This document shows positions 1 to 64,000 of a stretch of 64,000 nucleotides of DNA, piece by piece (position 1 is the first letter of the stretch; every line of letters starts with the position of its first letter). The DNA comes from Apium graveolens (lineage: Eukaryota > Streptophyta > Magnoliopsida > Apiales > Apiaceae). A program made the position numbers and the translations under genes. The stretch is taken from the NCBI RefSeq assembly GCF_009905375.1, contig NC_133648.1, positions 92,242,474 through 92,306,473 of the forward strand. The letters are read 5' to 3'. The notes beneath the pieces are model-generated. The model ran no database searches. It was not told the DNA's origin and saw only the letters and a list, made by a program, of their open reading frames with translations.

Positions 1-3000
1 TTCTAACCCAAGCATTTCTTCTTCCAAACAGCAAACACAACAAGCCTCTAAATTAGCCTCATCTGCTGTCTCTCAAAAGACATCAGTTGTAACAAAGAAA
101 AGGTTGTTTAAGAAATTCATCACATCTGGACAGAAAGCTAAACAAGTCTCACTGAGTGAGAGGGAGAAGAAAGAAGACTGCTTTCCAATCAGGAAAAAAG
201 ACTGATCATTCAAGAAGATTCTGAATCAGATGATCATATGCCAATAGGGTCCCTGTCAAAAATTATAAAATCCATTGATCAAAATCCTGATGACTTGGTT
301 GATACTACTGGAATCAAGGAGCCAACTACTGATGCTAGTGCTCTGCTTGACAAGCTTCCAGAAATTGCAGCAACTGCTGAACATAAGAAAACTGCAAAGA
401 GTCAGTTGAAAAGAAGAAGTGAAGAAGTAGTTGGATATATCAGAAAGAAGAAGAAGACTCAGCCTCTTGATAAGGATGTTAGTACACAAGAACCTAGGTC
501 TCAAAGGGATTTAGCAACTGCAACACATCCAGTCACACAAGAACCATCTTCTTAAAGGGAAGATGCAGACACTGAGGCTGCACAAATCATTGTTAATATT
601 GCTCAGAGTGATCTTCTTGCAGACTCTATTCAATTACTTCAGGAAAAGCAAACTCATTAAGAGATACTGTCATGAGTGGATGCAATCATTGATGATCCTA
701 TTTTTGAGAAGAGCACACAAGAACCTTCACCAAGCATTGCTGAAGCAGTTCACATCTCTCAGACTCCACAAGAACCATCAGTTCAAAGTAATGGTGCTGG
801 TCTTTCAACTTCTCCTGACAGATCAAATCCTGATGATACAACAACTCCTATTAAGCATCATTCTTCAACTGCACTAGCTACAATTGATGATCTATTACTA
901 GTTGCTAGTTTGAAAAAGCATCTTGATGTGCTATTTGTTCCTCCACTTGAGGAATCACCTTCAAGTATTGCTAACTTCTCATATATTCTCATGTTTGTAT
1001 GATTATAAATAGTCTCTTATTTGAGGTTACCTCTATTTATATGACAAGCATACAACTCTTCTCAGCCATCTCTTATTTCTTTGTTATATGTATGATTGAG
1101 CCTTTCTGTGAGACTGTATGAAAATAATAAAAAAAATAGAGAAAAATAGTTTGAGTGGCAGTCTCCTGTATTGGCAAAGGAGAGATAGTTTTGAGACAAA
1201 AATCTTATAAGTTTTTCTTTACTTATAAAGTTTCTTCTATGAGAATAATATTACTCATAAAAGTAATATATTGTGTGAGAAGTGATGAGATCACTTGAAA
1301 AGAATAGAGAGATTTACGTATTACTATGTTTCTGTTTCAGGATCACATCAGCCACATGCATCTCTTCCAAAGAATCTGGATAAAGGAAAGGCAATTCTGC
1401 CTAATTCTACACATTCTTCTGATGACTTGTCTGACTCTGACAATGATAGTGATGATGATGATCCTGATACCGCTCAACTTAAGTCTGTAATTGATGCATC
1501 TAAGAAGTCCAATATTGGTTCTTCTTCGCACTTTACTGAAAATCCTTCTTATTACAATTCTGATGTTGAGTATTTCAGATAGACATAATGGGATTACAAA
1601 TGGAGACTTGCAAATACTTCTATCTCATCTTCTGTTGGCCTGCAATACATTCATCGGGCTTATAATGAAATTCAAACTGCTAATCTGAAGTTGCATCTTA
1701 AGGCCACAACTATTTCTGTTAAAGGAATTCACTCTGAACTTGATGAAATGAAGAAGTCTCATGCTGGTGTCAAAGAGAAATTTGATGGATTTATACTTCA
1801 CACAACTAACTCAGCTGAAATCAAAAGTGTGAAAAATACCATCAAAGATGTTGTTAAATCTCAAGACAGCATGGCCTCTAGACTTTCCTCCTTGGAAGAT
1901 AAGGTTTCTTCTATAGGTGACAAACTGGATGCTCTATTTTCTCTTCTTTCAAATACTGATGTTGATGCCAAAAAGGGGGATAAGATAGTTGCTACAAAAT
2001 GTACACCAGATTCTATTCAGACAAAGGATAAAGATATTGATGATGATGGTGATAAGAATAATCCATTTACAGATGTTCAAATTGCTTCTACTGCTCAACA
2101 ACTTCAACATTCCAAGAAGAATGATTCTTCAGGACAAAGGAAGTCTACTGGTGCTTATAAGGCCAAGCACAAGACTACTGTTGGTGCTTCTGAGGATGAT
2201 GGTATTACAATCTCAAATTTAGAAGAAGCTAAAGGGATGTTCTTTCCTTACAGACATAAGGAAACAGGTGAAGAGATTGTCTTGCACTACAAAGACAAGA
2301 AGTTTGAGCAAAAGAATGCTAGGAGTGCTCTTGGGTATATAACCAAAAAATTTCTTGATCTAACACCTGAAGAAGCAGTTATGCAACAAAAGGAGCTTTT
2401 GGCTCAAATTGAAGCTGAAGCTAACACTTCTAAAGGAAGAGGAAAAATAGGTGGTAGATCTGCACGAGCAAGAGCAAGAGGAAGAGGAAGAGGTGGAAGA
2501 ACTTCTGAATCAAGGCAAGTGACTGCATTCAACTCTACTTTTCTGAATTTTCTATCCAAAGAAACTTGTGTTCCTGTACAAGAAAATGAAGAAGATAAAG
2601 AAGTTCAGAAGCCAGAAGATTTGATTGTACCAAGGAAGAAAAGATCAGCCACTGACATTGATCAAGCTGATACAGAAAATCACAATGTAACTCCTGATGC
2701 AGACACAAATCCTGAGATAAAAGCAGATCCTGATGCTGTGAACCTGATAACTGATTTTAACTCTAATGAAAAAGTGATCAAAGCATTAAATGAGTCAGTT
2801 CTTTCTCTGGTAATCACTCCTCATATTTCAGAGGCTGATGAAAAAGAAAAGATTAATAGAAGGGAAGTTGATCAAGCATGCAAAGAATATTTGCAGAGAG
2901 TCTTAAAATCAAAGAGAGAGCTATGGCATAAAACAAAAGGGAAGATTAAAGATCGGTCTACAAGTTATGTTCCTCTCGGCAAGAAGGATAGAAGATGGAA

Positions 3001-3595
3001 AGGTATGTATACATTTGACTATCATAAAGGGTTCAAGCATGTTGAAGTTGTGTCAGCAGGGTTAAGAGATTCTATTTCAGAACAGGAAGATGTTGATAAG
3101 TCCATCAAGAAGCCTTCTTCGGTGGTATACAATAAAAAACTGAAACTTATCAAATCTCGAACTAGAGGAGGCATTGGTCATTCCAGCATGGAGATCTTGG
3201 AATCTGATCTGCTTGATACAGATACTCTGACAGAAAATCTTGGTGAAAGAATTTCTCCTTCACACCTTGAGAAAGTTGAAGCTGTGAAGATTGTTCATAG
3301 AAAGATAAATGATAATGATGTCAAAGAAGAGATTCTGTACTTTTTCAGAGATAGTAAAGTAAAAAGCTTTACAATGCAGCAACTCTTAATGAAGACCGTG
3401 ACAGAATTGAAATACATTCACTATCTTCTTAGAGTTGAGAACAGTGTCACCAGAAACTGGTCTTCTATGATACTTGAAGTCATCAGAAGAAGAGTTATGA
3501 CAAAAGATGATAAATACAATGGTGATTATGTTCCTAAGTACAGAACTTATACTGGTCAAGAAATGCAGATGAATAAGGGAGCTGCAGTGCTATAA
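1..3595 (+). pseudogene. R1 third ORF (SIRE-type ORF3), 3' portion, broken
   Basis: This is the C-terminal two thirds of the large extra protein that SIRE-like Copia elements carry after pol. Its left end lies outside the window. Seen in order: a Ser/Lys-rich stretch with KR clusters; a low-complexity part with recurring TQEPSS-like units (about 480-800); an acidic DDLSDSDNDSDDDD patch (about 1,420-1,470); a coiled-coil-like heptad segment (1,691-1,960); a conserved block containing GMFFPYRHKETGEE; an RG-rich box (RARARGRGRGGR, about 2,460-2,500); and a basic C-terminal part ending with TAA at 3,593-3,595. Damage: a frameshift near 190, a stop at 553-555, stops near 660-675, and two stops near 1,580-1,590. 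The coil and flanking order match R3 ORF3 at 34,755-35,760. Nucleic-acid binding is inferred from the RG box only; the function is unknown. Confidence 0.7.
965..1340 (+). other. candidate intron (or small insertion) in R1 ORF3
   Basis: This AT-rich, stop-filled 376-bp segment interrupts R1 ORF3. It begins CAA|GTATTG and ends TTTCTGTTTCAG|GA, a good plant acceptor. The upstream reading frame is phase 1 at the donor. Removing exactly 376 bp joins it to the downstream frame (EESPS to SHQPHASL) without a shift. A small inserted element is the alternative, but I see no target duplication or terminal repeats. Confidence 0.45.
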
Positions 3596-3942
3596 GTTTT
3601 TTTAACAGTCCTCAGTTATCCTTCAGTCCTGATCATGAAGATGTCAGTTTAAGCTTCATGTTAATTGATGATCTTGAGATAAGCAAAAGCTCAATTTCTA
3701 AGTTAAGATCAGCTGTCTATAACTTGGAGAAGACACTGAAGAGAAGAGAGATTTGAAGAAAAAGCTTGTTAAAGTCCTACGAGACAAGGAAGAAGAAAGG
3801 TTAAAGAACTTTCTTGGAACAACTGTCAGTTATCTGAAGATACTGAAGTAAGCTTTACTCCTTATACATTTTGTAGAATGGTTTTGGCATCATTACGAAT
3901 GGAATTTATGTTTCATTGCATTAAGCATAAATTGGGGGAGAT
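3596..3942 (+). other. R1 sequence between ORF3 stop and 3' LTR, with polypurine tract
   Basis: After the ORF3 stop a different frame still reads like coil-rich ORF3 tail (SFMLIDDLEISKSSISKL, about 3,640-3,700), so the true C-terminus has probably been frameshifted. The segment ends with ATTGGGGGAGAT directly before TGTTACAT. That is the polypurine tract priming plus-strand DNA synthesis in this class of element. Confidence 0.6.
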
Positions 3943-4438
3943 TGTTACATATTGAATTCTCAATGATCAGAAGAAGCTCAGGATCTGGCTGTTCGGATGT
4001 CATCAGGATTTGGTACACCGTCAGGATTTGGTATGTCATCAGGATTTGTATGACATAAGTATTTGAAGACAGTCAGCATTAGAGGATTTGTTCTGTTCCT
4101 TATAATGTGGAGCAGATATATGTTACATCTGAGAGATAGGACTTTATCTGTTTAGTTTAAGATATGTATCAGTTTCAGTTAGTTTTTGACAATGCATATC
4201 TTAGATTAATCTGTTGTAGCAGTGTAGTATATAAACACAGTTTAGGTCATCACTTAGTTGAATAACACTCGAGGATCATTTGACCTAGCATCTCTCAAGA
4301 ACATCAGTATTTCTTGAGAGGATTTTTTAATAGTTTTTATCATAAATATAAAAAGCTGTTGTATTTTATTACTTGTTCGAAACATTTATACAATTGTATC
4401 CAACCCCCCTTAAACAATTGTATCCTTACTGGGCAACA
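3943..4438 (+). mobile_element. R1 3' LTR
   Basis: This 496-bp LTR opens TGTTACATATTG directly after a polypurine tract and closes GGGCAACA, where the R2 ORF3 sequence begins on the opposite strand. A TATATAAA box lies at about 4,228-4,235. The C-tract CAACCCCCCTT near the 3' end (4,400-4,411) matches the same position in the other SIRE-like LTRs here. The other LTR and the left target duplication lie outside the window, so boundaries rest on TG/CA ends and the break in R2 ORF3. Confidence 0.7.
3997..4050 (+). repeat. three 18-bp tandem units in the R1 LTR
   Basis: Units of the form ATGTCATCAGGATTTGGT occur three times head to tail (3,997-4,014, 4,015-4,032, 4,033-4,050) with one to four changes each, and a decayed unit lies just upstream. 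They sit in the U3 part, ahead of the TATA box. Confidence 0.75.
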
Positions 4439-4723
4439 TGCTTTGATAATGTCACTGTTAATGCAAAACTGCTTACCTTTGAGAGTGAAAGTTATGGTCT
4501 TGTCAGTAGAGTTGTACATGGCAGTTGTCCATATCTCCTCCACAACTTCACAGTAGATTTTGGGTGATTCCAGCATGGCATAACTGAGTTTGCAGCTCTT
4601 TACAAAATCCATCATCTTGTTAAAGTTTCCAGACTGAGGATTCTCCTTATTCACAAGCGCGACAGAGTTGTTCTTTTTATAGATATATCCAGATTGAGAC
4701 ATGATTTTGACTACTGGTGCCAT
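4439..4723 (-). pseudogene. R2 ORF3, N-terminal part, truncated by R1
   Basis: The start is the ATG at 4,721-4,723 (protein begins MAPVVKIMSQSG), supported by identical starts in R3 (13,622) and R7 (60,873). About 95 residues are left, including CKLSYAMLESP and VEEIWTTAMYNSTD, ending near DIIKAC where the R1 LTR takes over. R7 and R3 continue past this point. The family appears to be a retroelement-carried domain of unknown function. The V-x-GK-x-x-x-IN...LP spacing resembles the domain often labelled 'putative plant transposon protein', which I infer only by pattern. Confidence 0.75.
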
Positions 4724-5246
4724 TGTTAGAGAATGAGAAATTTGCAGAGAGAATATTTGCTTTGGAGAAGAAAGGAAGTTAGAGAAATTGAATTGAGAAT
4801 GATAAAAGAGTAGAATAAAAATGAATTCTGATTTTATACTATCTCAGAAATAAACTGTCAAAAATAATAAAGTGAAATAAAGTGACCAATCAAAATAGCC
4901 CAAAATAGCCGTTTAAAAATAGATAAACTGTAAAAATTCTGTCACTTATCCGTCGTGTTGTGCTTACAAACTGTAAGTATACTCGATGGATAAGTTCAGA
5001 GTTTTAACGGCTAAGATTGAGATAATTCGACGGATGAGGATAAATCAATTATCCGTCAGGTTATAAAATAATCCGGAAAAGTAATTGATTTCTATTAACA
5101 AATAATATTCCGACGGATGATCAAACTCGATGGATAATGAACATCCGTCGGGATGTAAATTTTGACTTAGCCAAATTTTAATCTAAAATAGAAAAATCAA
5201 TTAAGTTTCTGGCTGCACTAAAACTTGCAAAAATATCTGAAATAAT
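4724..5246 (-). promoter_or_regulatory. R2 pol-ORF3 spacer: internal TATA box and dispersed motif copies
   Basis: On the minus strand a GTATAAAA-type TATA box lies at 4,833-4,840, about 110 bp upstream of the ORF3 ATG. A CT-rich leader lies between (GAGAAAG-type on the plus strand). Upstream of the box are CCGACGGAT-type motifs in both orientations near 4,947, 5,027, 5,053, 5,111, 5,129 and 5,143. One pair (5,127-5,152) has the loop GTTCATT on the element's sense strand, the same loop as in R3 and R7. An independent promoter for ORF3 is inferred. Confidence 0.5.
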
Positions 5247-7660
5247 TCAATAGTAGTTAAGCATACCTAACTCACTTACCAACCTTGAAAAGATGGATTC
5301 ATCAAGTGTCTTGGTGAATATATCTGCAAACTACTTTTCACTTGGAACAAAATGAAGTTCCACAGTACCATTCATCAGATGTTCCCTAATGAAGTGGTAC
5401 TTGATGTCTATGTGCTTTGTTCTTGAATGTTGTACTGGATTTTCAGTGATGGCAATTGCACTTGTGTTATCACAGAAAATGGGAATTTTATCCACTTGTA
5501 GACCATAGTCCAACAATTGGTTTTTCATCCACAAAATCTGTCCATAACAACTACCAGCAGCAATATATTCAGCTTCAGCTGTAGAAGTAGAAACTGAATT
5601 TTGCTTTTTACTGAACCAGGACACAAGCTTGTTCCCTAGAAATTGAAAGGTTCCTGTTGTACTTTTTCTGTCTATTTTACATCCTGCATAATCTACATCT
5701 GAATAACCAGTTAGATCAAAACCAGAATCTCTAGGGTACTAAATGCCAAGTTTTGGTGTTCCCTTGAGATATCTGAAAATTCTCTTAGTAGCTACTAAGT
5801 GAGATTCTCTAGGGTCAGCCTAAAATCTAGCACAAAGACAAGTAGCAAACATTATATCTGGCCTACTAGCTGTTAAGTACAGAAGTGAGCCAATCATGCC
5901 CCTATAGCTTGAAATATCCACAGACTTTTCAGTAATGTTTAATTCAAGCTTATTTGCAGTGGCCATGGGAGTTTTTGCAGATGTGCAATCTATTAGATAA
6001 ACTTCTTTAAAAGATCATGAATATATTTAGTTTGACTAATGAATATTCCATCACTAACTTGTTTAACTTGTAAACGAAGAAAGTAAGTTAGTTCTCCCAT
6101 CATGCTCATTTCATACTTACTTTGCATCAATTTGGTAAACTTTTTGCAAAGTTTTTCATCTGTAGAACCAAATATAATATCATCAACATAAATTTGAACA
6201 AGTATACTAGAGCCATTAACATTTCTAAAAAATAAAGTTTTATCAACAGTACCTCTTGTGAAGTGATTTTCCACAAGAAACTTTGATAAAGTATCATAAC
6301 AGGCTCTAGGTGCTTGCTTCAGTCCATAAAGTGCTTTCAAAAGATAGTAGACATATCCTAGAAAATTTGGATCTTCAAAACCAGGAGGTTGACTGACATA
6401 GACTTCCTCCTCTAAATCTCCATTCAGAAAGGCACTTTTGACATCCATTTCATAGACCTTGAAACTGGCATGGGCTGCATAGGCTAAGAAAATTCTGATG
6501 GCTTCAAGTCTTGCAACAGGAGCAAAGGTTTCATCAAAATCTATTCCTTCTTGTTGACAGTAGCCCTTAGCAACCAATCTAGCTTTGTTCTTGACCACTA
6601 TGCCATTTTCATCCATCTTGTTTCTGAATACCCATTTGGTGTCAATTGGATTCTTTCCTTTAGGTTTGGGTACCAGCTTCCATACCTTGTTCCTTTGAAA
6701 TTGGTTTAGCTCCTCCTGTATAACTAAAATCCAATCAGGATCCAACAAAGCTTCTTCTACCTTCTTTGGTTCTTCCTTAGATAGGAAGCTGCTATATAGA
6801 CATTCTTCTTGAGTTGCTCTCCTTGTTTGAACTCTAGAAGATGCATCACCAATGATGAGCTCAAAAGGATGATCTTTAGTCCATTTCCTTTGTTGAGGTA
6901 GATTAGCTCTAGATGAAGAGGCCTTATTATTATCTTGATGTGTGACTAAGTTTTGATTATGAGAAACTCCCCCTGAGTTTGTGAATCTTTGATTTGATAA
7001 AGGGGAACTTTCTGTAGGTGATCTATTCTGACTTTCAGCTTCTCTTAATGTTCCGACGGATGATGCTGATTATCTCCCGACGGATAAGGCAGATTGTCTT
7101 CCGACGGATGAAGCACTTTGTAACTCGACAGATATTGAGTTATGTGCTTCATTAGTTGTAGATTTTTCTGCATTATCTTTATTTACTATTTCTTGATCAC
7201 TTTCATCATCATTGTCATCACTAACCATCTCCACATTATCAAACTTGAGGCTCTCATGGAAATCTCCATCTTGCAGTCCTTCAATCTTTTTGTCATCAAA
7301 CATAACATGTACTGATTCCATAACAATGTTGGTTCTTAGATTGTAGACTATACATATCCAACAAAAATTCCTTCATCTGCTTTAGCATCAAACTTCCCAT
7401 GTTGATCAGTTTGATTCCTCAAGATATAACATTTGCAGCCAAAGACATGAAGAAAATTTTGAGTTGGCTTCCTATTCTTGAACAATTGATAGGGTGTCAT
7501 GCACTTTGCTTGATTAACCAAAGAAATATTATGAGTGTAGCAAGCAGTATTCATAGCTTCAGTCCAAAAATATGTTGGTAACTTTGATTCTTCAAGCATT
7601 GTCCTTGCAGCTTTGATTATCATTCTTCAACCTAAAAATTCCTTAGTCATTTGAGTTAGT
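5247..7660 (-). pseudogene. R2 pol remnant: IN tail, linker, RT, RNase H
   Basis: Reading leftward: integrase C-terminal part ([33 protein letters not shown], 7,348-7,610); an IN-RT linker with three CCGACGGAT-type motifs (7,050-7,130); RT (5,993-6,748 open) with [19 protein letters not shown] and the catalytic YVDDIIFGS; then RNase H (YSDADYAGC, STAEAEYIAAGS, CDNTSAIAITENPVQHSRTK). It ends in SELGMLNYY and TGA at 5,247-5,249. Protease, GAG-pre-integrase and the integrase core are missing because a deletion joins gag to the IN tail around 7,620-7,690. Stops lie in the linker and between RT and RNase H. R2 cannot have made its own integrase. Confidence 0.85.
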
Positions 7661-9915
7661 CCTTTGAAACCAATCATTAGAACGAAATTATCATGCACGT
7701 TTTGATTAACAGGAAAAGGCATGATGTTTGCAAACATTTTATTCCAGTAAGCATGCTAAATGGCATTTGAGGCATAATAAATGCAGCATAATAAGGATTA
7801 GGTGCAAATGGCATATTAGCAAATTGAGCATTCATATTCTGAGTAGACATAACATTCAGTGGCATGGCAGGCATGGCAGTCATGTTGGGAAAAGAAGAGG
7901 GTGTAGATATAGGAGTAGGCATGGCAAGTTTGCAATTAACAGACTGATGATTAAGACTACCACACTTAACACATATTTTTCTTGGAGCATATTTGTCAGG
8001 TGTGTAGTTGTTATGTTTATTAATTCCTACTTTCCCATTTCTATTGTTTTTCCTTTTAGCTTATATTTTAACCTCAATCTTTTCTAATCTGTCATTCAAT
8101 TTCTTGATGGACAGATGACCAACATTAACTTTCTTTTCCTTCCTGACTTGACTTGGTTCTCCAGGAATAAAGTTCTTAGAGACTGAGCCATATTTTTCAT
8201 TTAACTTGGCTAGCTTAGCTTTTCTCACAGGTTTACTCACAGCCGACGGATGTGGCTCTTTGTCACTCGACGGATAATCCTTTTGATTATCCAACGGATG
8301 ATTTTCATCATCCGTCGAGTCCACATATATAAGCAATCCTTCAACCAAATTGGACTCAAGCTTCTCTTTACTCTTCTTCCAGGCTGCATCACAAAAGGAC
8401 TCAATACCTTGAACTTTAGTGATTTGAGCATGGACATCTCTGGATGATTTCCATGCTTTAATCACTTCATGTTCCCGTTCAAGCTGCTTCTTTAAAATAT
8501 CGTTTTTCTTTAAGGACTCAGTTAATTCATCCTTAATAATATTACACTAAATTCTCAATTTTTTAAATTCAATAAACTGAGACTCTAGCACATTATTCCT
8601 CTCACTTAAAAAATAAATTATTTTCTTTCATTTTAGCATTTTCCTTAGTGAGGGATTTAAGTGTAACACGCAAGTGATATAGTTCTGTGGATATGTCATT
8701 GATTGCATCATTACACTCAGCTTTAGATAAATGTGCTAGGTTAGTGGTGATTACCTGATTACTTGAAGAACTTGTTTTTGTTTCATCAGACTTGGCCATC
8801 AGGGCAAGGTTGACATAGCTTGTTTCTTCATCTTCATCCAATCCATCAGCTGCCCAGTCATTTTCTTTTGTAATGAAAGCTCTTTCCTTTTTCTTGAGCA
8901 ACTCAAAATATTTCTGTTTATAATCAACAGGCTCAAACTTCTTCTTGCTAGAATCCGACTTTCTACACTCATTGGCAAAATGCCCTGCCAAGCCACATTT
9001 AAATTTGGATTTATCCACCATGTTTCTACTTGGCTTGACTGCTCCAAAATTCTTTTTGAACATGAGCTTGGCAAATCTTCTGGATAGGAATGCTAGATGC
9101 TCATCAATATCATCCATGTCATCTTGGCTCAACTGATCTTCATTTTTAGCTACCAGCCCTTTACCCTTGCTTTCACTGACATTTGATGTAGACTCAACAG
9201 CTTCTACCTTCATCTCTTTCTCTTTCTCTAACTCAACAACCAGTGCTATGGACCCTCTTTTCTTCCTTCCTTGCTACATCCTCTCACCTTGCTTTATTTC
9301 AAGCTCATAATTTTTCAGGATGCCACACAGTCTCTTAAAGGTGAACTCCTTATAATCCTGTGAATTTCTCAATGAGACTGTCATTGGTTTCCATTCCTTT
9401 GGAAGAGATCTCAGGAACTTGAGGTTAGAGTCTTTTGTTTAATAGACTCTTCCATGCAGCTTTAGAGCATTTAATAGCTTTTGAAATCTACTAAATATAT
9501 CAGTGAGTGACTCACTATCTTCACAGTGGAAGTGCTCATATTGTTGAATTAGCAACTACATCTTATTCTCCCTTACTTGCTCAGTACCATCACAAATAAT
9601 CTAGATTATGTCCCAAACCTCTTTGGCTGTTTTACAGTTAATGATGTTATCAAACATATCATCATCAACTCCATTGAATAATATATTCATGGCCTTCTTA
9701 TCTTTCCTGACTTGCTCAATATCAAGGTATGACCATTCATGCCTTGGTTTTGGAACAGATGGCTCATTGCCAGTTGCAGCTCTCATTGGTACATGCGGAC
9801 CTCTCTCATAGGCCTCATCTTGGGAAAGAAGATGTAGGTGCATCTTCACCTTCCAGTGTTGATAATTATCTTTGTCCAGAAATGGAATTTTAACTCCAAC
9901 ATCCTTCTTGTTCAT
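7661..9915 (-). pseudogene. R2 gag, broken
   Basis: The start is MNKKDVGVKIPFLDKDNYQHW at 9,913-9,915, 61 bp from the LTR, matching R7 gag. Seen in order: capsid-like domain (YEHF, LKFLRSLPKEWKPMTVSLRNS); first zinc knuckle, damaged (CGLAGHFANEC lacks the first Cys, apparently by an in-frame 9-bp loss); acidic linker; a long coiled-coil segment (about 8,740-8,400); a basic region; an intact second CCHC knuckle CVKCGSLNHQSVNC (about 7,935-7,975); and a Met/Pro/Asn-rich tail. Several stops and frameshifts occur (near 9,600, 9,440, 9,280, 8,560, 8,060). Four motif copies lie at 8,240-8,320, two of them as an inverted pair. Confidence 0.8.
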
Positions 9916-9961
9916 CTTGCTGTTTGTTGTGATATTTACACTCTTTGTACTTCAAGAGCTT

Positions 9962-9975
9962 GCTCTGATACCAAT
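9962..9975 (-). other. R2 primer-binding site
   Basis: The reverse complement reads ATTGGTATCAGAGC directly after the 5' LTR, the initiator-Met tRNA type primer site shared by R7, R8 and R9. Confidence 0.85.
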
Positions 9976-10992
9976 TGTTATTCCCTAACAATACAACAAG
10001 AATTACAGAAGGGGGTTGAATGTAATTCTGACTAATTTTTTAATATTTTAAAACAGTTCTAACTCGACAAATATATAAGTGTTTGATTTGCAGATTGCGG
10101 AATGAAGTAGTTATATAAATCAAAACACAAAGTAATAAAAACTCAAGCTTTTAAAACTTTCTGGTGGATTTGAAAGTATCCACCAGATATATATATATAT
10201 ATATATAAATATATATATCGAATGAGAACCCTGTGAAGCTTGAATAGCCCTCAGCTACTTACAAATAGAACAAATAAATTACAGAGAAATTCTTGACAAG
10301 TACAGCTTTTTCTATCTCTCTTTGAAATGTGTTTGCTTAGTTGAATCTTCTACTAGCTACACTTGGTTTATATATCACCAAGTTTACATGACAATAAGAT
10401 AAGATAATAAAAAAACATATCTAGTCTAACTCCATGCTACTTCACTACTCTATTCCAGCATCTTTGAATAACTTCACAATTGCATGGAAATGGTAATGCT
10501 TCTTTTTTCTCAAATCCCTGCTTAACAGGTTGCCATATTCCTTTTGCAAACACCCAACGCATGTGACTGTGTTGTCACTGTTAACAGATATTTGAATTTG
10601 ATCATCCGTCAGGTACATGTTTGTCATCCGTCGGGTAGCTTCGTTATCATCCGTCGGGTAGCTTTGTTGATCATCTGTCGGGTAGCTATTTGTCACTTGA
10701 CTCCATTTCACTTATACAGAATTACAAGACATCTTATATTTACAATTAATCAACCTATTATGCATATCCACTAGTAGTCAACATGACTCATATAGTCCTA
10801 CAGAATCTACACAATGTTGTTTGCAAAAATGTGCTACAATACTTATTATTACATAAGCTACTCACCCGGTGGATAATTGTCATCCGTCGGGACTATATTA
10901 AATCATCCGTCGGGTGCTACAAAATTCACTAAGTTAAATCTACTAAGGTGTTTTGTTTAATTTGTCATCAAATTCATAACATATTCCTAACA
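9976..10992 (-). mobile_element. R2 5' LTR
   Basis: This 1,017-bp LTR on the minus strand opens TGTTAGGAATATGT and ends GGGAATAACA before the primer site. Two motif clusters of the CCGACGGAT type lie in U3 (plus positions 10,864-10,918 and 10,601-10,690, the second with units like AAGCTACCCGACGGATGA). The TATA box is inside an inverted repeat at 10,361-10,383. A perfect 9-bp inverted repeat (CTGGTGGAT and ATCCACCAG, 10,161-10,186) lies downstream, next to an (AT)n run (10,190-10,218). The conserved C-tract, GGGGGTTGAA on the plus strand, is at 10,011-10,020. The LTR is homologous to the R7 5' LTR along its length. Confidence 0.85.
10361..10383 (-). promoter_or_regulatory. R2 LTR TATA box within a perfect inverted repeat
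   Basis: On the element strand, ACTTGGT, then GATATATAA, then ACCAAGT. The 7-bp arms are perfect complements and the 9-bp centre is the presumed TATA box. The same arms occur at 45,051-45,073 (R7) and 39,150-39,172 (R6). Confidence 0.65.
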
Positions 10993-13122
10993 GACACTAA
11001 AAGGTATACTGTGGGATATGGCTTAATTTATAAGGAAAATGTCATCATTGAAGAAGTTGCTCTAGTGGATGGACTCAAACACAATCTTTTGAGTGTAAGC
11101 CAACTATGTGACAAAGGCAACTCTGTAACCTTCAATTCTGAAGCCTGTGTTGTTATAAAGAAGAAGGACAACTGTGATGAAAGTGATGATGAAATTTATC
11201 AAGAAATAATTTCTAAGGAAAATGTAGAAAAATCAGTAACAACTGAAGCACAAGGTGCATCATCTGTTGAAAGACAAATTACATCATCCATCAAAAGGAA
11301 AAATTCAACATCCATTGAGCCATCAATAGGAGTTGAAAGTCATTTTAGATCACACACAGAAAGGACCCCAACCTCAAGTCAAAGATACACAAACTCAGGG
11401 GGAGTTTCTTCTAATCAAAACTCAGTCACACATCAAGACAACTTTGAGGCCTCTTCATAATCAACCATAACAAAGGAAATGGACTAGAGATCACCCATTT
11501 GAACTAATTATTGGTGATGCATCTTCAAGAGTGCAAAAAAGGAAAGAAACTGAAGATGAATGTCTATATAACAGCTTCATGTCAAAGGAAGAGCCAAAGA
11601 AGGTTAAAGAAGCTTTGTTGGATCCTGATTCGGTTTTAGCTATGCAAGAAGAGCTAAACTAATTTGAAAGGAATGGAGTATGGAAGCTGGTATCCAAACC
11701 AAAAGGCAAGAATTATATTGACACCAAATGGATAGTCAAAAACAAGATGGATGAGAATGGCATAGTCATATGGAATAAAGCCAGATTGGTTGCTAAAGGC
11801 TATTGTCAACATGAAGGGATAGATTTTGATGAAAATTTTGCTCTCAAGATTTTTCTAGCCTATGCAGCCCATGCCAATTTCAAAGTCTATCAAATGGATG
11901 TAAATAGTGCCTTTCTAAATGGAGATTTGGAGGAGGAAGTCTATGTCAGTCAACCTCCTGGTTTTGAAGATCCCAATTTTCCAGAATATATCTACTATCT
12001 TTTGAGAGCACTCTATGGTTTGAAGTAAGCACCTAGAGCCTGGTATGACACTCTGTCAAAATATCTTCTTGGAAAATCATTTCACAAGAGGTACTTTTGA
12101 CAAAACTCTTTTCTTTAGAAATGTTAATGGCTCTAGTGTACTTGTTCAAATTTATGTAGATGATATTATATTTGGCTCTACAGATGAGAAACTTTGTAAA
12201 ACGTTTTCCAAACTAATGCAAAGTATATATGAAATGAGCATGATGGGAGAACTAACTTACTTTATTGGTCTCCAAGTTAAGCAAGTTAATGATGGAATAT
12301 TCATTAGTCAAACCAAATACATTCATGATCTTTTAAAGAAGTTTGACTTAATTGATTGTACATCTGCAAAAACTCCCATGGCCATTGCCACTAAACTTGA
12401 AATAAACACAACTGAAAAGTCTGTAGATATTTCAAATTATAAAGGCATGGTAGGTTCACTTTTATATTTAACAGCCAGTAGGCTAGATATAATGTTTGCT
12501 ACTGGTCTTTGTGCTAGATTTCAAGCTCATCCTAGAGAATCTCATTTAGTAGCTATTAAGGGAATTTTCAGATATCTCAAAGGAACACCAAAACTTGGCA
12601 TTTGGTATCCTAGAGATTCTGGATTCGATCTAATTGGTTATTCAGATGCAGATTATGCCGGTTGTAGAATAGATAGAAAAAGTACAACATGAACTTATCA
12701 GTTTCTAGGAAACAAGCTAGTGTCCTGGTTTAGTAAGAAACAAAACTCAGTGTCTACTTTCACAGCTGAGGCTGAATACATTGCTGCTGGTAGCTGTTGC
12801 GCATATTCTATGGATGAAAAATCAGATATTGGATTATGGTCTACATGTGGACAAGATTCTAATTTTCTGTGACAACACAAGTGTCATTTCCATTACTGAA
12901 AATCCTGTACATCATTCATGGACAAAGCACATTGACATCAAGTACCATTTCATTCGAGAACATGTCATAAATGGTATTGTGGAACTTCATTTTGTTCCAA
13001 GTGAGCAGCAACTTGCAGACAACTTTAGCAAGCCACTTGATGAGTCAACTTTCACTAGGTTGGTAAGTGAGTTAGGTATGCTTAATTATCCTAAGTTATT
13101 TCGATGTCTAAGAAATTTGTAA
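10993..13122 (+). pseudogene. R3 pol remnant: protease tail, linker, RT, RNase H
   Basis: It begins in the segment after the protease active site (YTVGYGLIYKENVI, VALVDGLKHNLLSVSQLC), then jumps at about 11,175 straight into the acidic IN-RT linker (CDESDDEIYQE), so GAG-pre-integrase and all of integrase are deleted. A stop and frameshift lie at 11,458, and a Q-to-stop near 11,660. RT has an in-frame loss of the PVARLEAIR block (now [11 protein letters not shown], about 11,835), a stop at LYGLK*AP (12,026-12,028) shared with R7, and an intact [10 protein letters not shown]. RNase H is split by a stop near 12,690 and a frameshift near 12,795, and ends at 13,122. Confidence 0.85.
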
Positions 13123-13621
13123 TGCAACTAGAAATAAAGTTGACTTTTCCTAAAGAGATGAAATTTTGGCTAAGTCAAAATTTATATCTCGACGGATGTT
13201 CATTATCCGTTGAAAATGAATATCCGTTGAATTTCATTATCTATTGAAAATCAAATATTTTTCTGGGTACTCTATATCTCGATGGATAATTGCTTAATCT
13301 ATATCCGTTGAATTGCTTTAATCATAGCCTTTAATTCTATACATTATCCGTCAAATTTACTTATAGTATGTATGTATATGTCGATGGATAATCTTTAGAA
13401 TTTCTAAAATTTCCTTTATTTATTTTAAACGACTATTTTTGGCAATTTTCATTGAGTACATTATTGTACTTTTAATTTTTTATTTATTAATTTCTGAGAA
13501 AGTATAAAAGCCCCTTTCAATTTTTCATTTTACTTTTATTTATCTCATTGTCATCAAAGAAATTTTTACTCTCTTCATCTCCGAAAACCCTCTTTCTCTT
13601 TAACTGCTTTCAATCATAAAA
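13123..13621 (+). promoter_or_regulatory. R3 pol-ORF3 spacer with motif hairpin and internal TATA box
   Basis: This non-coding spacer holds at least six motif copies between 13,189 and 13,395. One is an inverted pair, TCGACGGAT (13,189-13,197), loop GTTCATT, ATCCGTTGA (13,205-13,213). A TATA box (GTATAAAAG, 13,502-13,510) lies 119 bp ahead of the ORF3 ATG, followed by a CT-rich leader (TCATCT, CTCTTT). R2 and R7 keep the same order. It is probably a promoter for ORF3. Confidence 0.55.
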
Positions 13622-13737
13622 ATGGCACCTGTAGTCAAGATTATTTCTCAGTCTGGATTAGTCTATGAGAAGAACAACTTCGTGGCACTGGTGGACAAGA
13701 ACATTCCTGCTTCTGAGGACTATCACAAGATGATGGA
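13622..13737 (+). pseudogene. R3 ORF3, first 38 codons, cut by R4
   Basis: It starts ATGGCACCTGTAG (MAPVVKIISQSGLVYEKNNF) and runs to YHKMMD, where R4 is inserted. The frame resumes at 32,622 with FIRNCKLSYAML. R7 has the uninterrupted sequence (YHKMMDFIKNCKLSYAML), which shows the join directly. Confidence 0.85.
13733..13737. repeat. R4 target-site duplication ATGGA
   Basis: ATGGA precedes the R4 TG end at 13,733-13,737 and follows its CA end at 32,617-32,621. The uninterrupted R7 homologue has a single ATGGA at this spot. Confidence 0.95.
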
Positions 13738-16400
13738 TGTAATATTCCGTATTTTTAGAATTATTATAATTATTATTTGAATATATATATGTGCTTTTAT
13801 GATTTTAGAAGGAATAAAATTGTGGATATTTTATTCATGTTTGACGAGTTTGTGTTATGAAATGGTAATGTGCTAATTTTTAAGTGTTATATCGATCCTT
13901 GTTAATTTCTGAAAATATTTACTTAAATGTATTATTTTCAAAAGTTATTTGAAAGCCGATCTTATTGATACCCGTAAATTGAAATTGTTTTGAAATATCC
14001 GGGAAATATTGTGCAATTAGTTTTATCAATAAATAATTATTATGTGATATTATAGGAATTTTGATGAATTATCTAATGATTGATATTTATATTTGGGTGT
14101 GTATATGTGATAAAGTGTAAGTATCTTTGATTTTTAATATGTCCAGAATAAAGTATAGATAATTATGGTATTTTTATGGTAATTTTTGGATTGTTATATG
14201 ATTTTATAAGGATTTATTGATTTATTAATTATTTTCTGAGTAATTACAAAATTATTTTATAAAGCCGGGAATCATCCAACTTCAACTATTTTTACATTTT
14301 TACAACCCGAAACTCTTCCGAAAATTCTTTCCTAACCTAATCTGGTAATTCTGGACATTTTCCGTGTATTAACTTTTTTAATCCAGAGTACGGTTTGACT
14401 CGTGCGCGTCTCGGTGCAAAATTTTAGACACGATAATCATTTCGGTAGATCAATAAAACCCATATTCTCGAGAGACGGGATTATTTTTACATTATTTTCT
14501 CATAGGGGTGTTTTATAAGAAGTTCGGTTTTGATAATTATCCAAATTTGGTATTAAATTATATCGTTTTTATAGTTACTTAGCGGCTAAGTAATCTATTT
14601 TTGGATCCGATATATAAGTGTAAATTCAGTATTAAATTCCGAAATGTTTCAAAAATCGTGAAACTTGTATTTTATTAGTATTTGAATATTTCGAGAATTT
14701 TAAAATTATTTCAAAAAAAATTCGGGTTATATTTACCCGCACGTTTGTTCGTTAAATCCTAAAATGCGGATATGACGCGTGATTTATAAATGTTTTAAAA
14801 ACTTATGAAAATTTAATTTTATTTGTTTTTAAATATTCCAAGAATTTTAGAAGTATTTCGGTTTCATAAAAATTATCGGATAGGGCCCCTATCGGGACGT
14901 CAAACCCCACAAAAATTGTATTTTCATTTTTATAAAATCGTGGGACTTTCAAATATATTATATTTTTACATTTTTAAAATATTCGGATTTTTTAGGAAAT
15001 TTTGGTATAAATTTTATATTTATTAGATTAAATATATTTATTCCCCCTAATTATTAATTTTGGGCTAATTGTTTAAATGTTGTACTGATTTTTAGTTTTA
15101 AAAAAAAAAGCGTGCAAGCAAACCTACCCAGCCCCCCCCCACCCCCCTTATTTGTTTACCCGCACCCACCCCCTTCCCATTTTGTTTTTGCCCCCTCCTG
15201 TTCCCTTATCCCTCTTCTCTCTGTCTCTCCTGTCTATCGTATATTTATATATTTTTAATTTTCAAAAATTCATATCTTACAAACCGTTTGTCCAAATTTC
15301 AATTGTTATATATATAAACGATCAGCGCTTCGATACCTACGCAAAGGTATATATATTTCAAGGTTTTGAGAAAAAAATTGCGGAGTGTATTTTCTGTTTT
15401 AATTTATTTTCGGGGCATAGAAAAGGAGTTTGACGGTGTTGATTACTCCATATGGCATCTCAGCGTGTATATGTCTAGGGCTATTAATTTTGAATTTTGC
15501 TGGAGATATTTTCCGGACATCAGATATTCTCTTCGGGGTGATCATAATTTATTTTGGATAACGATTCCGAAATTCCGCCTTCGTACTTGTGTATATTATA
15601 GCATGTTAGTGTTTATATATTTATTTCATAATTTTTAGAAATTGTTGGAGAAATCACTTTTGGTCCGAGTTTTGGTTCAGGTGGTGGTGTTTTTCATTTC
15701 TCGCGTGTTTATAGGTGCAAATATAAATTATTGTATGTTTTATATTTATAAATTTGACTAGAGTATAATTGGATTGTATTATTTGGGATTGATATTGAGG
15801 GGTTATGACCCCAGGAAAAGTTCGTTTTACAAAGACGTTATTTTGAATTTTTTTCTAAAATATTTATTTTGATTTCAAATTATTATCTTTTATTATTTTC
15901 GAAACTCATAATTTGATTCAATTATTTATAATTTGTTTTGATTTATTCTTATTTTATTTATAATAAATAGACCGTTTGTCCGTTTAATACAAAACGAACG
16001 TGCCTAGACTCAGAAAAATATTTTGCTTTCATTAAAAATACTTTCGAGACCCAAATTCTTTTTTATAAGGACACTTGTTTTAAGAGTCGATCTGAGTCGA
16101 TTATTGATCGATAATCGTATTTTTGACCCGATTTCAGTTTTAAACATACCGAGTTGAACCTTTTGACGAACCGAGGTATGTGTTATATGAATTATGTGAT
16201 ATGTGGATTATGTGTTTATATGTTATGTGAATTACGTCTGTACGTGGGTCAAGAGTCTTGTGTTTGACTGTTTTCCTTATGTGTGGGCTATCGTATGGGT
16301 AGAGGATAGGATTTTGACGCGCAGTTCGTCGAGTAATTATCGTTTAGATGATTAAAATTATATCTTTTAATTATAGATACGGATCATTCATGTTGATCAG

Positions 16401-16405
16401 GATAA
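16401..16405. repeat. R5 target-site duplication GATAA
   Basis: GATAA flanks R5 at 16,401-16,405 and 25,313-25,317. The empty-site sequence is preserved in the R4 3' LTR near 30,915 with a single GATAA. Confidence 0.95.
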
Positions 16406-17940
16406 TGTTGGGTTTCGAAGGCATAAAACGCAGCGGATAAACGTAAATAAAACAAAAATTTCGAAACCCAAAAATAGGATCCATGTATAATTATGGGCAG
16501 ATTATGGAGATAACGAATCATACCTTTCAAGAGCTTAACTTTCACGAACTCAATGGAGATCCTAGCTATCACGCTTTGTGTCTACCTCTCGGAGAAACAC
16601 CTCTATGGTATCCACACGAGCACCTCCAAGAACGTCTCACGAACTTGACTACGAAATGGATGTACTAGCCTCCTTCTTGACGATCTGAATTGCCTCTGCC
16701 TCTCTTTGCTGCTAGGGTTTTCTCAAAAACGTACAAGCCTCTTTAACCTATCATTATGTATTTATAATGGCTGATTAAAATGGCCCATAACAGCAAAGCC
16801 CAACCCTAGTAGGTATTGGATTAAATAATAAAAACGAATTTCTATTATTTAATTAATAACTAAGTCATACTTAATTATTATAGGCAAAAAACATTCCTTT
16901 TAATTCGAATTTATATTATCTCAATTAAGTCTTACTTAATTATAATAAAATTCAAATAATCATCAATTAATTTAAATCCATAATTTAAATTAACTATTCC
17001 ATTAAGTGCTCTATTTGTGCGACCCTATAGGCTATTATTTAATTGGGAATAATTTTATTCTCTAATAAAATTATAAACAATGAGCGGTATCTAGTAATAC
17101 ATCATTGTTACCCAATTAAACAATAATTAAATCATGATTAGATAAAACCTTTCGTGATTAATGTTTTTTCGTGTAATATTATCCCTTTAACCATACATAT
17201 TATAGATTAAACTCGAGGCATGTATTTAGTCATCCTCTTCAACATTTAATCCGGGTTTACTTGATCCATGAGTAGATTATCGAGACAAATTATTATTTGA
17301 GCATGGCCATTCTTTTATAATCTCACTCAATCAAGAGGCCAATAATATCTCTCCTAATTATAGGAGGGTTAAATCCTTTATCTATCATTCATATTTCTCA
17401 TACGACTCATGATATACCCGATGTCCACTTTTATCATCACCCGATCAAAAGTAACTTTTAATGTAGTCAAAGTATATTAATCCTCGTATAGAAATATAAT
17501 GATTTCAAGTCAAAGGATCGTTACACCATTATCACCGTGAGTCTTTCTTATGACTTTATTAAACATGAAGAATCTCACTGTGGATCTGTCCAGTACCATG
17601 TACTCTCACATGTACCTATGTATTGACTTTAGTCTCCCCATACTTATAACCAATAAGATGTGGTTATCTTGTCAAACAACATACTAGTCTATCTATGTAT
17701 TATTATTGTCCTATATAATAATACTCGACTAGGGACCTTTAAGAATATGATATATTATATAATCTCAAGTTCAAGTCATGTACTTAAACTATACAATTTG
17801 TATCATGATTCTAAGGACATTTATTATGCTAACAAAATATCGCAGTAATTAAGGTCATAATAAATACATTTATTGAATGATCAACTGACATAAAGATTAT
17901 AAAAGAATAATGTATTGCCTCTAGGGCACCTACACTAACA
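16406..17940 (-). mobile_element. R5 3' LTR
   Basis: This 1,535-bp LTR reads TGTTAGTGTAGGTGCC to CGAAACCCAACA on the element strand. It aligns end to end with 23,777-25,312, with scattered substitutions such as GCAGCGG against GCCGCAG near the terminus. Confidence 0.9.
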
Positions 17941-17955
17941 ATCTCCCACTTGCAC
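17941..17955 (-). other. R5 polypurine tract
   Basis: On the element strand GTGCAAGTGGGAGAT directly precedes the 3' LTR, the expected plus-strand priming tract. Confidence 0.75.
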
Positions 17956-18031
17956 TAGAGCCAATCACCCATATATCTAATACCCATGGAACTAGTGTAA
18001 CCATCGTGCTTCTGCTGCGACAAGCCTTTGG

Positions 18032-19306
18032 TCAGTGGGTCTGCAATGTTATCATTTGTGTGCACTTTACATATGTGTATATCACCCTTTCATTAATCTC
18101 TCGAATAAGGTGAAATCTCCTGAGTATATGTTTAGCCCGGGAGTGTGATCTAGGTTCTTTAGCCTGTGCAATGGCTCCATTATTATTGCAGTATAGATAA
18201 ATGGGATCTGCGATCGATGGAACCACTCCCAAATCAGAAATGAACTTTCGAATCCAAACGGCCTCCTTAGCTGCTTCACAAGCTGCAATGTACTCAGCCT
18301 CCATTGTAGAATCAACTACTATTTCTTTCTTTGAACTCTTCCAGCTTACAGCACCTCCGTTTAGACAAAACACAAAACCAGACTCTGATACAGTATCTTC
18401 TCTGTCTGTTTGGAAACTTGCATCGGTGTAACCTTTTACAACGAGTTTCTCTTCTCCTCCATACACCAAGAATGAATCTTTATTTCTTTTCAGGTACTTA
18501 AGAATATTCTTAACTGCCGTCCAATGACCTTCACCCGGATTAGACTGGTATCTGCTCGTCATGCTCAAAGCATACGAGACATCTGGGCGAGTACATACCA
18601 TTGCATACATGATAGATCCAATTGCTGAAGCATATTGAACTTTATTCATGTGGTCCTTCTCATCCAATGATTTCGGATACTGGTCCTTAGAGATCGTTAT
18701 CCCTTGAGACACGGGGACATATCCCCTTTTTGCATTTTGCATTCCAAAACGATGCAAAACCTTATCAATGTATGTGCTTTGACTTAGACCGATCATCCTT
18801 CTAGATCTTTCTCTATAGATCCTCATTCCTAGAATGTAGGATGCCTCTCCTAAGTCTTTAATGGAGAAATTGCTCCCTAACCAAGTCTTAACAGCCTTTA
18901 GAGAAGGTATGTCATTCCCCATTAGTAGTATATCATCAACATATATTACTATGAATGCCACATAGCTCCCACTAACCTTCTTGTAAACACACGGTTCATC
19001 TTCGTTTTGAACAAAGCTATACTCTGTGACTATTTCATCAAAACAGATATTCCATCTCCTAGAGGATTGCTTCAATCCATAAATGGATCGACGCAATTTA
19101 CATACCTTGCCAGCATTCCTTGGATCGACAAAACCCTCAGGTTGTGTCATGTACACATCCTCTTCAAGGCTTCCATTAAGGAAGGCTGTTTTGACATCCA
19201 TTTGCTAGATTTCATAATCATGGAATGCTGCAATGGCAAGTAAAATCCTTATAGACTTGACCATAGCCACTGGTGAGAAAGTTTCATCATAGTCAATACC
19301 ATGAAT
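18032..19306 (-). pseudogene. R5 RT and RNase H
   Basis: This is the Copia RT_2-type reverse transcriptase followed by RNase H. From the right: GIDYDETFSPVA, a W-to-stop (TAG, near 19,206) before QMDVKTAFLNGSLEEDV, IYGLKQSSRRW, the catalytic FIVIYVDDILLMGND (about 18,920-18,960), ASYILGMRI, and TRPDVSYALS. RNase H follows with GYTDASFQTD, STMEAEYIAACEAAKEA, LYCNNNGAIAQAKEPRSHSRAKHI and the end near 18,032. The frame continues from the segment to its right through TAA at 19,307-19,309, so only nonsense changes break it here. The catalytic residues are intact. Confidence 0.9.
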
Positions 19307-20173
19307 TTATTTGAAACCTTTTGCAACCAGCCTAGCTTTATAGGTCTGAACATTTCCATCCATGCCCTTTTTCTTCTTAAAAACCCATTTGCACCCTATG
19401 GGTTTTACCCCTTCAGGTGGATCAACCAAAGTCCATACTTGGTTTTCATACATGGAATCTATCTCGGATTTCATGGCTTCAAGCCATCTCTTAGAGTCTG
19501 GACTGTTCATAGCATCTTGGTATGTGAGAGGCTCATCTTCATCTATGAGCATCAAATCACCACACTGAGTCATGAGAAATCCATATCTCTCTGGCTCATG
19601 GCGAAATCTACCAGATCTATGAACAACCTGTGTTTGTTGAGCATTATCATTATTCTGCTCTTGTTCCACTTCAGGTTCAATGCTATTTTGCGGTTCTCGA
19701 TCTTCATCGAGATCTATAGTTCTCCCACTATTTCTTTTGGAAACAAAATCTCTTTCCATGAAGACAGCATCTCGAGCAATAAACACTTTCTGCTCAGAAG
19801 GACTATAAAAATAATACGCCTTTATTTCATTAGGGTATCCTACAAAAATGCACTCTTCGGATTTAGGTCCAAGCTTGTCAGATTCTTGACGTTTCACAAA
19901 CGCCTTACATCCCCAAACTTTCATAAAGTTCATGCCTGACCGTTTCTCCTTCCATATCTCATATGGAGTCTTTTGAACCTTCTTAGTAGGAACACGGTTA
20001 AGTGTGAAAGCCGTTGTTTCTAGAGCGTAACCCCAGAAACTAATTGGAAGATCTGCATGACTCATCATCGATCGCACCATGTCCAACAAGGTACAATTTC
20101 TCCTCTCTGAAACTCCATTCCATTGAGGTGTTCCTGGCGGAGTGAGTTGTGATACAATACCACACTCTTTCAA
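19307..20173 (-). pseudogene. R5 integrase core C-half, linker and RT start
   Basis: It starts inside the integrase catalytic domain (KECGIVSQLTPPGTPQWNGV, followed by SERRNCTLLDMVRSMM), so the catalytic Glu region is present. It continues through FWGYALETTAFTLNRVP, WGCKAFVKRQ, IFVGYPNE, a Glu/Asn/Gln-rich linker, and the RT entry ([38 protein letters not shown]). It stops at TAA 19,307-19,309. The frame is shifted relative to the upstream half by a small deletion near 20,200, next to an Arg-to-TGA change. Confidence 0.9.
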
Positions 20174-21030
20174 ATACTCTCTAAATTCGGTGCTTATTAT
20201 TCACCCCCACGATCGGATCATAAGATCTTAATACTTGCATCTCTGCCAATTTGCTTCTCTACTTCAACCTTGTATTCTTTAAATTTTTCAAAAGAATTGG
20301 ATTTGTTCTTCATAAGATATACATATCCATATCTACTGAAATCATCAGTAAATGTTATGAAGTAGTAGTAGCCTCCTCTAGCCATTACACGCATTGGGCC
20401 ACATACATCACTATGTATTAGCTCCAGACGTTTAGTGGCCCGTTGACCCTTACCAGTGAAAGGAGCTTTAGTCATCTTACCAAGCAAACAAGATTCACAT
20501 TCTTGGTATGATTCAAAATCAAACTTATCCAAGTATCCATCCTTATGTAATTTGGATATGCGTTTCTCATTTATGTGGCCTAGACGACAATGCCAGAGGT
20601 ATGTTTGATTTGAGTCATTCATTTTAAGTCGTTTGTTTTCTATATTACAGACAGGGTTATCTAAATCAAGAACATATAAACCATTAAATAAATACGCAAC
20701 ACCATAGGTTAAATCATTCAAAGCAAAAGAGCAACTGTTGTTCTTTATTGTAAACGAAAAACCTTTCTTGTCCAAACAAGAAACAGAAATAATGTTTCTG
20801 CGAATCGCAGGCACGTAAAAACAGTTTTCTATTTCTAAAACAAGCCCAGAGGGCATAGATAAATAATAAGTCCCTACAGCTAAAGCAACAACTTTTGCTC
20901 CATTGCCTACTCTTAGGTCCACTTCTCCCTTAGCCAAAGTTCTACTTCTCTGTAGGCCCTGCACATTTATACAAATGTGAGAAGCACATCCAGTATCAAA
21001 TACCCAAGATGTAGAAATAGATAAATTGAC
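20174..21030 (-). pseudogene. R5 protease, GAG-pre-integrase and integrase N-half
   Basis: The protease active site is WVFDTGCASHI near 20,985-21,020. GAG-pre-integrase with the zinc-binding HHCC follows (WHCRLGHINEKRISKLH, then CESCLLGKM, about 20,480-20,600). The integrase catalytic start follows (LIHSDVCGPM, TFTDDFSRYGYVYLM). The segment ends at SIKIL then TGA (20,218-20,220) where SDRGGE, the next conserved block, should follow in frame. The frame is continuous with gag apart from TAA at 21,031-21,033. The catalytic Asp residues are visible. Confidence 0.9.
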
Positions 21031-21912
21031 TTATATAACATAAATACCTGATCCAAAAATCTTAACTGCTTTCTTTTTCTTCAGATCCTCCAAGTAAATT
21101 GGACAGTTTCTCTTCCAGTGACCATCTTTCTTACAGTAGTGACATTCACCCTTGGCCACACCACCTTTAGGCTTTAAAACCTGTTTGGGACCTGACTTTG
21201 GCTTGGGTGTAGAATCAGATCCAATCTTCTTCTTACCCTTTCATTTGCCCTTCCCTTTGGCCTTACCTTTATTTCCCACCATCAGTATGGGAGCAGGTTC
21301 AGCTGTCTTCATGTTAGTCTCATATGTTCTCAACATATGCAACAATTCAGTAGGTGTTTTGTCAAATTCATTCATATTGTAGTTCACAACAAACTGAGTG
21401 AATTTGTTGTTCAAAGAATTCATGATTAGGTCAATACCAGTTTCCGGACCAATCGGGAAACCCAAAGTTTCAAGGTACTCAATGTAACCAATCATCTTCA
21501 GAACATGTGGGCCAACTGGTTCACTCGCCCCTTGTTTGCAATTAAAAAGTGACTTACTCGTGTTGAACATTTCTTGACGAGTTTGGCTTGCAAACATGCT
21601 TTGCAAATGCTCATTGATAGTATATGCATCCATATGCACATGCTGTCTTTGAAGCTCAGCACTCATAGTTGCCAACATAAGACATGCAACATCATTTGCA
21701 TCATTCTCATCCCTTGTGCGTTCTGCTCGTTCATCAGTAGTAGCACCCTCAGGAAGGGGGCCTGGAGGAGGAATATCAATGACATGAAGCTTGCGCTCCT
21801 GCCTGAGGACAATCCTCAAATTTCTCTGCCAGTCTAGGAAGTTGTTTCCTCCTGTCAGCTTGTCCTTCTCAAGGACTGAACGTATGGATACTGTGTTTGT
21901 GTTGTTTGCCAT
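21031..21912 (-). pseudogene. R5 gag
   Basis: The start is ATG at 21,910-21,912 (MANNTNTVSIRSVLEKDKL). It is followed by a Copia capsid-type domain (NFLDWQRNLRIVLRQERKL, LMNSLNNKFTQFVVNYNMN) and a Lys/Gly-rich tail. A TGA at 21,241-21,243 truncates it after 223 residues. The same frame continues with a CCHC knuckle CHYCKKDGHWKRNC (about 21,103-21,144) and stops again at TAA 21,031-21,033 just before the protease. Gag and pol seem to have formed one frame originally. Confidence 0.9.
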
Positions 21913-23762
21913 TACTCAGTATCTACAATAATAAAAGTGCAAAATAAACATTAGATTGTCTGAGTTAAAATTTTATGTTCATATGATTATGATATATTCA
22001 TAATATATCTCCCACTATTTTTTTATCAAATTAATAGCCCTAACTATTAATTCGGAAAGTATATCCCATAAATCTTTCTAGTGAGCCAAGATCCATATTT
22101 CGTCATGTTCTAAGTCAACCACTGGTATCCTTAAAACATGATTATTTAGGTAGACAACAGTTATCAATTATATCATATATAATTCTTGGATAATTTGGTG
22201 AACAACAATTGATCTTATCTATCTAATAGATTTTTAACCAAACTCTATGCTTCTAAGTTCATAATAGTTGAATATAACCGTTTATATTCACCTTATTATG
22301 ATGACTCAGTTAAGTTAGACCCAATGATACAACGTCCGAATATAACCGTTTATATTCGTCGCATTTCACCATGATAGATAGGAGTCCCCTGCCACTGACA
22401 GCCCTTCCCCTTATCGATCTAGGATTTAATGAGTGTTTATTCATTGGAAAGCATCTGATTAAAACTTAATATTTTTACTTAGGGATTTTTAATTTAGAAC
22501 GATCATGATCCCATCATAAAGAGATTCCCAATTTTTCCTTGAATAAAATACTTCAAATCAATACTCGTCAATGGTTTGATTTCCAGGTAGTGGAGGAGTC
22601 ACATCGGTCTCGCTTAAAACCCACAACCTTACAAGTTCTATGAACCCGTTCTTCACAAAATCGCCCCATGTCAGAAATAAAGAAAATTCGTATCTTATTC
22701 CGTGTTTCATAAACACGAGAATCTCATGATCGTTTGTTAATTTTAAATCTTGAGTCGTTACAGATTTTATCTTGTTTAAAGGCATGGCATGGGTGATGTA
22801 TCTAATACATACATGCATCATTAATCTAATTAAAACATGCATTTTCTACTCTACACATACTATTTATACATCATATGAAAAGTGCGTAAAGTAAACGTGC
22901 AATAGTTATGGCCCAATCCTATGTGATCTTTTCAGGCTAATAAAAAGATCAAGGTCGGTCTATGGTGTAAAAATAACTATTACATATGTCTTCTCTCTTG
23001 CTTCCATTGTCTCCTTGGCCTCCATAGGATGCCTCATCTTTCCCTTGTCCTTCTTGGATGTTACATTAAGAATTATACTAATGAACTTACAAAAGAACTC
23101 GAGTTACATTCGAGATAAAACAACTACAAATAGAAAACGACATGCAAGTCGTATTTATTACAAACCAAAAGAATAAACCATTACAACTAAGGTCTTAAGG
23201 CCATAACTATGCACCATGCTCAAGTAACCATTAAAGAACATGATAGATCATATAAAGATGACATACTATTTATCACTTATCATGATCCAATCAAGAATAA
23301 TAAATAACTAAAGCATATGTCATAAGCACAAATTAAAAACGAAACCCTAAGCACGCGGATCGACCTCCGCGGTGAGGTCGCTGGGGGGTTCGGGGGGGGG
23401 GGGGCAGCGAGCCCCCGATGGCGGAAATTTTTGCAAAATCAAGTATCAGAATACTAGCAAAACATGTATCAGAATACTATTCCAGAAGCATGTATCAGTA
23501 TACACACGATCCATATCCCAGTTACCAAAAACATGTATCAGTATACATATTTTAAGAGATCGCATACATATGAGTTATGGCAGATCTTAAACATACTAGT
23601 ATCATCATATAGATCATTAACAGATTCATCATATCATTCATATAACATAACTGTTATCATGGCAGACTCATATAACATAACTGTTATCATGGCAGACTCA
23701 TCACACATGCATATTTGTAAAAATACAGTAAACATGTAACCAAATCAGCCCCTTATACACGT
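21913..23762 (-). other. R5 untranslated leader
   Basis: This is about 1.85 kb of non-coding DNA between primer site and gag. It holds two copies of the palindrome-like GAATATAACCGTTTATATTC (22,270-22,289 and 22,338-22,357), each an 8-bp stem with a 4-nt loop; a 13-base G run on the plus strand with a second G6 run (23,383-23,404); recurring ACATGTATCAG-type units (23,460-23,550); and a 31-bp tandem duplication at 23,636-23,700. No convincing gene is present. Confidence 0.75.
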
Positions 23763-23776
23763 AGCTCTGATGCCAT
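23763..23776 (-). other. R5 primer-binding site
   Basis: On the element strand ATGGCATCAGAGCT follows the 5' LTR. It differs at one base (TGGCATC, not TGGTATC) from the initiator-Met type site of the other elements. Confidence 0.75.
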
Positions 23777-25312
23777 TGTTGGGTTTCGAAGGCATAAAAC
23801 GCCGCAGATAAACGTAAATAAAACAAAAATTTTGAAACCCAAAAATAGGATCCATGTATAATTATGGGCAGATTATGGAGATAACGAATCATACCTTTCA
23901 AGAGTTTAACTTTCACGAACTCAACGGAGATCCTAGCTATCACGCTTTATGTCTACCTCTCGGAGAAACACCTCTATGGTATCCACACGAGCACCTTCAA
24001 GAACGTCTCACGAACTTGACTACAGAATGGATGTACTAGCCTCCTTCTTGACGATCTGAATTGCCTCTGCCTCTCTTTGCTGCTAGGGTTTTCTCAAAAA
24101 CGTACAAGCCTCTTTAACCTATCATTATGTATTTATAATGGCTGATTAACAAGGCCCATAACAGCAAAGCCCAACCCTAGTAGGTATTGGATTAAATAAT
24201 AAAAATGAATTTCTATTATTTAATTAATAACTAAGTCATACTTAATTATTATAGGCAAAAAACATTCCTTTTAATTCGAATTTATATTATCTCAATTAAG
24301 TCTTACTTAATTATAATAAAATTTAAATAATCATCAATTAATTTAAATACATAATTTAAATTAACTATTCCATTAAGTGCTCTATTTGTGCGACCCAATA
24401 GGCTATTATTTAATTGGCAATAATTTTATTCTCTAATAAAATTATAAACAATGAGCGCTATCTAGTAATACATCATTGTTACCCAATTAAACAATAATTA
24501 AATCGTGATTAGATAAAACCTTTCGTGCTTAATGTTTTTTTCGTGTAATATAATCCCTTTAACCATACATATTATAGATTAAACTCGAGGCATGTATTTA
24601 GTCATCCTCTTCAACATTTAATCCGGGTTTACTTGATCCATGAGTAGATTATCGAGACAAATTATTATTTGAGCATGGCCATTCTTTTATAATCTCACTC
24701 AATCAAGAGGCCAATAATATCTCTCCTAATTATAGGAGGGTTAAATCCTTTATCTATCATTCATATTTCTCATACGACTCATGATATACCCGATGTCCAC
24801 TTTTATCATCACCCGATCAAAAGTAACTTTTAATGTAGTCAAAGTATATTAATCCTCGTATAGAAATATAATGATTTCAAGTCAAACGATCGTTACACCA
24901 TTATCACTGTGAGTCTTTCTTATGACTTTATTAAACATGAAGAATCTCACTGTGGATTTGTCCAGTACCATGTACTCTCACATATACCTATGTATTGACT
25001 TTAGTATCCCCATACTTATAACCAATGAGATGTGGTTATCTTGTCAAACAACATACTAGTCTATCTATGTATTATTATTGTCCTATATAATAATACTCGA
25101 CTAGGGACCTTTAAGAATATGATATATTATATAATCTCAAGTTCAAGTCATGTACTTAAACTATACAATTTGTATCATGATTCTAAGGACATTTATTATG
25201 CTAACAAAATATCGCAGTAATTAAGGTCATAATAAATACATTTATTGAATGATCAACTGACATAAAGATTATAAAAGAATAATGTATTGCCTCTAGGGCA
25301 CCTACACTAACA
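23777..25312 (-). mobile_element. R5 5' LTR
   Basis: This 1,536-bp LTR is the partner of 16,406-17,940. It ends CCTACACTAACA at 25,312 on the plus strand, next to the GATAA duplication. Scattered single-base differences from the partner suggest a low but non-zero divergence. Confidence 0.9.
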
Positions 25313-27002
25313 GATAAGGCGTTGGATAAAGGCTGCGATGGAATGGTATTGGATATTTGGCTTCTAGCAATCGCAAGAGCAGCATATCAGTAAAGTGTTG
25401 AAAAGAAATACGGTGATATTTTGAGACAGTCAGAAGAGATGTGTCATTACGAGTGTGACTAAATGCTAAAAACCAAAGGCAAGTATCCCTATCATCACTT
25501 ATTATTCAAGTGATATTTATTTTGAATCTTATCATGCAAGTATTGCTTTCCCTATTCTTAGTTCTGAATAGGTAAATGTTTTACATATCGCTGAAATAAA
25601 TGATTTCGTTTATGCAAGTACTTCTCTGCTATTCTATGTTCAGAATAGTAAACTGTTTTACTTGTCCAACTATCAGATTTATAAATGTTTTGGATTTTGA
25701 GAAAGATGATGTTGTTCTGGATTTTCTGCCCAAGTAAATGGGCGAATAAAGTTTATAAGGGTGTCGATTATTATGACCCATTTCAATAAAATATTTTTAA
25801 GATTGGATGGTTTCGTAAGAGGCCGTGGTGGCGGTCCAGTGTGAGTTATGTGTTATACATGATATAACACCTTGCTAGGCCGATATGTGCCTTGGGTACC
25901 CCTTTGTTTAGTTGGATATGCTTCGGCATACTGGTGTTGCTCCGCAGCTGATCATCGGCGGCAACACACCGTCATTTGAGGATTCCAATCTAAATTATGA
26001 TATTGTTTTGATAATCATAAAATAAATGGTTTATCAACTGTTTCTGTTTTTGATTAAAGGTGAAATGCAGTTTTGATTCAATTTCTGCTTGATGTGGAAA
26101 TTTAGGTTGTTAAATATCAAAGGTGGTATTAGTATAGATGATTGATGTTGACTTCAGTATGAGATGTTGTGAGTATCAAATTTCGTATTGATATCTAATT
26201 TGATATGACACTAAAATGAGTATTAATATCAAGAGTTCGATTTTGAATAAAGTTTATGATTCATTCCATAATCACTGTTTCATGTTGATGTTGTTTACGA
26301 TATTTCCGTAAACACTATTTTACGAGTTTTATTCTCATCAAGATTCAAAGTATTGCTGAAGCCTTTCGCTCAAAAATACCAAAAGGATTTTTTATACTAA
26401 GGATAAACCAATTACGGGATTCCTTAATTAAATTTCTGATTCAGCAATTATGATTTTTAAATGTTCTGCTCTGATGCAGATGTCGGTTTTATATCAAAAG
26501 ACCATATATATATTATAATGAACTTGCTGAGCATTTCTTTCGGTCATACTTATCTATTTTCAAATTTAACCTCCAGTGAGGATTAACTTGCGCTGTTTAG
26601 CCGCTTAATTCGAGGAAGCAAATAAGAAGCTTTTAAAAGGTGGTTGGTCCAGGGTTTGCAGACTAGTGTAAGTTTTATTGTATAAAGTTGTTTATATTAT
26701 ATTATATTATAGTTGAGTATTTTATAGTTGGGCCTAGTATACTTCATTTCAAAGTTATACTAGCGGGTTTAGTTTTGAGTTCGTAATTATTGAAAAGAAT
26801 TTGAAAAGAAAGAGAAAAATTATTTATGGAAATTAGAATTCTTGTTTCTAGAACTGTAACCTTAAAAGATCTTGGATTAGTTTGGGGTCATAAATGATAA
26901 ATATCTTTCGCTGGCATTTAATTATTGATTAAACAGGTTAATTTGGATTGAGATTTCACTGTGACGACCAAATCCTCTGACCCCGGATTTGGGGGCGTTA
27001 CA

Positions 27003-28256
27003 GGTTGGTATTAGAGATGAGGTTATAGTAAACTAGAAACGAGAGTGTGTAGGAGTGTGTATAGCTATGTGAGGACTCTTGAGCTCATATCAAGTTCCTG
27101 TTGGACTATTGAATATAGTACCAACGAGTAAGCTAAGATAGGCGCATTCGTTTGAGATGATTGTGTTGAGCTGGATGGAACTTCAGGAAGCTGCAAACTT
27201 CTATTGTGGAATCTTCCGAGACTACGATTCAACGACGATGGAGATTATCGATATCCCTGGAACATGAAGAAGTGTCTAGAAGCAGATGACGAGTCAACAG
27301 AAGAATTCAAATAGAAGATAAGTATTAAAACTTTGGCAATACCTTCTCTTTCTATAATTTCTTTTGACCTCTCTCAAAAGTGGTATCTGTTAGAGGATAT
27401 ATTCCCTAACACTCATTTAATTAATTTGTGCCAGAATCTTGTTTTCTGGATTTTAATTTTCTCCAGAAATATCAGCGTTGAAATCTTTTCAGTTTTATTC
27501 ATTTGATTTTGGATTCCTTTGATATTCTTTTATTTTGACTGAGATGAACAACCCTAACTTTAGGGGACACAAGGTATACCAGTCTGTGTGATAGGAGTTG
27601 GATGGGACGCCATCATTTGTGTGTGTTGTGACTACAAGAAGGTTAACAATATTTAGTAGTGTCTTAATCCGGACACGCAATACCAAGTTCATTTTGATCA
27701 TATTGATCTCTCAGTTATTCTTTTATTTTAACAATACTTTTTCACAAATTCAGATTTTGGTCCTGTTATGATATCAAATTCTTTTTTTTTTGAAATTTCA
27801 TGATTTTATCATCTCAAATATTCGAAGGTATGTCAATCAAGTTGGGCTAAGTTATCTTGGTCAAGTAAAATAAGACTATGTGATGAGATTACCAATAGCG
27901 GTAATGGACTGCAATGTAATTAAATTATCAGTGGCGTCTAACGAAGCCAGCCTGTTTCTTTATTTCTCTCTCTATTTATCTCTATCTCTCTTTCTTTTTA
28001 TTTTTCTTTATCTTTCTCTCTATTCTTCTTTCTCGCAATCAGTAAAAGTGATTCTATTGAGAAATTGGTCAAAGGATGTGGATGGAACAATGGTGTGGAG
28101 TGAAACTCCCGTGATAATTATGTTATACAAGGAACCTGAGTTTTTATTTGATATTTCGGAAAAAGTGATGTTGTAGGAAATAGAAAGTTGGCAAGAAGAC
28201 CCCTAGTGTTCTCTTCTGCTGATTCTGAGGACGGAATTCTTATAAGGAGGGTAGAT
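27003..28256 (+). other. R4 internal region with primer site, chromodomain-like remnant and polypurine tract
   Basis: The primer-binding site is TGGTATTAGAGA (27,006-27,017), one substitution from the initiator-Met type. No gag or pol enzyme is detectable. A pyrimidine-rich block lies at 27,956-28,036. After it comes a short frame with VKVILLRNW...TMVWSE...EFLF (about 28,040-28,155). Its spacing recalls the C-terminal chromodomain of chromoviruses (VKVLW...ATWE...LF), a weak match. The polypurine tract TAAGGAGGGTAGAT (28,243-28,256) abuts the 3' LTR. The 1.25-kb length is far below the 4.5-5 kb of coding elements. Confidence 0.6.
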
Positions 28257-31200
28257 TGTAATATTCCGTATTTTTAGAATTATTATAATTATTATTTGAA
28301 TATATATACGTGCTTTTATGATTTTAAAAGGAATAAAATTGTGGATATTTTATTCCTGTTTGACGAGTTTGTGTTATTAAATGGTAATGTGCTAATTGTT
28401 AAGTGTTATATCAATCCTTGTTAATTTCTAAAAATATTTACTTAAATGTATTATTTTCAAAAGTTATTTGAAAGCCGATCTTTTTGATATCGATAAATTG
28501 AAATTATTTTGAAATATCCGGGAAATATTGTGCGATTAATTTTATCAATAAATAATTATTATGTGATATAATAGGAATTTTGGAAAATAATATGATGATT
28601 GATATTTATATTTGGGTGTGTATATGTGATAAAGTGTAAGTATTTTCGATTTTTAATATGTCCAAAATAAAGTATAGATAATTATGATATTTTTCTGGTA
28701 ATTTTTGGATTGTTATATGATTTTATAAGGATTTATAGATTTATTAATTATTTCCTGAGTAATTACAAAATTATTTTATAAAGCCGGGAATCATCCAACT
28801 TCAACAGTTTTTATATTTTTACAACCCAAAACTCTTCCGAAAACTCCTACCTAACCTAATTTGGTAATTTTGGACATTTTCCGTGTTTTAACTTTTTTAA
28901 TCCGGAGTACAGTTTGACCTGTGCGCATCCCAGTGCAAAATTTTCGATACGATAATCATTTCGGTAGATCAATAAAACCTGTATTCTCGAGAGACAGGAT
29001 ATTTTTACATTATTTTCTCATAGGGGTGTTTTATAAGAAGTTCGGTTTTGATAATTATCCAAATCTGGTATTAAATTGTATCGTTTTTATAGTTACTTAG
29101 CGGCTAAGTAATCTATTTTTGGATCCGATATATAAGTGTAAATTCAGTATTAAATTCCGGAATGTTTTAAAAATCATGAAACTTTTATTTTATTAGTATT
29201 TGAATATTTCGAGAATTTTAAAATTATTTCGAAAATTTTTAGGGTTATATTAACCCGCACGTTTGTTCGTTAAATCGTAAATGCGGATATGACGCGCGAT
29301 TTATAAATGTTTTAAAAATTATGAAAATTTTATATTATTAGTTTTTAAATATTCCAAGAATTTTAAAAGTATTTCGGTTTCATAAAAATTATCGGATCGG
29401 GCCCCTATCAGGACGTCAAACCCCACAAAAATTGTATTTTGATTTTTATAAAATCGTGGAACTTTCAAATATATTATATTTTTACATTTTTAAAATATTC
29501 GTATTTTTTAGGAAATTTTGGTATAAATTTTATATTTATTAGATTAAATATTATTCTCCGCTAATTATTAATTTTGGGCTAATTGTTTAAATTTTGTACT
29601 GATTTTTAGTTAAAAAAAGGTGCAAGCTAACCTACCCAGCCCCACCCCCACCTCCTTTTATTTGTTTACCCGCACCCACCCCCCTTCCCATTTCGTTTTC
29701 GCCCCCTCCTGTTCCCTTCTCCCTCTTTTCTCTGTCTCTCCTGTCTATCATATTTATATATTTATAATTTTCAAAAAATCATATTTTACAAACCGTTCGT
29801 CCAAATTTTAATTGTTATATATATAAACGATCAGCGCTTCGATACCTACGCAAAGGTATATATACTTCAAGGTTTTGAGAAGAAAATTTACGGAGTGTAT
29901 TTTCCGTTTTAATTTATATTCAGGGCATAGAAAAGGAGTTTGACGGTGTTGATTACTCCACATGGCATCTCAGCGTGTATATGTCTATGGCTATTAATTT
30001 CGGATTTTCTGGAGATATTTTCCGGACATCAGATATTCTCTTCGGGGTGATTAGAATTTATTTTGGGTAACAATTCCGAAATTCCGCCTTCTTACTTGTG
30101 TATATTATAGCATGTTAGTATTTATATATTCATTTCATAATTTTTAGATATTGTTGGAGAAGTCACTTTTGGTCCGAGTTTTGGTTCAAGTGGTCGTGTT
30201 TTTCGTTTCTCGCGTGTTTATAGGTGCAAATATAAATTATTGTATGTTTTATATTTATAAATTTGATTAGAGTATAGTTGGATTGTATTATTTGGGATTG
30301 ATTTTGAGGGGTTATGACCCCGGGAAAAGTCCGTTTTACAAAGACGTTATTTCGAATTTTTTTCTAAAATATTTATTTTGATTTCAAATTATTATCTTTT
30401 ATTATTTTTGAAACTCATAATTTGATTCAATTATTTATAATTTGTTTTGATTTATTCTTATTTTATTTATCATAAATAGACTATTTGTCCGTTTAATACG
30501 AAACGAACGTGTCTAGACTCAGAAAAATATTTTACTTTCATTAAAAATACTTTCGAGACCCAAATTCTTTTTTTCATAAGGTCACTTGTTTTACGAGTCA
30601 TTCTAAGTCGATTATTGATCGATAAATCATATTTTTGACCCGATTTCAGTTTTAAACATACCGAGTCGAACCTTTTGAAGAACCGAGGTATGTATGTATT
30701 ATATGAATTATGTGATATGTGGATTATGTGTTCATATGTTATGTGAATTACGTGTGTACGTAGGTCAAGAGTCCTGTGTTTGACTGTTTTCCTTATGTGT
30801 GGGCTATCGTATGGGTAGACGATAGGATTTTGACGCGCAGTTCTTCGAGTAATTATCGTTTAGATGATTAAATTGTATCTTTTAATTATAGATGCGAATC
30901 ATTCGTGTTGATCAGGATAAGGCGTTGGATAAAGGGTGCGATGGAATGGTATTGGATATCTGGCTTCTAGCAATCGCGGGAGCAGCATATCAGTAAAGTG
31001 TTGAAAAGAAAGATGGTATTATTTTAAGACAGAATATCAGAATAGATGTGTCATTACGAGTGTGACTAACTGCTAAAAACCAAAGGTAAGTATCCATATC
31101 ATCACTTATTGTTCAAGTGATATTTATTTTGAATCTTATCGTGCAAGTATTGCTTTCCATATTCTTAGTTCTGAATAGGTAAATGTTTTATATATTGCTG

Positions 31201-32616
31201 AAATAAATGATTCCCTTTTTGCAAGTACTTATCTGCCATCCTATGTTCAGAATAGTCAACTATTTTACTTATCCAACTATCAGATTTATAAATGTTTTGG
31301 ATTTTGAGAAAGATGACGTTGTTTTGGGTTTTCTGCCCAAGTAAATGGGCGAATAAAGTTTATAAGGGTGTCGATTATTATGATCCCTTTCAATAAAATG
31401 TTTTTAAGATTGGATGGTTGCGTAAGAGGCCGTGACGGCGGTCCAGTGTGAGCTATGTGTTATACAGGATATAACACCTTGCTAGGCCGATATGTGCCTT
31501 GGGTACCCCTTTGTTTAGTTGGATATGCTTCGGCATACCGGTGTTGCTCCGCGGCTGATCATCGGCGGCAACACACCGTCATTTGAGGATTCCAATCTAA
31601 ATTATGATATTGTTTTGATAATCATAAAATAAATGGTTTATCAACTGTTTCTGTTTTGGATTAAAGGTGAAATGCAGTTTTGATTCAATTTCTGCTTGAT
31701 GTGGAAATTTAGGTTGTTGTTAAATATCAAAGGTGGTATTAGTATAGATGATTGATGTTGACTTCAGTATGAGATGTTGTGAGCATCAAAGTTCGTATTG
31801 ATATCTAATTTGATATGACACCAAAATGAGTATTATTAATAAGAGTTCGGTTTTGAATAAAGTTTATGATTCATTCCATAATCATTGTTTCATGTTAATG
31901 TTGTTTACGATATTTCTGTAGACTCTATTTTATGAGTTTTATTCTCGTCAAGATTCAAAGTATTGCTGAAGCCTTTCGCTCAAAAATACCAAAAGGATTT
32001 TGTATACTAAGGATGAATCAATTACGGGATTCCTTAATTAAATTTTCTGATTCAACAATTATGATTTTTAAATGTTCTGCTCTGATGCAGATGTCGATTT
32101 TATATCAAAATGACCATATATATATATTATAATGAACTTGTTGACATTTCTTTCGCTCATACTTGTCTATTTTCAAATTTAACCTCCAGTGAGGATTAAC
32201 TTGCGCTGTTTAGCCGCGTAATTCGAGGAAGCAAATAAGAAGCTTTTGAAAGGTGGTTGGTCCAGGGTTTGCGGACTAGTGTAAGTTTTATTGTATAAAG
32301 TTATTTATATTATATTATATTATAGTTGAGTATTTTATAGTTGGGCCTAGTATACTTCATTTCAAAGTTATACTAGCGTGTTTAGTTTTGAGTTTGTAAA
32401 TTATTGAAAAGAATTTGAAAAGAAAGAGAAAAATTATTTATGGAAATTGGAATTCTTGTTTCTAGAACTGTAACCTTAAAAGATCTTGGATTAGTTTGGG
32501 GTCATAAATGATAAATATCTTCCGCTGGCATTTAATTATTGATTAAACAGGTTAATTTGGATTGAGATTTCATAGTGACGACCAAATCCTCTGACCCCGG
32601 ATTTAGGGGCGTTACA
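28257..32616 (+). mobile_element. R4 3' LTR
   Basis: This is an uninterrupted 4,360-bp LTR, TGTAATATTCCG to GGGGCGTTACA. It aligns with the split 5' LTR throughout with a few percent scattered differences and small indels (for example one extra TGT near 31,710). It keeps the GC-rich hairpin (GTGTTGC / GCAACAC, about 31,540-31,575) and the CTTGCTGA/ATTTCTTTCGCTCATACTTG-like 3' section typical of Tekay-type LTRs. Confidence 0.9.
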
Positions 32617-32621
32617 ATGGA

Positions 32622-35600
32622 CTTCATTCGCAACTGCAAACTAAGTTATGCTATGCTTGAGTCTCCAGTAATCTATTGTGAAGTTGTGGAGCAGATTTGG
32701 ACTACGACTGTGTACAACTCCAAGGATAAAACCATTGCCTTCTCTCTTAAAGGTAATGATTACTGTATTAATTGTGATAAAATACAAGCTTGCTTCTATT
32801 TTCTTGAAAATAACACTAATGTTCCACACACAGACACAGATATAAGCACCATGTTTATGTCTATGGGCTATTCTCTCAATCCTGTCAAACTATGTGAGAT
32901 TTAAAGAATGGGCCTTAAAAAAGAATAGAGCTTTTTCTGTGATTCTTTTATAAAATCCTTTTGTGATAAAATTAGCAACTTTGATGCAGTTACTTATTCA
33001 ATGATTAACATGCTCTATATGCTTTTGAATGACAAGTACTTTAGTTTTTGTAACTATGTCACTATAAAATTAGGGTATAAATTAGTAGATATCAAGAAAA
33101 GGTCAAAGAACATATACTATGCTAGGTTTCTTATGATGCCAGCAAACCATGTTTCTCAGGACCTCTTGATTGAGAACCCAACAAATAAGCTTAATTGTTG
33201 GATCCAAGAAAAGAGGGTACTTGCTGATTTGAACAAGAACAATCTTCATAGTGAAGTGCCTCTCAACTATCTGCAAATCACGGAGACACCTCAGGTAAGT
33301 GAGGTAACTATTTCTATCATAACTCTTTCCCAACCTCCAGTTTCTTTGCATTCAACTGTGGCTATGACATCTATGACTGTGACCAAACAGATGCCTACCC
33401 AAGCCACAAAACCAAAAACTTTTAAATCCAAATCAAAGAAACAACACTCTAGTTTCTCTCAATAGAAGCTAGTTTTAAAAACTACCACAACACAAGAGGG
33501 GAGTGTCAAGGGTGGTAAGCAAGGTGAGGGACAGGGTGAACATAAAAGAAGCCCTTAGGATAAGGTGAGAGAGGTTAGTGAATCCCAGCCTACCCATACC
33601 ACAGTCTCCCAACATGTTGTGCTGATTAATAAGGAAAGTAGCACATTGCTAGTTGCATCCTCCCAAAAGGATGTAACTATTGAAAATAGCTCATCTCCAG
33701 GAGCACAGAACAAAAGGGGTAGGGACACTACAGGCCAAACTCAAACCTACATTAGAAAGAAGAAATTAAAAAGTTTGGGGGAGTCACATGGTCCATACAT
33801 AGTGCCAACTGCAGTCAAAGACTCAGTTAATGCACCATCTTAAATTCAGGTTGATGTGGCTCCAATAAATGTGGAGTCACAACCAAATTCTCTCTCAATT
33901 GAAACACCTCACACACATAATTATCCCACAAACTCACTAGATGTGGATATGATAAACACATCATTTCCTGATTCTCCATCTTTGAAACTCATGGAGGAGC
34001 CAAAATCTAAAGCAAGTGAGCATCATCTTATTGATGATTTGTTGGCTCACTTGCCATTTCTTTCTGAAACTACTGATGAGTCTGTGCATAAAAATCTGCA
34101 ATCAATCGCCACAGACTCAACTATAGTTTCAACTCCTAATGCTTTCATTTATGCCTCTTCTACGGATATTTCTCATCCGTTGATCAGTGATTGTCCTTCT
34201 ATGGATATGACTAACAGCAGTCATCCGTTGATACTCAAAACTGCTATTTCAACGGATGTCTCTCATCCGTTGGAAGTCTCTACACAGCTTGAGATTTCTA
34301 AACTTTTGACTAGTGTAGATGACTTAGTAGTTGTTCAATCACTCTTAGGATTGAGGGAAGGGAGTGACTTGAGTGAGAGGCTGAGTTGCTCTCAGGAAAA
34401 AGGAGAGGATAAGAGTGTAATTCATTATGATGTTTCTTCCAGCATGGAAAAAGTGAGTGAGAGGAGTCATACCTTAGATGGTGAAGGTGAGGGTGTGGGG
34501 TGGGTAGCCAAGGAGAGCCCTTGATGTAAAAATAGAGAGAAAATGAGAGAAAGGCAGGTACAGAAGAATGGAAAGATCCCATTGCTAGTGAGTTAATGGA
34601 TGTCAATGATGCAAACAAAGAGAAACTATTTCACCTAGAATATCAAGTTGTTCTAGATTATGTCTCTTTTGATGCTGATGCATTTACTCACCCTATTCCA
34701 GCATATTAGATTCTAAATGAACAGGGCAATGAGGATGCTGAGAAGACTCTAAATTTGGTACACACTACAGGCTCTATGCTAAGGGCAAAGGATGCAATTA
34801 ACTCTCTTCCATCTACAGCTAGTGATGATTTTAAGTTTAATTCTGATGATTCTTTTGGGGATGATTCTCATGGAGAAGATGCTGATGAAACTGGCATGAA
34901 CACAGGGGGAGATCCAGAACCTAGCTCATCTATAGACACTCCATCCTCGATGCTCACTAAAGATTGCAGTTATCATCACTTCACATCCACTCTATTCAAG
35001 CTCATTCATCAGACTTAAATAGCCATTCAAGCCACCATCAATGCTAATACCAAAATTCTTCTACAAGCCCATCTTGAATCTCTTCAGTTGCATAAAATTC
35101 AAGCTCTCAAACATAATCAAGATGTGGATGAACTCAAGAATTCTATTGATAAATTCAAGGAGGATCTCAATAAGAGACTGGATTCCAAACTTACTTCGTC
35201 AACCATGACAGACATACACCAGAAGCTCAGGAAGGAATCTGACTTGAATAGAAAGATTGAGGATTTGGGTACAAGAATGTCAAAAGTGGAGAACTCAATT
35301 GCTCAAATCCTTACCATTTAATAAACTCAAACTCTTCTACTACATCAACTGATGGAAGCTCAACCTTCAATCCCTGCTCTACTTGATGCTAATAAAAGAG
35401 GGAGAAAAATCTAAGTGTACAAGTCAATAAGGTAATTGTTCCAGCCATTACCTTCTCAAAGCCACAAGTGTTAGATATTATTGATCTAATCAACATAGCA
35501 ACAGTTGAACTCAAGCTAAAACAGAAAATGAAGAATATTGATGAAAGAATTGAGAAGGAATTTGGTCCAATTGCCAATCAAGACAAATTTGTGAAGCACT

Positions 35601-35760
35601 CCACTCAATTGAGACCAATTCCAATAGATGAAATAAAGTTGGGAAACATGGAAAGAGGTCAAACCTCATCTAAAAGACATCAACAGGCCATTGTGATTTT
35701 GAATCCTAAGAAACACTCATCAAAATACTCAAGCAAAAATCCAATGGACCTAGTCTATTA
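32622..35760 (+). pseudogene. R3 ORF3, remainder after R4, broken
   Basis: It resumes with FIRNCKLSYAMLESPVIYC and continues through WTTTVYNSKDKTIAFSLKG, a globular segment (NMLYMLLNDKYFSF, ARFLMMPANHV), a Thr/Ser/Lys-rich low-complexity part, a Ser/His-rich part whose STD-SHPL units are encoded by the dispersed DNA motif (34,160-34,280), an acidic DDSFGDDSHGEDADE patch, and a coiled coil (35,040-35,320). A Lys/Pro/Ser-rich C-terminal segment ends at 35,760. Stops and shifts occur near 32,904, 32,925, 33,464, 33,558, 33,843, 34,524, 35,018, 35,321 and 35,413. It has the same domain order as R1 ORF3. Confidence 0.75.
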
Positions 35761-35889
35761 AACTCCTGCCATTTTCATCTACCTTATTTCAAAGTGCTCA
35801 AAAGATCCCTCTGACAGACTTGTCTTCTGATCTAGGCACCAGCTTCTTGACTCTGTTTGTCTCAACTTGACTTGACAGATACTGCTTGA

Positions 35890-36434
35890 CTGTAAATTAA
35901 GTTGATTCTAGAATAATTTCTTTCACTTTCTTGAGATTTCCCTTGAGCATAGAATTACTGGGTATGTTCTTGAAGTGATTCCTCTGGTTCCTTTTCTGAT
36001 AGATATCTCTCAAGAAGATAAGATGATAAAGTGACTGATTGCCTCTTTTATTTGATAAGATAATTTTGATGTTGACCAAAAGCCATTTCTGAGCTGTAAA
36101 TAGTCATATTTTCTTGAAATTCTTTCTGAGTTGTATCAACAATTGATGACATCCCATTTTTGTTGACTAATATCCCATAAATGGCCAGCTCTTTTTGATC
36201 AATGGTTGTCTTGATTAATTGATCAATGGCTATTTCATTTTGTTTTTCAACTTCTATTTCCAAATGTCTTGGATTAGCAGTTGACAAATTTAAGCTTTCT
36301 GAACACATCATAACCAACATCTTGTTAGTCAATTTTCTTATCATCTCATTGAAGAAATCTTCAAGATCATGATCTTTCAATTCTTGAGTCTTCTTGTTAT
36401 CTGATGCATCATGGATTAATTTCATAACAATCAT
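35890..36434 (-). pseudogene. R6 IN-RT linker remnant
   Basis: The longest open part is 36,048-36,434. It is acidic near the start (KDHDLEDFFNE), ends near YSSEMAFGQHQN, and has the position and loose pattern of the GGVSTNQHS stretch of the R7 linker. No enzyme motif is present. Assignment rests mainly on its place after the integrase remnant. Confidence 0.35.
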
Positions 36435-37540
36435 TCTCCTTTTAATTGTTAGACTGTAGATATTGTAGATTTCTTAATGAGAAAGTAACAAAAGCTTCTT
36501 GTACTACATCAACTTCAATATTGACAAGAATTACTCATTGATTCAAAATGAGGTATCTACAGCCAAAGTCATGAGGAAACCTTCAGATCGATTACTTATC
36601 AGATACTTGAGTGACCAAAGATATATTTTGAGATGAGCATGTGAAGCAAATGACTTCCTTCCAGAGATATGTGTTTATCTTTGATTCTTCAAGTAAGCTC
36701 TTCCTGCTTCTTTGAGTTATTATTTATTCTTTTCAATTGCTCTATTCTGCTATGAAGTCTTTGAAATAGAAAAATCATGAGTAATTCCTTCACTTGAATA
36801 TAATTCCATAATGTCACATATGTTAGCTTCATTGGCCCCTATCTTTGAAAGCTCTGAGAATATCCCGGTAAGAATTAGCATAAATGACTATATAGTGGAA
36901 TTTCTTTAGGTGCAAGACATGAACTGATCTCATTGGATTCATATGTTGGAATTGTAGGTGATTGTCAAATAATGACTCTGTCGTCTTCTTATGTAGGTTC
37001 TTCTTCGTATTAGATTCACAAGCTTCATTGAGACTCTTCTTAGATACTCTCAATTTTGATAATTCTTCAATAGAATTTCTTTTGATTGAGATATCTAATT
37101 GAGACAACTCCTTGTGTTCTAGACGTTCTTCATCCTTGTTTGTTTTGTTGAGTAGACAAACCATTGATTCAATATTATTTGAGGTGAGATCATATATATA
37201 CACATTTCATTTTCTCTTTCCAGATAAAAGGACCTTGTTATCATTCTGGTTAGTGACAACACAGGCTTCTTTATCAAAAATGACTCTGGAGCCATTATCA
37301 CATAGTTGACTGACACTTACCAAGTTGTGCTTGAGTCTCTAAACTAGTGCAACATCATCAATGATGACATTTCCAAGTGAGATTAAGCCATATCCTATAG
37401 TGTGACCTTTGCTATTACCTTCAAAGGTAATAATGGGTTGACCTTTTCTTTAAACTTGGTGAGCATGGATGAATCTACAGTCATATGACATGAACAACCA
37501 CTGTCTATATACCAAAATTTCTTCCTCTTTCCCTGCACAC
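36435..37540 (-). pseudogene. R6 protease, pre-integrase and integrase remnants
   Basis: The protease active-site segment reads WYIDSGCSCHMTVD near 37,470-37,520, with the DSG triad retained. Further left, CLLNKTNKDEERL...LSQLDI...ELSKLRVSKKSLNEACES (36,829-37,203) corresponds to the pre-integrase zinc-binding region, with most ligands lost. Integrase is present only as fragments (TKKNLHKK, HMNPMRSVHVL). Many stops and frameshifts are present. Confidence 0.65.
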
Positions 37541-38840
37541 ATCAAAACCAATTCAAACTGATTAAGGTACCCAGATCTTTTTGGTACTAATCATGTTGAT
37601 TACCTTCTTTTCCTTGAACCCTTTTGCTGCTTCAGAATGGGAAGGGTTAATGTCTACTTTTACTCTAGGTGATGGTCTTTGAGAAAAAGGAATAGTGTTA
37701 AAGTTAGATGAGTGATTTGAAAAGTACATCTTATTGAATGAAGATGCAGATATGTTATTTTTTCCTTGCATACTCTGAGAAGAGTAATAAGTATTAGAAT
37801 TGGTTAGCATGTTACTATAGTTCTGATTAAACACTTAAGGCAAGTTTGGAAAGTAATTCATAAGTATGAGTGGAACAAATATGCCAGGAGTGGTGATTAT
37901 TTTACATTGGGTAGATAAATGATTAACACTGCCACACTTGACGCAATATTTTCTTGATGCAAATTTGTCAGGAGTGTGGTTACTATGCTTGTTAATTCTA
38001 CTTTTCCATTCCTGTTGTTCTTTCTACTTAATCCAGTATTAAATTTAAGTTCTCATTTTAATCTTTTATTAGATAAGCATCCCATGTTACTCTGCTCAAC
38101 TCTCTTGGTTTTGCTGCTTTCTCTTCTTAAATAGATCTTGCTCACAGGTTCATCATCTTCAACTATTATGTCCAGTTTACAAGTACTGATACTTTCTTTT
38201 AGCAAATAATTTTCATCTCTTGATTTCTCTTCCTTCAATGAATGAATATTATTTGCTAATGAATAGTTATCAGTAGTAACATCTTGTTCAAATTTTCCTT
38301 TTTCTCCCTATTCCAAGTATCTTCACAGAAAGTTTCCATACATTCAGATCTGTGAATTTACTTGCTACATCCCTAGATTCCTTCCATTAGGAAATTACCT
38401 CTTTTCAAGATTTAATTTTCTCTTAATTTTTTTTCTTTCTTTAATATCCTTAGCAACTCATCTTTAGCAGCTAGTCAATTTTTCTTAGCATTTTCATATT
38501 CGAGCAGCTGCATCTCTAGTGAGTTGTTTCTCACATATAATACAAAATTAACAATTTTAATTCTAGTGTTTTTCTTTTTAAGAGAATTCAGAGTGACATG
38601 CAAGTTATATAATTTAGGACAAATATCATTGACAGTTTCTTGGAATTCACCCTTACTTAACTTAGAGAGATCAATTGTAAGTACATGATTGCTGCATGAG
38701 GATTCCTCTGACTCATTATCTTTTGCCATTAGAGATAGATTAAAAACTTCTTTGTTCAGGACATAATCTGGGCTTCTACCTCCTTCTTAACCATGGTTGA
38801 TTGAGTGGTCTTCAAGATCTTTAAAATTTGGTATGTTGAA
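37541..38840 (-). pseudogene. R6 gag remnant
   Basis: The piece 38,475-38,729 (MAKDNESEESSCSNHVLTID, then LSKLSKGEFQETVNDICPKLY) matches the gag stretch after the first zinc knuckle in R2 and R7. Coiled-coil fragments follow to about 38,060. A Cys/His pair near 37,930-37,960 is the remnant of the second knuckle. The Asn/Ser/Met-rich tail (37,562-37,834) ends ISTKKIWVP and a stop, the same gag end (WVP) as R7. The capsid N-terminus is largely missing: the primer site follows within about 100 bp of the gag middle, so a deletion removed it. Confidence 0.65.
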
Positions 38841-38845
38841 GGCTT

Positions 38846-38859
38846 GCTCTGATACCTAT
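38846..38859 (-). other. R6 primer-binding site
   Basis: The reverse complement reads ATAGGTATCAGAGC after the LTR end, one base from the R2 and R7 site. Confidence 0.75.
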
Positions 38860-39912
38860 TGTTATTCACTAACAATCAACTTAGGTTAATTTGGAGAAGG
38901 GGGTTGAATACAAATTAAAATTTTCAAATTAATTTTAGCATGGAAAAGGAAATATGAACACAGATGTTTATAATTTTAGGTGGATTGTTTTTCAACTTTC
39001 CACTTGCGGTTTATTTTTGAAGAAATAATCTGTTACAATTACAAGAGTAATCTCACAGCTGCGGTTTTTAGTGTTTCACTCAGAGGAGGATATCTCTCTA
39101 AAGCCCTGTGAAAATGAAGAACCTATTTCTTAAGTGAAACACTGCTTCTACTTGGTTTATATATTACCAAGTTACTAAACTTACTAGACAATACATATTA
39201 TAGTCTTCAAGGTCCAGCAAGGTTGCTTCTTCACTCTCTTTCCTGTGATGCTTGGAAAATAAGGATACATATTATCTTGATATACAACCTTGAGTATCTC
39301 TCCAAATTGCCATGCACGGAAATGGAATGTTTCTTCTTCTTCTTCTTCATAATCCAATATCACATGCAAAGTTTTTCTTGACTTCTCATCTTCTTTTCTG
39401 AGATACCTATCAGCCCATGTGTTGTGACAGTCCTAGATTTTGACCAGTATGATGTCACTATCAGTAGCTATAATCTACATTAGCCATTGATAGTTGTTAG
39501 CCGTAGAACTTCTTAGCCATTGGAAGTCATTCTACTACATCTTCCCTTAGCCATTGATGGTCACTTGATTAGCAGTTGATAGGCTGACGTATATAGCAGT
39601 TGATGCTTCTCTTCATTTATCAGCTGAAGATTTACTTCACTTAATCAGAATTACATAGCATCAGATATTTACACTTAGCCATCTTATTCTAGATTATCCA
39701 TTGAGTCAACATGACTTCTGAATGAATAATTATATTGCTATCTGTTTATTGAGTTCTCAAAGAAGATGTTACAATGGCCATATCATATGATGGGCTACTC
39801 CTCCAATTGTTATCCCTAAGGACGGTTATCAGTTGGAGGTTACATTTTGTCTTAACGTAATAATGCAAATGTAGTTTTGTTTATCATTAGAATTTAGGCT
39901 TGATCCCTAACA
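38860..39912 (-). mobile_element. R6 5' LTR
   Basis: This 1,053-bp LTR on the minus strand opens TGTTAGGGATCAAGCC and ends AGTGAATAACA. Its U3 has many TCAATGGCTAA-type units (plus strand 39,470-39,640) where R7 has TCAACGGATAA-type units. The TATA box lies in the same inverted repeat as in R2 and R7 (39,150-39,172). The C-tract (GAAGGGGGTTGAA on the plus strand, 38,896-38,908) is also conserved. The 5-bp duplication cannot be checked because the left end is lost. Confidence 0.8.
39150..39172 (-). promoter_or_regulatory. R6 LTR TATA box within a perfect inverted repeat
   Basis: On the element strand, ACTTGGT, AATATATAA, ACCAAGT: 7-bp perfect arms around the presumed TATA box, as in R2 and R7. 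Confidence 0.65.
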
Positions 39913-42900
39913 AACCTTTTATAACTTCAAAGTTTACAATTTCGACTTGGAATTGCAAGATAACCCCACTATATTTGAGAACAAAATATTACACCACCAA
40001 AAGTCTACATTTGATCCTTACACCAAATCTTCTACCTGAGCTGGAATAGTGAGCCTAATGGTATGCAAGGGACCGTTATAGGTACTCTTAGAAGTGGTGC
40101 ACCTAAGTCCAACCATCTTCTTGCTTAACTGCCAAGGTTAGATCAACATAAAATAATATAAGCTAAAAGGCTCAGCAAGTAACTATAAGAATAATTCTAA
40201 CTAGCAAAATCTAGCAGTAACATAACAGTTTTAAGGTTAAATCACTGGGTTAGGGTTTTAAGGGTTCAAGATTATGGTTTCGAAAGGATCAAGTGGTTTG
40301 ATTTAATAAAATATTCATAAGGATGTTTGGGTCAAAACAGGTTAAACCTTAAGTTTACATTTGAAAATCAAATCCTAATACTTTATATGAATAGTGCTTA
40401 AGGCACAAATATAATCTTTAATTTTCTTTTTAAAAAATCAGTAAAATTTGATTGGAGTGTATATCTGTAATAAATCGAATTTTTGAGACTTTGTAAAAAT
40501 GTTAATTAATATTAACCCTGACAGACGGGGAAAACTTTTTAGCCCACACTATGTTGTGCATGGGAAAATGAGTTTCGAAGTTGATATTATGATTATACGT
40601 ACCAAATGAGTGTATGTAAACGCTATTAGTTTTCGAAGAAAACGAACTTGGAAAAATGACCGTATTTACGAACCATCGAGGATTACGGGAATCACAATAT
40701 AATTATGAATTTAAAACCTAATGGATTTATATCCAAGAATGATACTTCAAAACATAAAGAATAAATACGAAAGAATTTACGCCGCAAACCGTTTACGAGA
40801 AATCATTACGAAAATGATTAAGCGACCGAACAAACGCGTAAATGAATAAATAAACATATCATGCTAGCCAACCATGGTAGAAAAGTAACCATGGTTACTT
40901 TATCAAATAGTAAGTTAACGTTATAGGAATGATCATCTAAGGCTAGAGAATAGTAAGCTAGAGACTAAACTACTAGCTTAGCTTGTAATCTAGAAAGGCT
41001 AGCAAGATTTGTCCAAGGATTTGCCAACATAAATCTATTCTAGGTTATATACTAGAGATATACAAACATATAACACAAGTCTTATTCAAGAAGCAAGCAA
41101 GAAGCTCACAAAATCTCTCTCTCTCTCCAAAAACTCAATGCTGATTTTCAAGAACACCATGGAAAGAAAAATTCATATCCCATGATGCACTCATTCAAAA
41201 ATCACCAAATTTTTACCAAACCTCTTTCATATCATGGGTAAGTCAAGCACCAAATTTCATTCCCATCTATAAATTTTTCAATTTTATAAAAATGTTTGAA
41301 GTTGAGGGTGAATAGTAACTCCGAATATTACTAACTTGTTTTCTTGATTTTTCATGAAAGTTTAAGACTCCTAAAGCTAGACCAAGGCTTCATCAAGGAT
41401 AATAGGACTTTATTAAGTATTAAAAAGCTTCTAGAAAGGTATAAAAATTCATCCAAACTTTGTTTAAGTTTTAAGTTTCAAGAAAAGTAAGGATCTTGGA
41501 TATAAGTATGGTTTTGATGACTGATTTGATATTATCTTGATGTTTAGTTAATTAGTTTTAAGGTTGATGATTGTTTCCTCAAGAACATGATGTTTTTGAT
41601 AGAATTTGGTGTGGTGATGATAATTTGGTGATTGTTGGTGGTAGTATAGAGATTTAAGCCGTAAACGAAACTCGGATTGTAATCGTAATCTCGCTAAAAC
41701 AAACAAAACATAACATTAAGTTTTTGCAGATAGTTCCGAAGATATAAACTATAGTTTCTTGAAAAATAACACTTGATAATAATATAAAATTTTATAAGGA
41801 TCATTTAGGCACTTAAATCGCTTGATTCCGATTTACGGATCAAAAGTTATGGCCGTTTTACTAAAAGTGATTTACGCGACAAAAACTGCTACGAATTACG
41901 AACTTTGGAAATATAAATGATCGACTTAAAAATATTTAAAAATCATTAAATATTTACAGAGAGTAAGAAATAGAGTTTACTAGATGTCATAAAAATTTCA
42001 AGTAAAAATGTTGATTTTAAATTTTATAAAAATGTCGGAGCCGAGGTCGCGCGGAGTATGAATGTCAAAAACAACCCACTGTTAGGAAACTGCCACTTCG
42101 GGATTTTCACCCCTCTTACCAGAAAACCATTTTCAAAAGATGTGTTCTAAATTTTGTCTAGATCGCGCAGCGAAAACGGTGCATCAATTGAGTTAACGGT
42201 TTGAGAGATATCAATATTTTAGTGAAAGCTGTTTGAATAGTAAAACTCCGTAGTTGACCGAACTTTTGAAATGCTTTTCACCTAATTAAATTCATTTTAT
42301 CAAAATAAAACTTTTAGGATAAATATTAAAAGCACTCAAGAAGCTCCTCGAGGTGGTTTCGTATTAAAATATTAATTTTACAAATTATTAAAAATGACAG
42401 AGTGTGAGTCGCGTAATAGTTATATTCGGTAAAGTCAAATCTAGAAGACCACTTTGACCGTCCGTTTCAACCAAGGAGTGATACTTATTTCGAGTCGGTC
42501 GAATAATGAAAATTATGAAGTATTGAACGTATTAGAAATATAATTTGCTGATGAGAGTAGGAATACTGATTAATATTATGATGGTTGTTGATTAGAAAAC
42601 CCGAAACGAGAGGAAGTCGGGAAACGTATCTTGGACTCCAGGCAAGTTTACGAACCCAACTCCATTTACTGTTGTGTTGTAAAATGATTGTTTTATTATC
42701 ATCGCATAAATATCATACTTTACATGATACTTAGTAATTGAGTTTTTGCATAATGTAGCGATGTTGTACGATAAACATATGTTGTAAAATGTTTAACTTC
42801 GCTCTAAGCGTGACGTATAATTATAAGACCGAGAGTCGGTCGAGATTTAAAAATAAAAACCCGGAAATCATTCCGTTGATTTTATAGGACGATTAAAAGT

Positions 42901-44320
42901 CCATAGTAGTACGTTTTAAAGGACTCAACGTCCGCTTACAAAACATTAAATACCCCGAACTTTTATTAAAATGATTTCCAAAAATCGAATTCCCTCAACT
43001 ATATTTAATTGTTGAATAGTAAATATTATATAACTATTCATTTATTATGGGAGAAGCATTCTCCAACGATCATTTATTTCAAACCCGATTAAATATTAAA
43101 GATTATTAAATTACTTAAACATAAACTAGTTGAGAAATATTATTTTAATATTCTTTTAAAAGCATAATTATTCGAGGTTTAATTATTTAACGATTGATAT
43201 TTAATTATTAAATATTTATTAAATGATTTATTTATGATTTAAAAATCATAAAACCGGATTAAAAATACTTTCTGATTTTCGGAAAATCATTCGAATAATT
43301 TCAGAACGCCGGAGAATATTATCTCGACTTATTTTAATTATCCTGATTATAGTTTCAAAAGAAACTCCCCCTTATATAATAAATATGTTGACAACAGTCA
43401 ACTCACATCCTTAGTACTTCCTCCGAAAATTCTCGGAAGTGCATATATATACGTATATATCCAAGTGTACCTATCAACAAACAATATGCTTGGGGAACAA
43501 TATAAGTTCCATATATGATGGGATTTTTACAAGGACAAGGAGGGGTAGACTCCAGTACTTCGTGGACTGGGAAGACTACCAATTTACTACCACATGAGAA
43601 GGTATCTTATGTACTGATGAACATGCGGAGTATGCGGACCTGAGAGGGATGGACACAAAACCTTGTCTTGAGAGGGATAAACGCGAAGTGTGTACCTGAG
43701 AGACGGACACAGAAAAGGCCCGAATACGGCCAGGGTGATAACCGATAATAAAAGGGAATCGTCCATCTACATGTAGAAAAGGTTACTATTTCCGTAGTAC
43801 GATTGATCATCGTATGCGGTGGCTCCAGTGAATGTCCTATTCTTTCAATTGAAATTGTGATGCAATACCGTAGCCCAACCCTAGGTGCTGGGTTTACCAT
43901 TAAGGTATTCGCAGGATAATAAATCCACTAAAGAATTATTTTAAAAAAAAGATGTGTATCACCAAGGAAAACTAATTTTGAATAAAACTCATTTATCATA
44001 TATGGTATTATACTTGAGTTTATCATATAGTCATTTCATATTGTACATTATTATGCTGGGCATTATAGCTCACTCTTGCTTTCTTTCAAATGACACAACA
44101 CAACAGATAACCAGTATGCCGGTTTGGGACTTAGTCATTTGCAGTCATGGGGAGAATCCCTGGCAGCTTTGTCTCAGGTGGGCCAGAGTATCAGATAGGT
44201 ATAAGATATCAGTCGTAATTATTGTAACTTCATGTAGAGGTTATGAATAATTGTTTGAGATCCTGTAAAGTACATTTGAGTTTTAATAACAGATGATACT
44301 TGTTGTACGTCATTTCTAAG
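39913..44320. repeat. 4.4 kb non-coding, probably degenerate Ty3/Gypsy LTR-type DNA
   Basis: No believable gene is present. The tone of the sequence resembles the long LTRs of R4: CTTGCTGAGCCTTTTAGCT on the minus strand near 40,170, and CTGGGCATTATAGCTCACTC on the plus strand near 44,055. The two orientations suggest pieces of two LTRs. Other contents are a CT repeat (41,115-41,130) and imperfect tandem units around CTGAGAGGGATGGACACA (43,640-43,715, three copies). I cannot place clean TG/CA ends or a duplication. R7 inserted at its right end. Confidence 0.45.
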
Positions 44321-44395
44321 TGTTAGGAATATGTGTATTAGTTTGATGATAAGTTAAACAAAACACTTAAGTAGAAATCTAGTGTTTGTAGCCTC

Positions 44396-44805
44396 AACGG
44401 ATAAGACCATCTTGGCTATCCGTTGAAGGAGTAGCTTTACTTAGCAATAAGTTTAGTATTGTAGCACATTTCATTCTCTGGATTCAAGTTGTAATTCTTA
44501 GATGTTGTAGGAAATTATCTGTCATGTTAACTACTAGTGGATATGCAAATAGGATGGCTAATTGTAAATATTTCATGCCTTGTAATTTTGTATAAGTGAA
44601 GAAGTATCAACTGATATTGAAGACCTTCAACGGATAAGAAACAAAGCTTCAACGGATGTCTCTAAAGCTTCAACGGATAATATCCATCAACAGATAAGTG
44701 CTTCAACGGATAAAGACTTCAACTGTTAATGCATCAACGGATAAAGCTTCAACGGATAAAGCCTCAATGGATAAGGCATCAACGGATGAAAGCTTCAACG
44801 AATGC
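44396..44805 (+). repeat. R7 LTR cluster of the TCAACGGAT motif
   Basis: Nine exact copies (eight as TCAACGGAT, one as ATCCGTTGA) and at least three one-base variants (ATCAACAGAT, TCAATGGAT, TCAACGAAT) are packed here, spaced roughly 15-25 bp apart in the right-hand part. A given 9-mer is expected once per about 262,000 positions in random DNA. Confidence 0.9.
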
Positions 44806-45050
44806 TTAGTTCATTAGCAGTTGATAGTGACAATTCATAAGCTGACAGAGGCACATGGGTTGACAGAGACAAACTGGAATGTGGAAGCCTCTAGGAGGAA
44901 TCAAGAAAATGCAGCATTTCCATTCTGGTGCAAACAAGGAAGTATTCAAAGATTAACAGCTAAGCCTAAATTGCATTGGATAGAGAAATGAAGAAGAAGC
45001 ATGTGAAGAGCCTTTTTAATTGTATTTTACAGTTTTGTCTTCACTTGTAA

Positions 45051-45073
45051 ACTTGGTGATATATAAACCAAGT
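45051..45073 (+). promoter_or_regulatory. R7 LTR TATA box within a perfect inverted repeat
   Basis: ACTTGGT (45,051-45,057), GATATATAA (45,058-45,066), ACCAAGT (45,067-45,073). It is identical in arms and centre to R2. Confidence 0.65.
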
Positions 45074-45423
45074 AGCAGCTAGTAATTAGATATGAATTTT
45101 CCAGAGCTGTTTAGAAAAATCCAGAGAGAAAATCATCTAGTTTGTACTAGGAAGCAGCTGTGATTTAATTCTTTGAATCACAGATTTTCTGAAATAACAC
45201 ATCTCTGGTAGAACAACAAATCCACCAGAAAAGTTTTTAAGTTCTATGTGTTCTTTACATTTGTATTTGAATATATATCTGTCTGCATTAGCTTCAAGCA
45301 ATTCACACACATTTGCTCACAAAAACACTTAGCCTTAGAAACTGGTCAAAACATGAAAAAGTTTTGAGATTTACATTCAACCCCCCTTCTGTAAATCTCA
45401 TTGTTAGTCCACGGGGAATAACA

Positions 45424-45437
45424 ATTGGTATCAGAGC
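45424..45437 (+). other. R7 primer-binding site
   Basis: ATTGGTATCAGAGC directly follows the LTR CA end, the initiator-Met tRNA type. Confidence 0.9.
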
Positions 45438-45483
45438 TAGCTCTTAATATACAAAGAGTTTAAAGATCTATTCTGCTAACATC

Positions 45484-47887
45484 ATGAGTAAGAAGGATAT
45501 TGGTGTAAAGATTCCAATCTTGGAAAGAGATAACTATCATCACTGGAAAGTGAAGATGCATTTACATCTTCTCTCTCAAGATGAAAGCTACATCAACTGC
45601 ATTGAAAATGGTCCTCACATCCCTCAAAAGGTGGCCACAGCTGCTACTACAACAGTTGTTGTTGGACAGTCTATTCCCAAGCCAAAAGCAGAATGGACTG
45701 TTGAAGAGATTGAAGAGGTTCACAAGGACAAGAAAGCCATGAACATTCTGTTTAATGGCCTAGATCAAGATATGTTTGACAATGTCATTAACAGCCAAAC
45801 TGCTAAGGAAATTTGGGATACTGTGCAGCTTATCTGTGAAGGCACTGAGCAAGTTAGAGAAAAAAAATACAGCTTCTCATTCAACAGTATGAATATTTTC
45901 ATTTTGAAGAAGGAGAATCATTGAATGATACCTTCAACAGATTTCAGAAACTGTTGAATGGATTGAAGCTGTATGGCATAATGTACCAAGTCAAGGACTC
46001 CAATTTAAAATTTCTAAGGTCTCTACCAAAGGAATGGAAGCCTATGACTGTTTCTCTAAGAAATTCTCAAGATTATAAGGACTTTACACTTGAAAGATTA
46101 TATGGAATTTTGAAGACATATGAACTTGAGATGGAGCAAGATGAGCTGTTGGAAAAGGGAAAGAGAAAAGGAGGATCAGTTGCACTTGTAGCTGACAGTG
46201 AGAAGGTTGGAGCCAGGAATGAGGAGAAGACAATGCCAAGTCTCAAAATTGGCACAAGCAAATCAGAATCAAGCAAGGGTAAAGAGCAAGTAGCTGAGGA
46301 TGAAAATAATTCCAGTCAGGATGACTCTGATGATGTTGATGAACATCTGGCTTTCTGTCCAGGAGGTTTGCAAAGATGAAGTTTAGGAAAAATACAAAAT
46401 TCACTAAGCCAAACAAAAACATGGTGGACAAATCCAAGTTCAAATGTTATAATTGTGGCATTAGTGGACACTTTGCAAGTGAGTGTAGGAAGCCAACCTC
46501 TGATAAGAAAAAATTTGAGCAAGTTGATTAAAAAAAGAAGTATTTTGATTTGTTCAAACAAAAGGAAAGAGCTTTTCTCACTCAAGATGATTGGGCAGCA
46601 GATGGAGTCAATGAAGATGATGATATGGAATATGTTAACCTAGCCCTGATGGCTAATTCTGATGAAAATGAAACTAGTTCATCAAGCAACCAGGTAATTA
46701 CTACTGATCTCTCTCAGCTTTCTAAAAATGAATGCAATGAAGCCATAAATGATATGTCCAATGAATTATATCATCTGCGTGTTTCCCTTAACTCACTAGC
46801 TAAAGAAAACACTAGGATCAAAGAGAATAATGTGTTTTTAAGTGATAGGAATGCTGTGTTAGAGGATCAGGTAATTGAGCTTGAAAAGATTAAACTTAAA
46901 TGCTTGACTGTTGAGAGTGAACTAGAAGAAGCTGTTAAGAAAGTAGAAATTCTTTCTAAACAGTTAGAAAGTGAGCAAGAGGTAATCAAGGCCTGGAAAA
47001 CATCTAGGGATGTTAGTGTTCAGATTGCCAAGGTTCAGGGAATTGAATCATTCTCTGAGGATGCCTGGAAGGAAAACAAAAAGGAGTTGGAATTAATTGA
47101 TGGATTGTGAACGGATGTGGAATCAACGGATGATGAAAGTTATCCGTTGAAGGAAGAAAAGGAGCATCCGTTGAAGGCTCATCAATTAAAACAGGCAAGT
47201 AATTTCAAAAATAAAAATCTCAATAAGAAGGATGGTTCAACTCTCAAGAACTTTGTCAAAGAAGGAGCTAGCACATCCAAAGATGCCAGTAAGGTGAATA
47301 TAGGACACATGACTTTAGATCAGCTGAAAAATAGGCTTAAGTTGGTTGAGGATAAGAAGGAAACTAAAAGAAAATCTAAAAGAAATGGGAAGGTAGGGAT
47401 TAATAAACATAACAATTACACACCTGATAGGTATACTCCTAGAAAAAGCCGTGTATATTGTAAAAGTGTTAATCACCTATCTGATAATTGCAAATCTGTT
47501 AAAAATGCTCCCATGCCTTCAAATCCCTCCATGCCTAACATGTCTATGTCACCTCTGCATGCTATGCCTTTTATGTCTCATCCGAATCCCCATGCATATT
47601 TTGCAAACATGCCATATATTAATAATCCTTATTTTACTGCATTTAGTATGCCTCAAATGCCATACAATATGCCTATGTGGAATAACATGTTTGCACAATC
47701 TATGCCTTATCAAATTCAATCAAATGTGCTAAATGATTCTGTGACTAACCCTACACTTCAACCAACCACATCTGAGATCAAGGTTGACCCAAAGTTACCT
47801 ATGTCAAAAGATGCAGGAGGAATGAAGTCTAGGAAAAAGACTAACAAGGCTGGACCCAAGGAAACTTGGGTACCAAAATCAACTTGA
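45484..47887 (+). pseudogene. R7 gag, broken
   Basis: The start is MSKKDIGVKIPILERDNYHHW. The capsid-like domain contains KAMNILFNGLDQDMFDNVI and LKFLRSLPKEWKPMTVSLRN. First zinc knuckle, intact: CYNCGISGHFASEC (about 46,444-46,486). A long coiled coil follows (46,730-47,000). The second knuckle is YCKSVNHLSDNC (47,455-47,495), its first Cys lost. The tail is Met/Pro/Asn-rich (47,510-47,710) and ends WVPKST, TGA at 47,885-47,887. Damage: 1-bp losses near 45,865 (in an A run) and 46,353, and stops at about 46,529 and 47,107. The motif occurs at 47,110-47,175 read as STDDESYPL and EHPLK. Confidence 0.85.
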
Positions 47888-47891
47888 TTGA

Positions 47892-48401
47892 TTTTGTTGT
47901 GTGCAGGGAAAAAGAAGGAATCTATGGTACTTGGACAGTGGCTGTTCAAGACACATGACAGGAGATTTCACCCTGCTCACAGAGTTTAAGGAGAGAGCTG
48001 GCCCTAGCATAACCTTTGGAGATGACAGCAAAGGATTCACTATGGGATATGGCTTGATTTCAAAAGAAAATGTCATCATTGATGAAGTTGCATTGGTTGA
48101 TGGTCTCAAACACAACTTCTTAAGCATCAGTCAACTATGTGACAAAGGGAATACTGTATTCTTTAATTCTGAAGCCTGTATTGTCATAAGTAAGAAGGAC
48201 AATAAAGTGGTTCTAACTGGAGTTAGAAAAGGGAATGTGTATTTAGCTGACTTCTACTCTACGGATGCAGAATCTATTACTTGTCTTCTCAGCAAAGGAA
48301 GTTCAGTTGAAAGTTGGCTATGGAACAAGAAGCTGTCCCACTTGAATTTCAAGACAATGAATGATTAGAGGAATGCCTCTAGTAGAATTCACAAGGGATG
48401 G
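47892..48401 (+). pseudogene. R7 protease and GAG-pre-integrase, interrupted by R8
   Basis: The frame is open from 47,892, one frame off from gag and starting only after a TGA. The protease active site is WYLDSGCSRHMTGD (about 47,922-47,962). Conserved GYGLISKENVIIDEVALVDG and LSISQLCDKGN follow. The pre-integrase zinc region reads WLWNKKLSHLNF: the first zinc-ligand His is Asn. A short deletion near 48,367 shifts the frame (FKTMND, stop, then RGMPLVEFTRDG in another frame). R8 then interrupts inside the codons for DG, and the Cys ligands (LCDACQKGK) lie at 57,506 onward. Confidence 0.85.
48397..48401. repeat. R8 target-site duplication GATGG
   Basis: GATGG occurs at 48,397-48,401 and 57,501-57,505, flanking the entire R8 array. 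Removing the array and one copy restores the pol reading RDG-LCDAC. Confidence 0.95.
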
Positions 48402-50280
48402 TGTAATATCCGTATTTTTATTTTAATTATTATCTATTTAATATTTGTATTAGTTAGAAATAGATTAGAATTAGTAATAATAGTAATTTTTAATACAATT
48501 TGATTTGGAATAGAATTAGTAATTATATTATTAATTAGATTAGGGATAGGATTCTATTAATTGTGGGCTTGTGGGCCTATAAATATATATATATATATAC
48601 AAGTTATGTCCTATTCTATGTCTTTTTAATTGGAGCCGCTCTTAGAGGCTAGGGTTTGAGAAGACAAGAAGATCTTAGAAGTTTATTCTTGTGTTATTCG
48701 ATTGATCAAGGTACGAGAATCGATCTTTTCTTCTTCATAATCATATCATGTTCATCTTCTTATTTGTTTGTGCTGAAATTCGTATATGATAATATCAGCA
48801 TCTCGTATCTGTTGTAAAATCCATAACTTATTCGTTTGTACACGGAATTCATTGATTCTTGATTTTCTGGAAAGCTTGTTTCGATACCTACAACTTCCAT
48901 GTTTACATATTTTGTGGAATCAGCCTCTAACTATGTGCAAATATCCATTCTTTGTGACCTTTCAGATTTATGACGTGAACAGTTTTTCATACCTTCTAAA
49001 ATTCGTTATAAATCGATCTTATGTCGGAAAATTACTCATGATATCAATCTGGAAAGCTTATGAAATTCTCTTTCATTATATGGTATATCCATTATATATT
49101 TAAATCTTTTAAATTGCCTAAATTGCCTTACAAATATTCTGGTCTGTTTATACTTATCAGCATAGTTGTTTCATGTTCAAAAATTCATATCTTCTTCATT
49201 ATTCGTCATAAAATTATGATCTTTATAAATTATGAAACCTCTGAGAATTCTCTTTCATTGTCTAGTTATAGTCGAAGTGAGATCAGATTGTCTTTATTGT
49301 CTAAATTTGCCTTCTTTGTAATCTGTTCCTGAATAATTTCTGCTGTGATACCTGAACTTCAAAAATTCATAACTAATTCGTTATCAGTGCGTCTTTGATG
49401 AATCTTATCATTTTGGAATCCTTGTTAAATCTACTTTATTTCTCCAGTTGACCATTATTTCAAATCCTTAACTTATCTGCTGTTAAAATTTGAATTAGTA
49501 TAAGTTGTTCACTTTCAATCGTATTTCAACAATCCGATTTAATGGTCCATCAGATGAGGTACGGATTTCGTCCCCTTTCTTACAGTGCTACTCCTTTTAT
49601 TATTAAATATATCTGATTCTTTCCCTTCATATTTTTATTCATTCCGTTCTTATTCGTTTGATCTCTGAAAATTATTTTAAATCTGTTCTGGAAGTTTTAA
49701 ATATTTAATCTTGCGAGCTTTAAAATTATGTTTGTTAAATATCTATTTAGAATATTTGAAGTATCTGCTGCAAGTGATTCTTAAAATTGTGAAAATTATT
49801 TTATTTGAACCCTTAGAGTGAAATAGGGTATACCGAGTTAACCAGCTGTAGGGGTACTACAGCCATGTCATTGCGGCACCAGTGACATGACACTTCCGTG
49901 ACAGTGTGATTGGTCACGGCGTATCCTTCTGTTAGCTCTTGGGAGGAGCTTTTGCGCATTTGATATTTGTTCAGGATACGTGGGTGCACCCAGAGTTTGA
50001 TTTGTGATTTGAATTATGGTGACGTTGTATATGCCGTACGCGTTATCCATTCTGTTGCACGCATTAGGTACCCTATGATGTGTGTATTTGTATATGTTCT
50101 GTTCTGATCTCGGTATAAAATATCCTAGCCCTCGTTGCTTCAGCCTTACTTATTTTTAAAATTTTTGTTTTATTATAAATGACTGATTATTTATTTTTAT
50201 TTTTTTTTTGATCTCTTGTTTTATAAATTGTATTCCAAATCCGTACTGGGCATTTGGCTCATGCCGTATTCTTTTTCTTA
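48402..50280 (+). mobile_element. R8 LTR1, 3'-truncated
   Basis: It starts TGTAATATCCG after GATGG and follows the full LTR to ATTCTTTTTCT. It is then joined through TA to the TG end of LTR2. The two bases TA match the last two bases of the internal region, so the missing part is the LTR end plus nearly all of an internal region. It differs from LTR2 by a few bases and a longer (AT)n tract. Confidence 0.9.
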
Positions 50281-52422
50281 TGTAATATCCGTATTTTTAT
50301 TTTAATTATTATCTATTTAATATTTGTATTAGTTAGAAATAGATTAGAATTAGTAATAATAGTAATTTTTAATACAATTTGATTTGGAATAGAATTAGTA
50401 ATTATATTATTAATTAGATTAGGGATAGGATTCTATTAATTGTGGGCTTGTGGGCCTATAAATATATATATATACAAGTTATGTCCTATTCTATGTCTTT
50501 TTAATTGGAGCCGCTCTTAGAGGCTAGGGTTTGAGAAGACAAGAAGATCTTAGAAGTTTATTCTTGTGTTATTCGATTGATCAAGGTACGAGAATCGATC
50601 TTTTCTTCTTCATAATCATATCATGTTCATCTTCTTATTTGTTTGTGCTGAAATTCGTATGTGATAATATCAGCATCTCGTATCTGTTGTAAAATCCATA
50701 ACTTATTCGTTTGTACACGGAATTCATTGATTCTTGATTTTCTGGAAAGCTTGTTTCGATACCTACAACTTCCATGTTTACATATTTTGTGGAATCAGCC
50801 TCTAACTATGTGCAAATATCCATTCTTTGTGACCCTTCAGATTTATGACGTGAACAGTTTTTCATACCTTCTAAAATTCGTTATAAATCGATCTTATGTC
50901 GGAAAATTACTCATGATATCAATCTGGAAAGCTTATGAAATTCTCTTTCATTATATGGTATATCCATTATATATTTAAATCTTTTAAATTGCCTAAATTG
51001 CCTTACAAATATTCTGGTCTGTTTATACTTATCAGCATAGTTGTTTCATGTTCAAAAATTCATATCTTCTTCATTATTCGTCATAAAATTATGATCTTTA
51101 TAAATTATGAAACCTCTGAGAATTATCTTTCATTGTCTAGTTATAGTCGAAGTGAGATCAGATTGTCTTTATTGTCTAAATTTGCCTTCTTTGTAATCTG
51201 TTCCTGAATAATTTCTGCTGTGATACCTGAACTTCAAAAATTCATAACTAATTCGTTATCAGTGCGTTTTTGATGAATCTTATCATTTTGGAATCCTTGT
51301 TAAATCTACTTTATTTCTCCAGTTGACCATTATTTCAAATCCTTAACTTATCTGCTGTTAAAATTCGAATTAGTATAAGTTGTTCACTTTCAATCGTATT
51401 TCAACAATCCGATTTAATGGTCCATCAGATGAGGTATGGATTTCGTCCCCTTTCTTACAGTGCTACTCCTTTTATTATTAAATATATCTGATTCTTTCCC
51501 TTCATATTTTTATTCATTCCGTTCTTATTCGTTTGATCTCTGAAAATTATTTTAAATCTGTTCTGGAAGTTTTAAATATTTAATCTTGCGAGCTTTAAAA
51601 TTATGTTTGTTAAATATCTATTTAGAATATTTGAAGTATCTGCTGCAAGTGATTCTTAAAATTGTGAAAATTATTTTATTTGAACCCTTAGAGTGAAATA
51701 GGGTATACCGAGTTAACCAGCTGTAGGGGTACTACAGCCATGTCATTGCGGCACCAGTGACATGACACTTCCGTGACAGTGTGATTGGTCACGGCGTATC
51801 CTTCTGTTAGCTCTTGGGAGAAGCTTTTGCGCATTTGATATTTGTTCAGGATACGTGGGTGCACCCAGAGTTTGATTTGTGATTTGAATTATGGTGACGT
51901 TGTATATGCCGTACGCGTTATCCATTCTGTTGCACGCATTAGGTACCCTATGATGTGTGTATTTGTATTTGTTCTGTTCTGATCTCGGTATAAAATATCC
52001 TAGCCCTCGTTGCTTCAGCCTTACTTATTTTTAAAATTTTTGTTTTATTATAAATGACTGATTATTTATTTTTATTTTTTTTTGATCTCTTGTTTTATAA
52101 ATTGTATTCCAAATCCGTACTGGGCATTTGGCTCATGCCGTATTCTTTTTCTGGCAGGTGCTTAGGGGGTTCTGGGACTGTGTGATGGAGAGCTACCCTT
52201 TATTTCATTTTTAGGATTTCAGACTTCTATCATTATTTAGACCTAATTTCTTATTAGAGATTTCAGCATTTATATTTTTGGTTTAGATATTTTGAAGATT
52301 TAATATTATTTTTTTGAAGATTTTAGACTGTTTAATTATTGTTAGAAATATATTAGTGCTCTGTTTGCAGGTTTTGGATTTTAAGTAATATTTCCCTTCT
52401 ATTTTAAGAAGGGGGTGTTACA
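50281..52422 (+). mobile_element. R8 LTR2, full length
   Basis: 2,142 bp, TGTAATATCCG to GGGGGTGTTACA, followed by a primer site. A TATA-like CCTATAAATATA is near 50,456. Two adjacent hairpins (CATGTCA/TGACATG and CCGTGA/TCACGG) lie in the stretch around 51,737-51,797. Confidence 0.9.
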
Positions 52423-52819
52423 GAGTTGGTATCAGAGCTTAGGTTCTTTCTTGTAGAAAACCTACTTAGGTTGACCTGTGAGTTTGGGTAGATGATAGGA
52501 TGGGTGTTCCATTTAATTTCGTTTCATTATGCTCTTTATCGTTTCATTTTGCTTTATCATTTGAAATCTGTTTGTAACTGCTTCATCATATTTATTCTCG
52601 TACTCTTCATTCGTTCGCTATCTTAGCTCGAGAGGAGCGAGTTTTGAGGAAGAACACCATTCCGTTTGTGAAAGTTTTGTGGAAAAATCATTCGGAAAGA
52701 GAGGCTACTTGGGAATTAGAAGAATCTATTCGTGAGAAATATCCGCATTTGTTCGATTCAGGTACGAGTTTTAGTTTCGTTCGATTCCGGGGACGGAATC
52801 CTTTTTAAGGGGGTATATA
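52423..52819 (+). other. R8 internal region, first surviving copy
   Basis: The primer site TGGTATCAGAGC is at 52,427-52,438. A leader runs to about 52,625, then the pol 3' end, and the polypurine tract AAGGGGGTATATA (52,807-52,819). Gag, protease, RT and integrase are missing as one deletion with a junction near 52,620-52,630. Confidence 0.9.
52629..52808 (+). pseudogene. R8 chromodomain end of pol, first copy
   Basis: This 59-codon open tail contains IPFVKVLWKNHSEREATWEL and ends SIREKYPHLF...GRNPF with TAA at 52,806-52,808. VKVLW...ATWE...YPHLF is the C-terminal chromodomain signature of Ty3/Gypsy chromoviruses (Tekay/Del type), where it directs integration through histone marks. There is no start codon and nothing upstream, so it cannot make an enzyme. 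Confidence 0.85.
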
Positions 52820-54961
52820 TGTAATATCCGTATTTTTATTTTAATTATTATCTATTTAATATTTGTATTAGTTAGAAATAGATTAGAATTAGTAATAATA
52901 GTAATTTTTAATACAATTTGATTTGGAATAGAATTAGTAATTATATTATTAATTAGATTAGGGATAGGATTCTATTAATTGTGGGCTTGTGGGCCTATAA
53001 ATATATATATATACAAGTTATGTCCTATTCTATGTCTTTTTAATTGGAGCCGCTCTTAGAGGCTAGGGTTTGAGAAGACAAGAAGATCTTAGAAGTTTAT
53101 TCTTGTGTTATTCGATTGATCAAGGTACGAGAATCGATCTTTTCTTCTTCATAATCATATCATGTTCATCTTCTTATTTGTTTGTGCTGAAATTCGTATG
53201 TGATAATATCAGCATCTCGTATCTGTTGTAAAATCCATAACTTATTCGTTTGTACACGGAATTCATTGATTCTTGATTTTCTGGAAAGCTTGTTTCGATA
53301 CCTACAACTTCCATGTTTACATATTTTGTGGAATCAGCCTCTAACTATGTGCAAATATCCATTCTTTATGACCCTTCAGATTTATGACGTGAACAGTTTT
53401 TCATACCTTCTAAAATTCGTTATAAATCGATCTTATGTCGTAAAATTACTCATGATATCAATCTGGAAAGCTTATGAAATTCTCTTTCATTATATGGTAT
53501 ATCCATTATATATTTAAATCTTTTAAATTGCCTAAATTGCCTTACAAATATTCTGGTCTGTTTATACTTATCAGCATAGTTGTTTCATGTTCAAAAATTC
53601 ATATCTTCTTCATTATTCGTCATAAAATTATGATCTTTATAAATTATGAAACCTCTGAGAATTCTCTTTCATTGTCTAGTTATAGTCGAAGTGAGATCAG
53701 ATTGTCTTTATTGTCTAAATTTGCCTTCTTTGTAATCTGTTCCTGAATAATTTCTGCTGTGATACCTGAACTTCAAAAATTCATAACTAATTCGTTATCA
53801 GTGCGTTTTTGATGAATCTTATCATTTTGGAATCCTTGTTAAATCTACTTTATTTCTCCAGTTGACCATTATTTCAAATCCTTAACTTATCTGCTGTTAA
53901 AATTCGAATTAGTATAAGTTGTTCACTTTCAATCGTATTTCAACAATCCGATTTAATGGTCCATCAGATGAGGTACGGATTTCGTCCCCTTTCTTACAGT
54001 GCTACTCCTTTTATTATTAAATATATCTGATTCTTTCCCTTCATATTTTTATTCATTCCGTTCTTATTCGTTTGATCTCTGAAAATTATTTTAAATCTGT
54101 TCTGGAAGTTTTAAATATTTAATCTTGCGAGCTTTAAAATTATGTTTGTTAAATATCTATTTAGAATATTTGAAGTATCTGCTGCAAGTGATTCTTAAAA
54201 TTGTGAAAATTATTTTATTTGAACCCTTAGAGTGAAATAGGGTATACCGAGTTAACCAGCTGTAGGGGTACTACAGCCATGTCATTGCGGCACCAGTGAC
54301 ATGACACTTCCGTGACAGTGTGATTGGTCACGGCGTATCCTTCTGTTAGCTCTTGGGAGGAGCTTTTGCGCATTTGATATTTGTTCAGGATACGTGGGTG
54401 CACCCAGAGTTTGATTTGTGATTTGAATTATGGTGACGTTGTATATGCCGTACGCGTTATCCATTCTGTTGCACGCATTAGGTACCCTATGATGTGTGTA
54501 TTTGTATTTGTTCTGTTCTGATCTCGGTATAAAATATCCTAGCCCTCGTTGCTTCAGCCTTACTTATTTTTAAAATTTTTGTTTTATTATAAATGACTGA
54601 TTATTTATTTTTATTTTTTTTTGATCTCTTGTTTTATAAATTGTATTCCAAATCCGTACTGGGCATTTGGCTCATGCCGTATTCTTTTTCTGGCAGGTGC
54701 TTAGGGGGTTCTGGGACTGTGTGATGGAGAGCTACCCTTTATTTCATTTTTAGGATTTCAGACTTCTATCATTATTTAGACCTAATTTCTTATTAGAGAT
54801 TTCAGCATTTATATTTTTGGTTTAGATATTTTGAAGATTTAATATTATTTTTTTGAAGATTTTAGACTGTTTAATTATTGTTAGAAATATATTAGTGCTC
54901 TGTTTGCAGGTTTTGGATTTTAAGTAATATTTCCCTTCTATTTTAAGAAGGGGGTGTTACA
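52820..54961 (+). mobile_element. R8 LTR3, full length
   Basis: 2,142 bp, exactly 2,539 bp downstream of LTR2 and almost identical to it, with isolated substitutions (for example TATGACCC for TGTGACCC near 53,368, and GTCGTAAAA for GTCGGAAAA near 53,438). Confidence 0.9.
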
Positions 54962-55358
54962 GAGTTGGTATCAGAGCTTAGGTTCTTTCTTGTAGAAAAC
55001 CTACTTAGGTTGACCTGTGAGTTTGGGTAGATGATAGGATGGGTGTTCCATTTAATTTCGTTTCATTATGCTCTTTATCGTTTCATTTTGCTTTATCATT
55101 TGAAATCTGTTTGTAACTGCTTCATCATATTTATTCTCGTACTCTTCATTCGTTCGCTATCTTAGCTCGAGAGGAGCGAGTTTTGAGGAAGAACACCATT
55201 CCGTTTGTGAAAGTTTTGTGGAAAAATCATTCGGAAAGAGAGGCTACTTGGGAATTAGAAGAATCTATTCATGAGAAATATCCGCATTTGTTCGATTCAG
55301 GTACGAGTTTTAGTTTCGTTCGATTCCGGGGACGGAATCCTTTTTAAGGGGGTATATA
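54962..55358 (+). other. R8 internal region, second copy
   Basis: 397 bp with the same deletion junction, primer site and polypurine tract as the first copy. The shared junction shows that the deletion preceded duplication. Confidence 0.9.
55168..55347 (+). pseudogene. R8 chromodomain end of pol, second copy
   Basis: The same 59-codon tail as at 52,629 with one visible change (SIHEKYPHLF for SIREKYPHLF). The frame is still open. Confidence 0.85.
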
Positions 55359-57500
55359 TGTAATATCCGTATTTTTATTTTAATTATTATCTATTTAATA
55401 TTTGTATTAGTTAGAAATAGATTAGAATTAGTAATAATAGTAATTTTTAATACAATTTGATTTGGAATAGAATTAGTAATTATATTATTAATTAGATTAG
55501 GGATAGGATTCTATTAATTGTGGGCTTGTGGGCCTATAAATATATATATATACAAGTTATGTCCTATTCTATGTCTTTTTAATTGGAGCCGCTCTTAGAG
55601 GCTAGGGTTTGAGAAGACAAGAAGATCTTAGAAGTTTATTCTTGTGTTATTCGATTGATCAAGGTACGAGAATCGATCTTTTCTTCTTCATAATCATATC
55701 ATGTTCATCTTCTTATTTGTTTGTGCTGAAATTCGTATGTGATAATATCAGCATCTCGTATCTGTTGTAAAATCCATAACTTATTCGTTTGTACACGGAA
55801 TTCATTGATTCTTGATTTTCTGGAAAGCTTGTTTCGATACCTACAACTTCCATGTTTACATATTTTGTGGAATCAGCCTCTAACTATGTGCAAATATCCA
55901 TTCTTTGTGACCCTTCAGATTTATGACGTGAACAGTTTTTCATACCTTCTAAAATTCGTTATAAATCGATCTTATGTCGGAAAATTACTCATGATATCAA
56001 TCTGGAAAGCTTATGAAATTCTCTTTCATTATATGGTATATCCATTATATATTTAAATCTTTTAAATTGCCTAAATTGCCTTACAAATATTCTGGTCTGT
56101 TTATACTTATCAGCATAGTTGTTTCATGTTCAAAAATTCATATCTTCTTCATTATTCGTCATAAAATTATGATCTTTATAAATTATGAAACCTCTGAGAA
56201 TTCTCTTTCATTGTCTAGTTATAGTCGAAGTGAGATCAGATTGTCTTTATTGTCTAAATTTGCCTTCTTTGTAATCTGTTCCTGAATAATTTCTGCTGTG
56301 ATACCTGAACTTCAAAAATTCATAACTAATTCGTTATCAGTGCGTTTTTGATGAATCTTATCATTTTGGAATCCTTGTTAAATCTACTTTATTTCTCCAG
56401 TTGACCATTATTTCAAATCCTTAACTTATCTGCTGTTAAAATTCGAATTAGTATAAGTTGTTCACTTTCAATCGTATTTCAACAATCCGATTTAATGGTC
56501 CATCAGATGAGGTACGGATTTCGTCCCCTTTCTTACAGTGCTACTCCTTTTATTATTAAATATATCTGATTCTTTCCCTTCATATTTTTATTCATTCCGT
56601 TCTTATTCGTTTGATCTCTGAAAATTATTTTAAATCTGTTCTGGAAGTTTTAAATATTTAATCTTGCGAGCTTTAAAATTATGTTTGTTAAATATCTATT
56701 TAGAATATTTGAAGTATCTGCTGCAAGTGATTCTTAAAATTGTGAAAATTATTTTATTTGAACCCTTAGAGTGAAATAGGGTATACCGAGTTAACCAGCT
56801 GTAGGGGTACTACAGCCATGTCATTGCGGCACCAGTGACATGACACTTCCGTGACAGTGTGATTGGTCACGGCGTATCCTTCTGTTAGCTCTTGGGAGGA
56901 ACTTTTGCGCATTTGATATTTGTTCAGGATACGTGGGTGCACCCAGAGTTTGATTTATGATTTGAATTATGGTGACGTTGTATATGCCGTACGCGTTATC
57001 CATTCTGTTGCACGCATTAGGTACCCTATGATGTGTGTATTTGTATTTGTTCTGTTCTGATCTCGGTATAAAATATCCTAGCCCTCGTTGCTTCAGCCTT
57101 ACTTATTTTTAAAATTTTTGTTTTATTATAAATGACTGATTATTTATTTTTATTTTTTTTTGATCTCTTGTTTTATAAATTGTATTCCAAATCCGTACTG
57201 GGCATTTGGCTCATGCCGTATTCTTTTTCTGGCAGGTGCTTAGGGGGTTCTGGGACTGTGTGATGGAGAGCTACCCTTTATTTCATTTTTAGGATTTCAG
57301 ACTTCTATCATTATTTAGACCTAATTTCTTATTAGAGATTTCAGCATTTATATTTTTGGTTTAGATATTTTGAAGATTTAATATTATTTTTTTGAAGATT
57401 TTAGACTGTTTAATTATTGTTAGAAATATATTAGTGCTCTGTTTGCAGGTTTTGGATTTTAAGTAATATTTCCCTTCTATTTTAAGAAGGGGGTGTTACA
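55359..57500 (+). mobile_element. R8 LTR4, full length
   Basis: 2,142 bp ending GGGGGTGTTACA directly before GATGG and the resumed R7 pol. It has private changes such as AGGAACTTTT for AGGAGCTTTT near 56,898. Confidence 0.9.
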
Positions 57501-57505
57501 GATGG

Positions 57506-60329
57506 ACTGTGTGATGCTTGTCAGAAAGGAAAGCAAAAGAAAGTATCATTCAGTAAGAAGCTTGAATCTGCAATTGATGAACCATTACAACTGCTACACA
57601 TGGATCTTTTTGGACCAGTCAATGTATTGTCAATTTCAAGGAAAAAATATTGCCTAGTGATTGTAGATGATTTCTCAAAGTTTTCATGGGTTTATTTTCT
57701 TGGATCAAAGGATGAAGCTAGTGAAATCATTATCAATAATATCAAGCAAGTCAACAATCATCCTGATTTCAAAGTAAGGAATATTATGAGTGACAATGGA
57801 ACTGAGTTCAAGAATTCAACCATGAAGTTGTTCTGTGAAGAAAATGGGATCATGCATGAGTTCTCAGCTCCAAGGACCCCACAACAAAATGGTGTGGTGG
57901 AAAGGAAGAACAGATCACTAATTGAAGCTGCAAGGACAATGCTTGAAGAGTCAAAACTCACAACTTACTTTTGGGCTGAGGCTGTTAACTGTGCATGTTA
58001 CACTCAGAATATTTCTCTAATCAATCAGGCAAAAGGCACGACTCCCTATCAATTATTCAAGAGAAGAAAACCAACTTTAAACTTTCTGCATGTCTTTGGG
58101 TGCAAATGTTACATCTTAAGGAATCAATCTGATCACAAAGGGAAGTTTGATGCAAAGGCTGATGAAGGAATATTTGTTGGTTATTCTGCTGGAAAATCAT
58201 ATAGGGTCTACAATCTAAGAACCAACATTGTCATGGAATCTGTGCATGTTGTGTTTGATGATAAAAAGATTGATGAACTAACAGATGAGGGACATCATGA
58301 AGGACTCAAATTTGAAAATATTGAGATATATTGTGATGATACTGAAGATGAGAATGATGAAGAAGGCATCTCAAGAAGAATTCAAAATCTGCCTTTGGAT
58401 AATGCACATAATGCTGCATCCGTTGAAAGTCATAATTCAGCTTCCGTTGAAAGAAGCAATGCAGCATCCGTTGAAAGACAAAGTGCATCATCCGTTGAAG
58501 TTCATAATGAAGCATCCGTTGATCACGGTCTGTCAACGGATAATCAATTCACTTCATTAGTTGATAGAGCTCCCAATTCCTTTCAAAGGATCAGCAACTC
58601 AGGGGGAGTTTCAACCAATCAACATTCTATCACACATCATGACAATACTGAGGCAACCTCATCTAGAGCTAATCTACCACCTCAAAGGAAATGGACCAAG
58701 AATCACCCTTTTGAACTGATCATTGGTGATTCTACATCTAAAGTGCAAACTAGAAGGGCTACTCAAGATGAATATTTGTATAGTAGCTTTCTATCACAGG
58801 AGGAACCTAAGAGAGTAGAAGAAGCTCTATTGGATCCAGATTGGATTTTAGCAATGCAAGAGGAGCTAAACCAATTTGAGAGAAACAAAGTATGGAAGCT
58901 GGTACCCAAGCCAAAGAACAAGAGTTCTATTGACACAAAATGGGTATTCAGAAACAAGATGGATGAAAATGGCATTGTCATAAGGAATAAAGCCAGATTG
59001 GTTGATAAAGGTTATTCTCAACAAGAGGGAATAGATTTTGATGAAATATTTGCTCCAGTTGCCAGACTTGAGGCTATCAGAATCTTTCTAGCCTATGTAG
59101 CCCATGCCAATTTCAAAGTCTATCAAATGGATGTAAAGAGTGCATTTCTAAATGGGGAATTGGAGGAAGAAGTTTATGTAAGCCAACCTCCAGGGTTTGA
59201 AGATCCCAACTTTCCAGACTATGTGTATTATCTGTTGAAAGCACTCTATGGACTAAAGTAAGCACCTAGAGCCTGGTATGAGACTTTGTCAAAATTTCTT
59301 CTAGATAATCACTTCACAAGAGGTACTGTTGACAAAACTCTTTTCTTTAGAAATGTTAATGGCTCTACAATACTTGTTCAAATTTATGTAGATGATATTA
59401 TATTTGGATCTACAGATGATAAGCTCTGTAAAAGGTTTGCTAAGTTAATGCAAAGTAAATATGAAATGAGCATGATGGGAGAGCTAACTTATTTTCTTGG
59501 TTTACAAGTTAAACAAGTTAGTGGTGGAATTTTCATTAGTCAAACTAAATATATTTATGATCTTTTAAAGAAGTTTGACTTAATGGACTGTTCATCTGCA
59601 AAAACTCCCATGGCCACTGCCACCAAGCTTGAATTAAACAAGGCTGAAAAGTCTGTGGACATTTCAAGTTATAGAGGCATGGTTGGCTCACTTTTATATT
59701 TAACTGCTAGTAGACCTGATATAATGTTTTCTACATGTCTCTATGCTAGATTTCAAGCTGACCCTAAAGAATCTCACTTAGTGGCTATTAAAAGAATCTT
59801 CAGATATCTCAAAGGGACTCCAAATCTAGGAATTTGGTACCCTAGAGAGTCTGGTTTTGATCTAATTAGCTACTCAGATGCAGATTATGCAGGCTGCAAA
59901 ATAGACAGGAAAAGCACAACTGGCACCTGTCAATTTCTAGCGAACAAGCTTGTGTCATGGTTCAGCAAGAAGCAAAATTCTGTTTCTACATCAACAGCTG
60001 AAGCTGAGTACAATGCTGCTGGTAGTTGCTGTGCACAGATACTATGGATGAGGAATCAACTATTTGACTATGGACTAACTGTTGACAAAATTCCTATATT
60101 CTGTGACAACACAAGTGCCATTGCCATTACTGAAAATCCAGTGCAGCACTCAAGAACCAAGCATATTGACATCAAGTACCACTTCATTAGGGAAAATGTG
60201 ATGAAAGGTACAGTGGAACTTCATTTTGTTCCAAGTGAAAAGCAGATTGCAGACATATTTACCAAGCCACTTGATAAATCAACATTCACAAGATTAGTAA
60301 GTGAGCTAGGTATGCTTAATTATTCATAA
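57506..60329 (+). pseudogene. R7 integrase, RT and RNase H
   Basis: It resumes with LCDACQKGK (zinc-ligand Cys residues). Integrase follows ([49 protein letters not shown]) with Asp, Asp and Glu positions retained, then GIFVGYS. The IN-RT linker contains five ASVE/ASVD units. RT follows with [26 protein letters not shown], a stop at LYGLK*AP (59,259-59,261), then [10 protein letters not shown]. RNase H has YSDADYAGC, STAEAEYNAAGS, CDNTSAIAITENPVQHSRTK and ends MLNYS with TAA at 60,327-60,329. The frame offset from RT to the downstream half is nil; only the TAA breaks it. Catalytic motifs look intact. Confidence 0.9.
58418..58541 (+). repeat. motif copies in the R7 IN-RT linker
   Basis: Units of about 24 bp carry ATCCGTTGA (four exact copies plus one variant, CTTCCGTTGA) and end with one TCAACGGAT. 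The motif is read here as A-S-V-E, a different frame from the H-P-L reading in gag and ORF3. R2 has the same units with ATCCGTCGG (7,050-7,130). Confidence 0.85.
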
Positions 60330-60872
60330 ATTTATGTCCTCTATATAATCTGCCTTGAAGCCTAAAATGAATTTGCTGCAAGAACAAAGTTGGCTTTAAG
60401 TAAGACTTATTCTATCAACGGATATCCCCTATCCGTTGAAAGCCAAAATTGTTCTATCAACGGATGTTCATTATCCGTTGAAAGACAAATACATTTCTAG
60501 TAATTTTGTCCCTCAATGGATAAAATAGTGTTGATCATCAACGGATAACTATTTACCTTATCCGTTGAAGTGTCACATCAGTTACTTTAAATGAGTCACA
60601 ACCGTTGATTCTTTTACTTAATTGTTGATACAGATATACACTGTTGTATGTATTTGTATTAAAGGCAATTTTCAGAATTTCTACAGTTTTCTTTATTCTT
60701 AAACGGCTGTAATTTGTTTAAAAGTATCATTTAATCATTTTATTTACGTTTTAATTCAAGAAAGTATAAAAGCCCATTGAATTCTTATTTTCACTTTACG
60801 CTTTCTTGCAATTTTTATTCTCCTTCTCTCCCAATATTCTCAAGTTTTTCTCTGCAACCTCTACTCACAACA
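60330..60872 (+). promoter_or_regulatory. R7 pol-ORF3 spacer: three hairpins and an internal TATA box
   Basis: Three perfect inverted motif pairs lie in a row: 60,415-60,439 (10-bp stem, loop TCCCC), 60,457-60,481 (9-bp stem, loop GTTCATT) and 60,538-60,568 (11-bp stem, 9-nt loop). A TATA box GTATAAAAG at 60,764-60,772 lies about 108 bp ahead of the ORF3 ATG, followed by a CT-rich leader (TTCTCCTTCTCTCCC). R2 and R3 keep this order. A promoter for a separate ORF3 mRNA is inferred. Confidence 0.6.
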
Positions 60873-61275
60873 ATGGCACCAGTAGTCAAAATTATGTCTC
60901 AATCTGGATTTGTTTATGAAAAGAATAATTTCGTAGCCTTGGTTGAAAAGAATGAAGCCCATTCTGATTATCACAAGATGATGGACTTCATCAAAAACTG
61001 CAAACTAAGCTATGCAATGCTGAAAGCCCCAATCATCTACTGTGAGGTGATTGAGGAGATTTGGACAACTGCAGAGTTCAACTCAACAGATATGACTATT
61101 GCCTTCTCTCTCAAAGGTAAGGATTATTGCATTAACTGTGATGATATACAGTCTTGCTTTAAGTTGCCTGAGAATAATGCCATGACACCACACACTGATA
61201 AAGATGTATCTGCTATGTTAGATTCCATAGGCTATGCTTTTGATTCTGCTAGTTTAGGTAGTATTAGAAGGAAGG
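60873..61275 (+). pseudogene. R7 ORF3, N-terminal part, cut by R9
   Basis: I choose the ATG at 60,873 (MAPVVKIMSQSGFVYEKNNF), although the frame is open upstream to 60,777. The homologues in R2 and R3 start here, and the TATA box would place the upstream ATG in or near the transcription start. There are about 134 codons with no stop: CKLSYAMLKAP, IIYCEVIEEIWTT, FSLKGKDYCINCDDIQSCF, LGSIRRK. R9 then begins at 61,276. No signal peptide or membrane segment is visible, so the label 'envelope-like' is not supported by this part. Function unknown. Confidence 0.75.
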
Positions 61276-62603
61276 TGTAAGTCATATGTCATAGCCTATT
61301 TGTATATTCGAGGATTCAACTCAACTCAAATAAGAATGTAATAAGTAAATAGTGGATCTACCGTCAAAGAGATCTCGCAAAGTAATATCTGTCAAAGGAT
61401 TCAGAAATAAGGTTCATCTACAGACTTGAGGAATTAATTCACTGGAAGAAGTTCAAGAAATTGATCATGCCTCAGTGATATAAATCAAGATTGTGGATTT
61501 AATCAAGTGACCGAGATCTCGTCAGAGTATCATTAATTACAAGGATTTAATCTGAAGAAAATTAAAGTATCAAAGTCAAGACATGAAGAAACGTCACGGA
61601 AGTTAGTCACTCATGAACCAGACAGTACATCGAGTGTCAACATTGAAGTGGTGGAATTGATTCATAATTTTCAGTGATTTTCAGAAGATTTGCAGAAGAA
61701 TGGTTGCAGTTCAAGAATAGTATTAATTCTCTATTAATTAATTAAGTCATATAATTTAATTAAGAAAATAAATTATATCTGCAAAGATTAATTTATTTAT
61801 TAATTGAATTAATTGATTAATTAATTCTGAATTAATATTAAGATTTTTCAGAATTGTTTTTGGATTAAAATCAGTTTAAATCAGCAAGACAATTGAAAAT
61901 GAACTAGCATGACAATCTGGATTGTCATACCGATTATCATGCCAAGTCATTTCAATTGTCATACCGAAAGTTACACTGGGAGGAGGATTGTCTTGCCAGT
62001 TCATTCTGATTGTCTTGCTAGTTCAATCAATAGTCTCACCGAAAGTCTTGCTAGCTCAATGGATTGTCTTGCTAGCTCAATGGATTGTCTTGCTGAGCTA
62101 AAAGGATTGTCTTGCCAACAAATCAGGTGGTTGTTTTATTATTTAAACAACAGAAGCAACAGAAGTCAATCATTCATCCAACAAAAACAGAACCCGAGAA
62201 CAAAAGAAAAAGAAGCAGAAAAATATTTCATCTCATCTGCAAACTTCAAGATCAATTTCTAGATTGTAAAGTTAAATCCAATCAACTAGAAATCTTTATC
62301 TTGTTCTTGTGTAACAATCTAGCGGATCAAAATCCCTAGAACTTAATCTCAAATTGCGTTTAGCATTTGAATCTTTTTATTACAAAAATAGAAAAAGTTC
62401 ATGTCGAATTTATTCTAGATTTGTGATAATTAATTTGAGATTAATTCCTTGTAATCGATATAGTTGTTGTAACACCTTTCAAGTTTAATAATATTTTTAT
62501 TTAACTTGAATTTTGTTTCACATTTTTTATTCCGCATTTAATTCGATTATTCGGTACTGTTTGTATTCAACCCCCCCTTCTACAAACACATTGGGACCTA
62601 ACA
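61276..62603 (+). mobile_element. R9 5' LTR
   Basis: 1,328 bp, TGTAAGTCATATG to ATTGGGACCTAACA. It contains its own short repeat cluster (61,900-62,120). An AT-rich core sits in a perfect inverted repeat (GTTGTTT 62,130-62,136, AAACAAC 62,145-62,151). The C-tract CAACCCCCCCTTCT is near 62,569-62,582. The left end is set by the break in R7 ORF3; the partner LTR is not in the window. Confidence 0.75.
61900..62120 (+). repeat. R9 LTR short repeat cluster
   Basis: Units like GATTGTCTTGCTAGCTCAATG, about 21 bp long, are repeated. They are near-perfect in the stretch 62,041-62,100 and looser to the left (ATTGTCATACCGA, ATTGTCTTGCCAG). They lie in the U3 part, as the motif clusters do in R2, R6 and R7. 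Confidence 0.8.
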
Positions 62604-62618
62604 ATTGGTATCAGAGCC
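62604..62618 (+). other. R9 primer-binding site
   Basis: ATTGGTATCAGAGCC follows the LTR end, the initiator-Met tRNA type. Confidence 0.9.
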
Positions 62619-62699
62619 TTCTGATTAACGAACAAATCAAGATCCTAGACTTTTGTGATTTTTCAACTCCTTGAATTTTTATTTATTCAAAAATTCATA

Positions 62700-64000
62700 A
62701 TGACTTCACAAAAAGTTGGAACAGTTAAAATTCCACTATTTGATAAAGAAAATTATATCATGTGGAAGAAGAAGATGCTATTATTTTTACAAGTTGCAAA
62801 TCCCAAATATCTGAACTTGTTAAAGAAGGGTCTAAAAACTCCGATGGTTATTGAACCAGAGGTGATAGTAGATGATGTTGTGATTACCAAAGCTAGAACC
62901 TATCCAAAAGAGCCTGAAGATTTTACTCCTGCTGAGAAGGAAGAAGCCTCCTTGGATGCCAGCCTTCAATTAATATTAATTGATTCCTTTGATCCCTTGA
63001 TGAACAGACATGTGATGAACTGTAAAAATTCCAAACACATGTGGGAAACTATTGAGGTGATTAATGAAGGCACAGAGGAAGTTAGGGAGAACAAGTTGGA
63101 GATCCTAACCTCTGAGTATGAATATTTTAAATCAAATCCAGGAGAAGGAATTACTGAAGTGTTTGAGAGGTACAATGCGTTGATCAACAACCTGAACATA
63201 AAAGGGAAATATTATTCAATCAGGGAGGTCAACAAAAAGTTCCTTTTAACACTGCCAACTCATCTTGAACATAGAATCACTGCCATTAGAGAAGCTAGAG
63301 ATCTGAGTGAGATTTCTTTGGACAGGCTCTATGGAGTGTTAAAAACCTATGAGTTGGAGCAGATTCAACAGAAGGAAGTCTACGGGAAGGATAGAATGGT
63401 CAGCACATCTACTGCACTTGTAGCTGAAGGTCAACAACAACAGCAATCTCAATAATTGGAGAGAATGGTACAGTGTTCCAAGGCTGAGGAAAATATGTTA
63501 GTAGCAGAATATGATCCTCCTACTACAAATCAATCAAGTGATGATTTTTATTCCTTGGAAGAGCTGGAGCAATTGGAAGACGAGTCAATGGCCCAAATTG
63601 TCAAGAGATTCTCCCATGTCAGATTCAAGAGGAATCCCAAGCTTAAGTACAAGTCCAATTACAACAAATTCCAGAAAGGTGGATCTTCATCCTCTAACAC
63701 TAGCAGTGGTGGATACAAAACAGGGATGGTTGATCGGAGCACCATCAGATGCTATAACTGCAATGAGTTGGGACACTTTGCCACAAAATGTAGGAAGCCA
63801 AAGCAAGTAAGAAAGAACTCTGAAAGGGCTTATCTGGCAAAGGGAAGAAGCTGGGATGATACTGACAGTGAAGATGAAGAAGAAAGAAATCTTGCTCTTA
63901 TGGCTATTGATGGAAAAGCTTCATCGTCAAGAATAGAGGTAAAACTTTCTGATGCTGAAATGGTTTATCATCTAAGAGGTAACTTAGATTGTGCACGTCG
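62700..64000 (+). pseudogene. R9 gag, partial at window edge, one in-frame stop
   Basis: I choose the ATG at 62,700 (MTSQKVGTVKIPLFDKENY, WKKKMLLFLQVANPKYL) because it matches the start pattern of R7 gag. The 62,655 ATG upstream adds a non-conserved stretch. The capsid-like domain contains NCKNSKHMWETIEVI and KKFLLTLPTHLEHRI. A glutamine run ends in TAA at 63,453-63,455 (probably from CAA). The same frame then continues open to the edge with an acidic segment, a Ser/Gly-rich segment and an intact CCHC knuckle CYNCNELGHFATKC (about 63,751-63,792). The single stop means this copy is young or the stop is read through. Confidence 0.8.

Follow-up and report, generated by a model that had tools for sequence, protein, structure and literature searches.

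What would hold a single 9-bp word at fixed positions throughout a retrotransposon, inside its genes as well as in its non-coding DNA? A preliminary description of a 64,000-nt stretch of the celery (Apium graveolens) genome, hereafter the window, raised this question for TCAACGGAT in the element R7. Recounting positions 44394–60568 returned the 23 exact copies it had reported, the first beginning at 44394, with the same split between the LTR (nine), gag (three), the IN–RT linker (five) and the spacer between pol and ORF3 (six). In the whole window there are 29 exact copies, in both R7 pieces and in other elements, whereas 100 dinucleotide shuffles gave a mean of 0.32 and never more than 3; tolerating one mismatch raises the count to 66 sites, against 12.2 expected. 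The two R7 pieces (44320–48400 and 57490–61280) hold 23 copies against a mean of 0.01 in 300 first-order Markov simulations, in which the commonest 9-mer, whatever its sequence, reached at most six copies. The claims that chance would give far less than one copy, that one-base variants accompany the exact word and that a word at fixed stations spans coding and non-coding DNA were all upheld. A Ty1/copia element with LTR-like end repeats at 16406–24835, which served as an internal negative control, has no comparable repeated 9-mer (commonest, six copies).

The word had been described as dispersed through the whole of R7. It does occur in coding and non-coding parts alike, but a foreign insertion of about 9.1 kb with its own repeats (48400–57490) interrupts the element and lacks it. 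This insertion in pol consists in part of four tandem unit copies spaced 1875, 2539 and 2539 bp apart, 99–100% alike over most compared 300-nt stretches, and contains GGTGCACC-type words and no TCAACGGAT. R7 ends prematurely within ORF3, near 61280, and has no 3′ LTR; the truncation is due to a second Sirevirus (61281–64000, PBS junction at 62602), the start of which carries a different tandem array with a 21-bp unit, GTCTTGCTAGCTCAATGGATT (62045–62115), possibly another family's own word. Elsewhere in the window, the stations said to be shared with R2 were recovered in part, as its spacer has the exact word but its linker has only one-base variants (11262 and 11310), and the copies reported in the R3 ORF3 are indeed present (Table 1). 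Ranking the 9-mers of the window also brought out CCGACGGAT, through which we found an element absent from the preliminary description: a minus-strand member of another family (C family, 4300–11000) that carries the related word YCGACGGAT at the corresponding stations.

Table 1. Positions in the window of R7, its word stations and the corresponding stations of other elements.
Feature	Position	Strand	Remarks
R7 5′ LTR (TGTTAGG...CA), with the Sirevirus PBS junction after it (45422)	44321–45423	+	From sequence; C-rich signal at 45378
R7 LTR station: 9 exact words, 8 sense and an inverted one at 44418; tandem units of 15 and 21 bp	44394–44787	+	
R7 gag C-terminal station: a sense word (STD) and two antisense words (YPLK, HPLK), all 3 exact	47123–47174	+	
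R7 IN–RT linker station: 4 antisense words (ASVE/SSVE/ASVD, 24-bp units), one sense (STD)	58418–58541	+	Flanked by Pfam rve, SH3_retrovirus and RVT_2
R7 pol–ORF3 spacer station: 6 words forming three inverted pairs, of which two are TCAACGGAT-N7-ATCCGTTGA	60415–60568	+	
R7 ORF3, N-terminal part (truncated)	60873–61280	+	Long open frames in relatives at other genomic loci; Apiaceae homologues (queries: intact L094 copy and its relatives)
R2 spacer station, after R2 RT: 3 exact words (13205–13311) and related sites	13189–13354	+	
R3 ORF3 fragment: 3 exact words (34175–34257), two one-base variants	34159–34273	+	
C-family element, LTR station: five ACGGAT-core words, including four CCGACGGAT	10604–10913	-	PBS junction of the element at 9962–9977, minus strand
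C-family element, gag station: YCGACGGAT words plus a single CCAACGGAT	8243–8318	-	
C-family element, IN–RT linker station: 3 CCGACGGAT (SSVG, LSVG on element strand)	7053–7109	-	
C-family element, after pol: 5 ACGGAT-core sites in both orientations	4948–5151	-	

The celery elements with the word carry the hallmarks of Sireviruses, a Ty1/copia lineage. Excerpts of Bousios et al. (2010; PMC2829016) list as such hallmarks the PBS junction, a PPT 10 bp before the 3′ LTR, an AT/TG attachment site, several PPTs and a C-rich integrase signal. R7 has the Ty1/copia pol order (Pfam rve, SH3_retrovirus, then RVT_2) and a C-rich stretch near its LTR end. The 16-bp junction of CA/ATTGG and PBS, TATCAGAGC, is exact in R7, L094, L098, L093 and the window's C-family element, and was not found in this exact form in the fetched C copy, L096/L097. 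In L095 and L092 we found AGGGGGAG-AT-TGTTAG, that is, PPT, attachment site and LTR start, along with further PPT copies. The same excerpts describe repeated motifs with a CGG...CCG core in Sirevirus LTRs and upstream of the env-like gene, of unexplained function, for which regulatory roles and an internal promoter for that gene were suggested. The celery words at the LTR and pre-ORF3 stations are of this same kind. The earlier statement that no standard retrotransposon feature explains the word is thus not quite right, in view of these two of its five stations.

The five stations (LTR, gag C-terminus, IN–RT linker, pol–ORF3 spacer and ORF3 C-terminus) were defined in four elements fetched in halves: L094/L095 and L098/L099 (T family), L092/L093 (T2 subfamily, a copy without the end of pol and without the spacer) and L096/L097 (C family). 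TCAACGGAT is the top-ranked 9-mer in all six T pieces (L094, L098, L092, L093 and two window pieces). In the celery genome (3.33 Gb in 11 chromosomes, according to excerpts of PMC8051603), TCAACGGAT occurs 405,245 times, against 31,150 for its letters in backward order, and CCGACGGAT 167,710 times, against 2,365. To see how the words lie around ORF3, we used about 3.5 kb at each of the best 30 of 150 scored ORF3 matches, drawn from 62,175 first-look candidates; one locus is the window itself, and two others, L083 and L084, have identical word positions and may be copies of one segment. Far from being scattered at random, all 310 words in these 30 best loci fall in two narrow stations, 175 of them starting 400–101 bases upstream of where the ORF3 match begins and the other 135 between +1761 and +1911, close to the ORF3 end. 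Spacer words are present in 30/30 of these loci, the TCAACGGAT-N7-ATCCGTTGA pair at least once in 27/30 and twice in 18/30, and the ORF3 station in 29/30, the exception being the truncated window copy. The best-named ORF3 relatives are Apium graveolens proteins, with homologues in Apiaceae. At the protein level, the IN–RT linkers of the relatives P0034, P0036, P0045, P0051 and P0110 and the end of a carrot ORF3 (P0017) have repeated STD, SVD, SMD, HPS or HQL peptides, as if other words of this kind stood at these stations; the carrot repeats, STD and HQL, would be compatible with TCAACTGAT or a similar word. Among viral contigs (IMG/VR), 49 stretches have an inverted TCAACGGAT pair with just two or three words each, and no relatives of the R7 pol part were found among these contigs; in many phage contigs of about 53–61 kb (L003 and others) the pair is of constant length, 35 nt in all, and is probably one conserved phage site unrelated to the celery word.

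Several stations are tandem arrays in regions apparently tolerant of change, and the elements are very abundant, as expected if the word were a neutral repeat spread by slippage and template switching and multiplied with its elements. However, only the 9-mer is common to the stations: the surrounding tandem units are not shared, differing in length (15, 24 and 42 bp), and the word occurs on both strands. Within genes, the sense word is translated as STD (phase 0) in every gene examined, and the antisense word gives YPL or HPL in gag and ORF3 (phase 1) and ASVE, SSVE or ASVD in the linker (phase 2); the C-family linker reads SSVG or PSVG, following that family's own DNA word. Because the same nucleotide word is kept in three frames, it is a DNA word and not a peptide. 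Nor does the word change as its neighbours do. Between L098 and the T2 copy, identity outside the words is 85.6% (7507/8770), and 223 of 225 word positions agree; CpGs are kept at 23/25 places in words and 5/15 elsewhere. Words are fully identical in T2 in 15 of 16 cases, compared with 1960/5375 control windows overall, 230/787 near stations and 10/24 with a CpG, where control windows are those already identical between two T copies. The figures for non-LTR words are safer, as LTR arrays can be aligned in more than one register: 8/8 are identical, against 190/526 windows near stations, which was reached in 4 of 20,000 draws, a count that serves as a guide only because the control windows overlap. 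Words without an aligned partner were excluded (6/31 in T against T2; 21/31 in T against C). These data make it very likely that a nucleotide-level word is under selection.

The comparison of T with C gave a different picture. None of the ten sites alignable between L098 and the C copy keeps the T word in the latter, as against 44/420 unchanged control windows near stations, and words are slightly less conserved than the rest (65/90 versus 5434/7064). Seven of these ten sites (three in the linker, three in ORF3 and one in gag) have G for A at position 3, and the other three lack the switch; the background for this change is 8.5%, and the corresponding binomial value of 3e-6 assumes independent sites, an assumption that tandem units violate. 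LTR and spacer sites are not alignable between T and C, yet the C word is present there. The six T pieces contain 112 TCAACGGAT, 2 TCGACGGAT and 4 other ACGGAT-core sites; the two C pieces contain 23 YCGACGGAT, one ACGACGGAT and no TCAACGGAT, and the window's C element contains 13 YCGACGGAT, four others and no TCAACGGAT. Some words of the C copy have decayed; the two LTRs of the four copies agree at 97.9% (a comparison of just 668 nt), 96.9%, 99.5% and 94.4%, from which the C copy looks oldest. As judged from these sequences, the word differs in concert between the families across stations. A neutral repeat leaves unexplained both this switch at homologous sites and the resistance of the words, CpGs included, to change, as well as the missing 9-mer in the control Ty1/copia element, and we regard it as improbable.

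The switch also bears on the suggestion that a host transcription factor, such as one of MYB type, binds the word and drives transcription from the LTR and from an internal promoter before ORF3, with genic copies acting as enhancers. MYB-type cores read YAACKG, and TCAACGGAT contains CAACGG, which we take to fit that core. The dense LTR array would suit such a site, as would the regulatory roles and internal promoter proposed in the excerpts of PMC2829016. The sister word, however, has CGACGG and no AAC core, yet lies at the same stations, so the MYB core holds for the T word and not for every family; moreover, gag, the linker and the ORF3 end are unusual places for a promoter. A host factor, one of the roles considered in the preliminary description, is therefore unlikely.

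That description had also considered an RNA element. The inverted pairs could form RNA or DNA hairpins, serving RNA packaging or dimerization or acting as a source of small RNAs in conflict with the host. In line with this idea, five of six stretches fold better than shuffles (z from −3.5 to −7.4), and excerpts of PMC5311732 report that LTR palindromes of maize Sireviruses are small-RNA mapping hotspots. In ORF3, the T pair TCAACGGATaagcttaacagcagttATCCGTTGA stands opposite CCGACGGATaagcttaacagcagttATCCATCGG in C with the spacer kept and both arms changed, so that the arms differ together. But the densest station, the LTR array of mostly direct copies, folds no better than shuffles (z +1.06) and nevertheless has its family's own word, and hairpins do not need one sequence shared across stations. 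Hairpins as the reason for the word thus seem more doubtful still than a host factor.

We instead propose, with a probability of about 0.5, that these celery Sireviruses are marked by a sequence-specific DNA-binding protein whose recognition word is TCAACGGAT, the likeliest binder being their own ORF3 in a VANC-like, anti-silencing role. This proposal draws on the word, its stations, its conservation, the three frames, the concerted family difference and a tentative fold match: in a predicted structure, the ORF3 N-domain has DNA-bound VANC21 as its best structural match. To single out one family, a 9-bp site must be dense, and word arrays in either orientation at the five stations would make it so. 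The product of the Sirevirus ‘env-like’ gene, ORF3, would bind its own family's arrays as VANC proteins of VANDAL transposons do, and keep or remove silencing marks there; a change in the specificity of the protein would then change the word in concert at every station (TCAACGGAT versus YCGACGGAT). That the word acts as DNA bound by a protein is probable. ORF3 is the best candidate among the binders previously named, and the odds that it is the protein are slightly better than even; those for anti-silencing as the outcome fall a little below even. Somewhat more tentatively, the ‘envelope-like’ ORF3 may be a VANC-fold sequence-specific anti-silencing factor, with Sirevirus repeated motifs as its binding sites, extended into the element's own genes, and with protein and word co-evolving and switching in concert.

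Profile searches gave no match to DUF1985 or DUF287 in ORF3 (24 and 46 ORF3 relatives), and the ORF3 profile compared with celery DUF1985 scored no better than shuffles; in the genome as a whole, 52 matches to DUF1985, a VANC domain, occur. PF20167 (Transposase_32, ‘putative plant transposon protein’), a Pfam name that implies no tested function, matched 10/46 ORF3 relatives weakly (E up to 1, best 3.5e-5), and its family in the genome is very large (15,833 first-look candidates, 150 scored). In the partial texts searched, we found no link between Sireviruses or their repeated motifs and VANC-type anti-silencing, and the reverse-complement word as a text string gave no lead among the matches listed (titles and abstract starts). 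Excerpts of PMC12844716 cite VANC as a parallel for sunflower LTR retrotransposons and liken an extra ORF of the Tekay lineage to dsRNA-binding proteins; those of PMC12859917 report a talk on a VANC–DNA structure, and those of PMC13317346 mention Sireviruses and VANC or anti-silencing in separate statements. To judge by these searches, what is new is the presence of the word at three stations in coding sequence, its retention in three frames, an LTR array made up mostly of half-words, the switch in concert between families and the structural clue pointing to VANC.

With the Sirevirus repeated motifs (excerpts of PMC2829016), the celery words share high copy number, element specificity, a CGG...CCG core and a place both in the LTR and ahead of the env-like gene. 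They differ in lying also in gag, the IN–RT linker and the ORF3 C-terminus, in having two words for two families at the same stations, and in an LTR array made mostly of direct half-words; inverted pairs in the spacer and ORF3 do form the palindromic unit with the CGG–CCG core. Retention of such a DNA word within three genes, in three frames, would represent unusual cis-acting selection in retrotransposon coding sequence, and the proposal gives a testable role to ORF3 and to the repeated motifs, both unexplained in the 2010 paper. With VANC21/VANDAL21 (PMC5735166), the celery system shares a 9-bp word in dense family-specific arrays, a trait of VANC systems, change through tandem repeats and a protein encoded by the element (here ORF3, the binding of which is our proposal). 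VANDALs, by contrast, are Mutator-like DNA transposons, their words lie mainly in non-coding DNA in one orientation, whereas the celery words also lie in genes and in both orientations, and ORF3 differs in its lack of a DUF1985 or DUF287 match. If the proposal is true, LTR retrotransposons have a VANC-type system and the role of the Sirevirus env-like gene is answered; if ORF3 binds the word, VANC-type anti-silencing reaches beyond Mutator-like DNA transposons into a Ty1/copia lineage with some 400,000 copies of its word in a crop genome of 3.3 Gb.
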